Positions 1 through 64,000 of a stretch of DNA of 64,000 nucleotides are shown piece by piece. The DNA is from Aphrocallistes beatrix (lineage: Eukaryota > Porifera > Hexactinellida > Sceptrulophora > Aphrocallistidae), in NCBI GenBank assembly GCA_963281255.1, contig OY725493.1, positions 186,001 through 250,000 on the forward strand, written 5' to 3'. The position numbers and the translations under genes are program-made. The notes below the pieces were generated by a model, which was not told the DNA's origin, did no database searches, and saw only the letters and a program-made list of their open reading frames with translations. The first letter of the stretch is position 1; every line of letters starts with the position of its first letter.

Positions 1-118
1 TAGATTCACCCAAATTAGATTCAGTGTGTACTGATTTAGAATATAGATTTTAACCTGTTTCGTCTAAATATATCACAAAGCTATCTACCAGCTGGTTGAA
101 TGAAATGCCTATTTATAG

Positions 119-1023
119 ACGCGTCGATCAATCCTGACTATTACGACTATGCAGTGCTAAAAATAGACCCACTCACCACTTTCACACCTCCTCTCCCCAT
201 CGCCCTCACCTCCTCCACTCAGCACGGCAAGGACTCCCAAATCTCAGTGGTGGCCTACTTCGACGATAAGCCAAAGAAAACCAAATGGATGACTTCCTGC
301 AAGGTAGGCTGTGCCACCATGCCACTAAATTATACTACCATGCCACTAATAATACCACCATGCCACTAATAATACCACCATGCCACTAATAATACCACTC
401 TGCCACAAATAATGCCACCATGCCACTAAATAATGCCACTCTGCCACAAATAACACCACCATGCCATTAATAATGCCACTCTGCCACTAAATACTACCAC
501 AAAACTCATCAAGAACGCTGATGAATATTTATAGTGTTTTCGATCTGCTAAGATGATCTACCCAATCAAATTGCAGCATTTAATAGTTACCAGAATATGC
601 TATTTATTAACATTGGCTTAATGTGTATTAAAATTTTGTTAATATTTGTTGTGTAAACAGTTATACCGTCAACAGGTGGCAGATGCAGACGCAGGGATTT
701 TGTGGCACAAATGTGACGTCACTTATGGCGCATCAGGCGCTGGAATGTACGGACGCCACTTGCATAACAACCAATGGGAGCTAAGGACAGTTGGAATTCT
801 CTCAGGCTACAACTACGACGCGAATAGGCAGATGGAACTGAATTACGCCGTAAGAATTAACCCAACCAACTACTTCTACATCTGTAGCTGGAGCTGTCAG
901 CTGGATTGGTGCTTGGATCAGCTGACTGAGGGGAACAGAAGGGAGATAGAGGAGAGTGGAGACGCATGGGTGTTGGAACAAATGAGGACTAGCCACCCCC
1001 CTTATTGTCTAACTGATCAGTAG
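119..1023 (+). CDS. PRSS23: PRSS23/35-like secreted serine protease, 3' exons
   Basis: The last two exons of a trypsin-fold protease are visible, approximately 119-303 and 661-1023, joined in phase 0; the 5' part, including the catalytic His, lies left of the window. The first exon contains DYAVLKI, which fits the region of the catalytic Asp in the PRSS23 family. The second has CDVTYGASGAGMYGR, the PRSS23-type active-site Ser block (family form CDxxxGASGSGVYVR), followed by GILSGY and NYAVRINPTNYFYIC, which match the family tail closely. Asp and Ser are therefore retained and the enzyme could be active. PRSS23/35 proteins are secreted; the exact substrate is not known to me. The splice donor is AAG|GTAGGC and the acceptor gtaaacag. 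The intron (304-660) carries a short tandem repeat. Confidence 0.8.
311..497. repeat. Minisatellite in the protease intron
   Basis: About ten imperfect tandem copies of a 17-20 bp unit built on 'taccaccatgccactaataa' fill half of the 357-bp intron. The ATG triplets inside it create a false extension of the upstream exon's reading frame. Confidence 0.85.
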
Positions 1024-1788
1024 GTGTGAAATATTGTTGTTGTTGTTGTGAATGTAAGTGCCAAATAACCAATGAACAGTAATGGTGAATTATTATGTAA
1101 ATTATTCCAATGTAAATCTAATGAGATGTATTTAGTAATTTAAGCGCGTTATTTGATAGGCTAAACGCTCTTGGCGGGAAAATACTGAGTTAGGATGTCT
1201 ACCGTGATAACAACACTGTCCATATTGTAGCATTAAATAATCATTCACGCTGCTCCATTAAAATATGTGAAAACCATAATTTACATGAAATGGAGCTAGA
1301 AAGGAAATGTCTGGTTTGTAACCACCAATCAATTGATGTCTAAAAAGCTGATTTGCAGAGATAAACTTGATTAATTCAAATCTAGCTCAATTATGAATTG
1401 ATTATTCACAGATGGCTCCAGACACCTGTGCACATAAATGTATGCAAACATCTCAGTGCTATGATAGGAATCCTAATTAGGGATGGATTGTCTGTACATA
1501 ATATGATAGCCACAGTTTAACCTTATATGCTTAGTTCTTGTGGAGTTTAGCTGTGCAAGAATGAAAATGTGTGGAATATTTGAGTATTTTCTGCAGAGGT
1601 ATCTGCTATTTCATCTAGATATTCGAGATTGCATGTAGACTCACCATTTGACACCTACATGCCAGTTTTCATAATCCTACTATTTGCCAATCAAAATCAA
1701 AATCCTTTTAGAGTATCCACTTTTATATATCTGTTTTATGGCATGGATGGATTTAATTACACAAAATTAGAGAAAAATATCTTTATAC
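1024..1788. other. Intergenic, no gene recognised
   Basis: This stretch lies between the protease stop and a hAT MITE. It is AT-rich and I see no conserved reading frame on either strand. The adjacent Ig/FN3 gene on the minus strand should have a 3' exon in this direction, but I could not identify one. Confidence 0.5.
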
Positions 1789-2074
1789 CAGAGTTGCACG
1801 CGGGCCGAGGACTGCCCGCGATGACAACAGAGACGATGTTTTTAATTGTCACGAGGTACCAATTAATAAATACTTACGTAAATGGAACTTTGTTAGTTTC
1901 CACTTATTTGTGTTTGCAGAAACTCACTCCCATAAAAGGATTCCCTAAGTGTCTCTCTAGTTAGTAACTTACAACGCGGGCCAAAAATATTTATGCGGGC
2001 TTCTTGCGGGCCGCGGGCCGGGTTAACCTAAATTGTGGGCCGCGGTTACAAATTTCGGCCCGCGTGCAACTCTG
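1789..2074. mobile_element. hAT-type MITE, GC-rich, 8-bp target duplication
   Basis: The ends are inverted: CAGAGTTGCACGCGGGCCG at the left and its complement at the right. They are flanked by ctttatac and gtttatac (7 of 8 bases), the usual hAT target duplication. The 286-bp interior is unusually GC-rich near both ends (gcgggccgcgggcc) and has no transposase. Confidence 0.85.
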
Positions 2075-2158
2075 GTTTATACGTGGTTGCAATTTTTTTT
2101 AAATTGAACAACTTTTTGTAAAAGGTTGCATTGACCAATCATATTCTAGAATACATAC

Positions 2159-3848
2159 CTGCTGGTAGAGTTTGGAAATTCTTTTCAACAATCAGTCCAT
2201 CTCCTTCAGTGTTACGAGCTAGCAACGTAACATTATAAGTGTAGAACTCCTCCAATCCCTTCAAGATGAAGTAGAACTGTCCGGTAGAGAGTTTGTTCTC
2301 TCCAGCAATGATATGCTCTCCCTTACTCTCTGTAGAATTCAGGCTAGTATAGCTGAGGTGATAAGAGATGGGAGATATGTCACAACTCTTAGTGTTGACT
2401 TTCTTCCATATAAGGAATAGGAATGTGGCGCCTTTTGTGAGAACTTTCATATCAGATGGCGCATCAACTATTTCTAAAAATAGAAGTGTTTATAAATAGG
2501 CATAACAAACAGATGTGTCAAATGTACGCTAAAATCCAATTCCACCATTTTGAAATGAAATTGTTGCAGGACTAATAGCAGAGTTGAATATTAGTATGTT
2601 ACACTAAGAAATATTCATAGTACAGCTTTTTATGTGTGACATTTTAAATATACATATTGAAATATTCCTTAATAAACAGAATTTCCTTCAACTCACTTGC
2701 AGGTTTTGTAAAATTCAAAATGCTATGCATAGGCCCATCTCCATTTCTGTTATGACCATATATGGAAATGTTGTATTGAGTGCAGTGTTCTAAATTTAGA
2801 GTGTAGTTATACCAGTCATTCAGCATTTCGGGTTTATGGTCAATTGTAGTGACGTAATCTTCTGGACTGAAATAAGAAATGGAATAGTTGGTGTACTCTT
2901 CAAAATGATTGGACACTGGTTGCCAGTTTAGAGTTATATTACTGGCGTCTACGTTGATAGAGAAATTAGCTGGCTTCTGGTAGATACCTATAAATAGAAT
3001 GTGTAAGGAAAAGATGTGAAATGTGAAGCATAGACTATATATACGAATAAGTATTAATAAACTTAGTAGCAAATTAAATAATTGATGATAAGTTAGAAAA
3101 GTTTGTTATTATTTTCTATTTTTGATATATAAAAGGACAGATGAGTAAACAAGCAAATAAACTTACTAAAATCCGGAACTAATAAAATTCTCTTTGAAAT
3201 GCGGATTCCATTATCAACAGTACACTTAATATACTCAGGTGTGTCTGTAAACTCTAAACTTATATTCAGCTCAGTATTCTCTGCATATAATGCATCTTTA
3301 TCTTCCTCTTCTCTGTACTGTATTACATATGTTGGCTTGGGGTATCCGGTAGCAGAGCAGACAATGCCGATATTAGGATTTGTTACTGATACAGTATCGT
3401 TGATGACGGGAAAGTAAGGCTGTGTTGATATGATGACGTCAGGGATAACTATAATGATTTATAATTGAAATATAAATGTTGAAATCAACTAATTGATATT
3501 TGAGAAAATTCTTACCTGTATCCGGTAGGAGAAATCGGATGAGGAAGAAGATTTTATCCAAGCCATGTTGAATATCACACTTGTACTCAGCTGGTTTTTT
3601 AATCTCATTCAAAATTAACATATTTTCATTGTCACTAACAGGTATCTGATTCACAGATCCTTCTATGTATGCAAGGTTTTCAAATAAATCTCGCCAATTT
3701 ACAGTCTCTCCTGCCCTGCCTGTAAAACAGGTTATCTCACAGAAACTCGAGTTAGTAAGATGGAACTCTGTTATTTGTCCTTCAACTGCCTCTATCGTAC
3801 CACTAGTTGTATTACTCCCTTCAGTGCATTTGTAGGTCAGAGAACGTT
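2159..3848 (-). CDS. Ig / fibronectin type III surface protein, four internal exons
   Basis: Four consecutive exons can be read on the minus strand: 3848-3516 (Ig-like, with CFTGRAGETVNW and a late YKC), 3448-3167 (Ig-like, IVCSATGYPKP then YIKCTV), 2987-2697 (FN3, ITLNWQPVSN then YNISIYGHNRNGDGP) and 2473-2159 (FN3, FLFLIWKK then YNVTLLARNTEGDG). Acceptors are cttag, attatag, tttatag and tttttag; donors are GTAAGA, GTAAGT, GTGAGT and GTATGT. Each exon holds about one domain, as is usual for Ig/FN3 receptors and adhesion proteins. Many N-x-S/T sites suit an extracellular protein. Neither the signal-peptide exon nor a transmembrane exon could be found, so the gene is partial here or broken. 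The family cannot be narrowed from four domains. Confidence 0.7.
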
Positions 3849-6143
3849 CTAAGAATACAGATTATATCATTGATGAATACTCGTTAAACTCAAATGAGAA
3901 TAGTACTGAGAACCATTAAATTAGATTAATACAAATCAAATGTTGATTAGGGTCACATGATGTGTTACATTATATGTTCGTTTAATTTTAAACTCCAACT
4001 CATCCTACATAGCATGATAGGGCATTAATACTGAATTACAATATTTGATTAGTAAAATACTTTGCAACTCAACTTCAAGAATTGAAGTTCAGTAGAAGAT
4101 AGGTGTTGCTAAGACTGAATTAATCTGGTTGGCTAATGCTATTTTATCGTCTTAATCTATTTCAGTTCCTCACAACGATTATGTTTAATTTGGCCATACT
4201 CCTACTCACTTAGTGTACACACCATGCTACATGCTACAGCACATAGTTAACACATCGCCAGGAAAACATTAGACTAGCGAGAGCTTAACTGAGAATGAAC
4301 CTCAAAATTGATTGGCTTCTGATAACCGAGGTTTATAAATAACAGCACGGAATAATCAGCTGATTGAGATGCTGTGGGATTCAAGCTTAGTATTTGTATT
4401 GAATTTATGGACCGTCTTCAAATCCAGAGAGAAACTTGAACTCTCCTCCCGCCTAGGTTTGGCGCCCTCCCGGGTTTGGCGCCTAAGACAGTATGTACCG
4501 GATGTTCATAGATAAATCTCACACAGTGACAGAACCATGAAACAGTTTGCAAGCATTTAAGATTCGTAATTTATTGTAACTTTGAATTCAGTCATAGAAC
4601 TATTCAGGATTGCCACTGATTCCAATATAACTCAGATTGTCCTTATTATGCAAAAGCCATGGAACAAATAAGAATAGAATGCAATGACAAAGTCCATCAT
4701 CTTGTCCTGAAATACTATTGTATGTCCGTCTCGTCATATCGCTGTACGATCATTTATAAGAATTATCGAATGTAACACAAAATCGTCATTGATGAACAAA
4801 AAATTTTGTTCGAACAACATATACTCAAACCCATTTATTTATAATTTATCTAATAAATGCTTGATTCTATTTCTAAAAATATACATTTTTTGAGAGATGA
4901 GAAGTGCACTCAAACATACCTGGCATGCAAAGAGCTCCATAAAGATTCAGCGCAAAAATCAAATAATAAATACAAACAAATCGCAACATTACACAATCCG
5001 TTCTCTTCACACTCAACTATTCCTTCTATTTATACGATAGAGTTACTACAGAGCTCATGAGTACTGTACTACCTATCCATATGAAGGAAGCTGATACTAT
5101 GAACTCGACACAACGCAATCCAATCAATTTCTTCACAACGCCCCTAACTCTACACTGTCTCCAGCAGTAACAACATTTAATTTGAATAATACTTAATGAA
5201 ATGTGTGAGTACGAAGTATATTAGCGATTATTTTAATGAAGGTAGCTCTCCAGACATATCAGTGCATAATAAGAACTGCAAGCAAACAACTTCTAAATAT
5301 CATGAAAAATTGATTTCCACATGAATAATGGCAAACTGAATAGTCTTATTCTCACCATAACTTCAGAATTAAACAATAAACTTTTGACCTCATCGAACTT
5401 ACTGATACACAAAGTTTGTGGTTCACCAAAAGTTTCGGGATACTCAACTATAGTCCATACAACAGACGTTGATGTATCCTATTGAATGAAAGAATTGTTC
5501 GAGTGCGTATTGCATAACATGGCGTTCTTGATAAGAAAATAACTTCGGTGGGTATAGACTGAAAAACGGAAAAATAAGCAATTTCAGATGGTACAGGGTT
5601 GTATGGCATCATATTTAATATAATTTTAGAAGAATGTAACCATTTTATGGCCTAACATGTTTTATAATCAATTAAAATCTCCGTAATAATACTGAACCTG
5701 AAAAAAGGAAAATTTACAACTAGTCCTGTAGTAACAAGACAAGTAATTACCTGGTATTGCGTGACAGACACATACATTATATGGTAGAGTAAGAAGCTCA
5801 AATGAGCATAAATTTTATGATGGTACAATAATCAGAGTTGTTATGGAATTCACAAGAAGTCAGTAGTACATTCCTGAAGTAGACACTAATATTTCCAGTT
5901 TTGTTACAACATGCTGACACTTGTGTTAAATTACATTTGAAAGAATAAATTCTTTCAAGCAGTGTTTTTATTGCAATATTCTTTACACCGGGGTTTCATA
6001 AATATTTCAAAGATAAATATTTTCATTTCTCAAATGGTTCTAACATCAATCGGTTACATAAACCATATAACCATGTAATAAATTTTAATTGAAAATATAA
6101 CTAAATGAATTTATCCATCCATATATGTATATATATGTGATTG
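3849..6143. other. Long AT-rich stretch, no gene recognised
   Basis: I see no conserved reading frame, RNA gene or clear inverted repeat. Missing 5' exons of the Ig/FN3 gene may lie here but are too short or diverged to call. A short tandem motif 'gtttggcgcc' occurs at 4450-4485. Confidence 0.5.
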
Positions 6144-7548
6144 CTAGTTGTCTTCTGGTTGGGTTAATTCATTGAAATCCAAATGACTAATTTCAGACTC
6201 GCTATCACTACTTGTAGGCTCTGAATTCCTTTGAGACAGATCTGTATCCATAGAAGAATCTAATTTCGTTTCCTTAGCACTAATTTCGCGCATCAATTTT
6301 CTTCTTTCTCTCTCTTTCAAATATTTCATCTCTTCTTTAAGGTAGTTCATTTCTCGCGCCTAAATTAGAAATATTCCAACAATTATAGGCACTGGAAATC
6401 ACTCAATACTTAAGCATTGGCAGCATCGATTCGATTAGTATTATTATGAACAAATAACTATTAAATTTAAGAAAATACTTTTAAAATGTCAGTACAGACG
6501 GACGGACGTTCGATACCGACCATGACATAAGGGATCTCCTATGGTAGGAGCTGCACTAGAAATAGTATTATTGAATCCACCGGAGTTTGTTTGTTAGCAG
6601 CTGGCTCATATGCCAGCATGATGTGATGTTAATTGCATCCTCTAATTGCAAGCAAGTGTGCATTGCTATTCGGTAATCAGGTTTCGAGGTATGTCGCACT
6701 GTCTGATAAGTGGCTACCACACAGTATAGTGGAGCTACAAGTGCCAATTCTAACTAGGCCCACTTTATCTCCTGCATTCCTCAGTTTTGATAGGTAGTTA
6801 CGAGTAGACAGCTACGGACTGAAGGGAGAATAACTCTTTAACATTCTAAGAAGGCCATAGAGTTGCAGATTCTAAATTGCCTCAATAGCTACTAATCTCT
6901 ACAAAAACTTATGATCAGATTTGATTAAATTTTACTTAGCAATTCTAGCAATTCTAAGTTTTGAGTTTTCTCATGACGTACATGACAATGTTGCCTAGCA
7001 GAAGATATGTCTTGCTGCATTGATCGATATTCAGAGCTAATTCACTTTCAAGTTTTGTTGTGAACTTTTCGGGTAGACGCAACAAAAAACTTGAAACTAA
7101 AATTTTAAAAATTATGTCTCAATCTGGTACTATTGAAGATGACATAGAAGTCAATCTTACTACGATTTCATATAGTTATTTCACATATTTGTGTGGGGAG
7201 ATATACCTTGACATCTGGAGTTTCTGGAAAAGAACCAATGACATCTTCAGATTGACATCTAGCACAGCAATGCAACTCAGTTGCACAATCTTTGCACAAA
7301 AGAAAATAGGCTCGAGTGACACTTTTCATGCCACATTTCACACATTTCTTTGGCACACTAAGCGCTCTATACTTGCCATACTTAATCTTCCATTCTAGAA
7401 TCTCGGTGCACCGCTTACACAAGCCAGACAATTCAGTGGCAGAGATGGATTTCTGTTGAGGTGTCGGGACACAGTGTTTTGGTGTCGCTGTATAGGAGAA
7501 AGTGTTCTGATACTTTTGACACTTTTTCTTACCACCTTTGCTAGTCAT
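6144..7548 (-). CDS. C9orf85: C9orf85 homologue (DUF2039), two exons
   Basis: Exon 1 is 7548-7207 and exon 2 is 6359-6144, joined in phase 0 (AAG|GTATAT ... tttag|GCG), giving 185 residues, close to the human protein. Exon 1 holds the conserved core: QKYQNTFSY, CKRCTEILEWKIKYGKY, then PKKCVKCGMKSV and two more Cys pairs (CKDC, CARC), fitting a zinc-binding protein. Exon 2 starts with a charged helix (REMNYLKEEMKYLKERERRK) and ends in an acidic tail, as in vertebrate C9orf85. The function of the family is not well defined. The gene lies 153 bp downstream of the GPCR stop, on the same strand. The 847-bp intron contains no recognised element. Confidence 0.85.
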
Positions 7549-7701
7549 TATCTTTTACTAAAATTTAGAAAACAATTAAAAACCTAAATTTAGAATCTAT
7601 TTTATGAAAATAGAATCTTTAAGATGATCACTGTTAAGACGAAATACTCACTGTATATAAAAACAAATGTTTTAATCGAGTAAAATGTTAAAAAAAGGAA
7701 A

Positions 7702-10700
7702 CTAATAGTAAACATCTCGCGAGATTTGAGAGCTTTTGTGTAAGACTGGTTGGTTTTTCTTTTTTGTTCCTCTGGCGATATTAAGAAATCCATTATCTTT
7801 CAAGTCCTCGCGACTCGTTCTTATGCCAATAATTCTTCTCAAGAACAACAGCTGTAACTTAACACGCAGCTCTGCATTCAAGAGACAGTAGAAAACAAAG
7901 ATGAAAACGCCTTGATAGCAGTTGAATATCAAGAACAGCCATTGGAACACTTGGGACACAGCACTGTTTATTGAGTTAAGCGCAAAAACGCCGAAGATCC
8001 AAGTTATCCCTAACACAGGCACCATCAATAGCATCGCTTTCACGGCGCTAACGAGGCCTTTAGCGAATGTGTGAGAGTGCGAAGCGCCAATGCTAGAAGC
8101 ACGCATTTTCTTGCGCTTGAACTGCAGGCGCAGGATGAATGCAAGAATCGCGAAGAGCAGAACTGTGTTGAGAGAGATTATGAACAGAGCTGGACCGATG
8201 AAGGCCCAGTAACGTCCTCGGCGACGGGGAAGCCAGCAGTTCGTAGTGGCGGACCGTACGTCCGTACTTCCGGACAGCGGGTAGTGACCGTAATCACATA
8301 TGGAGATACCTAGGGTTGCCGCGACAACGACTAGGGGCAAGAGGTATGCAATGGAGGCGTATACTATTTTTAGCCAGAACTGCTTCGTGAATGGGCGCCG
8401 GATGAGAATTAGCGCGTTAACTGCTTCCATTAGCATCCATAGAAACGAAACTAGGAGAATGTAATGCAGTAACGAAGCTATTATTAAACACAGCTCTCTG
8501 ACTTCGTTTCGTTCTATTCCCAAAACGAATATTATCTGAGACAATAAGATGGAGAAAATCAAATTTCGATGCACGAAAAGAACAGATTCGGAAATTGCGA
8601 GTTTGAGAAAATGCAAAAGAAGCGAAATAATCAAAAATATGATAGAAATCGACAGTCCAACGTAGCTAAAAATAGACATTCCGGATCCGCTGGAGTAGTA
8701 AGGGTCAGGACTCATCAGGATTGCGAAACTTGTCAGATGCGTGCAGTTACAGAAAGTATGCGTACTGTTCGACAGCTGCAGTTTCTCACACGTGACGGTC
8801 TCCCACTCCACACCACCTGACATTCCCACTGAGTAGTTGGTGGTGTAGACGCACTGTGAGTTTATTAGAGAGGTGTCGGAGTGCCGGAACACAACTACCA
8901 GTCCTCTGTCCAGTGAGCTCGTGTCCACCAGACACTTCCTGCTCGAAATAGAAGCGGACAGGTGGTCGCTATTAATAACCTGATTTGGCGCCTCGATTAA
9001 GTCCACTTCCCCGCAGTACCAAGACGTGAAACGTGTGAAATTCAAGACAACATTATCTGTCAGAAATGGTTGGATGTTTTTAATGTTAAAAAAATTCGCG
9101 GCTGTCTCACAGTTTTCAATAGAGATATTCCTAAGTGAACTGTCAATGGCAGAAAAGGAGGCCGATTGGATGGATTCAATGGGGATCTCTATCCGGGTGT
9201 CCCCAGAGCTGGTGTTAAATGTGACAGAGAAACCATCCACCGTCCTCACCCTCTGGATATCAACCAGGATATTCTCAGTTTCGATCACTATTCGAGTCCG
9301 GTTCTCTTCTGAGAAGAGAGTGTGGACTAAGTTCTGGGTTAGGACCTCCGTCGAAGAGAGAATATCTATTATCGCAGTCTGCACAGCTGATTGGTCGAAT
9401 TCCTGAATAGTTTCGAGGATGTGCGTATCCACGATATTGCTAGCAATTCTAAATATATCCGTTGCTAGCATGGTTGGAATGTAACCCCTCTGAATCAGAA
9501 TGAAAGAGTCGGATTTGGAAGTGATGGATTGGAACAGTTGAACCACTTGTAGGTAGTCACTCACGATCAAGTCCTCATCTCCCAGAGCGGTCGATAGTTC
9601 CACGGAGATTTCGCTAAGTTTCTCAGTGAATTGAGGGTCAATCGGAGACAAACCATTCAAACTGTCAGTAATGGCAGAAACGCGAGGAGATACGCATTTC
9701 GATATGTCAGGAATTTCCCATCTAGGTTCCATGTTGCAACTTCTCTTCGCGAATTCCTGATTGTTATTCGGACAGAAAATGGTTGCTATTGTATTCTGGG
9801 ATGTGTCGGGCCATTCAAAACCCGATTTAGAAATAGCGCCACAAAAAGGTGTTAGAATTGTGTCCTCACAAGAGACCCGGTTGCCATCATTGACAGGGAA
9901 GAACCCAGCATTGCAGATACACTCGTGCAACCCTTCCTTATTAAAACACTGAGAATTAACAGGACAAACTCCTAGCAAACACTCATTAATGTCCTCACAC
10001 GAATTGTTTACAAATGTGAAGCCATCCAAACAAACAATGCACTCAACACCTCCCAGTTTGTTGACACAGTTCTGAGTGAGAGAACAGTTGTGTGTGCCTC
10101 GTAGGCACTCATCAACATCAACACAAACAGTTTGAATCTGCTCGAATCCAGAAATGCAATTACAGTTGAATGCACCAACTGTATTATTACACACAGAATA
10201 AGAAGGACACTGAGAAACATTAGCACTGCATTCGTCTATATCCATACATTCCAGACTAACGTTTCGGTATCCAGGGTTACACTCACACCTGTAGGAACCT
10301 GGGACATTAGAACAATCAGAATTGACTGGACAGCTGATGTTATAGAGTTCGCATTCATTGATATCCAAACAAAAATCGGACGAATTTTTTACAAAACCTC
10401 CATGACACTCGCATGCATAACTCCCGAAGGTGTTGACACAGCTGGAATTTGATGGACACTCAAAAAGAGAAATATTCCGACACTCATCCACGTCGACACA
10501 TGAAAGGGAATTGGTGGAATTAGTGAAGTTAAGACCGGCGTTACAGACACAACGGAAACCTCCCACTGAGTCGAAACAGCTGGAATTCACAGGACATAGG
10601 CCTAGCGCGCAGCCAGTCAATTCCACGCAGTTCTTCCCTGTCCCGTCGAGCTGGTAGTTGACTGGACAGACACAGCTGGCGTTCATTGAGGCTGGGTCGT

Positions 10701-11715
10701 AGCTGCAGGTAGCCAGGCCGCCACAACCTGAGTTCGCGCAGGGATCAGTGCATATATGGCCGTTGCCTAGGAAACCAGGGTTGCATGAGCAAACTGGCCA
10801 ATCAGAAACCGAGGAACAGGCGGCAGATGACGAGCATAGTACGCCTTGACACACAGCCTCGCAACCGCTAGCGTCAATAGTTATGTCAGATAATTTCATA
10901 TTGAGGAAGGGATTCGGGTAACCACATCGAGCTGGATTCGTGAAATCAGAGAATTTCGTCGCCTGAGATTGAATCGCAGATTGTAACCCGGATACGTAGC
11001 AATCACATACCAGAGGGTTGCCATCTAAACGCACTAACCCCGCGTTAATGAATAGAGAAGTCATGTTTGGGTGAATCCTGACTAAACTATTGTTAGTGAA
11101 ATGCATAAAACTGAATGAAGGACCGTTGAGTGGGAAGGGAAGTGAAGAGAGAAGGTTTAAAGAGTTTTCGGTTAGGTCAAACTGAGCTAGAACTGTGGAT
11201 GAGAATAAGTAATCGGGTAGGAAGGAGATCTGGTTTTTCTGGAAGAAAATAGCCTCCAAACTTGTTAAACCATCGAAAGAGCCTTGCTCAATCTCTGCAA
11301 TCTGATTGGTTTGCATGTCCAGTGACTCCAACGCAGTAAGTCCAGCGAAGAAGTGGGAACTGATCTTTGTGAAGGAATTGTCTGACAAATCCAGACTAAC
11401 CAATCGCGTCTCTAACCCAGAAAAGGCGCCTGATTCGATCTCACTCAAGCTGGAGAAATGAATCGTCACTTCTTCTAGGATGGAATAGTTGGCGAATGAG
11501 TTGGCTTTCAGAGTTGGGATCTGACAGAACACACAGAAGAACTGCTTTATACTGCTAAGACTCTTCCCAGTGATCTGAGACGGAATCTCAGTCAGTCCAT
11601 CTCTACAAGTAACTTTAAAAGAACCGCAAATGCAGCTCCCGCCACAAATAGCAGTTAGGCTGATGGATTGCTCTATCAGTGACAGAGAAAAGTATAAAAG
11701 GAGGAGAGACTTCAT
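7702..11715 (-). CDS. Intronless adhesion GPCR: LRR, EGF, HormR, GAIN/GPS, 7TM
   Basis: A single uninterrupted frame of 1337 residues. The reading frame is open a little further upstream, but the ATG at 11715 gives a clear signal peptide (MKSLLLLYFSLSLIEQSISL). Domains in order: LRR N-cap with CxCxxxxxxC near 25-40, leucine-rich repeats to about 225, LRR C-cap (NPLVCDCY), EGF modules about 288-615 including five calcium-binding type (DVDEC/DINEC), a hormone-receptor-like cysteine module about 625-677, a GAIN region, and a GPS with paired Cys and HLTSFAILM near residue 993. This gives an expected cut between Leu and Thr and a TSFAILM tethered agonist. Seven membrane helices follow, about 1015-1280, with family B2 features (VHRNL, PLVVV, GITWIFGVFA). 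It is a self-cleaving adhesion receptor of the cell surface; the ligand is unknown. LRR plus multiple EGF plus HormR does not match a vertebrate subfamily I can name. Confidence 0.93.
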   Translation of the reverse strand: MKSLLLLYFSLSLIEQSISLTAICGGSCICGSFKVTCRDGLTEIPSQITGKSLSSIKQFFCVFCQIPTLKANSFANYSILEEVTIHFSSLSEIESGAFSGLETRLVSLDLSDNSFTKISSHFFAGLTALESLDMQTNQIAEIEQGSFDGLTSLEAIFFQKNQISFLPDYLFSSTVLAQFDLTENSLNLLSSLPFPLNGPSFSFMHFTNNSLVRIHPNMTSLFINAGLVRLDGNPLVCDCYVSGLQSAIQSQATKFSDFTNPARCGYPNPFLNMKLSDITIDASGCEAVCQGVLCSSSAACSSVSDWPVCSCNPGFLGNGHICTDPCANSGCGGLATCSYDPASMNASCVCPVNYQLDGTGKNCVELTGCALGLCPVNSSCFDSVGGFRCVCNAGLNFTNSTNSLSCVDVDECRNISLFECPSNSSCVNTFGSYACECHGGFVKNSSDFCLDINECELYNISCPVNSDCSNVPGSYRCECNPGYRNVSLECMDIDECSANVSQCPSYSVCNNTVGAFNCNCISGFEQIQTVCVDVDECLRGTHNCSLTQNCVNKLGGVECIVCLDGFTFVNNSCEDINECLLGVCPVNSQCFNKEGLHECICNAGFFPVNDGNRVSCEDTILTPFCGAISKSGFEWPDTSQNTIATIFCPNNNQEFAKRSCNMEPRWEIPDISKCVSPRVSAITDSLNGLSPIDPQFTEKLSEISVELSTALGDEDLIVSDYLQVVQLFQSITSKSDSFILIQRGYIPTMLATDIFRIASNIVDTHILETIQEFDQSAVQTAIIDILSSTEVLTQNLVHTLFSEENRTRIVIETENILVDIQRVRTVDGFSVTFNTSSGDTRIEIPIESIQSASFSAIDSSLRNISIENCETAANFFNIKNIQPFLTDNVVLNFTRFTSWYCGEVDLIEAPNQVINSDHLSASISSRKCLVDTSSLDRGLVVVFRHSDTSLINSQCVYTTNYSVGMSGGVEWETVTCEKLQLSNSTHTFCNCTHLTSFAILMSPDPYYSSGSGMSIFSYVGLSISIIFLIISLLLHFLKLAISESVLFVHRNLIFSILLSQIIFVLGIERNEVRELCLIIASLLHYILLVSFLWMLMEAVNALILIRRPFTKQFWLKIVYASIAYLLPLVVVAATLGISICDYGHYPLSGSTDVRSATTNCWLPRRRGRYWAFIGPALFIISLNTVLLFAILAFILRLQFKRKKMRASSIGASHSHTFAKGLVSAVKAMLLMVPVLGITWIFGVFALNSINSAVSQVFQWLFLIFNCYQGVFIFVFYCLLNAELRVKLQLLFLRRIIGIRTSREDLKDNGFLNIARGTKKKNQPVLHKSSQISRDVYY

Positions 11716-11995
11716 TGAGTTCCAAAGATTTGCTAATATAATAAAGGACAAGTAAGCAGAGTTCTATCCAGGGAAGTGGGGGGTTAACATTACGTACCGC
11801 TTAAGAGGGAGGAATGGGGGGGGGTTAATGGAGGTGGAGGGGGGCACGGGCAAGATGGAAGGAAGGGACAAATAACTTTTTCATGCACTACAGCCTGTAT
11901 ATTATTATGTAAATAAATAAGAACGTTTAGCATAGCATACAAATCTCCTGGGACGGTATCTTTTGACCAACGTTAATGTGGGATTTTGATCAACT
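11716..11995. other. 5' flank of the GPCR, no gene
   Basis: This contains purine-rich low-complexity sequence (gggggg runs near 11800-11850). No TATA box or coding frame is convincing. Confidence 0.4.
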
Positions 11996-12137
11996 TGTTT
12001 TTACAAAAGGTGTCCCCCCCCCCCCCCCTACAAAATCTGTCCGGGGGGGACAGTTTTTGTAAAATACCATGGATATTATACAAAATCTGTCCCCTGGACA
12101 GAATTTGGAGGGGGGGGACACTTTTTGTAAAAACAAA
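11996..12137. mobile_element. Small foldback MITE with poly-C/poly-G arms
   Basis: The left arm TTGTTTTTACAAAAGGTGTC plus a C run is mirrored by a G run plus GACACTTTTTGTAAAAACAA at the right. The interior repeats 'acaaaatctgtcc' in both orientations. Nearly the whole 140 bp can fold on itself. The target duplication is unclear. Confidence 0.7.
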
Positions 12138-12239
12138 CGTATGGCTGAATGTCTTGCATGCGATTTAAATAAACAAATATACATTTGTCACTTTCAATAA
12201 TATATAATGACTAATTCTTTTTCATTATTTATATCCTGC

Positions 12240-12415
12240 TGCACATAGGGGGAATCGGAATACGAACTAAAATTGGAAGGAGAGCGAAAGTGAGCATTTT
12301 GGAGAGTGATATCATATGCGCCAAGTGTGGGTACCTGAGGGGGAGGGGGGGATGTCGGGCAATGGAGCAGTGTAGGAAGCTGTGGTATGGCAGGACTTCA
12401 CACAAACTTAAAAAT
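12240..12415. repeat. Dispersed repeat, related to 32290-32420
   Basis: The segment around 12378-12412 (aagctgtggtatggcagg and neighbours) recurs in inverted orientation at about 32297-32337. This marks an interspersed repeat family, class unknown. Confidence 0.6.
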
Positions 12416-12418
12416 AGG

Positions 12419-12582
12419 CTAAGTTGACTAATTCATGAATTATCAATGAATTACTCAAAATTTGAAATTAAAATAATGAAAAAAAATTTTTATATTTCGC
12501 TTAGTGACTGAGCAATAATAGAGGTATATAACATGAGCAACCTTTTAACCACTTTTGGGCATAGAATCATTAGTCAACTTAG
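12419..12582. mobile_element. MITE of the CTAAGTTGACT family, copy 1
   Basis: Inverted ends CTAAGTTGACTAATTCATG / ...ATTAGTCAACTTAG match the better-preserved copy at 34810-35040, in opposite orientation. This copy is shorter and has no obvious target duplication. Confidence 0.75.
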
Positions 12583-13175
12583 GCGTTGATCAAAATATAG
12601 TATCGTCAACCTCTGCAAGGAAAAAGCGGGACATAAGTAGTATTTTAGGACATTGAGTTGTTTAGCAAGACATAGTACTCGTATATTTGTATTAGTTCTA
12701 TACACTGAAAAGTGGACAATTCCACTTTTTGTAACGTTTTCGCAGGACATTATTGCCAACAAATGTCTGAAAATCCCGCCAAAAATGTGGCAACTGGTAA
12801 GGATGGCATAGATTCGATATTGAAGCATAGCCAAGTTTTATGGGCAGTGGGTGTCCTAAGAGGGATTTGTCAGAAAGTGAATGTCCACTTATAGAGGAAT
12901 ATACTGAACAATTAGATAGATTAGGAGGCAGTGGGTGTCCAGACACCCAGAACGCCCCCGGTGGCGCTGGCCCTGTGAAGATATACTGGGTCAGAGCTAG
13001 GCGACATTTAGAACATTTGGAGGGTTCTCCCCCTCCCAAGGATCCGGCTATGAGATACACAATATTCGTAGTATTGTAATGAGAAAGACAGTAATTAATA
13101 ATTAAAGATCACTGCGAGAATACAAAATTATAAATGACAAGTCCCTCTAAGCAACACAAAATACTTTATCTAATA

Positions 13176-13354
13176 CAGTGGTCTTCAAACTTTTTTCCCA
13201 GCGTACCCCCTGGCTATTTTTTGAACTTTACGCGTACCCCCGAGTAAGGAGAAATTATGGTTGATTGAGATATAACATACTTAACAGACTCGTCTCAAAG
13301 AGAGCTCGCGTACCCCCATGAGAAGCCTCGCGTACCCCAGTTTGAAGACCACTG
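13176..13354. mobile_element. hAT-type MITE, perfect 8-bp target duplication
   Basis: Ends are CAGTGGTCTTCAAACT and its complement AGTTTGAAGACCACTG. They are flanked by identical atctaata on both sides. The interior repeats 'gcgtaccccc'. No coding capacity. Confidence 0.92.
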
Positions 13355-13484
13355 ATCTAATATATATAACTCAACAATAATGCATTACAAAGAATTGCAG
13401 AAGCTACTTTGGTAATCTCAAGTTCCTAACTACGTATTACATTACAGTATAACTGATGCAATCACTCACTCATTGTTATACCAA

Positions 13485-14050
13485 CAAGCGCGCTTCGCTT
13501 GCTTGCGCTGCGCGGCTGGCGGACACTTCGTGTCCGCCGGAGGCTCCCTTCGGTCGCCTGGAGGTGACATTGGTTAATTAATTAAACGGGATATATCATC
13601 TCTAAATATGTCTATCTTAGTTTTAAAATCGATATCACTTGAAAAAACACAAAATTTGTCAATTTTTAAAATTTTGATGAGTAATGATGACGTCATAGCA
13701 AAGTGATGAGTCATCATTTTTTGATGATAGTTGCAACATATGTGAGACGTGTTAGTATACAGATTCTATAAAAATTTCAGCCTTCTATCTCCTATAATGG
13801 CTGAGTTATGCCCGAATAACTGTGTTGCTTAACTTTTAAAAATGTGACAATGACGTCATAATTCCATGATGAGTCGACATTTTGCTCTGAACTCAGAACT
13901 TACTGGAGCCATAGCCAAAAGACTCCCACATGCCAAAAATTGGCTCTTTACGCCCGGCAGTTATTCAATCAATTCGTTACAGATATATAGATATAAATAA
14001 ATAAATAAATAAATAAATATACATTAATCGAGTTTTAATAGTAAGGATAC
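13485..14050. mobile_element. Hairpin-bearing interspersed repeat, copy 1
   Basis: One end carries CAAGCGCGCTTCGCTTG and a perfect hairpin GGCGGACAC-ttc-GTGTCCGCC (13518-13538). The body is about 450 bp, with 'cttctatctcctataatggctg'-like sequence. The far end runs through CAATTCGTTACAGATATA, an (AATA)n/(TA)n tract, and taatcgagttttaatagtaa. Other copies are at 36333-36965 and 49775-50957, and fragments at 52060-52095 and 58330-58403. No protein is encoded. The far end reaches the 3' flank of the urate oxidase gene. Confidence 0.8.
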
Positions 14051-14096
14051 ATTGGAAATTGAACTGTACAGTTGTCTTAACATTATACTTAGCGAA

Positions 14097-14985
14097 TTAT
14101 AGCTTGGACATAATCTGTCGTCTCAGTTTACAGGTGATGCGTCCGTATGGTATATGGGCGGGGTGGAAAGTAGTGTCATTCTTTTTGACACCAACCTTTT
14201 CTAGGTCATAGAGGAAATAGTGTAAATTATGCATTGTCATTTCAATCAAATCCAGCTGCTTCTGTTCCGCTAGAATTCTCTCCTCAGCCAAGTAGGCCGT
14301 ATGCTGGACTGAGGAGCTGTAGACCCCCGTGTCAGGGGGACCCGCGAAACTCTCCATCACAGCCGTGAACACCTGTTCCCACACGGAGTTGAAGTCGACC
14401 GAGTCTACCGAGAGGAACTCGTAATCGAGATGGACAGAAGTCGCGAATATTCTGTCTTCCACGTCTGGCAGATAGGTGAACTTGTCTCGGACAAACCCTT
14501 TGAATCCAGACTGAGTCGTTTTGAGAAGTTTTAAGTTTTTGAAACCAGATTTAACCTTTGAGGATTGATATCTAATTTTAGATACATTGGTGAACCTAGT
14601 GATGTTAGGATTCGAAAGGAATGCGTGTGAATGCTGACCACCGTATGTGTTAACTCTTCTCCAGCTGTTAGCCTGTATGTCAGCAGAACAGCTGATCAGG
14701 TGAGAATAGGTGTTGAGGAAGTGAGTGCAAATGAGAATACCGAAACTTTCTGGAGATTCCAGACGCTAGAAAGTAGACCGTATTCTTAATCGCGTCAGTG
14801 GTTATTATGTGTGAATTGTCGCCGTACAGATAGTCGAATTCCGGAGAGAGAGTCAGAGTCGCAGTTAGAGAAAAGTCTGTGATGCTGTGTTGGTACTTGC
14901 TTTGTCTGTGGACTTGGAGTAGGCTCACTTCTGCCTTAGCATAGGAAGTATGGTGGGATAAGGTTGAGCTCTTTTTGATGGACAT
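14097..14985 (-). CDS. UOX: Urate oxidase (uricase), intronless, one apparent frameshift
   Basis: Uricase oxidises urate to 5-hydroxyisourate in peroxisomes. The first frame (14985 down to about 14757) gives SYAKAEVSLLQVHR (Lys of the catalytic pair) and DNSHIITTDAIKNTVYFLAS (Thr-Asp). The second frame (from about 14753 to 14097) continues the family sequence with PESFGILICTHFL, LLKTTQSGFKGFVRDKFTYL, DRIFAT (urate-binding Arg), SVQHTAY (Gln) and NLHYFLYDL (His), and ends in SKL, a peroxisomal targeting signal. Together they cover the full roughly 297-residue family length, with all key residues kept. The frame changes between 14757 and 14753 with no splice signals. So this is either a very young pseudogene, an allele, or an assembly error. 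The gene has no introns. Confidence 0.9.
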
Positions 14986-15212
14986 CTCTCTAAATGGATT
15001 GGCTCAGGTTCACTAAAGCTCCCAACCACGGAATTAATTAGTTTTCAACCGTGGAAGTTTAGAATAATTAGTTCTAGACTTCTTCGGTTGAAAATTGGAA
15101 GCGTCCTATCATGAGTTTGTTCAAACAGTATGAGAAGCAATGGAGAGGATTTACCTTCTCAATTGCTTCTCAAACTGTCGAATTCATGGAAAAGTTCATT
15201 TACTACATTGGA
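14986..15212. other. 5' flank of urate oxidase with short foldback
   Basis: An inverted repeat, aattaattagttttcaaccg... / ...cggttgaaaattggaag (about 15030-15095), can form a hairpin. A second pair, gagaagcaatggagagg / ccttctcaattgcttctca, lies at 15130-15170. No gene is seen. Confidence 0.45.
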
Positions 15213-15392
15213 GGTAAGTACAGACAGGGTCGCTTAATATGAACATTCGTTTATTATGAACTAACCTCCTGGTCCCAATTTCATTTTTTAGATAGGATTT
15301 GTATTGAATCAAGTTCGCTTAATATGAAGTATCTCTATTATGAACAGATTTTCAGGTCCCCTGGTGATTCACAATAAGCGACATTGACTGTA
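15213..15392. mobile_element. Pogo/Tigger-like MITE, copy 1
   Basis: Left end acagacagggtcgcttaata..., right end aagcgacattgactgta. The same element occurs at 19353-19520 and, partly, at 61905-62035. The pattern fits small TA-inserting pogo relatives. Confidence 0.7.
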
Positions 15393-16540
15393 TAATTTAC
15401 ATAAAGTCTAAACTCCTTGATTAAGATTTCACAAAATATTTTCACTGACAGGAGATTTTCACCTGCCACGAGCCACTGGCATTTGTCTAGTTACAAAGTA
15501 CCTGGCGGGTTTTTAAAGATATCTTCAAGCGAGGTGGATGAATGTATATATGACAATAGCCTATCTCTCCATTAGCTATGCAGAATACTCTGTTCAGTAT
15601 TAACACTCTCAAACCCTGTAACTTGATGTTACAGTGTATTGCGTGTATTGTGTAACTTAACTACCCACTCAGACCAGAAGAGTTGAGATAGTGGAACTGA
15701 TAAGATGGATTATCAGGAGGGACAAAGAGGCGAGATCAGTGGTTCACGTCCCCATTCACTCATCCCTTCCAACCCCAACATGAACTGAGGAACGAAAGTC
15801 TCAAATGGAATGTGGCGAGTTCCAGGATTGACAGACACCACTGGACTCCTACCATTGGAAGGGAACAAGTAAGGAGGGAATTCCAGCTCAGGTAGAGAGA
15901 AACTTCGGTGCATCCATCACAGAATATGCTGATGAGTACTGCCATATAAACTGTTACTGTACCAGATCCTGCTTTGCATTCAACTTGACACAGCACAGTA
16001 CTGAAATTCCCAATGTATGGCTAAATGTATGAATTTGTATTGAATTTTGAGGTATTAAAATAGAATTGGTGTCAAAGAGGTTTTAGACCTCTTGGTGTCT
16101 CAAGTGGTTCCATTTCAAGTGTCCCATAACTCCAATACTCTGAAACGGAGCATCTCCACTTCCGATGACCTGTAACCATCAAACCCCCCCCCCCCTGTTA
16201 AAGCTCCTAGCTAGGAGAGGCCTTGTGCTCGCTCCTGGAAATTCTATTGGACCAAATTACACTAAATTTTGGCCATATATTCCTTATTTGGTGGAGATTT
16301 GAACTCGGGTCGAAATTCTGAAAAAAATTCACACCTTCCCTCATAAAGTTATTTTTCATATGAGTTGATTGTCCTATATCGTACATGCCCACTTGAGCCG
16401 TGATAAAAGCGAGACGCAGCGTTGAATCTCTCGGGACATGGCAGGAAAGAGAGGGAAAAATAGGGAAACTTCATATAAAATCAGAAAATTATCCCATACG
16501 TGAGTGAAAAAGGCGGGATGGTTGGCATATATGCTATATT
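15393..16540. other. Intergenic, no secure gene
   Basis: A minus-strand frame at 15713-15913 is open but resembles nothing I know. The part at 16215-16350 is related to 47235-47340 (interspersed repeat). Poly-C runs occur near 16185. Confidence 0.4.
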
Positions 16541-16593
16541 CAGGGCCGTAGCCACCGGTCTGGTTTCAACCGGACCACTTCACACCTAATGAC
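16541..16593. repeat. Tiny inverted-repeat element
   Basis: Imperfect ends CAGGGCCGTAG and CTACGGCCTTG enclose a smaller hairpin (accggtctggtttcaaccgg). It may be a remnant of a hAT-like MITE. No clear target duplication. Confidence 0.45.
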
Positions 16594-16665
16594 TACGGCC
16601 TTGATATCTGTATAGTTCCCATTAGCCACTCTGCTTGACTGTTCGTGCTCAATAGTTAGCTGTGA

Positions 16666-17966
16666 ATGTCTGTGGCAGGATATGACCCGAGTGGACTTCC
16701 CAGGCTCCATGTGGCTCTGATAGGAGAACTCGGGGTGGGAAAAACCTCTTTGATTGAGAGAATAAAATCGAACACTTTCACACCTCGCAACAGCTACGCC
16801 CCTACCATCGGAGAGTACGTGGATGTGGTGCGCCGGATTCCTATGAAGGACGCTTCTCAGAGAATGGCCGTGCGGCTGCACGACACAAGTGGACTGGAGA
16901 GGGAAGGGGCCTGTCTCACCTCTAACTTCTACAGGTGAGGACTCATCTGACCTCTTAGGAGAGTTATGTAATGTAACCAATCAGGCTATTTACAGCCTCA
17001 GCGATACGCTCCTAGTCTCGAACCCATAAAATTTAACACCTAAATAAATTTGGTATAGTGGAATTAATATTTCTTTGGTGGGAATAGTTCGACTTTCCAA
17101 AAAAGGAAATACAGTAGGACGTCAGTTATCCGAACGAGTTGGGACCGAGGGGGTTCGGATAACTGAAGTTCTACTGTAATTCACATTAAAAAAATCATTA
17201 ATCCTAATGATAAAAAGTCAAACTATTTCCTAAATTTACAATTCGAACCATTTCCGCATTACCATAAATAACATTTTAATATTAGGTCAAATTCTAAATT
17301 TTAACGCTCCTAAAGAGTTTCGGGGTTAAACCATACGGCTAAAGGAGCGTCTCACGGTCCTAGACAATCCCTAACTAAACTCTAGGAGTAGAAACTCTTA
17401 AACGAACATCAGGACATACCTAATTTACGGAACGGAATTTTAATTTAAATATATTATATGTTTATTACCGGGTAAATTTAAAAAAATTGGAAAAGACTAA
17501 AATATTCCAGACTTTGCCGGGTCTGTATCATTATTATTAGATCTGCATTTATAAATAGTAACATTCTATATTTAGGAACAAGGACGGGTTCATCCTGACG
17601 TGGGACATCACGAGGGAGGAGACTTATCGGCGCCTAGCTACTTGGGAGGAAAACGCCAAGAATCATTACCCAGAGCACTGCATGCCACCTTTCATAGTGA
17701 TAGCCAACAAAGCGGAGAACCACTTCGACTCAGACTCCAACGCCTATCAGACTTGCTTGGAACACTACGCGAAGAAGAGAACTTCTTGCTTCAAGACCAG
17801 CGCTCAGGAGGGAATCAATGTTGATCAGGCATTCCATGAGCTCTTGTCGTTGATGGGGAAGGCGTATGTGGAGAATAAAGACGTGAAGACTCAAACGGTT
17901 AACGTTGAGATGATGGCCAGCAGTTCTGGGCATCATGCTAAGGAGACTGCTTGCTGCACCAGCTGA
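16666..17966 (+). CDS. Ras-like small GTPase 1 (C-terminal CCTS)
   Basis: Exon 1 is 16666-16934 and exon 2 is 17576-17966, joined in phase 2 inside an Arg codon (AG|G), giving 219 residues. Motifs: P-loop GELGVGKTS, switch I APTIG, G3 DTSGLE, G4 NKAE (Asp replaced by Glu), G5 KTSA. The Ras Gln61 position is Leu and the Gly12 position is Leu. The C-terminus, ACCTS, has the form of a CAAX box, so membrane attachment by prenylation is likely; most sister genes end in -SCC instead. First and most diverged of ten head-to-tail paralogues, with gene 10 its nearest match at G4. A poly(A) signal AATAAA lies at 18026. The intron contains a 65-bp pogo-like MITE. Confidence 0.88.
17112..17176. mobile_element. 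65-bp pogo-like MITE in GTPase 1 intron
   Basis: CAGTAGGACGTCAGTTATCC and its near complement, GGATAACTGAAGTTCTACTG, form almost the whole element. It is flanked by TA on both sides. Confidence 0.85.
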
Positions 17967-18402
17967 GTTTATGTCTGATTTATCTGATCATTTTGTATAT
18001 TTTTGGATATATTTGTTTTAAATTTAATAAATTGAGTTGCAATCAGATTTTAAAATCTCTTCCTTAAGTGAGACATATGAACAATTTTCACACCTCTGTG
18101 TGTTTTTACATATACAGTCAACTCCGCTTAATAGGGTCACGGTTACATCCGTCAGAGGACATTTTGACCCGATTAAGCGGAGAACCCTATTAAGCGAAAA
18201 TATTTAGTATTGGCTTCTATGTGTGAGAGCTATTCCGGTCCTGCCAAAAGTGGAAAATTTCTCATATAGATCTTCGAACTCCCTTTTAGACTAATCATTA
18301 TTTGCCTGTGTGCCAAATTTCATATTTCTAGCACCTCCCAGTTAGAGTTTCAATCCATAGAATAAATTCTAATCTGTTTGAATTGTTCTTAGATTAGTTC
18401 TG

Positions 18403-19186
18403 ATGGCAACTTCATCCTGTAGAGATAATCAGAGGTTCGAAGTAGTTCTTATAGGCGAATATAGAGTGGGCAAAACCTCTTTGATTCGGAGAATCAACGG
18501 GGACGAATTTTTAGCCGAGCCAACTCTTCCTGATTTTGTAAATGTAGAGTATCCATTCCGAGTGAGCGACACATTAACCCAGAACCTAGTGGTGAGGTTC
18601 CCTGACACTGGGGGAATGGAGAATGGAGGGAATCTTCCAACTAACTTTTTCAGGTAGCTCTGACAAACTAATCTTTCAGTTCTACTTTGTGACGTCACAT
18701 CATACCTATCTAAGCGCTTCGCTTGTTCTAATCCAATGGTTACTCTTCACATTGAATAAAGTTTTATAATTAGTAACATTTCCTTCTATTATTAGGAACA
18801 AGGACGGAGTTATCTTAACATGGGACATATCAAACGCAGATACTTACAGAAGTCTAGACAAGTGGGAAAAAGAGCTAGCTCATCAGATTAATACAACGTA
18901 TAAGCCTGCGGTCATTGTCGTTGCTAACAAATCCGACAAGCGCCACAATCCTGAAGTTTATACAAGATGCGTTGAGAAGTATTCTAAGAGAGGAATAGAG
19001 TGTTTCAAGACGAGTGCGGAAAGTGGAGAAAATGTGAAAGAGGCGTTTGACAAGCTAGTCTCTCTGATGGTAGAAACTAGACAGCTGAGACAAGGGGCGC
19101 CAGTTGGGAGAGCAGCTGGATTGGTGGATCTAGGAGCGAGCCAGGTTGACCATCCTGCTGATGGCTCTAAGGGATCATGCTGTTGA
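18403..19186 (+). CDS. Ras-like small GTPase 2 (-SCC)
   Basis: Exon 1 is 18403-18653 and exon 2 is 18796-19186 (phase 2), giving 213 residues. P-loop GEYRVGKTS has Tyr and Arg at the Ras 12 and 13 positions; G3 DTGGME has Met at position 61; G4 NKSD and G5 KTSA are intact. It ends GSCC, a Rab-like double-cysteine prenylation signal. Compared with genes 3-8 the C-terminal variable region is longer (RQGAPVGRAAGLVDLGAS). The 142-bp intron contains a short GC-rich remnant, 'aagcgcttcgcttg', found in most introns of this array. A pogo-like terminal sequence (cagtcaactccgcttaat) lies upstream at 18115. Confidence 0.9.
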
Positions 19187-19352
19187 ATCCTAGTTGTTCT
19201 ATTTTTATATTTTTGTTTTCTTTCGAACTTATTAAGATCATCGCTGTAATTATACGTATTTTGATTTCAATATAGTTTACTAATGAATTGAATACATTCC
19301 AAATGTCCCGTTTTTACATGAAATTCTCATTATTATTATGATCCCAAGTACA

Positions 19353-19520
19353 GTCAGGGTCGCTTTTATGAACATTCGTTTATTATGAACTAACCTCCTG
19401 GTCCCAATTTCATTTTTAGATAGGATTTGTATTGAATCAATTCGCATAATATGAAGTATCTCTATTGTGAAAAGATTTTTTGGTCCCCTGGTGGTTCACA
19501 ATAAGCGACTCTGACTGTAG
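19353..19520. mobile_element. Pogo-like MITE, copy 2 (same family as 15213-15392)
   Basis: Ends cagtcagggtcgctt... and aagcgactctgactg, with TA flanks. It lies between GTPase genes 2 and 3. Confidence 0.8.
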
Positions 19521-19666
19521 CCATTGCTATTAAGAATGCATGTATTGATATATCTGTTCTTCACAGCTCTCCAATGTACTATTTGAGCAGACATTTGAGG
19601 CAATATGTGCTGAAAACCAATGCTATAGATATTAATTAGTCTGAATTGTATCTTGTATTAGTACTG

Positions 19667-20954
19667 ATGGCAACTTCATTCATTAAAGATAATCAGAGGT
19701 TCGATGTACTTCTTATTGGCGAATATAAAGTGGGGAAAACCTCTTTGATTCGGAGAATCAACGGGGACGAATTTTCATCCGACGCAACTGTTGCTGATTT
19801 TATAAATGTGGAGTATCGATTCAAAGTGAGCGACACTTTAACCCAGAACCTGGTGGTGAGGTTCCACGATACTGGAGGGATGGAGAATTGGGGGAATAAC
19901 CTCCCGTCCAACCTTTTCAGGTAGCTCTGTTGCGTAGATCCGTGAGATTCTTATACTATATAACCATGGATGGTTTTCAAGCGTAGAATTCTGAGATTAT
20001 CCGTAGAATCGTGAGATTTTGTTTCGCTTACTCAAATCACCTTTGGTTCAATTGGTCTCATCATAACTTGATAACTACCACCACCAAATTGTGGTACCTG
20101 ACACAATTTGATGGCACACGACAAAATTTACTATGGTAAACCTCATATGGACCATAAATGCAAAATAAAATTCATCCATGGTCTATATGGGATTTTACCA
20201 AGTAAATTATGTTTGTGCCACTAAATTGTGTCGAGTGCCATCAAATTGTGTCGCGTGACGCTATTTAGTGGCGATAGTTATCAAGTTATGATGAAACCGG
20301 TTGAACCACAAGGTCGTTTGAGTGAGCGAAACAAAATCTCACGATTCTACGCGGATAATCTCATAATTCTACGCTAGAAGACCATCCATGGTTATGTAGT
20401 ATAAGAATCTCACGAATCTACGCAACAGCTCTAACTAATTAATCTTCAATTCTAATTTGTTAGAAATGTAGTGACGTCATATCTATCTAAGCGCGCTTCG
20501 CTTGATCTTATCCAATGGTTGCTATTCATTGAATGAAACTCTATAATTAGAAACATTTCCTTTTATTAGGAACAAGGACGGGATTATCTTAACGTGGGAC
20601 ATCTCAGACACAAATACATGCAGACGTCTGGACCAATGGGAAGAGATGATTTCTTACAATTATCCCACGGATAACAACATGCCTGCAGTCATTGTCGTTG
20701 GTAACAAATCGGACAAGCATTACAATCCTGAAGCTTATACGAGATGCGTTGAGAAGTATTCTAGGAGGGGAATATATAGATTCAAGACGAGTGCGAAAAG
20801 TGGAGAAAATGTGAAAGAGGCGTTTGACAAGCTAGTCTCTCTGATGGTAGAAACTAGACAGCTTAAGGACAGAGTTCTAGAGAATACGATGAGTGTAGGG
20901 GTAGATTTAGTGGCTGACTATCCCACTGAAAAGTCTACGAGATCATGTTGTTAA
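19667..20954 (+). CDS. Ras-like small GTPase 3 (-SCC)
   Basis: Exon 1 is 19667-19920 and exon 2 is 20570-20954 (phase 2), giving 212 residues. The ATG at 19667 aligns with the MATSxI start of its sisters. P-loop GEYKVGKTS, G3 DTGGME, G4 NKSD, G5 KTSA, end RSCC. The exon-2 tail (VLENTMSVGVDLVADY) is the same as in gene 5. The 649-bp intron is mostly a 498-bp palindromic transposon inserted 8 nt after the splice donor; the GT is preserved. Confidence 0.9.
19929..20426. mobile_element. Palindromic element with 6-bp target duplication (GTTGCGTAG family), copy 1
   Basis: The two halves are inverted copies over nearly their full length, from GTTGCGTAGAT to ATCTACGCAAC. AGCTCT stands on both sides (19923-19928 and 20427-20432). 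The centre contains repeated 'caaattgtgtcgcgtgcca'-type units. No open reading frame. Related copies: 28374-28850, 48050-48310 (half), 51220-51844 and 59690-60195. Confidence 0.88.
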
Positions 20955-21457
20955 AACCTCCTGACTGTTAATATTGATTTATATTTTGCTTTCTTATAAA
21001 CTATTAGTAATTAGTAATTTTTCGTGAATTATATTAGTAAATATTGGTAAGTTTTCACCGACTGGGAGAGAGGAGTTGCAGTCCTGCCCAGTGGCGGATT
21101 TAGGAGTGGGCGAGGGTGGCAGGCGCCCATTCTTATATCTTACTAGTGTCTGATATAAATTATAGAAACTTTGATGAGTTTTCAGTTTCCCACCCAATCA
21201 GATTCAATGCCTCGCTGATGCACACCCTGCCAGTACCCGGACTGTTGACCTAGGTCGCTCGGACCTCTGTCCTTTGGTTCTGTGGTATTTCCGACAAGTC
21301 TCCAGGAACGGAATTGTTCCAATACATAGAAGCTAATACTAAATCGGTTAATTGAGAATTCTGGTTAATCTAGACAAATATCCAGGACCAAAGTGTCCCG
21401 ATTAAGCGGAGTCACCTGTATTCTAATTAGTTTGAATTGTATCTTATATTAGTACAA
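20955..21457. other. Spacer between GTPase genes 3 and 4
   Basis: This contains a possible hAT end (cagtggcggatttaggag at 21069) and, at 21290-21419, the 3' part of the same pogo-like MITE that lies upstream of genes 5 and 6 (ending cccgattaagcggagtcacc). Confidence 0.55.
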
Positions 21458-22787
21458 ATGGCAACTTCATCCATTCAGGATAATCAGAGGTTCGAAGTAG
21501 TTCTTATAGGCGACTATGGAGTGGAGAAAACCTCTTTGATTCAGAGAATCAACGGAAACAAAATTTTTGCCGAGCCAACTCTTCGTGATTTAGTAAATGT
21601 GAAGTATCGCACTTTAACCCAGAACCTAGTGGTAAGGTTCCATGACACTGGAGGGATGGAGAATGGAGGAAATATTCCGACCAACTTTTTCAGGTAGCTC
21701 AACGAATTACTTTCCAGTTCTAATTTTTAGTGTGCATCCTATACTATTAGTATAGTAGCATAGCTACTATACTAATAGTATAGGAAGCACAGTACTAAAA
21801 TGAGGATGTTCCGGCCGGCCGTCCGAAATTCGTGTCCTGACCCGAGTTTAAGAGATATCGTCTTGAAATTTTTACAGGAGGTGCAAAGTGATATGGAGAT
21901 GTGCACCTCGGTGTTCACATCTCGCCGAGTTCACACCTCGCCGAGATAGGTGACAAAATGTGCTGGCCAATCAAATTCGATTATTTTATAATGCAAATAC
22001 ATTGGAATAAAATAGTAGTGACTTATGCATACAATCAAAAGAACTAATTGTGATTGAAATTCATTGGTTTATGTAAACCAATCAATTATCAGCCTTTTAT
22101 AATGCCATTCACACGATTCTATTTCATATAAATGACTGAATACTGCTATTTTGAGTCTATAATTTGATTGTTAACAACAATTGAAGTGTGTTATATGCTA
22201 CGAGCAATCAATTCGATCATAAAATAACTTTTAACGACATGGACTGGAATTGATTATTTAAGTATAATAAAGGTGACTTATGAGATTTGGAAGCACACTT
22301 CCATCCCGTCTGTGGGGGTTTTTTTAAAATGTAATAGTGACGTCATGTCTATCTAACGCGCTTTGCTTTTACTAATTCATTGAATAAAATTATATAATTA
22401 GTAACATTTTCTATTCTTAGAAACAAGGACGGAGTTATCTTAACGTGGGACATCTCAGACAGAAATACATACAGACATCTAGGCCAATGGGAAGAGATGA
22501 TTTCTTACAATTATTATTCATCGCGTACGCCTGAGGTCATCGTCGTTGCGAACAAATCAGACAAGCCTCATAACCATGAAACGTATGAAATATGCGTTGA
22601 GAAATACAGGAAGAGAGGAATAGAGTGTTTCAAGACGAGTGCGGAAAGTGGAGAAAATGTGAAAGAGGCTTTTGACAAACTAGTCTCTCTGATGGTAGAA
22701 ACTAGACAGCATAAGGACGAAGCTCTAGAAAAGTTTATAAATTTACTGGCCGACTATGAAAAAGAAAATTCTAAATCATGTTGTTAA
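21458..22787 (+). CDS. Ras-like small GTPase 4, P-loop altered (-SCC)
   Basis: Exon 1 is 21458-21693 and exon 2 is 22421-22787 (phase 2, AG|A), giving 200 residues. The P-loop reads GDYGVEKTS: the invariant Gly before Lys (Ras Gly15) is Glu, which should cripple nucleotide binding. The region after switch I is shorter than in most sisters (VNVKYRTLTQNL); gene 5 shares the deletion. G4 NKSD and G5 KTSA are normal; it ends KSCC. It is either a nucleotide-free dominant-negative-type paralogue or an early pseudogene. The intron holds a perfect hairpin and an interspersed repeat. Confidence 0.85.
21729..21778. repeat. Near-perfect hairpin, 23-bp arms
   Basis: TCCTATACTATTAGTATAG with TAGC is mirrored exactly after a 3-nt loop. 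Each arm contains a smaller palindrome (CTATACTATTAGTATAG). It is followed by a GC-rich stretch (ccggccggccgtccg) and probably forms the end of a longer repeat in the intron of gene 4. Confidence 0.85.
22070..22275. repeat. Interspersed repeat, near-identical to 57950-58135
   Basis: The stretch beginning cttttataatgccattcaca and ending cgacatggactggaattgat recurs at 57950-58130 with few differences. Class unknown, no ORF. Confidence 0.8.
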
Positions 22788-23349
22788 AATCTCCTGACTG
22801 TTTATATTGATTTATACTTTTCTTTCTTTTAAACTTATTCAGTCATCGCTGTTTTAATGTAAATTTCAGTTTGAATATAGTTGTATTGCTCATCTCCGTG
22901 ACAATTAAACATTCCATGGATACAGGACTCATCCACATTAGTGTATGTGTCCTGAACTGTCAGAGTGCCACCAGTACCCAGGGGTGGCGCCAGGAATTCC
23001 CCGCAAAGGGGATAAGTTCCCGACAGATTAGTAATTTTTTAGTAAATGATATTAGTAAAGAATAGTAAATTTTTAGTGATAATTCGCACTGCGTAGAATG
23101 ATGGAAAGATTCCATGTTAAGCACCAGAATAAGATCCAAGGAAGTGTGAATGGGTATCCATCGATCTTGTGTCAGGGAAATCTGTCTGCGGGAAAATATG
23201 GTCCGCGGGGTGTTTGTTAGGACAGCCTGCTCTTGAGTGTGTAACGGTATAATCTCGTCACATACTGTTCAATGAGTATAAGTACCCACCATTCAGGAGT
23301 TGTCTAGTTTTGAAGCACCTCCACAGTTGTAAATTGTTTGATTTACATA
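22788..23349. promoter_or_regulatory. Spacer with conserved upstream block of GTPase 5
   Basis: Contains a block repeated before genes 5 and 6 and after gene 7: 'gtagaat..tggaaagattccatg' onward, ending with ctgttcaatgagtataagta (23266-23285). The TATA-like gagtataagta is identical or nearly so before genes 5, 6, 7, 8 and 9. It is therefore a good candidate for the core promoter. Confidence 0.6.
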
Positions 23350-23497
23350 CATTCAACTCCGCTTGATCGGGATAAGTCTCCAGGAACGGAATTGTTCCAA
23401 TACATAGAAGCTAATACTAAATCGGATAATTGAGAATTCTGGTTAATCGAGACAAGATATCCGGGACCAAAGTGTCCCGATTAAGCGGAGTCACCTG
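23350..23497. mobile_element. Pogo-like MITE upstream of GTPase 5
   Basis: Ends cattcaactccgcttgatcg and gattaagcggagtcacctg, TA on both sides. The same insertion sits at the same place upstream of gene 6 (24857-25009) and partly gene 4, so it was copied with the genes. Confidence 0.8.
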
Positions 23498-23536
23498 TAT
23501 TATAATTAGTTTGAATTGTATCTTATATTAGTACAA

Positions 23537-24287
23537 ATGGAAACGCCATCCATTCAAGATGGTCAGAGGTTCGAAGTAGTTCTTATAGGCGACTATGGAG
23601 TGGGGAAAACCTCTTTGATTGGCAGAATCAACGGGAACAAAATTTTTGCCGAGGCAACTCTTCATGATTTAGTAAATGTGGAGTATCGCACATTAACCCA
23701 GAACCTAGTGGTGAGGTTCCATGACACTGGAGGGTTGGAGAGCGGTGTGGGGCATTATATTCCGACCAACCTTTTCAGGTAGCTCAACGAATTAATTTCC
23801 AGTTCTAATTTTTTTAAATGTAATAGTGACGTCATGTCTATCTAAGCGCGCTTCGCTTTTTACTAATTCATTGAATAAAATTATATAATTAGTAACATTT
23901 CCTATTCTTAGAAACAAGGACGGAGTTATCTTAACGTGGGACATCTCAGACAGAAATACATACAGACATCTAGGCCAATGGGAAGAGATGATTTCTTACA
24001 ATTCATCGCGTACGCCTGAGGTCATCGTCGTTGCGAACAAATCAGACAAGCCTTATAACCATGAAACGTATGAAATATGCGTTGAGAAATACAGGAAGAG
24101 AGGAATAACTTGTTTCAAGACGAGTGCGGAAAGTGGAGAAAATGTGAAAGAGGCTTTTGACAAACTAGTCTCTCTGATGGTAGAAACTAGACAGCTTAAG
24201 GACAGAGTTCTAGAGAATACGATGAGTGTAGGGGTAGATTTAGTGGCCGACTATCCCACTGAAAAGTCTACGAGATCATGTTGTTAA
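23537..24287 (+). CDS. Ras-like small GTPase 5 (-SCC)
   Basis: Exon 1 is 23537-23778 and exon 2 is 23912-24287 (phase 2, AG|A), giving 205 residues. P-loop GDYGVGKTS is intact, with Tyr at position 12. G3 DTGGLE has Leu at position 61. The stretch after switch I is shortened as in gene 4. Start METPSIQDG is shared with gene 6; the exon-2 tail VLENTMSVGVDLVADY and end RSCC are shared with gene 3. This mosaic relationship suggests unequal crossing-over or gene conversion. The short intron is 133 bp. Confidence 0.9.
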
Positions 24288-24856
24288 AACCTCCTGACTG
24301 TTTATATTGATTTATATTTTTCTTTCTTTTAAACTTATTCAGTCATCGCAGTTTTAATGTATATTTCAATTTGAATATATTACTTGTATTACTCATCCCG
24401 TGACGATTGAAACATTCCATGAAGACAGGGTTAATCCACATTAGTTTATATGTACCTATAACCGGCGCCAGGAATTCCCCGACAAGGGGATAAGCTCCCG
24501 AGAGATTAGTAATTTTTTAGTAAATGATATTAGTAAAGAATAGTAAATATTAGTGAATTATATTAGTAAAGAATAGTAAATTTTTTAGTGATAATACGCA
24601 CTGCGTAGAATAATGGAAAGATTCCATGTTAAGACCAGAATAAGATCCAAGTGTGAATGGGTATCCATCGATCGTGTGTCAGGGAAATCTGTCTGCGGGC
24701 AAATATGGTCCGCGGGGTGTATGTTAGGACAGCCTGCTCTTGAGTGTGTAACGGTATAATCTCGTCACAGACTGTTCAATGAGTATAAGTACTCACAATT
24801 CAGGAGTTGTCTAGTTTTGAAGCACCTCCACAGTTGTAAATTGTTTGATTTACATA
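24288..24856. promoter_or_regulatory. Spacer with conserved upstream block of GTPase 6
   Basis: Near-copy of the spacer before gene 5: short 'ttagtaaatgatattagtaa' repeats, then the block ending ttcaatgagtataagtactc near 24775-24795. Confidence 0.6.
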
Positions 24857-25009
24857 CATTCAACTCCGCTTGATCGGGACAAGTCTCCAGGAACGGAATT
24901 GTTCCAATACATAGAAGTTAATACTAAATTTCATCGGTTAATTGGGAACTCCGCTTAATCAGGACAAGATATCCGGGACCAAAGTGTCCCGATTAAGCGG
25001 AGTCACCTG
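24857..25009. mobile_element. Pogo-like MITE upstream of GTPase 6
   Basis: Same element and same site as 23350-23497, again with TA flanks. Confidence 0.8.
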
Positions 25010-25048
25010 TATTATAATTAGTTTGAATTGTATCTTATATTAGTACAA

Positions 25049-25798
25049 ATGGAAACGCCATCCATTCAAGATGGTCAGAGGTTCGAAGTAGTTCTTATAG
25101 GCGACTATGGAGTGGGGAAAACCTCTTTGATTGACAGAATCAGCGGGAACGATTTTTCAATAGAAATATCTACTGTTAATTTTATAAATGTGAAGTTTCC
25201 ATTCCGAGTGAGCGACACATTAACGAAGAATCTAGTGGTGAAGTTCCCTGACACTGGGGGTATGGAGAATTGGGGGAATCTTCCGACTAGCTTTTTCAGG
25301 TAGCTCTGATAAACTAATCTTCAATTCTACATTGTGACGTCACATCATACCTATCTAAGCGCTTCGCTTGTTCTAATCGGGTGATTACTATTTTTGAATA
25401 AAATTCTATAATTAGTAACACTTCCTTCTATTATTAGGAGAAAGGATGGGTTTATCCTAACGTGGGACATATCAAACGAAGATACGTACGGACATCTGGA
25501 CCAATGGGAAGAGACAATTCGTTCCCATACAGAAACAACGAATCTGCCTGCAGTCATTGTCGTTGCTAACAAATCAGACAAGCATTACAATCCTGAAGCT
25601 TATACAAGATGCGTTGAGAAGTATTCTAGGAGAGGAATAGACTGTTTCAAGACGAGTGCTAAGGATGGAGAAAATGTGAAAGAAGCGTTTGACAAGCTAG
25701 TCTCTCTGATGGTAGGAACTAGTCATCTTAGGCACAGAGTTCCAATGAAGAGGATAGATTTATATCCCATTGAAGAACCTAGGAGATCATGTTGTTGA
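25049..25798 (+). CDS. Ras-like small GTPase 6 (-SCC)
   Basis: Exon 1 is 25049-25299 and exon 2 is 25438-25798 (phase 2), giving 203 residues. The first 28 residues equal gene 5 (METPSIQDGQRFEVVLIG), while the rest matches gene 8 (DRISGN, EISTVNF, DTLTK, RKDGFILTW, EEPRRSCC). It is a clear mosaic of two paralogues. P-loop GDYGVGKTS, G3 DTGGME (Met at 61), G4 NKSD, G5 KTSA. The exon-2 start is RKDG rather than the NKDG of most sisters. Confidence 0.9.
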
Positions 25799-25951
25799 AA
25801 CCTCCTGACTGTTTATATTGATTTATATTTTGCTTTCTTTTAAGTTTATTCAGTCATTGCAGTTTTAATGTAAATTTCAATTTGAATATAGTTGTACTAC
25901 TCATCCCGTGACAAGTAAACATTCCATGGATACAAGACTCTTATATTAGTA

Positions 25952-26137
25952 CAGTAGAACTCGGTTAGTACGTATTTGGATAATACGTACTTCAGTTTAG
26001 TACGTACTCATTTCTCTGAACCAAAATCCATCTAAAATATAGATTTCTATGTAGTACAAACTCGCTTTTGTACTTACTTACGGATAGTACGTACTAATAA
26101 TTCTTTCCCGAAGGTACGTCTTATCTGAGTTCTACTG
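25952..26137. mobile_element. Pogo-like MITE downstream of GTPase 6
   Basis: Ends CAGTAGAACTCGGTTAGTAC and ...CTGAGTTCTACTG with TA flanks. The same insertion lies downstream of gene 8 (30363-30535) and, disrupted, downstream of gene 7 (from 28253), so it predates those duplications. Confidence 0.85.
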
Positions 26138-26717
26138 TAATTAATAAGTTGTATTAGTAAAGATTAGTATTTTTTAGTAAATTATATTAGTAAAGATTAG
26201 TAATTCTCCCCAACGGGGGTTGTAACCCCCTGGCGCCAGCCCCGCTAGTACCCGGATTGTTGAGCTAGAGTCACTGGGACCTCAGTTTTTTACATTTTAC
26301 ATTGGACACTGTTTGGTGCTGATTCTTGCTGACACATATTTCCTATTTATAACTATTAATAAGCATTAAGCTAGATCACATGACCAATAGAAAAGTATTA
26401 AGCTTGGAATCCGTAAAAACAGGACATTATTATTTCAAGTAAAAACGGGACATTGGTGGAAATCAGCTCAGTAGAAAAGCGGACTATTTACATGTGTGAT
26501 GGGCATTAAGCTAGATCATGAGGTGATTACAGTGTATAGATATTATGTAATATACCACTGGACACATTTCAGTAACACGAGACATTTAATAGTGTGCGAT
26601 ATGGTATCATCTTATCACAGACAGTTCAATGAGTATAAGTACCCACCATTCATTCATTGTGTCTAGCTTATGATCTATTAGGAATTTGAACGAATCTTTT
26701 AATTCTTTTTCTCTGAA
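26138..26717. promoter_or_regulatory. Spacer and promoter region of GTPase 7
   Basis: 'ttagtaaattatattagtaa' tandem repeats at 26140-26210, then a block shared with the upstream regions of genes 8 and 9: gtgtgcgatatg, cttatcacag, gttcaatgagtataagtacc (26623-26642) and a leader gaatcttttaattctttttc just before the ATG. The TATA-like motif is about 85 bp from the start codon. Confidence 0.65.
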
Positions 26718-27469
26718 ATGGCAACTTCATCCATTCATAATCAGAGGTTCGAAGTAGTTCTTCTAGGAGAATATACCATGGGAAAAACCTCTTTGATTCG
26801 GAGAATCAACGGGGACGATTTTTTAGACGAGCCAACTGTTCCTGATTTTATAAATGTGGAGTATCGGTTCAGAGTGAGCGACACATTAAACCAGAATTTG
26901 GTGGTGAGGTTCTCTGATACTGGAGGAATGGAGAATTGGGGGAATCTTCCAACCAACCTTTTCAGGTAGCTCTGACTAATTAATCTCAATTTAATTTGTT
27001 AAAAATGTGATAGTAACGTCATATCTATCTACCGCACTTCGCTTTTTACTAATTCATTGAAATTATATAATTAGTAACATTTCCTATTCTTAGGAACAAG
27101 GACGGGATTATCTTAACGTGGGACATCTCAGACACAAATACATACAGACATTTGGACCGATGGGAAGAGGTGATTTCTCACAATTATCATTCATCGCGTA
27201 TGCCTACGGTTATCGTCGTTGCGAACAAATCAGACAAGCCTCATAGCCCTGAAACGTATAAATGCTGCGTTGAGAAATACAAGAAGAAGGGAATAACTTG
27301 TTTCAAGACGAGTGCGAAAAGTGGAGAAAATGTGAAAGAGGCTTTTCATAAGTTAGTCTCTCTGATGGTAGAAACTAGACAGCATAAGGACAGAGTTCCA
27401 ATGGAGAGTATACGCTTAAATAAAGTGCCCGACCATCCCATTGAAGAACCTAGGAGATCATGTTGTTAA
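26718..27469 (+). CDS. Ras-like small GTPase 7 (-SCC)
   Basis: Exon 1 is 26718-26965 and exon 2 is 27094-27469 (phase 2), giving 207 residues. P-loop GEYTMGKTS (Val14 position is Met), G3 DTGGME, G4 NKSD, G5 KTSA, end RSCC. The region from the ATG back to the TATA-like box is compact, with no sign of a 5' intron. The intron is only 128 bp. Confidence 0.9.
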
Positions 27470-28252
27470 AATCTCCTGGCTGTTTATATTGATTTATATT
27501 TTGCTTTCTTTTAAACTTATTCAGTCATCGCTGTTTTAGTGTAAATTTCAGTTTGAATATAGTTGTATTACTCATCCCGTGACAATTAAACATTCCATGA
27601 AGACAAGGACTCATCCACATTAGTGTATGTGTCCTGAACTGTCAGTGCCACCAGTATAGGGGCGTAGCCAGTGGCACCGACAAGGGCTACGCTCCGTCTT
27701 AACTGGACCTGCAGGAACATTTTCTGGGCCTGCAGGATATTTAGTGGGCCTGCGGGCAGGCCCATTGGCTACGCCTATGCACCAGAACCCAGGGGTGGCG
27801 CCAGGAATTCCCCGACAAGGGGATAAGTTCCCGAGAGATTACTAATTTTAAAGTAAATTATATTAGTAAAGAATAGTAAATATTAGTGAATGATATTAGT
27901 AAAGAATAGTAAATATTAGTGATAATTCATTCGCACTACGTAGAATAATGGAAAGATTCCATGTTAAGCACCAGAATAATATCCAAGGAAGTGTGAATGG
28001 GTATCCATCGATCGCGTGTCAGGGAAATCTGTCTGCGGGCAAATATGTTCCGCGGGGTGTATGTTGTACAGCCTGCTCTTGAGTGTGTAACGGTATAATC
28101 TCGTCACGTACTGTTCAATGAGTATAAGTACCCATGATTCAGGAGTTGTCCTGTGACAATTAAACATTCCATGGATTGTATATATATATATATATATATA
28201 CAATCGACTCTCATTAATACGAACACGGATAAGAGACTCATTATATTAGTAT
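27470..28252. other. Spacer after GTPase 7 with an orphan promoter block
   Basis: A MITE-like inverted repeat, taggggcgtagccagtgg ... ccattggctacgccta, lies at 27657-27779. A copy of the gene 5/6 upstream block follows, including ttcaatgagtataagtaccc (28114-28133), but no GTPase exon follows within a kilobase: a leftover promoter. A (TA)n tract lies at 28178-28200. Confidence 0.6.
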
Positions 28253-28873
28253 AGTAGAACTCGGTTAGTACGTATTTGGATAATACGTACTTCAGTTTAG
28301 TACATACTCATTTCTCTGAACCAAAATCCATCTAAAATATAGATTTCTATGTAGTACAAACTCGGTTAGTAATGTTGCGTGATATCTTGAGATCCTAGTA
28401 TTAAGTAACCATGGATGATTTAGTACCGTGATATCTTGAGATCGTAATATTTTGAGATATCTAGCATTCTGAGATTTTGTTTGGCTCACTCAAATGGCCT
28501 TGTGGTTCAATAGGTTTCATTGTGGCACTAAATTGTGGCACATGACACAATTTGATGGCACGCGACACAATTTACTATGGTAAAACTCCATATGAACCAT
28601 GGATCAATTATATTTTAATAATTTATGGTCTATATGTGGTTTTACATAGTAAATTGTGTCGCGTGCCATCAAATTGTGTCATGTGCCACAATTTAGTGCC
28701 ACAATGAAACCTATTGAACCACAAGGCCATTTGAGTGAGCCAAACAAAATCTCAGAATACTAGATATCTCAAAATATTACGATCTCAAGATATCACGGTA
28801 CTAAATCATCCATGGTTACTTAATACTAGGATCTCAAGATATCACGCAACAGTACTAACTGACGGATAGTACG
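28253..28873. mobile_element. Pogo-like MITE split by a palindromic element (copy 2)
   Basis: A CAGTAGAACTCGG-type MITE (from about 28253) is interrupted by a GTTGCGTGATATC palindrome at 28374-28850. The palindrome is flanked by agtaat and agtact, matching the 6-bp target duplication seen at 19929-20426. This is a clear nested insertion, younger than the duplication of the genes. Confidence 0.8.
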
Positions 28874-29163
28874 TACTAATTAGAAGTCTCCCAATCCGTA
28901 AAACAGGACATTATTATTTCATGTAAAAACGGGAAATCAGCTCAGTAGAAAGTGAAAAAGCGGACTATTTGCATTTGTGATGAGCATTAAGCTAGGTCAT
29001 GAGGTTATCACAATGTATAGATATTACATAATATATAACAAGACATTTAATAGTGTGCGATATGGCACATCTTATCACATAGTGTTCAATGAGTATAAGT
29101 ATCCACCATTCACTGTGTCAGTTTACGGAATTTGAACGAATCTTTTAATTCTTTTTCTCTGAA
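28874..29163. promoter_or_regulatory. Promoter region of GTPase 8
   Basis: Carries the same sequence as before gene 7: gtgtgcgatatgg, cttatcacat, gttcaatgagtataagtatc (29083-29102) and the leader gaatcttttaattctttttc ending at the ATG. Confidence 0.65.
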
Positions 29164-30207
29164 ATGGCAACTTCATTCATTCAAGATGGTCAGAAGTTCG
29201 AAGTAGTTCTTATAGGCGACTATGGAGTGGGGAAAACCTCTTTGATTGACAGAATCAGCGGGAACAATTTTTCATTAGAAATATCTACAGTTAATTTTGT
29301 AAATGTAGAGTATCCATTCCGAGTGAGCGACACTTTAACGAAGAAACTAGTGGTGAAGTTCCCTGACACTGGGGGTATGGAGAATTGGGGGAATCTCCCG
29401 ACTAACTATTTCAGGTAGCTTTGACCATAGCCTACTATATATAAGGTCTCACAGTAACTTGCGGATTTGGGACTAGGGATGCGGTAGATGGTTGAACTAA
29501 TACATCAGCTGCCTTAAATCATTTACAAAGCACAATAGAGGATATGGATACTTTGACACCATATTTATATATGCTGGTAATACATTCCTAAGCTCTATCG
29601 TGCTTTGTTAATGATTTAAGGCAGCTCATGTATTAGTTCAATCATCTTCTACTGCATCCCTAGTCCCAAATCCGCAAGTTACTGTGAGGCCTTATATATA
29701 GTAGGCTATGCTTTGACAAACTAATCTTCAATTCTACATTGTGACGTCACATCATACCTTTCTAAGCGCTTTGCTTGTTCACTAATCGGATGATTGCTAT
29801 TTTTGAATAAAATTCTATAATTAGTAACACTTCCTTCTATTATTAGGAGAAAGGATGGGTTTATCCTAACGTGGGACATATCAAACGCAGATACGTACGG
29901 ACATCTGGACCAATGGGAAGAGACAATTCGTTCCCATACGGAAACAACGAATCTGCCTGCCGTTATTGTCGTTGCTAACAAATCAGACAAGCATTACAAT
30001 CCTGAAGTTTATACAAGATGCGTTGAGAAGTATTCTAAGAGAGGAATAGAGTGTTTCAAGACGAGTGCTAAGGATGGAGAAAATGTGAAAGAGGCGTTTG
30101 ACAAGCTAGTCTCTCTGATGGTAGGAACTAGTCATCTTAGGCACAGAGTTCCAGTGAAGAGGATAGATTTATATCCCATTGAAGAACCTAGGAGATCATG
30201 TTGTTGA
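29164..30207 (+). CDS. Ras-like small GTPase 8 (-SCC)
   Basis: Exon 1 is 29164-29414 and exon 2 is 29847-30207 (phase 2), giving 203 residues. Nearly the same protein as gene 6 after residue 28. P-loop GDYGVGKTS, G3 DTGGME (Met at position 61), G4 NKSD, G5 KTSA, end RSCC. The 432-bp intron differs from that of gene 6 by insertion of a 285-bp foldback element 4 nt after the donor. Confidence 0.9.
29426..29710. mobile_element. Foldback element in GTPase 8 intron, 7-bp target duplication
   Basis: Arms of roughly 120 bp (CATAGCCTACTATATATAAG ... and complement) are inverted copies. CTTTGAC is duplicated on both sides (29419-29425, 29711-29717). The orthologous intron of gene 6 lacks it and supplies the empty site. 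Confidence 0.88.
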
Positions 30208-30362
30208 AACCTCCTGACTGTTTATATTGATTTATATTTTGCTTTCTTTTAAGTTTATTCAGTCATTGCAGTTTTAATGTAAATTTCAATTTGAATATAG
30301 TTGTATTACTCATCCCGTGACAATTGAAACATTCCATGGATACAAGACTCATTATATTAGTA

Positions 30363-30535
30363 CAGTAGAACTCGGTTAGTACGTATTTGGATAATACGTA
30401 CTTCAGTTTAGTACATACTCATTTCTCTGAACCAAAATCCATCTAAAATATAGATTTCTATGTAGTACAAACTATGTAGTACAAACGTACTAATAATTCC
30501 TTCCCGAAGGGGTACGTCTTATCCGAGTTCTACTG
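30363..30535. mobile_element. Pogo-like MITE downstream of GTPase 8
   Basis: Ends CAGTAGAACTCGGTTAGTAC and CCGAGTTCTACTG, TA flanks; same family and position as 25952-26137. Confidence 0.85.
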
Positions 30536-31344
30536 TAATTAGTAAATTGTATTAGTAAAGATTAATAAAATTTTAGTAAATTATATTAGTAAAGATTAAT
30601 AAAATTTTAGTAAATTATATTAGTAAAGATTAGTAAATTTTAGTAAATTATATTAGTAAAGATTAGTAAATTTTCCCCGACGGGGGTTGTAGCCCCTGGC
30701 GCCAACCCTGCCAGTACCCGGATTAGATCTCTCCCCGGACTGTTGAGCTAGAGTCGCTGGGACCTCTGTCCTATGGTTCTATGGTCCTATGGTATTTCCA
30801 GGTGACAGATTGTGGTGGATGGTAACACTCCTCTGACACTTTGTGCCACCTGGATATTTCTATACATTTCTGTTGGATTCACACGTCTTTAAGGGCGACC
30901 CATGTCCTTAAACGGAACATTTTCATTGGATACTGTTTGGTGCTGATTCTTGCTGACACATATTTCCTATTTATAACTATTAATAAGCATTAAGCTAGAT
31001 CACATGGCCAATAGAAAAGTATTAAGCTTGGAATCCGTAAAACAGGACATTCTTATTTCATGTAAAAACGGGACATTGGTAGAAATCAGCTCTACTATTT
31101 GCATGTGTGATAAGCATTAAGCTAGGTCATGAGGTGATTACAGTGTATAGATATTATGTAATATATCTCTAGACACATTTCAGTAACAGGAGACATTTAA
31201 TAGTGTGCGATATAGTATCATATTATCACATAGTGTTCAATGAGTATAATTACCCACCATTCACTGTGTCTAGCTTATCTCTGTGGAATTTGAACGAATC
31301 TTTTAATTCTTTTTCTCTGAAATCTATTCTTAGAATATTTCTTA
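30536..31344. promoter_or_regulatory. Spacer and promoter region of GTPase 9
   Basis: Four to five tandem copies of 'attagtaaattatattagta' at 30536-30690. The gene 7/8 type promoter block lies at 31190-31325 with ttcaatgagtataattaccc (31235-31254; one base differs in the TATA-like box). Confidence 0.6.
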
Positions 31345-33072
31345 ATGGCCATTTCTCGTTCAAGTCTTGGCGACCAGACCATGCACCTAAATATAGCTCT
31401 GTTGGGGGAATTAAAAGTGGGGAAAACCGCTCTGATCAACAGACTCAATAAGTACGATTTCGTGGAGGAAGGAAGTGTCGGTGAGTTCGTGACTGTCGGG
31501 CGTAGATTCCGAGTGGACGGAGTGAGCATGACTGTTCAGGCTAAGATCCACGATACGTGTGGCATGGAGGGAGGAGGCAACATTATGCCTTCGAACTTCT
31601 TCAGGTGAGTTGGCTTAGTTGAGTGGTACTCTTCATAGGCGCCGAACCCGGGGGGGCTCGAGCAGTGGCGTAGCTAGGGGTGGGGGCGGCACTTGACCTT
31701 GTGTTTCATAAAATATATATTGGTAAACTCATAATTTTTCCAAGGTATTTTGAATTTGAACATGCTTTTTCCAGCTAATACGAGTATGAATAGTATTTTA
31801 AATTAACACACAAAACACACCACAAATTAAGTTAATACACTTGCCAAGTTGAGGTGGAAATATGTGTTGAGGGGCGGCATGAAATACATCCGCCCCGGCG
31901 ACATAGGTGTAAGCTACGCCTCTGGGCTCGAGCCCCCTTGGATTCGAAGATGGCCCATAGACGCAATATAAATTTTAGAGCTGAGCCCCCTAGAACTACA
32001 AATTTGCCCATAAATTTCGAAAGGTTCGGCGCCCCTGCTACTCTTAGGGTCTGAATAAATGGGATTGGAAAGTTTTGAAGATTTAATAAAGGAGGGGGGT
32101 TGAACACATAGGCGCCAAGTTTTGGAAAATAGAATAAAACCTGGGGGGCCAAGAGCGTTTTTTAAAAATCTTAGATGCTCAAATATCGATATACAGTTAT
32201 TGTTGTTACCTAAGGAAAGAAAATCTCGGACTATAGTGGAATAAAAATGTAATTGGGATATATATTTAGATTCAATTAACATTTTTGGGTTTAGTTATAA
32301 CCTTTAAGTTTGTGTGGATTCCTGCCATACCACAGCTTCCTCGACTGCTCCACTGCCCGGCACCACGGTCCCCCAGGTACCAAACCTTGGCGCCTATGGT
32401 CTACCGACAGAGATTTTTTATTTCTAATATGCATACCCGCCAACTTGAGCCATAATAAAACAACGATCAAATTAGGATTAGAATATGACGTTTGATATAA
32501 TTCAGTTGGAAATTGCTGATACAAAAATTAGCAAGAGGGTCTGTTTGGATAAAAATTTTCAATAAACTGGGGGGGGGGGGGGGGTTAATATGAGCGCCGT
32601 CGGGTCCTTTGAGTATAAATATAACTCAACTCTATAGCGCCATATGTATATAATGAATTCCTTTCATCCCCTTCTGTTACTTAGGAACAAGGACGGATTT
32701 ATCTTGACATGGGATGTGACGGATCCAGAGACCTACAGGAACCTTGTCAAGTGGGAGAAAGGCATACACAGCCACTATGGTGAAGACAACATGCCAGCGA
32801 TCATCGTCGTAGCAACCAAAAGTGATCTAATGAATGTGTCTCGACACACTGATGTATATGAAACGTGTTGTGAGAAATACCGTAAAAAGAAAATCCTTTG
32901 CTTTAAGACGAGTGCGTATGATGGATCAAACGTCGAAGAAGCGTTTGAGAAGTTGCTCTCTCTCATGGTTGCTCCTACGCAACGGAAACAGGAAGGAAAA
33001 ATGCGATCCTTTGGCGATATAGTTGATCTGACGGCTAGTGGTATACAACCACAGAAGAATTCCTGTTGCTGA
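31345..33072 (+). CDS. Ras-like small GTPase 9 (-SCC)
   Basis: Exon 1 is 31345-31604 and exon 2 is 32685-33072 (phase 2), giving 215 residues. P-loop GELKVGKTA, G3 DTCGME (Met at position 61), G4 TKSD (Thr instead of Asn, tolerated in other small GTPases), G5 KTSA, end NSCC. The body is well diverged from genes 2-8 (EEGSVGEFVTVGRRF, PTQRKQEGKM), yet the promoter block is shared with genes 7 and 8. The 1080-bp intron holds a hAT MITE at 31663-31924 and other repeats. Confidence 0.9.
31663..31924. mobile_element. hAT-type MITE, perfect 8-bp target duplication
   Basis: Ends CAGTGGCGTAGCTAGGGG and AGCTACGCCTCTG, flanked by identical ggctcgag. No coding capacity. It sits in the intron of GTPase 9. 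Confidence 0.9.
32290..32420. repeat. Dispersed repeat, inverted copy of 12378-12412
   Basis: taagtttgtgtgg...ctgccataccacagcttc recurs inverted at about 12378-12412. Part of an unclassified repeat in the GTPase 9 intron. Confidence 0.55.
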
Positions 33073-33698
33073 ATTTTTTCATGGATGTTTTTATTTTTGT
33101 TTGTTTGTTTGTTTATATTTGTTAAATTTTGTTTCAAATTTAAGGTTACACGAAATCCCTCTCAGTTTTATAATTTCATTTTATTTTTGAATTTATCATT
33201 TTCTCCATTTCATGTATTCATAATGTGTAATTGTATTTGAGAATATTCCGAACCCAATTGAGAACTTACATTCAGGAATGTGGAATGTACACATTCTGGG
33301 ATTTAAGAGGTGTTAAACTAATTGCTATACAGTTCGATTTTTGCAAATTTAATTTTAATTACTTTTGTCTTATTTTGAGTATTTTTAATGAGTTTTAACA
33401 AATTTTAAAGAACCAACTTGGAGAGTTCAGTTATGCTCAAGTATTTTGTAATATTTTAACTTCTTAAGTAATATATACATTCCCATTTATAGAGCCGTTG
33501 CTAGGGTCCAGCCTCATACGATCGAAATTTAAAACAATTCAGTTGTTGTTGTTGTTGTTTAAATTTGGTTACTATATCATATAACCCTAACTCTTGTATA
33601 GCAGAAAAACTTAAAATATATTTCAAAAATAAATAATGTTCCACGAAATCTAACCAAATTAGTTCGCCGTAATTAACCAATGAATTCCAGCTGTTGAG
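33073..33698. other. Spacer between GTPase genes 9 and 10
   Basis: AT-rich; (GTTT)n at 33097-33115 and (TTG)n at 33540-33560. No TATA-like block of the type seen upstream of genes 5-9. Confidence 0.5.
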
Positions 33699-35505
33699 AT
33701 GGCGACTGGTCTTCCCATGTACAACGTAGTCATATTAGGTCAATTCGGTGTTGGAAAAACCTCGATTGCCAGCTGGCTGACTCAAGATACGGAGAGAGAA
33801 CTGCGTTCGGACAAGAAACTTCTTGACAGAGAGTATTATGACGTACGAGTAACCATGTCTAACGGACAAGGTAATGCTTTGGTTAGAATCTACGATACGT
33901 GTGAAATGGAGAAGGAGAAAGGAACTTCTCTGCCAACCAACATTTTCAGGTAAATATGTCTCAACTTCATTCATACTCATGCATTGTTATTTGAACAAAT
34001 ATTCCTACTCACTATCATAGGCGGCGATCCTGGGGGGGGGGTGAAGCTGTCTTTTCGCCCCCCCCAGTAATATATAAAGGAAAGCGAGTACTTTTTGCCC
34101 CCAATATTTATTATTTACTTAGGAAAAGTGAAGGAATGTTAAGTGATGCAGACTATTATTATATTATTGGTGTTCACTATAAACATTTATTAAATGGTTT
34201 CAAGAAATTAATCTTGCTATAAACCTTAATAAACTCATGTTACTTGATATACTATAATGATAGTGAATCAATTATGAAAAAAAATCTCGCTCCCCAATAA
34301 TTTGCTCAAATCGCCGCCTATGCTCACTATTCAGTGTTACATGTGGGGGTGGCATCGGGGATTTTGATTCTGCGGCCCTGGATTTCATTGGACCGACCTA
34401 AGCCAAATCATAGTAAGTGTCCCGCCTCGCCTTGGGCTTAGTGAATTCCTGCGAGCCTTGTTTGTAACTAGCTTGAACTTTCGATGGGAGGGACTACGCT
34501 CTTCGAGTTGTGGTCTCAGACTTCGGACAATTAATTATGATTGCCGTCCTGTCCAAGGACCACGAGTATAATTTGTGTCTAAAAGACATCCAAATTATGT
34601 TCTCTCAATCTTTAAATATTTGTCTTAAAAATTAGTGGTATTGTTCAATAATTTATCCAGCCACCACCTTAGGACAAATCTATTTATATCCATGGTCCCC
34701 TTTATGGCTTTCTCCTCTAAAAACCGCGAGTGAGCCATGTAAGTACAAATGTCGATGGGTTTAATCGAAAATTTCGTGGACTACACTAGAAATACAGATC
34801 AGTTAAAACCTAAGTTGACTGATTCATTGAAAGATGATGAAGAATTATGAATAATTCAAATAATGAATTATTCAAAATCTCAAACATTAGTGCTAATTCT
34901 ATCCCCAAAAGTGGTAAGGTTGCTCATGTTATCTACTTCTAACATTGCTCAGTCCCTAAGCGAAATATCAATTTTTATTTCATTATTTTAGTTACAAATT
35001 TTGAGTAATTCATTGATAATTCATGAATTAGTCAACTTAGGTTAAAACTATGTGATGTTACGTATGTGATGTTATGATGCTTCAGTATACACAATATCTA
35101 AATATAGATTCCTGCATTTGTAGGAATAAAGACGGGTTTGTGCTGGTCTGGGACATCAAACGAGAAGAGACACTACGCGAACTGAAGGACTGGTATCAAG
35201 CAGCTCTGAATTTCGTCACAGAAGACTTCTTCCCTTCATTCATTATCTTCGCTAACAAAGCCGAGAAAGAAATGAACACAGAATCCGAAGAGTTCAAGAG
35301 ATGCTTGAAATGGAGTAAGGAGATTAAAGTGGAATGTTTGAAGACAAGTTCGCTGAAGGGAGACAACCTAGAAGAGGGACTACAGTTGTTAGTGGACTCC
35401 ATGTCCTCTCACAGTCCTGTGTATAGATTCAGAAAGAAGGCACAGGCTTCTGTCAATCTGAGCAAAACTGAAACGATTGAAACGAAGAAATGTTGTGAGA
35501 GTTGA
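33699..35505 (+). CDS. Ras-like small GTPase 10, G3 and G4 altered (CCES)
   Basis: Exon 1 is 33699-33949 and exon 2 is 35124-35505 (phase 2), giving 210 residues. P-loop GQFGVGKTS is intact. G3 reads DTCEME: the Gly of DxxG, which senses the gamma-phosphate, is Glu. G4 is NKAE (Asp to Glu, as in gene 1) and G5 is KTSS. The end, KKCCES, is CAAX-like, as in gene 1, rather than -SCC. It is unlikely to switch like Ras. Genes 1 and 10, at the two ends of the array, share features and may represent the older type. The 1174-bp intron holds a CTAAGTTGACT MITE. Confidence 0.87.
34810..35040. mobile_element. MITE of the CTAAGTTGACT family, copy 2, 8-bp target duplication
   Basis: Ends CTAAGTTGACTGATTCATTG and ...GAATTAGTCAACTTAG, with identical GTTAAAAC on both sides (34802-34809, 35041-35048). 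The sister copy is at 12419-12582. An 8-bp duplication suits hAT-like elements, though the terminus is not the usual CAG. Confidence 0.88.
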
Positions 35506-36330
35506 TGATAGGGATTTGTGTATATTTTGCTGAATTGTTTTAATGTTTTTAATGTTTTTATTAAAGTTTGCTTTGGCTCTGAGCTGATCAGTTTTATTTT
35601 ATAAAAAAATATATTTATTTCTAGAAACTGATAATATTCTAGATTCATAAAATCTTATTAGATAGTAATAAATTAAAAATCGCATACGCAAATACAAATT
35701 CTTGTAAAGCTGTTGAAATATAATTGCATATTAAACCGGAAATCAGGATTTCTTGAGATAAATATCTCTTACACAGACAACTATAGATTAACTCTACTAA
35801 CGAAGTAAATTATAGAATTTCACGTACTGACGTCATACAGCGTACATGCAATAGTATCTCTCTCTAGAGCTGAACTTGAGAAACATTTAGAATGTGCTTT
35901 ATTTTGTTTTAATTTGTTTCATATTTTTCTATAATCATGTTGCTATGGCTTATGTTCAACGTTAAAACACTAGCATCTGATTGGTTCTTATCCGCCAATA
36001 GATTTAGTGCGTGTTTGGATGTCAAGTCTGATTTCATATAAATAGGAGTGAATTTCGTTTAATATGCATTTTAAACTTCAAAGATTTGAACTTTACAATT
36101 TTTGCTTGAAATGATCAGGGCTGTCGTGGCTATTGTGTTTTTATTGAATCAATAAAATGTTAATTTGTTTATAGCGGGGTGAGTTAGTTTTATTTACTTT
36201 GTATATAATTATACTCCTCACTTTTTTATTCGTACATAAATATACCTCAGTAGTAACCTATCTCTAATTATCCTGGCTATGCGTATTAACCTCGATTAAT
36301 GTTATTTTGTGTGTATGTTTAAATCTCTGT
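35506..36330. other. 3' flank of GTPase 10, no gene
   Basis: AT-rich, with several polyadenylation-like AATAAA/ATTAAA motifs. No coding frame or inverted repeat recognised. Confidence 0.4.
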
Positions 36331-36332
36331 AA

Positions 36333-36965
36333 CGAATTGATTGAATAAACTAAATCATTTTTTTCATGATAGTTATATCATATGTGAGATATGTTAGTAT
36401 ACATATTCTATTAAAATTTCAGCTTTCTATCTCCTATAATGGTTGAGGTATGCTCAAATAACTGTGTTGCTTAACTTTTAAAAATGTGACAATGACGACA
36501 TAATTCCATGATGAGTCGACATTTTACTCTGAGCTCAGAACTTAGTGGAGCCATAGCCAAAAGACTCCCACATGCCAAAATTAGCTTTCTGCACACGATA
36601 GTTTCTTCAATCAATTCGTTACATATATATATATAATGAATTGTTTGAAGAAACTGCCAGGCAGAAAAATTTGATTTTTGGCATGTGGCAATTATCATGA
36701 AAAAATTATGACTCACCACTTTGTCATCATTACTCATCAAAATTTTAAAAATTGATAATTTTGGTGCTTTTTCGTTCGATATCGATTATAATAGTAGTAG
36801 AGACGTATTTAGAGATGTTATCTCCCATATAATTAATCAATGTGATCCCAGGCGACCAAAGGGAGCCTCGGCGGACACAAAGTGTCCGCCAGCCGCGCAG
36901 CGCAAGCAAGCCAAGCGCGCTTGTATATATATAATATACATTAATCGAGTTTTAATAGTAAGGAT
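36333..36965. mobile_element. Hairpin-bearing interspersed repeat, copy 2 (head-to-head fragments)
   Basis: 36333-36625 runs in the orientation of the copy at 13485. 36636-36930 runs opposite and includes the hairpin GGCGGACAC-aaa-GTGTCCGCC at 36870-36890. The family tail taatcgagttttaatagtaa follows at 36942-36961. Confidence 0.75.
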
Positions 36966-37230
36966 ACAACATAACAGTAAGACAGACATATCTATCTATA
37001 ATTAACCGGCGCCAAACTTTGGGAATCATTGGCCTATTGAAAAGGTTCGAGCCCCCCAGTCTCCCAAACCTATGAATATCCAATATTCCATGTTAAACAC
37101 TATTTCCACATTAGTATTTGTCATATTCTGAGCATCAAATAATAATATTTATTATGTAGAAAAAAACATGTATAGAGTATGTGATAATAAGCAGTTCACT
37201 GCGTAGTATATATTTCAAATAGGTCTTATT

Positions 37231-40200
37231 CTAATTCATCCACCAATTTGTCTTGGCATTAGGCTTTTTCTTATACTTAAGCACTGCATCTGCTATAGCG
37301 TGGTTAGGAATGAGGTCTGAAGAGCGTAGAGGAGTGTGGCTGATAGGATCTGTGTGTGTATTCTCTATGTGCTGTAGAATAGCCTGACGTTCATACGTGT
37401 TACCTTCAGGAGTCATGACAGGATTGTCGAACAGTTGATTTGTGATAAAACAAACTAGAGCTGGAGGATGAGAGACGTTAGAATAGTCTGATTTTATCTT
37501 GAAATCTTCTTCAATTGTAAGCAATGTTTTGCCTTTTAGATTCAAAATTGTAGAGAGACTATTAACTGTCTGAACATACAACTCATTGTACCAAATTGCT
37601 ATTTCTAACACCTTGCTTCTAACTGCATGTGATACGATTGGCTGAGCTAGCATAGAGTGGATTGCATCTAGAATTTGACGGAGTGAGACACTAGGAGAGT
37701 AGTCTTCTATGAGAATAGGATGACATATGTGTCCTGCCTTATCTACGTTAGGATGATAGACCGATGATAGAAATCTCAGTTTAGGCGGGTAATGTGGATA
37801 CTGTTCTCCGAAATACAATTCCAGTATAAATATAGAACCTTCAAAGGGAGAGTGTATTGGTCCTTGCATGAATATTATCCATTTTAGAATTTCATTTTTA
37901 AATGGGTAGAGTCTGCAGTAAGGATTAGGACTCTTAATATAAGCAGTAACTTTATTCAAAATTTGGAGAATAAAGAGATTTATGCCTAGTATCTTACTTT
38001 TCTGATCGCCTGTAGATTGAATCAATTCTTCTGCAGTAGATAGGTTATTCATGAGCTCTTTTGAAATACTTTGATAAGAGCCAGACTTTTCATGAATCAT
38101 ATTTCCTGATAATATATCTTGCAAAATGGCTGAATAGTCACAGATAGGGTGAGGTATAGGGGTGAGGAATTTGATTTCGTTTGATGCAAGTTTTGCCATC
38201 AATTCATCATTGATATGAACTCCTTTAGTTATCTGGGATAGTATTTGTAATTGATGCCCATGTTTGGACATTATTACAGTATTGACAACAAGATTTAATT
38301 CAGAAATTTTGTTTTCTATAGAACTGTGATCATTTCCATATTTAAGACTAGTCTCACCATTTGTAAACAAAAATATTTCTGTTATCAATTCTCTATTAGA
38401 GCTAAGGTATTCTTCAGTACAATATTCTAGTGCATTTAGAATGATTTCTGTATTGATTTGGAAATTTTGAGGAGAAAATTTACTAATATACGTGTATGCT
38501 TTTATTTTCTTTAAAACTATACCGTACTCAAAAGTAGGTCGAATTACTTCCTTAAAGCCCAGCATAAATTCATGATTATTAGAAATGACTATAGCGCCAA
38601 GTAATGACTTAGATTGAATTCCAATTAGAGAGTCTATTAATGTTTCTATTAACATGATGGCAGCATCAATTTTCTTCAATTCGGGATTAGGCCTGTCACT
38701 GGTTTCAGAATATTCAATAAATGTTGAATGCATACCACTACTGATATCTAGTATGATTATAATCTTGGGATAACTGTTTATATTGGATACCTCGAGACGT
38801 TTTGAAATATTAATATCATGAGGATTGTATGAGTAACATTTACCATCTTCTGGAGAGAAATAGTTGAAGTACCCATACCTCCCTTCAGTCCTTCCTAGGA
38901 ACACATAGGGACTAGACAGACCACGAATCAGTGGAAGCATCAGTCCGTATGATTTCCTTTCTTCCACGAAACTCTTGTAAAGCTGTACTGGATGTTGTAA
39001 TGGAAACCTGTGCTTAACTCCTTCAGTGAAATCTTCCAATCTAGTGAGAGGAATATAGCAAAACGCATCGTGTGTGGAAGAGACGTTTCTCCAAGTTACG
39101 ATTGTATATTGGTTGTGAGGGAATTCTTGCAAGAGTCTACGGGTATCGTCATCTCTCGGATTCTCTCGTGTCCGTTTTGAAATGAAAGTAGTTTCGTAGA
39201 TCTCTGTCAATTGTAGATCAGGTGTTAGTGCATATTTTTCTATGTGCATCCACAGCTGTGGAAATTTGGAGATGGTGGGACTATCTGAAGTTGTAGAGAG
39301 AAGAGAAATGGTTGTAATGATGCCTTCATTGATGGCTATTCTGTGTGGTAGAGATGTGGGGGATTGAGTGAATAGGAGATAGAGAGAGTAGACGAGTGGA
39401 GGAGAGCAGGAAATCTTCCTAAGCAGTCCCAGTCTGCTCAATAATCTGTATTTATCTCTGTCCTCTCCGTACTCTCTCACTAAGAAGAGAAGATACGCGT
39501 TGAATGTGTGGAAATCTGGAATGAAGTTAGACGGGTAACATGAAGTGTAAACTGTTTGAAATACACTGAAAGGTTCATTGTTACTATAAGTGTTTGAAAT
39601 TGTGAAAGATAGGTTTCTCTTGTCAATAGATTTCTTTGAAACATCCATGTTATTTAAGGCAATGTGTTGGTTAGTTGGATTGGAGTAGTATATTTTTATA
39701 TAATCGATAGGAATGTGCATATCCATAGATAATTGTATTCCTAAATATAAATATAAATTGTGATTTTTATCGAATTTTAATTCTTTTTTGATGTCGCTAT
39801 CTTTCAGTTGAATGTTGATGACTAATTTCTCGCAATCAATATCACTTTCACATAAATAGTTGTTAAACAATTTCTTAGGATAAGCATATATCAACTCGTT
39901 ATCTCGTAGTCCCCAGTTAGAGAGAGGTTCTAGGTAGATGTTAGGAGTGGGAGCTAGAGGATAACCTATCTCTGAGTACAGTTCTACACTCGTGAAGTTA
40001 ACTCCCTTCACTCCGTCGGTTAAAACCTGACAGACCTTTTGTACAAACTCACAATACTTCATAGGTGTATCAACTTCTATGGGATACTTCTTATTGTACA
40101 TAATTCCTTCTTGATTTAGAAATTTGCAATCTATTTTTAATTTCTTTGAGATGGTCATTTCAGCTTCTTCATGCGTTTTCAATGGGATATGCTCAATAGC

Positions 40201-43200
40201 TAGAACTGAGGAATTAGTTTTTGACTCATCTCTTGATTTTATCTCCTACAAGAAGAGTAAAATCGTAATCTACTTAGGGCGTTCAAAAAGTTCTCATCCT
40301 ACATCTCTATCTCAAATGATAATGAAAATAAGATATTTTCGATTTGTCTACTGTATTCCTTAGGCGATCGGCTTCCAATTTATATTTTGGTTTATTTTAA
40401 AAGGACAATTATTGTGTTTCCTACATTCGATTTTTGTACATCGGTTTAGGGCACTGCCTTTGAACGTGATTATTGGGGTTCCCTTGCTATATTTCAATTC
40501 TGAGCAAATTTGGATTAAAACTGATCCCTCCATCGAATCCCACGCATCAACTAACATATAGATTGAATTCTCTGAAGCATTATAGTTTGAGGCTGAGGGA
40601 ATGCTATGTTTTGAAGTGATTTACTACAATTTTTGTCCCACTTTTTGAGTGGCGAAAATTGACAAAAAATCCACTAAAAGTGGCATGATATTTTTTCAAC
40701 ACGAGCAATACTATTGAACACCTCCCGATTACTTTTTCACATTGGTTCTTAATTATTTCACCTTTTAATGACCTTATTCTACGATTTTCACAACTTTTAT
40801 TCTCCAAATTTAGTTTTAAGCCATTTTCAATGGGAAGATTCCAACTTTTCGACACTACCCTAAACCGATGCATAAAAATCTAATAAAGGAACTACAATAA
40901 TTGTCCTCTTTAAATAAACCAATATATAAATTGGAAGCTGATCGCCTAAGGAATCAATGGACAAATCGAAAATATCCTACTTTCAATATCATTTGAGATA
41001 CAGATTTGGGATGAGAATATGAATGCCCCAAGAATTTAAATCAGAGAAATATAATTTACCGATCAAAAGTCGAAATTCATTCAAGAATTTGAAATTATTT
41101 TCTCAAGGTATACGTATCCATTATACCTACCTTAATAAGCATAAGCGTTAAGAATCACACTAACTTCAAATTTGATATAAACTGAAATGGGATCTCGCTG
41201 GCTAATGAAATTTAGGGTTTTGATATTTCTGTTAACTTTTAGATTATTGTTACAAAAGGCTTAAAATAAATACAACTAAACTTGAAATATGATTGGTTCA
41301 CATGAAGAAAATTAAAATGCATTGCAACAATATTATACGAGTACGTACAGTTTGTCCCATAATTATTGTTATACATAAATTAAGTGTCGACCATAAAGTT
41401 TGTTTTACCATTATATGTCTCTGCCTCTTTTAATTGTTCCAGCTTTTGTTTATCTATTCAGGACTTATATCAAATTCTGTCGGTATTAAAAATTTGATGA
41501 CGCCATTCATAGACTACTTAATATACAGATTGGCAAGTAGCCGAATAAAATAGTCGTTTTATAGTTATAGATTATATACAATATGAGGTAATCAGGTATG
41601 GCGAATCTACTCCGATCATTTTTGAGGTACTTAAGAATGTGGTTTTGTGGTTTAGGCGCTATTTAATAATGACAATAGCATATATACACGTATATACTTA
41701 ATTGGGTGACAGAATATAATATTTCAGATATTGTGTGCTAAAACTGAAGAGCTTATATCTTAGTATTTTACCACTGTTTGGCGCTTATGTTAGAGGTTAA
41801 AGAACAATCAGATATAAATATCAGGGTTTTATACAGAGGGTGGGTACTCAGGGACTTCCCCTCCCAGAATTGTTTCTCCCCCCCCCTAAAATTTGGCCAT
41901 ATACGGTATATACCTGACAGTTATTTAGACATATCTAAATGGTGATGTATACGGTAAATGGACTGAAGTTCCCCCCCCCCCCCAGCAAAAAATTATGTAT
42001 CAAACCCTGAATATCATTATGCATTTTGTAAATTTAATACCATATTTAAACAAAATAGGTGATTTACAAGGTACTCTTTACATTCAAATTTTTATATCTG
42101 TAAATTAATAACTTAATATTCACGAGTTTCTTCTTCACCTTGCCCAATGTGCTCAGATCACTTTTTCTTTAGGGAATTATGGCTTTATTATCACACATTA
42201 AATGTTTCGTGCTCAAAGGGACCCCTTTACTAATTTTCGTACATTTTTTATTATTAGATAGTGCCTCAAGCATGGGTTTATCTAGGATTTTCAATCAGGC
42301 ACTTTTTTGGATGTGATAAAAGTTATATGGCACCCAAACAGTGGTTTATCTTGTAATTCCAGGGGTAATAGCGACCAGGGATAAAAATCGAATCACACTG
42401 CAAGCACCTTGGCTCCTCGGACGATACAAGGCTGGCACCTATAAGTGCCGACCGAGCACCCAGATAAACCTCTGCTCACAAGTGTTCAGTAGTCAACTAA
42501 TTCTTTCGTAGGCGCCTTAAATAGGGGCGGCCTTCAGTTACCCTCTTCGGTCCTCTACAGTTATGTAGAAAGCTCATTTTGTGTTGTTCAATGCTTACAA
42601 ACAAATATTCTTGCTACCATGTTGCCATTGAAGATTCTTATTTATCGTCTACTTGAAGCCATGTCAAACCAATGGGATACTACCTTTGCTTGTGACTCAC
42701 ATTATCTTAACCTCCGAAATAGAACAAACTCAATCATTGCAAACCTCTACTTAACTGGACTTTCAAAGGAAATCAGTGAAACAAGGCGTAAAGATCAGGT
42801 GGAATCATTCAAGGCTAACAAGCGGAAAAAGAATGCATAGTGAATTTGTGACACATTATACAAGTAGTTTTGTTTTGTAGAATTGTGTTGTACCTCGTTC
42901 ATAGACACTTAATATTAAGTAGTCTATGGATATATGTATCTGAATACTCAGTTCAAACTAGCTCTAGCATACAGTATCTGAAATATTATATTCTGTAACA
43001 CCCAATTAAGTATATACGTATATATATATATGCTATCATCATCATTAAATAGCGCCTAAACCACAAAACCACATTCTTAAGTACCTCAAAAATGATCGGA
43101 GTAGATTCGCCATACCTGATTACCTCATATTGTATATAATCTATGACTATAAAACGACTATTTTACCAGAGAGAAAAAATTCAAAATTGGCCTCTCTTTT

Positions 43201-45243
43201 TTTCTGAGTTTCGGCTACTTGCCAATCTGTATATTAAGTAGTCTATGAGCCATTCATTTTTGAAATCTCGATGACTTCATCACTCCAATCACAATTTCTC
43301 TTATCTTCAATATTTATAACTTTTTATGTTGAATAATCGTTTTATTCATGTGATATTAGATACAATGACTCAAGAGGAGAAAAAGGAAACAAATAACAAC
43401 ACTTCTGAACACTGGAATATTATGCATTTCAAAAATTTCCAAAGATGTCGGGGTGTCTCGGCTCACTGTATATCGTGTGAAGAAACGTTTGAAGAGAATG
43501 GACCTTTGAAACACCAGAAAGGTGCAGGTAGACCATCAAATGTTAGGAATAAAATCAATCAGCATGACAAACAGAAGCCAGTTTGTGAAATTGCATCAGA
43601 AATAAGCCAGAAGCGAGGTTTGAAGGTGTCTGAGAGCACTGTCTATCGGTGCTTGAAAGACATGCTTGAAAGACATTGCCAAGCGTGTCCCCATGCTATC
43701 TGAAAAAAACAGGCTCTTTAGGATGGAATGGACTAAACAAAATATGAATAAACACTGATATCGTGCTGTTTTCAGCGACGAGGCTTCTTTTTGGCTACGA
43801 AATGGAAAGTTACGAATGTGGACAAAGGGTAAGAAAACTTCCATTATTCCGACGGTGAAACATTCACCCAAATTGCATATTTGGGCTGCTTTCTCATCGA
43901 TGGGCACCTTTTCTTTATGTGTTTTCACACGAAACTTGGATGGTCAATTCTTTGTTGAAATACTCAAGTGGCATTTACTCGATAGCATTCCATGGGGATA
44001 GTTGGATTCTCATTCAAGATAATGACCCCAAACACACATCTCGTGTGGCGAAGACATGGATGTGTCAAAATATGAAGAAACATATGATGGATTGGCCCAG
44101 TCAAAGTCCAGACATCAATCCTATTGAGAACTTATTCGCATGGCTAAAACAGAAGTTACCGAGGAATTGTTTTCGAACTTTAGAGGAACTTAAGTCGGAG
44201 CTGCTCGAACTGTGGGAATCTATAACTCCGAAGTTCTTAACCATATTACAAGTCAATGAAGTGCAGATAAGTTAGTCATAGAAAATAACGGGTATAGTAT
44301 CAATTTTTGAACAATACCGTTCTGGTAATAAGATTAATGCATCATTACTTCAAAATATTATGTTATGTTGGAATTTGAAGGGATTTAGTCAGCGTCTCGA
44401 GTGTAACAATAATTATGGGACAAACTGTATATAGAAATTATAGACTCGATCGAGATCTCCATGATTCCTACATATATGGTAACCATTTACAATGCACATT
44501 TTGTGATCTATGAGCAACTAAATGGAACTGCACTTATAGTTGACTGGAATGTGTTTCGGTGGATGGAGGACTTACAATCCTACGAACTATAACCCAACAC
44601 TTCCATATCCGCCCTGTCAGAAATACAGTCTATAGTAGTTACAGGTAGTAAGTGTTAAATAGTTAATATATTTTAGGAATTAATCTGACTCCTGAACATG
44701 CAAAAAAGTGTCTCCATTTAATCGGAACACTTTGGTCCCGTATATTTTTCCTGTTTAAGCGGAGTTAACTTATATTTTATTGATTTTTCTGGGTACTAGA
44801 GCAAAAGAAATTGAGGGACTATGGTTAAATTATAATAAAATTGGCCCATTTCCAGGAACCTTGTCACCTGGACCCTCTAGGATGCTTACCGTACCTTCCA
44901 GACCCCCAGCTGAGTTTTCGGCGTTTCAAACAAACACAATGCCATGAACAACTGCCCTATGATAAATATCCTAGATCTGCCCCTGCTACTACTTGTGTAG
45001 ACCCGCTTTTTGTCTACTGTAATAAAATGATTAATTTACCTCTAAAGTTGTTTCACAAAGGAGGACAAATCTCTTGACTTCAATCGATGACATTCCAACG
45101 CTTTTTATCAGAAAATCTTGATTGGTAAGAAATCTCCGAAATTCCGATACATCTTTCACGTAGCACAAACCATCTCTTTTGAAACATTCTCGATACTCAG
45201 TCAAGCCGACATTTTCCAAAAACAAATCAATATCATCAACCAT
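37231..45243 (-). CDS. SAM / Ubl-like / vWA / UBC (E2) / U-box (E3) protein A
   Basis: Exon 1 is 45243-45040 (68 codons) and exon 2 is 40245-37231, joined in phase 0 (GAG|GTAAAT ... cttcttgtag|GAG), giving 1072 residues. The first exon is SAM-like (DLFLENVGLTEYRECFKRDG). The big exon holds a possibly ubiquitin-like N-terminal region, a vWA fold starting IIIILDISSGM, a UBC domain (EGSIFILELYFGEQYPHYPP, then YHPN and Cys eight residues after the Asn in GHICHPIL) and a U-box (NPVMTPEGNTYERQAILQHI). E2 and E3 modules are thus in one chain. The vWA metal site is degenerate (DxSxG; FTNG instead of xTDG), so it probably does not bind metal. The protein likely adds ubiquitin to unknown targets. An AATAAA signal lies just past the stop. 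The 4.8-kb intron is filled by transposons. The exon link is inferred. Confidence 0.82.
40277..41028. mobile_element. Foldback element in intron of gene A
   Basis: Arms of about 175 bp (GGGCGTTCAAAAAGTTCTCA... and its complement ...GAATGCCC) are inverted and about 85% alike by eye. No ORF; target duplication unclear. Confidence 0.78.
41348..44427 (+). mobile_element. Tc1/mariner-like transposon with decayed transposase and nested insertion
   Basis: Ends are CAGTTTGTCCCATAATTATT and AATAATTATGGGACAAACTG, with TA on both sides. Transposase lies at about 43366-44278 on the + strand in several frames. It shows a helix-turn-helix part (VSESTVYRCL), FSDEASF, then QDNDPKHTS and DWPSQSPDINPIENL, i.e. 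a DDE triad with about 35 residues between the second D and E by my count. It is interrupted by stops and frame changes (for example after PHAI at 43703 and near 43760 and 43998), so it is inactive. The left half is taken up by another element (41507-43248). Confidence 0.88.
41507..43248. mobile_element. Element with long inverted repeats nested in the Tc1-like transposon
   Basis: Terminal repeats of over 230 bp (TCATAGACTACTTAATATAC... and complement) enclose about 1.25 kb. The flanks gccat (41502-41506 and 43249-43253) form a 5-bp target duplication. Inside, a 73-residue frame (42619-42840) has a basic C-terminus (KDQVESFKANKRKKNA) that I do not recognise. Class uncertain. Confidence 0.75.
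44428..45039. other. Remainder of gene A intron
   Basis: No coding frame recognised. A pogo-like end motif (ctgtttaagcggagtt) lies at 44750-44766. Confidence 0.45.
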
Positions 45244-45449
45244 TGAAATACAATAATCCTATTACATATTCTTCATATATCCAATAATACAAGTATATAT
45301 AACTTTATATCCCTTTTGATAAATCCCTTATGGTAAAAATAGGTACATAGATCAGATATCATTTGGCTTCTATATAACCTTTTAGTGAGAGTAGGTAATA
45401 CTTGTTGAATTTAACATCAATTCAGAAACACTCGATATATTGTAATCAA
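45244..45449. promoter_or_regulatory. Putative bidirectional promoter between two SAM exons
   Basis: Only 206 bp separate the divergent start codons at 45243 (-) and 45450 (+). TATA-like sequences occur in the middle (tatataactttatatcc, 45296-45313) and nearer the + gene (ttctatataacctttta, 45368-45384). Part of this region (45263-45360) is copied at 57851-57955. No transcription data were seen; the role is inferred from position. Confidence 0.6.
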
Positions 45450-48400
45450 ATGGCAACGAAAGATTCTGGAATAACTCTACAGAAATTTCTCGCTGATGCA
45501 AGGCTTGAACCATACAAGAAAACATTTGAGGAAAACAATATTAAATGCATAGATGATATAAGTGGTGTAAATGAAGTATTTCTGACTACAGTAATCAAGA
45601 TGAATAGCGAAGAAGTAAACTGCTTTTTAAAGGAAAGAGGTGAACTATTTAGGCATTTGGTAAGTTTATTTTTCTTATACTTTTGGCATATTATCGTATT
45701 TTGAATAAAAACTACGTAAACATTAAGTATTAGAAGCTAAAATATACCATGAAATATCAGATCATTTCAAAATATATACGAGAAACTTTGGGTAGTTTTA
45801 ACAAGTATTCTTCAATATGAGATTGATACAACAAGGCATTTAGGAATATATTAATGCGACAACCTCAGAATCTTGAAACTTGAATGAACTCCAGATTGTG
45901 ATTATCAATATGAAATTATCTGTCACTTTAACTGCCAAACATAAATTTTAGAAGCGTGTTTCGCTTGCTAGCTCTGTGTGGCTAGCGAATATTTTGTGTC
46001 TGCAGAGACACCCTATGGGCACCCGAGGGTATATTCTTCAAATTAGATATTTTAAAATCTATACTCATCGTGCAAAACTTGATGTTGTTAGTGTTGTCAA
46101 TCTACTAAATCTACTCTTAACGTATTCTAAATATCATCCTGGTTGGTGGACTGGTTTCAGAGTTATTGCATGTTTGCTCGGTTATTGAATAATTGTTTAA
46201 TATAAAAAATTGTTTAAAATGTCATAATATGGAGTCGTATAAGTGTCAGATTGTGTTACGTCAAAATAACTCAAACAATCAAAGCTAGTACAGTAGAGTT
46301 CGCTTATTAGCAAGTTTTTTCAGTGCACAGAGCAAAGGTATAGGGATTTATGTGTAAACAAGTTCGCTTAATAACAAGTTCGCTTATTAGCAAGTTTTTT
46401 TAAGGTCCCAATGGACCAAAATGTATTAATTATGTTCGCTTATTAGCAAGTTTTTAGAAAAACTTGCTAATACACGAACTTTAGTTTGTTTATTAAGAAG
46501 AAAACTTGCTAATAAACGAACTTTTAGTTCGTTTATTAGGAAGAACTTGCTAATAGAGATTATTCTTGCATATTATGTATTAATTAATTTACATTCTTCA
46601 ATTTGGAGAAAATTGTGGTTCTTTTGAATAGAGTAGAAAGTTTCGTAAGTATTATACCGTAGAGTTCGCTTATTAGCAAGTTTTCTCGAGCAAAACCCGA
46701 CTTGCTAATAAGCGAACTCTACTGTATCATTGTGTTCTAAATGCCATCCAATTGCTCCGCTAGTTCCAAAATTATTGCATCTTGTAGTGTTCTTCGATCA
46801 TATGAGGAAACGACGAAAATTGTTTAAATATTATAAGCCTTATGTTAGCAGTTGAAAGCTAGTTTCTAGAATCTTTTCAAAATTTGTTAAAAGGTGTGAG
46901 AATATACATCTAAGCTTTGTTTCCTAAAACTATGATAAAATTAATGTAGTATGTTACAGTCAATCTGTATAAGCAGCCATTTTGCGTAATGCCTCAAAAC
47001 CTCAGCCATTTCATGTTATAACTGAGACCCTTAGTCATTACATGAAATGCCTAAAATGTTTCATGAATTGAAATAATACAGGAATGTCTCCTTCTCAAAA
47101 TGACCGTTTCGAAATTTTTTTAAGCCAGTTATGAAGATTCAACCTCAAAGGTTAGCCAGCCATAAAATAAGCATTTTTAGTGCAGCTACTAGTAAAGGAG
47201 ATGACTTATGTCAGATCGGTATGCGACTTACGTATGTACGTCTGCTTACTCCTGGAAATTATATTGACCAAATTGCACAGAATTTGGATTCTTATATGGC
47301 GGAGGTTTGAATCTGGGTCTAAATTATAAAATATTTTCAGACCTTTCCACGAAACGTGTCAAAATGTATTAGCCAATCAGAATCCAGGGATTTAACATTA
47401 CAACTGGCTTGATTATGTTGATAAATAAGGATTACACATAATTCAATGAACGTATGAAAACGTGTAAACATTGCCAATTTAGCGTTCCCTCACTCTTAAT
47501 GGGTGCGAGATGGGACCATCCTCACTTTTCAGAAGCAGATTGTCCAACGTTTGGTCAGTACCTAGTCGGGATTTTTGATCGAGTAGCCGGCAGCCGAGGA
47601 CAAAACCCAAATATAAAAACTAGAGGATCCTGGAGTATGTTCCTATCCGGATTTTCTTCCATCTGGAGGCCCTGAAGCACCATTTCCAGGACTCTCAGAT
47701 AATGTACAAGTATATTTCAAAAAAGTTTAATAAATCGTTTTGTCATTTCACGCTTGTTTCTCATTGGAAACATCATTGTAATAAAATTCTCATTATTCTT
47801 CAGATATATTCACTTAAGCATATTAAAAGCCAGTCTAAGTTTGCACTCATTATTGAAATAATTGAATTCACTAGTCTTTGTTGATATGTTTACCACATCG
47901 TTCAATATTTAGACAATTGTGCACTATATATGACTAAAATTCGACTATACATGCAAAATTGGGATTTTCCCATCTCGACCGAAGTTGTGTCCGGATTCGT
48001 GGTTTTAAAACAAAATCGGGATGGTTGGACACTCTGCAGAAGTATATTACTATACGGTATACTACATAACCATGGATGTTTTGTAGAGTAGAATTCTGAG
48101 ATTAATATGTAGATTATCCGTAAAACCTTGAGATTTTGTTTCACTCACTCAAATGACCTTTTGGTTCAACCGGTTCTATCATAACTTGATAACCATCGCC
48201 ACTAAATAATGTCACACGACTCAATTTGATGGAACTCGACACAGTTTGATGGTACTCGATATAATTTAGTGGCATGTGACACAATTTACTTGGTAAAACC
48301 TCATATGGACCCAGTGGCTTAAAATGGCAGTTAGTAAAGAATGTACAATAGCACCAAAAAATTATTATTTACATATGGGTTATCGATAGCTAGAAATCGT

Positions 48401-51400
48401 TTGGCGATGCCAAAATTACTGTATGGCCTCTATTCTACACGTTATGACGTCATCATGACGTTGCCTAATTTTTATTATTAACCGAAATCGCATCAATATC
48501 GCTTTCAGAAATTAATCTAACAAAAATGTCAGATAAATTTGCTTCAAAGCTAATCTTTCTTGATAAATGTTCACGATACTTTCGGATAAGCTTGTTGCAT
48601 GATTCGGATCCTTCTTCAGATATACTCTTTTTAAGTCCAAAACCAGAATTAGAATCTCTGATAAGTTCATCGTCGATAAGTTCAATAAGTTCAATCAAGT
48701 TAAATCTCCGATAAGTTCAATCTCTGAAAAGTTGAAGTAAATTGCTGATTGGATACTGAATTCGTGTGACTTCAATATTTTTGCCAAATCAAGTCTGGTC
48801 TTGGGGATCTCACGATCATCTGCCATTATGGGAAAATCTCAAATTTGTGTCTAGAATTTACGAATATGATATTCCTTATTACATTATATCAGCTATATAT
48901 TCGACACTGGAAAATAGAAGAATCATAATTTGCGGTTCAAAGATAACATTGAATTGCATAGTTACCAAAATGGATTAAAGAATTTCCATAGCAACCAAAT
49001 AATCTCAATGGAATTTATTCGAAATTTTCATTTTGCGCACGCACCGGATACTGTAAGTTAGCACACTCGTTTAAAAGGGGTGCATGCATTAATTCGAATC
49101 TGTATGTAGGCGTTAGTTCGAATCCTGTATGTAGGCGTTAGTTCGAATCGAATTCGGCTATGTGTAGGCGTTAGTTCGAATAGAATTTAACTATGTGGGC
49201 TTTGGTTCGAGGCACAAGCATTAGTTCGAATTTCAAAGTAGTCGTTAGTTCGAATCGAATTCTCAGTAGAAAATGCTGCTTTTCCCTCCGTTCTTATAAA
49301 TAGTTTTCCTTAATGGCACTCAACTACCCCCTTCGTTCAGAAATGCCTTTTTCATCCTCAATTTTCTACTATTCTCAGCAGAAATTGCTGCTTTTCCCTC
49401 AGTCCTTATAAATATCTCTTCCCAAATATTATCCTTTTTTAAATTTACGTTAATTCCGAATTGGATTCGAACAAATGATTGCATTAACAAAGTCGATTCG
49501 AACTAACGCCTACATACAGATTTGAACTAATGCAGCCCCCCCGTTTAAAATACAATAATTGATTGCCCAATTTTGTATTTCCATTGCATTTGTCTGCATA
49601 AATATTATTTCAGCTTGTCTGAATTTTTATTTTTATTTTAATTCAATATATCTAATTCGTTGTTTTAAAATCCAAATATCTTAAATAAAAGTATCAAAGA
49701 TAAACAGAAATGGACAAGAAATTCAGATTCAGGATACTAAAATTATCTATAGTAGAGTTACAGCACACTGAGACTATCCTTACTATTAAAACTCGATTAT
49801 TGTTTGTGTATATATATATATATATATTAGGGTGCTCCAAAAACACGGAAGTTTGAATCAATAGACGTGCACTATTGAAATATTTTACTTTGATCACCAA
49901 GTATTCACCATAAAATTTTCATGCAATTTGGAGATAGTTTAGTGGTCGCGCAGAGTAGCTTCCTCCTCGTGCTCATTTATAATGGGATATGTCCGGGTTG
50001 GGGCCAAAAGTTCTAAAAGGCGTATTTCCGATAATACATTTTAATAACCTAAAGTCTACCAATTCCGATATATTGGCGAAAACAGTTGGAACCAGCATTC
50101 ATACTCACAATTATTAATGGTCTAAACTGTTTTCACCAATATCTCGGAACCGGTAGCTTCTAGGTCATAAAAATGTATTATTAGCTGATATAAAACGACC
50201 CCCAAATATCACAAAAATAAAGTTACTAGTTTATTCAAACATCAGAAATACACCTTTTACAACTTTTTGACCCCAACCAGGACATATCCCATTATAAATT
50301 AGCACGAGGAGGAAGCTACTCTGCGCGACCACTAAACCATTCCCAAATTGCATGAAAATTTTATGGTGAATACTTGGTGATCAAAGTAAACTATTTTAAT
50401 AGTGCGCATCTATTGATTCTAACAGATTCTAACCGTGTTTTTTGGAGCACCCTAATATATATATATATCTGTAACGAATTGATTGAAGAAACTGCCGGGC
50501 GTAGAAAGCTGATTTTTGGCATGTGGGCGTCCTTTGGCTATGGCTCCAGGAAGTTCTGAGCTCAGACCAAAATGTCGACTCATCATGGAATTATGACGTC
50601 ATTGTCACATTTTTAAAAGTTAAGCAACACAGTTATTCGGGCATAACTCAGCCATTATAGGAGATAGAAGGCTGAAATTTTAATAGAACTTGTATACTAA
50701 CACGCCTCACATATGATGCAACTATCAAAAATGACGACTCATCACTTTGTTATGACGTCATCATTACTCATCAAAATTTTAAAATTGACAAATTTGGTGA
50801 TTTTTCGAGTGATATCGATTTTAAACTAAGATGTACATATTTAGAGATGATATCTCCCTTATAATTAACCAATCTCACCTCCAGGCGACCGAAGGGAGCC
50901 TCCGGCGGACACAAAGTGTCCGCCACCCGCGCAGCGCAAGCAAGCGAAGCGCGCTTGTAATTGTAAAGTTATAATGACACGTGTTGAATTAGTTGCAACA
51001 TTTCAAAATCACCAAACTACGATTGGGAACAAAAATTCTTGAGATATTGAATGCACTTTTCGTATATTTATAAGCTTTAGGTAGATTAAATACTATAAGT
51101 TTGGGACAAACTAACGACCAATTATGATATCCAAACATTGAAAAACATAAACAAAGACCAAAAATTTCTCTATTCCCTGCTACCAAGCCACTGTGCATGA
51201 ATGAATTTTATTTTGCATTTAAAATCCATTTGGGGTTTATCATAGTAAATTGTGCCGCGTAGCACAATTTGGTGGCGGTGGTTATTAGGGCATTGGGATC
51301 TTTAGATCCATGATCGAAAGATCCGGATCGCGATCCTTTTTAAAAGTATGATCGGATCGAAACTTTGACTGAATTCGATCAGATCCTTTTTCTTTTTAAT

Positions 51401-54400
51401 CCCCAAGTTGGAAGCGAAAGTGTTGAAATTTATGTTGATTAAATACATTTTTTAATGTGTTTTATGGTTTGAATATTAACTTAAGCACTAAGTACGCCCC
51501 AGGATGCCGCAGAGGGACGGACATTGCACGCCTTCCATGCCAAATGGCATCTCATTCCAGGTACTAACAATGATAGTCCTCTGACTATTATTGAAAGGAT
51601 CTTTTTGGGGATCGTGATCGGATCGAAGAACCTTTTATAAGTTAAGATCGGGATCTAGATCTAGATCTTTTTTTTGAGGCTCGACAAATGCCCTAGTGGT
51701 TATCAAGTTACGATGAAACCGATTGAATCATTGGGCAATTTGAGTAAACGTGACAAAATCTCACGATTCTACGGATGATCTCAGAATTCTACGCTACAAA
51801 ACCATCCATGGTTATATAGTATAAGAATCTCAGATCTACGCAACAGATCTCAGGGGAGGATCATTTTAAATATACTTATGCATTAAATGACTGACACGCC
51901 AAAATACATGTCTTATTTCGCCAAATTGATATTTAGTTTTATATTAGCAAATTCAAACTTCGTATACATAGCCGAGAAAAACGAGGGTTCACTCGACATG
52001 GATCACCTAAAATGGCTGAGTTATAGTCGAAAAACTGAAATTTCTAATTATAAAAAAGGTGACAATGACGTCATCATTCCATGATGAGTCGATATTTTTT
52101 TACAATTTAATGATTTTCCAGTAATGCAAATTCGACCTGTATAATCCGACAATTTTTGATACATTTTGGGAATAAGACAATCACCTGTATATAACGGTCA
52201 TCTATGTATACCGGCCAATTTTGTTCAGTCCCGTGGAATATCCCTTTCGCACCTACTTATTTCTCAGTCAAAATCTCTCATTTTCATCCCTTTTTTCAAA
52301 CATACTCCACTCCAAAGGCCTCAACTTTCGTTCCCTTTCTCATTAGTACCTGTTTATTTAATCTCTAATGAGGCGAAATTCTCGTGAAACAGAGAACTAA
52401 TGTTCATACGACGAAATTCCCGTGCGACGAAATGTCCGTTTACCACTAAATGGAGCTTCACTATCAGTCTGTCAACCGACATTTTTACTTTTAATCATAA
52501 AAGGCATTTTTAGCAAATTCGAAACAGGTCATCTTGAGAGAGACAGTTCTGCTTCGTTATAAATGAAATGGGTTTTTTTACACTATTAACGATAAACATT
52601 TTTTGAGTTAAAGTGGCACTGAGGACTTTAGGTCAGGATTTTTATGAAATTTCAATTCAAAAATTCTTGGACCAAGTAGTTATATTTAGTTAACAATAGT
52701 CATCCTAAAAATTATGCGTGTTTTTTGGAGTGGAATTTTGTAATTCCGTCGACTTTGCCTTAATTTGACCGTAACCTTTCTCTTGAAATATTTTGAATCT
52801 GAAATAACTATGAAGCTTCTTGGTAGTTTGGTTTACAACAACTGATTTAACAGCTTCAATTGTTAAATAATATTCTTCTTTGGGCGTCAATATTTTTTCA
52901 GGATAATTTTTATCATAAATTTCGATCTTAAACTTTTGTTCGCAAAAATAATATATGTTGCTGAGACTCCAATATGAAGCCCATTTATAACCGGGAAAAT
53001 GCTATATATTAACTGTTGCCTGTCGAGGGAAAGCTGAATCTGTTCTATGCATGAGTCGCCTGATTCTGTACAGCGATATTACCGGAATCTGTCCTACGAT
53101 TATTTCGAGTTCGGAATCTGTCCTACGATTATTTCGAGTTCGGAATTTGTCCTACGATTATTCCGAGTTCGGAATCTGTCCTACGCCTGAGTTCGGAATT
53201 TGTCAGGGTTGCCATAGGAATAGAATTTCAAAACCCATTCCCATCCCATTCCCACAGGATATCAGTGGGAATACCCACAAAAACCCACAGAAAAACCCCA
53301 CAAAACCCACTGGAAAACCCACAGGAACCCACAGAAAAACACAGAACCCACATTTGAGAATGCCCATAGGCTTAAAGTCATTCCTATTCCCATCCCATAT
53401 GGGAATCTGTCGGTTTGCCTATGGGTATACCCACAGATTCCCATTCCAGATTCCGAACTCGGAATAATCATAGGACAGATTCCGAACTCGGAATAATCAT
53501 AGGACAGATTCCGAACTCGAAATAATCGTAGGACAGATTCCGAGCTCGGAATAATCATAGGACAGATTCCGAGCTCGGAATAATCATAGGACAGATTCCG
53601 AACTCGGAATAATCATAGGACAGATTCCGAACTCGGAATAATCGTGGGACAGATTCCGAACTCGGAATAATCATAGGACAGATTCCGAACTCGGAATAAT
53701 CGTAGGACAGATTCCGAACTCGAAATAATCGTGGGACAGATTCCGAACTCGGAATAATCGTAGGATAGATTCCGAACTCGAAATAATCGTAGGACAGATT
53801 CCGAACTCGAAATAATCGTAGGACAGATTCCGAACTCGAAGAATTCGAATTTGAGGTTAAATTAAGCGTATCTCTTACCAATTAAATACCTTGACTCGCT
53901 AAATAAATCAGTATTATAACTATTTGTATGGAGAATTATGGGGTGTACGAATACTTTTGTTCAGGCAGTGTAGATACTTGGTCTCCTCATAAATATTTTT
54001 TATGTCCAAATTCCATTCATCTCACATTAATGATTTGCCCGAAAATTCCATTACATATAGAAGGAAAAAGGTACTTTATGTATTTTAGATGTATTTAAGG
54101 TATTTTAGATGTATGCCACTATATACTTGTATAAAGTATGGTCAACAAACTAAAACTAATTTTAATCTTGTGAAATTATGATCTTAATCAATGCAAAGTT
54201 TGTTGCAATAATTACGATATTTTAATATAGGCTCCATCATCTCTGGATGTATCTAATGAAGCCTATGAAATGCAAAAGAGAAGAACTGCGCTTGACATTC
54301 AGTATCAGCTGTTTACGAACCTAGCTCCTGAAAAGAAACGAGTAGGACCTTTCAACACTGATCAAATCCTGTACTGCGACCTAGTTAACATTATATGCAA

Positions 54401-57400
54401 TCAAGAACGAAATGAGTTGGGAGAAGACATGACGGTAGAACTGTACACCTGTGAAGGGTACCCATTAGCCACTAGACCTATCTCCTACATAAGCAAACTG
54501 TCCGACTGGTGTCTTGAGGAGTATCCTGACCCTCCTCTACTCTATGCTGTTCCTAGACTTAAATGCTATACTGATAAGTGTACACAGTACATGACGGCAG
54601 CTCCTCTCTGTGATGGAACTGATTCTATCTTCATTCGGAATAAAGAATGCGGATTCAATATGAATCAAATCCGAACTAATTGCAAACAGGGCACGTATTT
54701 CCAGTTAATAAAGAGAATACAGGACATGATAGGAATTCCAGGTCATCTTATCCATTTGAATCTAGGTGAAAAAGTGATTGAGTCATCTACTGATGCCACA
54801 TTATATGAACTAAATATTGTGAATATGTCTGCCCTAGAGATAAAACTCAACGAACATTTCTGGACTCTAGGGAAGGATACAAATCTTACGGTCAATGAGT
54901 GTAAACCAACTTGGTACCAGGAACAAGGTACTTTTGGGACTTCTTTCTTTTTCAGCTGTCTCTACTCGCTGGCTGATTGGATGGCAGAAAATAACCAGGA
55001 ATCAACTGAAAATAACCAGGAATCAACTGAAAATAACCAGGAATCAACTGAAAATAGCAAAGAATCATCTGTAAATAACCAGGAATCATCTGAAAATAGC
55101 AAAGAATCATCTGTAAATAACCAGGAATCATCTGAAATATTTAATAGAACATTAGGACATATACGCAGTATTATAGGATGTCCTCCACTAATCGATGCAC
55201 TCGGTGAATTATTTATACAAGCATTTCTCACCCTTCCACACATAGTTGCTATTCAGGAGTGTTTAATTTTACTATTCAAAATGATGAAACCTAAAACACC
55301 GAAATTACACTTGCCCAATTTGGATGTCAGAAATTCGGAAAAAGTAACAGAATATTCAAATTATTTTTGGGTTTATTTGGTTGACAGTTCAACACCTGGT
55401 CACAGTCAATCAGAACAATACTCCACATTCAAACTCACCTGCAGTGAAACCTACCAGCGCATGACAGATCCTGTGATAGTAAAGGATGTCAATGGAGTGG
55501 AACACATCCTTGAACAAACTAAAGTGAGTACTGAGATCATTGTTAAGTATCTCTACAACTATAAACGTATGCTCAAGTGTTTCATTGGAGATGAGGCAGT
55601 TGTATGGAATTGCATTAGCGTTCCTACTTGTGGGATTGACTTAACTGGAGAATGGCAGAATCTTGTCAAGAAATGTAAGAACTATCCAGCACTCTGTGTC
55701 CAAGCACCTCTTAACGTTAAATCCCCTCAATGTCGTAGGCCATCCATGATCCCCACTGAAAACGGGAATATCGGTGTCTACATAGTTAGTTCTAAAGATG
55801 TAAACAAGCCCCATATCTACTATGAAGTTATAACTGGACAATCCATCTTATTCGATGCTCAGGAATTGGATAGAGATGTTAAAAAAAATAAATTTCTTAT
55901 CAATAAATTTGGCAATGATTGGCAAACATTACCAACAAAAGTCAAGGGTCAGGGTTTAGAAGTCATCACTCGCGATCCAGAAGAGATTATAATGGTCATT
56001 CTTGACACCAGTGGATCAATGGATTGGCCTTATATGGATGGTGAGACTAAGTCTCAATCAGCACATAAGGCATTCAGTGCTTTCTGCGATCGTACAATTG
56101 CCTATGACTTGAAACATGTAATCGGACTAACTTTGTTTGCGAAAAACTGCTGTTTACAATATCCTCTTTCTGAAAACTTCCGAGAGTTCAATGATCAGTT
56201 TGGAAACCTCCCTCCTGCATCGCATACAGCAATTTACGTCGGGATAAAATTCGCAGTTGAACAGTTAAATATATTCACAGCAAAATACCCGAACTATAAA
56301 GAAGTACCTCGTAGAATCTTGTGTTTGACAGATGGCGCTAACAATTATTCAAATTTTACACCAACAGAAGCAACTCGGTTGCTGATAAATAATAATATTA
56401 AGATGGATTGTGTGCTATTATGCACGGAATATGTAGACACACATGCTATTGCAAAGGCTAGTGGAGGATATTCGTTTAAACCAGAAAGCTCACAGGAGAT
56501 GTTAACCATATTTGAGCAGGAAACAATGTTAACAATGAAGACTAGACAACATTGCACAGCGGCTTTCCTTCCAGGAAAAAGAATAAAACTTAAAACACAA
56601 GCTACCAGACCAATTGATAAGGATCCACTTCATTTACTTCCTGAAAAGATGACCATAAAGGTCCAAGTAGCAGATAAGTGTCTTACTCGTGCTCTTATCC
56701 AGAAGCATCTTGCTACTCAAACTAAAGCTAACTTAACTAAGAGAATCTTGAAAGAACTTTCTCACTACCAAACAAATCCTCATCCAGCTTTTGAAGTGTT
56801 CCCTGGAGAAGAGCACATTGACTTCTGGAGGATTATAATGGAAGGACCAGAAGGTACTCCTTACGAAGGAGGAATATTTGAATTGTTCATTGAGTTCACT
56901 AACGAATATCCAGCCAAACCACCTAACATCAGATTCATCACACCTATCTACCATTGTAACATCAACAGTTCAGGACGAATTTGTCATTCAATCCTGGATA
57001 GGTTCTATGCCCCCGGGGTGAGGGTTAGGGACATATTCAACCACGTGTACGGACTCCTCATTGACGCAGTGCCTGATGATCCATTGGACAGTGTGAAGGC
57101 TGCACTGCTACGCGATGATAAGACTAAACACTTGTATTTGCGGAATGCTAGACATCACGTTGAAAAAAACGCAAAAAATCAGACTAAGATTGATATTCGC
57201 ATTAAACTTCTTGGATGCGAACAGAAAGTTCAAGCAGAATACCAATCATTCTTGATATGTCCTATGACACTGGAACTTTTTAAGGACCCAGTTATGACAC
57301 GATATGGCGACACATATGAGAGAGAGGCTATTGTGGAGCATCTGAGAAGTGGGAAGAATTATGATCCATATACTTTCAAAAAGCTGACTGTGGATAACTT

Positions 57401-57473
57401 ACATCCGAACAAGACAATAAAGAACCTTGTAGCTGGAGTTAAGCTAGACATTGAGAAGGGAGGTCAGATATAG
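45450..57473 (+). CDS. SAM / Ubl / vWA / UBC (E2) / U-box (E3) protein B
   Basis: Exon 1 is 45450-45659 (70 codons) and exon 2 is 54231-57473, both phase 0 (TTG|GTAAGT ... ttttaatatag|GCT), giving 1150 residues. Exon 1 is SAM-like (LQKFLADARLEPYKKTFEEN). Counting from the ATG at 54270: a ubiquitin-like segment (about 118-193; GIPGHLIHLNLGEKVI), eight NNQEST/NSKESS-type repeats (240-289), vWA (573-755) with complete MIDAS (DTSGS, Thr653, LTDG), UBC (820-965; YHCN and catalytic Cys905 in GRICHSIL) and U-box (992-1058; KDPVMTRYGDTYEREAIVEH). His-Pro-Asn of E2 is His-Cys-Asn here. It is a paralogue of gene A in divergent orientation. It probably acts as a combined E2/E3 ubiquitin enzyme in the cytoplasm or nucleus. 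The 8.6-kb intron, made largely of transposons, makes the exon link an inference. Confidence 0.82.
45940..46230. repeat. Diverged hairpin-repeat relative, duplicated at 58900-59180
   Basis: gaagcgtgtttcgcttgcta and following sequence resemble the GC-rich end of the hairpin-bearing repeat. The segment is copied downstream as part of the duplication. Confidence 0.55.
46291..46724. mobile_element. Pogo-like MITE, TA insertion proved by empty site
   Basis: Ends CAGTAGAGTTCGCTTATTAG and CTAATAAGCGAACTCTACTG with TA on both sides. The duplicated copy of this region (around 59235-59250, aaagctgtatcattg) lacks it. The interior repeats 'gttcgcttattagcaagttt' several times. Confidence 0.92.
46725..48049. 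other. Gene B intron, no recognised gene
   Basis: The first part (to about 47230) is the source of the duplication at 59250-59680. 47235-47340 resembles 16215-16350. Open frames near 47454 and 47702 have no recognisable domain. Confidence 0.45.
48050..48310. mobile_element. Half copy of the palindromic GTTGCGTAG family
   Basis: Matches one arm and part of the centre of 19929-20426 (ccatggatgttttgtagagt, then aaatgaccttttggttcaac and cgacacagtttgatggtact). The other arm is missing. Confidence 0.7.
48311..49067. other. Gene B intron, no recognised gene
   Basis: A minus-strand frame (48698-48465; EGSESCNKLIRKYREHLSRK) is open, but I cannot assign it to a family. Confidence 0.35.
49077..49541. 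mobile_element. MITE with 9-bp target duplication and GTAGGCGTTAGTTCGAAT repeats
   Basis: Inverted ends (GGGGTGCATGCATTAATTCG ... CTAATGCAGCCCCCC) are flanked by CGTTTAAAA on both sides (49068-49076, 49542-49550). The left arm has four to five tandem copies of 'gtaggcgttagttcgaat' and the right arm a complementary copy. A 9-bp duplication suggests a Mutator-like origin. Confidence 0.82.
49775..50957. mobile_element. Hairpin-bearing interspersed repeat, copy 3, split by a foldback element
   Basis: Reverse orientation relative to 13485-14050. The tail (ttactattaaaactcgatta) is at 49779-49799. The body runs 50460-50957 and ends with hairpin GGCGGACAC-aaa-GTGTCCGCC (50904-50924) and CAAGCGAAGCGCGCTTG. 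The (TA)n tract between them took an insertion (49829-50453). Confidence 0.8.
49829..50453. mobile_element. Foldback element nested in the (TA)n tract
   Basis: Ends AGGGTGCTCCAAAAACACGG and ...GTGTTTTTTGGAGCACCCT. The arms extend over 200 bp (gtggtcgcgcagagtagctt and its complement are in each). No ORF. The target duplication is masked by the TA repeats. Confidence 0.82.
51220..51844. mobile_element. Composite: palindromic element with nested hAT MITE, copy 1
   Basis: The outer element is of the GTTGCGTAG family (right end atctacgcaac at 51844). At 51286-51695 it holds TAGGGCATTGGGATC...AAATGCCCTA, flanked by GTGGTTAT on both sides (8-bp duplication). The same nesting is found at 59690-60195. 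Confidence 0.82.
51845..53060. other. Gene B intron, no recognised gene
   Basis: Only a fragment of the hairpin-bearing repeat (gtgacaatgacgtcat, 52060-52100) is recognised. Open frames are short and unlike known proteins. Confidence 0.4.
53068..53200. repeat. 29-bp tandem repeat, forward array
   Basis: About four copies of 'tcggaatctgtcctacgatt' plus 9 bp, the reverse complement of the array at 53450-53838. Confidence 0.85.
53205..53447. repeat. AC-rich simple-sequence block between two inverted arrays
   Basis: Built on 'aacccacagaaaaaccca' and 'cccattcccatcccatt'. Its two ends are complementary (ggttgccataggaa... / ...cctatgggtatacc), so it looks like an inserted or rearranged palindromic unit. 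Confidence 0.7.
53450..53838. repeat. 29-bp tandem repeat, reverse array, about 13 copies
   Basis: Unit begins attccgaactcggaataatc and continues with 'atAGGACAG', 13 full units plus a partial. Variants alternate catagg/cgtagg. Since 3 x 29 bases is 29 codons, the array has long open frames that are not genes. Confidence 0.93.
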
Positions 57474-57850
57474 TCCCTTTCTATATACTAGATAGCATTA
57501 CTACATGTTTCGTTATGGATAAGATTGAGTTTAATGTATTCTAAGATGTTTAATTTGTTTTTGTGTAAATATATTGGTTCAGACTGACAAATTGGAAGAA
57601 TGTATTCTTTTTAGATTATTTTATGTGTTGTTGGTAGATATTTAATTTGTTAATTTGTGATTTTTGCTTAAAATATCTAATTAACATAGCCGTCTGTATA
57701 TAAGGCCTGCTATCTGAATGTCAAAAATGGACCAGGGATGCGGTCGAAGATGGATTTATTGTTAAACTAAAATTAAATGTAGCAACTTTAAAGTTTAAAT
57801 TCACCACATTTCCAAGAATATTTAGGTACTTCTTTCCTGGCTTAGCAGTT
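57474..57850. other. 3' flank of gene B
   Basis: AT-rich; no canonical AATAAA close to the stop. A short stretch (tatataaggcctgctat, ccagggatgcggtcgaagatgg) resembles the foldback at 29426-29710. Confidence 0.4.
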
Positions 57851-57949
57851 CTCTTACATATTCTTCATATATCCAATAATACAAGTATATATAACTTTAT
57901 ATCCCTTTTGATAAATCCCTTATGGTAAAAATAGGTACACATATCAGAT

Positions 57950-58135
57950 ATCTTTTATAATGCCATTCACACGATTCTATTTCATATAAATGATTGAATA
58001 CTGCTATTTTGAGTTCATAATTTGATTGTTAACAACAATTAAAGTGTGTTACGTATATGCTACGATCAATCAATTCGATCATAAAATAACTTTTAACGAC
58101 ATGGACTGGAATTGATTAAGTATAATAATATTTAG
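57950..58135. repeat. Interspersed repeat, near copy of 22070-22275
   Basis: cttttataatgccattcaca through cgacatggactggaattgat, with few differences from the copy in the GTPase 4 intron. Confidence 0.8.
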
Positions 58136-58329
58136 CAATGTGAACTTTGTGTATTCAAGTTGAGCTTACATTCAGGATTAGTTGACTTAATACGAAGTAA
58201 ATTATATTTATCACGAAACAAAATTTATGTTACAGTTCTGATTTTCATAAATGTAACCGTAGACAAATGACAATCCAGCGTACTTAGTATAAAACAAGAA
58301 TGCGACGTATTGTTTCTCTAATATTCGCA

Positions 58330-58403
58330 AGCGCCCACTGGGTAAATCTGCAGACACTGTGTGTCTGCAAGCCGCGCAGCGCAAGCAAGCGAAGCGCTCT
58401 TGT
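58330..58403. repeat. GC-rich end of the hairpin-bearing repeat with covarying stem
   Basis: The hairpin is TGCAGACAC-tgt-GTGTCTGCA (58349-58369). Compared with the other copies both arms have changed at matching positions, so the stem still pairs. It is followed by gccgcgcagcgcaagcaagc, as in the family. Confidence 0.75.
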
Positions 58404-59689
58404 TGTAATCAAATGGCAACGAAAGATTCTGGAATAACTCGACAGGGATTTCTCGCTGATGCAGGGCTTGAAGCATACGAGAATACATTCGAGGAAAACA
58501 ATATTAAATGCATAGATGATATAATTCGTGTAAATGAAGTATTTCTGACTACAGTAATCAAGATGAAAAGTGAAGAAGTAAACTGCTTTTTAAAGAAAAG
58601 AGGTGAACTATTTAGGCATTTGGTAAGTTAATTTTTCTTATACATATACTTTTGGCATATTTTCGTATTTAAAATAAAAACTACGTAAACATTAAGTATT
58701 AGAAGCTAAAATATACCATGAAATATCAGACTATTTCAAAATATATACGAGAAACTTTGGGTAGTTTTAACAAGTATTCTTCAATATGAGATTGATACAA
58801 CAAGGCATTTAGGAATATATTAATGCGACAACCTCAGAAACTAAAATGGACTCCAGATTGTGATTATCAATATAAAATTATCTGAAATGTGAATTTAACT
58901 GGAAACATAAATTTTAGAAGCGTGTTTCGCTTGCTAGCTCTGTGCGGCTAGCGAATATTTTGTGTCTGCAGAGACACCCTAGCCGGTATATTCTTCAAAT
59001 TAGATATTTTAAAATCTATACTCATCGTGCAAAACTTGATGTTGTTAGTGTTGTCAATCTACTAAATCTACTCTTAACGTATTCTAAATATCATCCTGGT
59101 TGGTGGACTGGTTTCAGAGTTATTGCATGTTTGCTCGGTTATTGAATAATTGTTTAATATAAAAAATTGTTTAAAATGTCATAATATGGAGTCGTATAAG
59201 TGTCAGATTGTGTTACGTCAAAATAACTCAAACAATCAAAGCTGTATCATTGTGTTCTAAATGCCATCCATTTGCTCCGCTAGTTCCAAAATTATTACAT
59301 CTTGTAGTGTTCTTCGATCATTTGAGGAAACGACGAAAATTGTTCAAATAAATTTAAATATTAGAAGCCTTATGTTAGCAGTTTAAAGCTAGTTTCTAGA
59401 ATCTTTTCAAAATTTGTTAAAATGTGTGAGAATATACATCTAAGCTTTTGTTTCCTAAAGCTATGATAAAATTAACATATGTATGTATGTTACAGTCAAT
59501 CTGTGTAATCAGCCATTTCATGTAATAGCTGAGACCCTGAGTCATTACATGAAATGCCTGAAATGTTTCATGAATTAAAATAATTATCACAGAAATGTCT
59601 TCTCAAAATGACCGTTTCGAATTTGCTATGAAATGTATGAAATGTTAAAGGAAATGACTTATGTCAGAAGGAAAACATCATTGTAATAA

Positions 59690-60195
59690 AAGTTTACATA
59701 GTAAATTGTGCCGCCAAGTACATTTTGGTGGCGGTAGTTATTACGGCATTAGGATTTTTTGACCCATGATCGAAAGATCCGATTGCGATCCTTTTTTTGA
59801 GGATCGAGATCGGATCAACGATCCTTTTTAAAAGTAGGGTCAGATCCAAACTTTTACTGAATTCGATCCGATCCTTTTTCTTTTTAATCCCCAATTTGGA
59901 GGTGAAAGTGTTGAAACTTATGTTGATTAAATACATTTTTGATGTGTTTTATGATTTGAATACTAACTTAAGCACTGATTACGCCCCCAGGCTGCCGTAT
60001 ACGGACGGACATTGCACGCCGTCCATGGCATATGACTAAAATGATAGTCCTCTGACTATTATTGAAAGCATCTTTTTGGGATCATGATCGGATCGAAGAT
60101 CCTTTTATAAGTTAGGATCTGGATCTGAATCTAGATCTTTTTTTTGAGGATCGACCAATGCCTTAGAGGTTATCAAGTTACGATGAAACCGATCG
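59690..60195. mobile_element. Composite palindromic/hAT element, copy 2
   Basis: The hAT-like part (59742-60165, tacggcatt...aatgcctta) is flanked by gtagttat and gaggttat, remnants of the same 8-bp duplication at the same place in the outer element as in 51220-51844. Confidence 0.8.
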
Positions 60196-60975
60196 AACTG
60201 TCACGAACTTGGAAGTACGAGTATTACAAGGAAATTAATACAATTACAAAATGTAATAGAATAACAAATTAAGTTAGAACCTACACTGAGTTTACATGAT
60301 TCCCATTTATACTATGTGGGGTATGCCTAATCCGTAACTAAGTAACCTATGATCATAGCATTCTATATACTAAGGCAATGGCACTCTATTCAAAATCTGG
60401 ACCATGGATGGCAATTACCATCGAACTTTCTAGACAATTAATTTACCAAGTTTTATGATTTTATGATTAAATATGATAAATTCATTTACTCCCTGCTTAC
60501 TTAGAAGATATTTTGGAATAATTTTCCGAAACTGAAATAATTCATTTTCCTGGATATTTGCATCATCTATCTATGCGTGAAAAATATCAGAATACATCAC
60601 TTTACAATGACAACATCTTGATTTTTACAACCTCAGGTTCAGGAAATAGATGCACTGATGTAATTACTTCGAAATAAGCCTGTGAGTTTACCAATATGTG
60701 TCAACTTCTGTCTAATAAACGTCACTGAATAAAATGACTAACCACATTTTGCTCACCCATAATAATTAAAAACGATATTTTTACGATATTTCAAAATGTT
60801 CTCAAAATATTGTCACTCACTCAAATCGCCTATCTGCGCATCGCTGGTCTATTCAACATTCATCTTCACATCACGTCTGCTCTATTCTACCCTATTCTCA
60901 CAATTACTCGATTCACAGCATACTTTTCAACATTGCTAGTCTGGTACCTGGTTGTAAGTCAAACTATTGTGATAA
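60196..60975. other. Intergenic with an LTR-like fragment
   Basis: 60343-60425 matches, in inverted orientation, the LTR of the retroelement at the right edge: an old solo LTR fragment. Nothing coding is recognised in the rest. Confidence 0.5.
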
Positions 60976-60984
60976 GATGAATCC

Positions 60985-61342
60985 AACCTGTTTTCTCTTT
61001 TCCTGTTGACAATGTAACTCGTGAAAAATGGTTCCGAGCTATACCTCGACGGAGAGAAGACTACGAGATGAACAAACGATTGAGGGTATGTTTGATAATA
61101 CACTTTAATCACAATAGTCTATTGTAATTTGTTTTTATTTCAAGGTCTGCATACGCCATTTCCATGGAGAAGACATCGAAATGACCATTCAATTCTCAGA
61201 TGGATTGAGGATGATTGAGACCGAAAGGAAGAAAGTGGGTCTCAAGAAGGGTGCAGTCCCTAGCATCTTTCCTAATTGTCCTAGTTATCTGACGGACGCT
61301 ACTGTTAGTTGTCAAAGACTATCTCTATATGGCAAGGAGTAA
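60985..61342 (+). pseudogene. THAP-domain gene fragment
   Basis: Two exon-like pieces, about 60985-61085 and 61145-61342, join in phase 0 (AGG|GTATGT ... tttcaag|GTC). They give FPVDNVTREKWFRAIPRRED then VCIRHFHGEDI and KKVGLKKGAVPSIFPN, the second half of a THAP zinc finger (Trp, C-x2-H and AVPxxF motif). The first Cys pair is missing: an in-frame TGA stands just upstream and no acceptor is seen between it and the domain. The frame ends 24 codons after AVPSIF. It is a remnant of a THAP gene or THAP-bearing DNA transposon. Confidence 0.6.
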
Positions 61343-62229
61343 AGGAGGATATAAGAAACATATCAGAGAAGTCTTGCGGAATTCAAAGAAACAGAAACTA
61401 AGTTTACTATTTCTACTCTTAATTGTATTAATTCTAAATTGCATCTAGTCGAACTCCCTGTCGGTGGGTTATTTATTGACCAAATTCAACGGTCATCTTT
61501 TTTCTTAAGATACAATATCATAATGAAATTTCTACAATCGAACGTTCAATAATTATTAATGAAAATTTATATTACAAGGCTTTTTATAAGGAAACAAACA
61601 AAATTTAACTATCCTGCCAACCGATACCATGTCATTGGAAAATATCATTAATGAAGTCGAATTATTTGAAATTATTAAAAATGAGAAGGTCCTCATCCAC
61701 CCCTTTGATTCAACACGTGAATAATGCCATTCATAATATCACTAATGCTAAGATCAAAAATAGTATTGGTTTAGAGAGTGAGTATACTAAAATTCTAGAA
61801 GTTGCTTCCAATTTAACGATTTAGAGCGTCATGTCATTCTTCTGAAGTCTACATTCGTAGTGATGAAATAGAGATAACACTAAGCTAAAAATATATAACT
61901 ACAGTCAGGGTCGCTTACTATGAACCCGTTTAATATGAACATTCGTTTAATATGAACTAACCTCCTGGTCCGAATTCATTTTTTTAGATAGGATTTGTAT
62001 TGAATCAAGTTCGCTTAATTAATATGAAGTATCTCTATTTTCTATGTTCTTTTGTTTGAGAGAGAGAGAGAGAGAGAGAAAGAAAGAAAGAATGAAGAAG
62101 CTAGTCTAGTTGTAAATGAATTGTCACACTTTATCTATTTATTTATTTAATTATTTATTTATATTTAGCAATGTATTGATTGTGATTTTACCATTAAAGT
62201 GTATAATATGTTAATTTTAAATGGATTGG
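61343..62229. other. Intergenic; MITE fragment and GA microsatellite
   Basis: A partial pogo-like MITE (cagtcagggtcgcttactat) at 61903-62035 and a (GA)n/(GAAA)n tract at 62057-62092. No coding frame. Confidence 0.5.
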
Positions 62230-64000
62230 GTGGTCCGAAATCAATCAAATGTTACATTAGAGTACTTTAGAACAGTAATGAAAAGCAATATAGCAATACA
62301 TGATATTTTGAAAGCCCATGGTAATTGCCATCCATGGTCCAGATTTTGAATAGAGTGCCAATGCCTTAGTATATAGAGTGCTATGCTATGATAAATAGTA
62401 AACATATACTCGGTATCTGTTACATCACTCCCCAAGAAATTTGAGGCCATGTTGTGCAGTCAGCCTATCCTACCAGTCTCTCCCAGATACCCTCCTATGT
62501 TATGTAATCGTTGTATTTCTTAGGAACTCTATTTCTTAGTGGATATCTACGGTGCTGCTGTTGGGCACCGTTATCTCCTGAAGTCACTACTGAATCCAAA
62601 TTTAACTCCCGTTCTTCGTCCTCAGTTATATCAACTATCCCCATATTGGGCACTCGGTCAAAACTAGGGTGCTCACTTTCTGTCTCTGATTCCATATTTT
62701 CGTCTCCATGCCCTATGTTACCTTCGTTATCACTGCAGTCTGGTATCGCGTAGGTAACCGTTGTCGTAGTGTTTCCACCACCCCACAATTTATACAATTT
62801 ACATCTATTAGCGTGAACCCATTTAGGGCCTCTGCCCCGTTCGATCTTCAGATTGGCGCCTCTACGCTCCATAACTTGGAAAGGCCCTTTATATTTTGGG
62901 TCCAGCAAATCTGTTCGCGATTCGTTGCATTTCAATACGTAATCTCCTGCCTCAATTTCGTTTCTTTTCGCCCCTTGTCATAACGCTCCTGTCTCTTCAT
63001 TCTACTTAAATCATCGTTAGCCCTGGCGATCCCATGAAATTCACCTTTCAACTTCGTTAATTCCTCCAGGTGCTGTTCGTAGGATGCTGCAGTATCACTC
63101 CCATGTGTTGTCAGCCAAGCGCCAACTGGTGATAGCGGCTGTCTCCCTGTCATAAGCATATCGCGGAGAATTTCGTTGAGGAATTTTCGGTATTATTACA
63201 ATAAAAAATAATTTCGGGTAATAAAGCAGGCCAAGACTCTTTATCCAGCCTTCTATCCAACGTTGTCCATCTGGCAACCTGTTTAATTAACCCTATACTC
63301 CTCTCTACTAGCCCATCGGCTTGTGGATGATAGGGTGAGGTGTGTCTCTTTTCAATCCCGAGCCTATTACACATTTCCCTAACCGCAGTCCCATCGACGT
63401 TATGTGCTTGATCTGTAGGTAACCCCTTCGGCGCCCACGATATATCCAGTCATTTTCAAATTCATGAACAAGGGAGATGGCATTCTGGTCTTTTAACGGT
63501 ATTGCCTCGATGTATCGAGTGAATACGTCTACAATACATAAAAAATACCTGAAACTATTATCCGCCCATGGGAGCGTTGCGACATCCATCGCTACAAGGT
63601 CACCGGGTCCAATTCCCGAAGTATCGAACGTTTCCAAAGGCTGCTTGGCCGAATTAGAAGGTTTGGCCAGCTGACATGCCATATAGACTCGGCAGAGCTC
63701 CTTTGCATCAGCGGCCATTCCCACCCAAAATTAGCTTCTCCTAAGCGTTTTTATGGTCCTGGCTTGGCCGAAGTGGCCCGCTGCATGAACATCCCTAAGT
63801 ATTTCCGACTGCATGGCTTTTGGTACTACTACCCTTGCATCAAAAAACAACATACCATTCTGTAAATTGAGATGCGAAGCAACTTTCTTTAGTTGCCCTG
63901 ACTCTACCTGTCTGCCTCGTCTCAACCTTTTGATTGCTTTACGTATCACCGAATCTTGACCCCGCCTCTTAATCATATTCTTCCGCTCTTCTACGTGAAG
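62230..64000 (-). mobile_element. Ty3/gypsy-type LTR retrotransposon, 3' part, broken, runs off the edge
   Basis: Read on the minus strand, the window edge shows the integrase zinc-binding region (VHAAGHFGQARTIKTL), the integrase core (LVAMDVATLP; HTSPYHPQADGLVERSIGL) and a GPY/F-like C-terminal part (DPKYKGPFQVMERRGANLK). A purine-rich tract and an LTR starting TGTAACAGATACCGAG near 62424 and running toward about 62230 follow. The 5' portion (gag, protease, reverse transcriptase, 5' LTR) lies outside. The coding part is interrupted at several places, so it is a fossil. Age is moderate: domain motifs remain easy to read. Confidence 0.8.

Follow-up and report, generated by a model that had tools for sequence, protein, structure and literature searches.

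Two genes lying back to back in the window, the 64,000-nucleotide stretch of Aphrocallistes beatrix DNA analysed here, carry a UBC (E2) domain and a C-terminal U-box (E3) domain in one protein. With a probability of about 60%, they represent ancient animal E2/E3 hybrid ubiquitin enzymes that have split in glass sponges into lysine-competent and thiol-only partners. The domain content is well supported, and transfer of ubiquitin within the chain is a step that we infer. Contacts between an E2 and a RING or U-box E3 are normally brief, and the two kinds combine in many ways. With an E2-E3 pair that is naturally locked together and has a remade docking face, one can ask what the interface needs; and with lysine-type and thiol-only versions encoded as a divergent gene pair, how the work of ubiquitin transfer is divided can be tested directly and cheaply.

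The features of the two genes are collected in Table 1. Each large exon is uninterrupted, the open frames encoding 1004 aa in the minus gene (ORF1) and 1080 aa in the plus gene (ORF2), and the SAM-like parts are located on separate small first exons. These first exons lie head to head, and the short interval between their start codons may act as a shared divergent promoter. Another pair of SAM-like exons placed head to head is present in L017, and the further copy of the plus SAM-like exon in the window probably belongs to the next plus gene of the array.

Table 1. Features of the divergent gene pair, in positions of the window.
Feature	Position	Strand	Remarks
Minus gene, large second exon (ORF1): N-terminal segment, vWA-like, UBC, U-box, stop	37231..40245	-	
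ORF1 C-terminal U-box	37264..37467	-	Pfam
ORF1 UBC (E2)	37564..37941	-	Pfam; HPN, catalytic Cys 37723-37725
ORF1 vWA-like alpha/beta domain	38179..38766	-	alignment and predicted secondary structure
Minus gene, first exon, SAM-like, 68 codons	45040..45243	-	phase 0, donor GTAAAT; splice predicted
Start-codon interval, 206 bp	45244..45449		putative promoter
Plus gene, first exon, SAM-like, 70 codons	45450..45659	+	phase 0, donor GTAAGT; splice predicted
Plus gene, large second exon (ORF2): UBL, UBL, inner U-box, vWA, UBC, U-box, stop	54231..57473	+	
ORF2 first UBL-like (beta-grasp-looking) segment	54291..54560	+	predicted secondary structure only
ORF2 second UBL	54621..54848	+	relatives' Pfam, family profile, predicted structure
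ORF2 internal degenerate U-box-like domain	55413..55583	+	hhalign
ORF2 vWA	55974..56549	+	Pfam, structure; intact-looking DxSxS/TDG metal site
ORF2 UBC (E2)	56742..57128	+	Pfam; HCN motif Cys 56955-56957, catalytic Cys 56982-56984
ORF2 C-terminal U-box	57249..57431	+	Pfam
Further copy of plus SAM-like exon	58413..58622	+	86% identical, identical donor

Both catalytic domains score above the Pfam cut-offs in both frames (UQ_con E 6.5e-28 and U-box E 4.9e-14 in ORF1; UQ_con E 5e-33 and U-box E 1.2e-14 in ORF2), as an earlier sequence-only reading had proposed, and the catalytic Cys stands eight residues past the conserved Asn in both, again as that reading had it. The U-box motif DPVMT..GxTYER, which it had ascribed to both proteins, is found in ORF2, and ORF1 has NPVMT..GxTYER instead. 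A vWA fold had likewise been claimed for both. It is clear in ORF2 (VWA_2 E 2.9e-8), whereas the vWA of ORF1 appears divergent: the segment has no vWA match in Pfam, yet it aligns to the vWA of relatives, and strands and helices alternate over residues 446-641, the vWA-like region, in the predicted structure of P0121. Its metal site is reduced, reading DISSGM and TNG versus DTSGSM and TDG. The 50 best matches of a structure search with the P0121 model held UBC-bearing chains only and no vWA chain, which does not count against the fold.

An inner U-box-like domain in ORF2 is new to this analysis, as are the HCN motif, the missing docking Phe and the UBE2L3-like residues of the minus type described below. 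This inner domain matches the family's C-terminal U-box (hhalign probability 97.2, E 2.8e-11), the six control pairs all giving 1.3 or less. At the second UBL no 'ubiquitin' match was obtained for ORF2 in Pfam; this Pfam domain is found there in relatives, and the family profile matches ubiquitin in PDB. The first UBL-like segment gave a weak profile match to the second (hhalign 7.0) and may, from its predicted secondary structure, be a UBL as well. The AF2 model of ORF2 has a pLDDT of 86.3 and a pTM of 0.79. The VIA list is filled by vWA and UBC matches and holds no U-box or UBL folds, which excludes neither.

SAM, previously read as part of the same proteins, is not found inside the large exons, and its assignment to the first exons is weak by Pfam: the plus gene exon matches SAM_2 at E 0.0037, under the cut-off, and the minus gene exon gives no SAM match. 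A family SAM profile was built from clear family members and compared with shuffled controls. The minus gene exon matched it at E 6e-4, where the best of 2200 shuffled controls reached 0.014, and the plus gene exon at E 0.24, within the shuffled range. The only link for the latter runs via array exons related to it (tblastn E as low as 2e-8), and its reading as SAM is weak. SAM scores above the Pfam cut-off in P0057 and C1_7376k, and proteins of relatives join SAM to the U-box.

That gene prediction or assembly had artificially joined separate genes deserves next to no credence, nothing having turned up in its favour. Artefact or chance joining is ruled out by the uninterrupted single exons, many independent records and transcript-derived proteins. 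Neither profile failure nor separate transcripts were found, the transcript evidence coming from relatives, whose transcript-derived proteins P0027 and P0028 run from SAM through the U-box and carry all the domains. P0027 and P0028 are 91% identical overall and have unlike SAM ends on similar bodies, which may reflect alternative exons, paralogues or assembly chimeras. P0034 is also transcript-derived and is known from the match list only.

Proteins that unite an E2 with a U-box E3 proved to be conserved across animals. Searches gave 280 matches to the plus gene, of which 120 were listed, and 35 to the minus gene; the window's own protein is in each list, as are some that seem to come from its own contig. 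Among the matches listed (120 of 280 for the plus gene, on which the statements on taxa rest), the named relatives include ones from sponges, hemichordates and many fishes. The named matches are 35-57% identical over the aligned portion of the half used as query and have likewise the vWA-UBC-U-box order and the HCN signature; the minus type matches are unnamed or from Oopsacas. UBC and U-box were both found by Pfam in 8/8 relatives scanned, and several of the fish, hemichordate and sponge relatives examined have SAM/UBL in front. The domain order thus recurs elsewhere, as the sequence-only reading had suggested looking for, and is identical in sponge, hemichordate and fish members. The family order would be SAM-UBL-UBL-degenerate U-box-vWA-UBC-U-box, with the minus type lacking the inner U-box. 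Some fish forms differ in an added RING at the N-terminus, as in P0054, whose B-box matches fall under the cut-off.

The family has expanded in tandem: the sponge's own genome has 15 open frames with both UBC and U-box, ten of them within one 170-kb array. Such an array could be a birth-and-death cluster of regulatory or decaying copies, decoys or pseudoenzymes. Two of the seven plus type array copies, both long frames, have lost the catalytic Cys (Cys85Tyr and Cys85Gly) and a third is truncated at this site; fragmented or interrupted copies are found on C7 at 268k-, 290k-, 297k-, 375k+, 376k- and 390k+; and the long frames 311k- and 346k+ have UBC but no U-box match. This explanation is nevertheless improbable, as the 15 long frames retain both domains, the genes in the window keep the Cys, the family is conserved in distant animals and the median dN/dS is below 1 in 14/14 domain sets (0.17-0.49 in 13/14, 0.75 in one). 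The family is mostly under purifying selection. Selection was assessed by a simple pairwise count on paralogues, dropping pairs with too little sequence, dS <= 0.01 or saturated dS and keeping 8-21 of 21 pairs (plus type) and 15-36 of 36 (minus type). Single pairs exceeded 1 in 4/14 domain sets, up to 3.78. The unequal median dS, about 0.2-0.3 in UBC versus about 1.1 in vWA and partly on different pairs, hints at gene conversion and leaves single ratios unreliable.

The reading as hybrid enzymes of two kinds draws on the residues around the E2 active site, counted over the 120 + 35 matches with own-genome proteins included. The catalytic Cys is present in 116/120 listed plus gene relatives (2 gaps, 1 Tyr, 1 Gly) and in 33/35 minus gene relatives (2 gaps). 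The HPN motif is present in the minus gene and replaced by HCN in ORF2 and in 119/120 plus gene relatives among the matches listed. Since the Asn is kept and the motif varies in some accepted E2s, E2 membership is not denied on it. Asp117, the lysine-orienting residue, is found in 116/120 listed plus gene relatives, so that the plus type appears to keep, in the Asn of HCN and Asp117, the features for lysine transfer. ORF1 differs: it has Pro two residues past the catalytic Cys, and the position of UBE2D D117 is taken by His. Among the minus gene relatives, Pro87 occurs in 33/35 (33/33 of those with a residue there) and His117 in 32/35 (32/32). The remaining ones are gaps, or belong to two proteins in which Pfam found no UBC. 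UBE2L3 has the same Pro and His, and its Pro88 is presumed here to have a role in thiol-only chemistry. His119 of UBE2L3 corresponds to D117 of UBE2D1, and UBE2L3 is thiol-only, according to the portion of PMC5095918 consulted. The minus type is therefore predicted, from these two positions, to hand ubiquitin only to thiols. The likeness is one of working only: UBE2L3 consists of one E2 domain and has Phe at the docking position, whereas the minus type is fused to a U-box, and both its domain content and a tree group it with the hybrid family. This tree comprised 18/21 own frames and 22 chosen relatives, with a long-branch warning for the C14 group, Amphimedon, P0155 and P0041; A1 took 74/120 plus relatives and A2 33/35 minus relatives (P0151 and P0153 left out).

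The fused domains might, on the other hand, not serve each other: the U-box would recruit some other, ordinary E2, and the UBC would serve another E3 or ubiquitinate itself. The UBC face including the UBE2D F62 and 95-96 positions is taken here as the docking surface for RING and U-box domains, and CHIP I235 and 269 as U-box positions facing an E2. Phe at position 62 is found in 0/155 listed relatives (3 gaps) and Pro-Ala at 95-96 in 5/155, while the CHIP-type positions are kept, hydrophobic at I235 in 113/117 and Pro at 269 in 116/117 listed plus gene relatives with a tail. Few sequences have Arg at the position of CHIP R272 (9/117, 2/27, 0/18). The engineered UbcH5B-RING fusion 8v0d could be aligned over both domains only at an rmsd of 12-15 A. 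UBE2D and UBE2E are among the closest PDB UBC domains by profile and fold; the differences from them are HCN rather than HPN, a His that follows the Cys, the lack of Phe62 and a changed 94-96 loop. With this altered docking face and the rare Arg, canonical in-chain transfer is not a given, and any activation of the fused E2 by its U-box may not follow the usual route. Independent action is still considered unlikely, as UBC and U-box stay close, with a linker of 19-29 residues (median 22; measured in the 162/176 sequences with a tail of at least 55 residues), in the same order in sponge, hemichordate and fish.

For the hybrid enzymes, E1 would load ubiquitin on the UBC Cys, and the U-box, some 20 residues past the UBC, would activate the E2~Ub of its own chain or of a SAM-held neighbour, with vWA, UBL and inner U-box choosing partners or substrates. 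The minus type would be a donor to a cysteine acceptor or a partner of the plus type, rather than a free-standing lysine ligase. The two types are often found together in glass sponges: 11/24 contigs with a minus type match, the window's own among these 11, are equal in length to one of the 30 contigs of plus matches P0001-P0043 and were taken as the same contig on that ground, and in Oopsacas the locus tags LOD99_14351 (plus type) and LOD99_14352 (minus type) are consecutive. A bolder and quite doubtful proposal is a relay in which the minus type, aided by SAM pairing and a shared promoter, passes ubiquitin by transthiolation to a plus type cysteine, either the catalytic one or the near-invariant extra Cys of HCN, the array being an arsenal for defence or self-recognition. 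If true, ubiquitin would be passed from one E2 to another, both being E2/E3 hybrids.

The earlier remark that no animal pathway with this architecture had been described holds in that no study of an E2/U-box hybrid family stood among the papers listed by the literature search; three listed fish proteins, however, already carry the name 'bifunctional E2/E3 enzyme R795'. BIRC6 and UBE2O, E2/E3 hybrids too, combine E2 with ligase activity within a single large protein and are not known to be U-box proteins or to have the family's vWA/SAM architecture. ORF1 and ORF2 have an E2 and a U-box domain in one chain and may resemble them in working; no homology is claimed. In the consulted part of PMC12919000, BIRC6 is an atypical E2/E3 combination protein. 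The abstract of Marin 2010 (PMC3087547) names seven animal U-box families, among which the hybrid family is absent; in the part of that census consulted, the term UBC does not appear, WDSUB1 has SAM, and Monosiga Mb_UBOXa has vWA and U-box.

The likeness to mimivirus R795 rests on database names, and the link to Hokovirus on one structure match. Three viral contig scans by sequence gave one locus, L030, and no fused viral relative; the E2 of L030 is a 155-aa UBE2D-like protein without a U-box, leaving the BFVD Hokovirus match to stand alone. The structure alignment with A0A1V0SEK3, a giant-virus E2 protein from Hokovirus, spans 1379 columns (E 7.2e-37; next viral match 7.9e-10) and, at 15% identity, an rmsd of 23.3 A and a TM of 0.34-0.41, the domains match in order and not as one rigid body.

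Both large open exons of the 64-kb window exceed the Pfam cut-offs for UQ_con and U-box, VWA_2 exceeding its cut-off in the + frame (ORF2) only, and the − frame (ORF1) matches ORF2 at 31% over 242 residues of the UBC to U-box part in BLASTP. The linker between UBC and U-box is 19-29 residues (median 22) in the family. These proteins are best read as hybrids of E2 and E3, whose U-box would serve the E2 fused to it or that of a neighbouring chain. Beyond the observed domains, residues and gene layout we infer charging, transfer, pairing and substrate choice of the hybrids.

Features of the window and their coordinates
Feature	Position	Strand	Detail
Adhesion-type receptor	7702-11763	−	single 1353-aa frame; LRR, EGF, GPS and secretin-family 7TM
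Small-GTPase-like genes	16666-35505	+	tandem row of two-exon genes; double-cysteine tail at end of most
− gene, large exon (ORF1)	37231-40245	−	begins after TAG at 40248-40246
Frame adjoining DDE_3 remnant	43320-43703		Pfam scan without match
DDE_3 transposase remnant	43859-44275	+	within predicted long intron of − gene
− gene, SAM-like first exon	45243-45040	−	donor GTAAAT; predicted splice
+ gene, SAM-like first exon	45450-45659	+	donor GTAAGT, phase 0; predicted splice
+ gene, large exon (ORF2)	54231-57473	+	begins directly after AG at 54229-54230, phase 0
Retroelement-like pieces	62495-64000	−	one frame with integrase-core match below cut-off

In UBE2D2 numbering, among the 120 listed relatives of the + gene, the animal-wide group included, Cys76 (of HCN) is kept in 119, Asn77 in 118, Cys85 in 116 (two gaps, one Tyr, one Gly), His86 in 117 and Asp117 in 116. 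The 35 relatives of the − gene have Pro76 (31/35), Cys85 (33/35, two gaps), Pro87 (33/35) and His117 (32/35; two gaps, and one Lys in a protein without the UBC Pfam domain). UBE2L3 aligned alongside has Pro at 87 and His at 117, as in the − type, and its Pro88 is presumably to be counted in its thiol-only character. According to PMC5095918, His119 of UBE2L3 corresponds to D117 of UBE2D1, the residue that orients the substrate lysine, and thiols are the sole reaction partners of UBE2L3~Ub. The + type may thus be directed to lysine targets and the − type to thiol acceptors. Phe62, which with P95 and A96 we take to be a RING/U-box docking position of E2s, was found in none of the 155 relatives listed (three gaps) and none of the 21 own-genome frames, and Pro95-Ala96 in 5/155. 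In the U-box of + gene relatives listed with a tail, Leu stands at CHIP I235 in 108/117, Pro269 in 116/117 and Arg272 in 9/117. The main rival reading is that UBC and U-box each work with outside partners; under the hybrid reading the U-box/E2 interface would have co-evolved and would not be canonical.

The family has further domains. The Pfam 'ubiquitin' domain (UBL) is matched in two database relatives (P0057, P0112) and in the own-genome C11 and C1 copies, and was absent from ORF2 itself in the Pfam scan. Predicted structure suggests a first beta-grasp-looking segment ahead of this UBL, its profile match to the UBL being only 7.0 (hhalign). An inner segment resembles the C-terminal U-box of the family itself, with a probability of 97.2 in hhalign (E 2.8e-11); six controls that paired either U-box with UBL or vWA segments gave 1.3 at most. 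This inner segment is absent from the − type in the family alignment. Some fish forms (P0054) have a RING added in front; B-box matches in P0054 are below cut-off.

The start codons of the two genes lie 206 bp apart, and a second head-to-head pair of SAM-like exons occurs in another extracted locus, L017 (4939-5151 minus, 5413-5574 plus). SAM exceeds its cut-off in P0057 and in the own-genome frame C1_7376k. With the family SAM profile the − gene exon gives E 6e-4 (best shuffled control 0.014), and the + gene exon scores within the range of shuffled controls. P0027 and P0028 (eukprot TRINITY_DN182), isoforms of one assembled transcript gene, have unlike SAM ends and similar bodies, as alternative exons, paralogues or assembly chimeras would any of them give. 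The DDE_3 remnant is read as Tc1/mariner-like.

The + gene has 280 protein relatives, of which the best 120 were examined; those named among the matches listed come from Oopsacas, Amphimedon, Oscarella, Saccoglossus, Glandiceps and many teleosts. The − gene has 35, every named one from Oopsacas. Closest among the named matches listed is the glass sponge Oopsacas minuta (class Hexactinellida), one protein of which shares 80% identity with an own-genome paralogue over 1163 aligned residues, which makes a glass sponge the most likely source of the window. A midpoint-rooted tree of 40 chosen proteins, with long-branch warnings, contained an animal-wide group of sponge, hemichordate and fish proteins with the own C1 and C11 copies (95/89, partly unresolved), a + type group with the C2 copies (100/99) and a − type group with the C14 copy (100/100). 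In Oopsacas, LOD99_14351 is of + type and the next locus tag, LOD99_14352, of − type, and 11 of the 24 contigs with a − type match, the window's own included, equal in size one of the 30 contigs of + search hits P0001-P0043.

Literature searches aimed at the family found no paper on it in the top results seen. The hybrids are not among the seven animal U-box families named in the abstract of Marin 2010 (PMC3087547), a paper that also names a Monosiga VWA-U-box protein. By term count, 'ubiquitin' is absent from the main text of both genome papers, that on Oopsacas (PMC10280926) and that on Aphrocallistes (PMC10282587). UBE2O, UBE2Z and BIRC6 are E2s inside larger multidomain proteins (PMC11354881). 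Three fish proteins among the matches listed (P0078, P0097, P0099) are named 'Putative bifunctional E2/E3 enzyme R795'; giant-virus U-box proteins are treated in PMC11915834, the portion seen containing neither 'R795' nor 'von Willebrand'. Over its full length the ORF2 model aligns structurally with a Hokovirus protein (BFVD A0A1V0SEK3) at 15% identity, the domains matching separately and in order, not rigidly. Exchange of the architecture between giant viruses and eukaryotes is possible.

In the own genome (100.5 Mb, 28 contigs) the U-box search gave 28 matches, 15 of them within open frames of 916-1162 aa also bearing UBC: ten on the window's contig C7 at 223-390 kb, two on C2 and one each on C11, C1 and C14. 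The C7 array holds 16/28 U-box matches, several copies being fragments or interrupted. The catalytic Cys is kept in 18 of 21 extracted frames (Tyr in one, Gly in one, one cut off there). Pairwise dN/dS medians were 0.17-0.49 in 13 of 14 domain sets and 0.75 in the remaining one, with single pairs above 1 in four sets. Between array paralogues of one type, the UBC has a far smaller median synonymous divergence than the vWA, a pattern expected from gene conversion.

Elsewhere in the window, the three exons checked, from two GTPase-like genes, are Ras/Roc by Pfam. A separate array on contig C1 (11.66-11.95 Mb) has 29 UBC matches; at C1:11910001-11920000 the UBCs have a TPNGRF pattern, which we take to mark UBE2J enzymes. 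One of these UBCs lies in a frame of 1708 aa, an upstream frame bears IBR, and this region is another E2 expansion adjoining an RBR-type gene.
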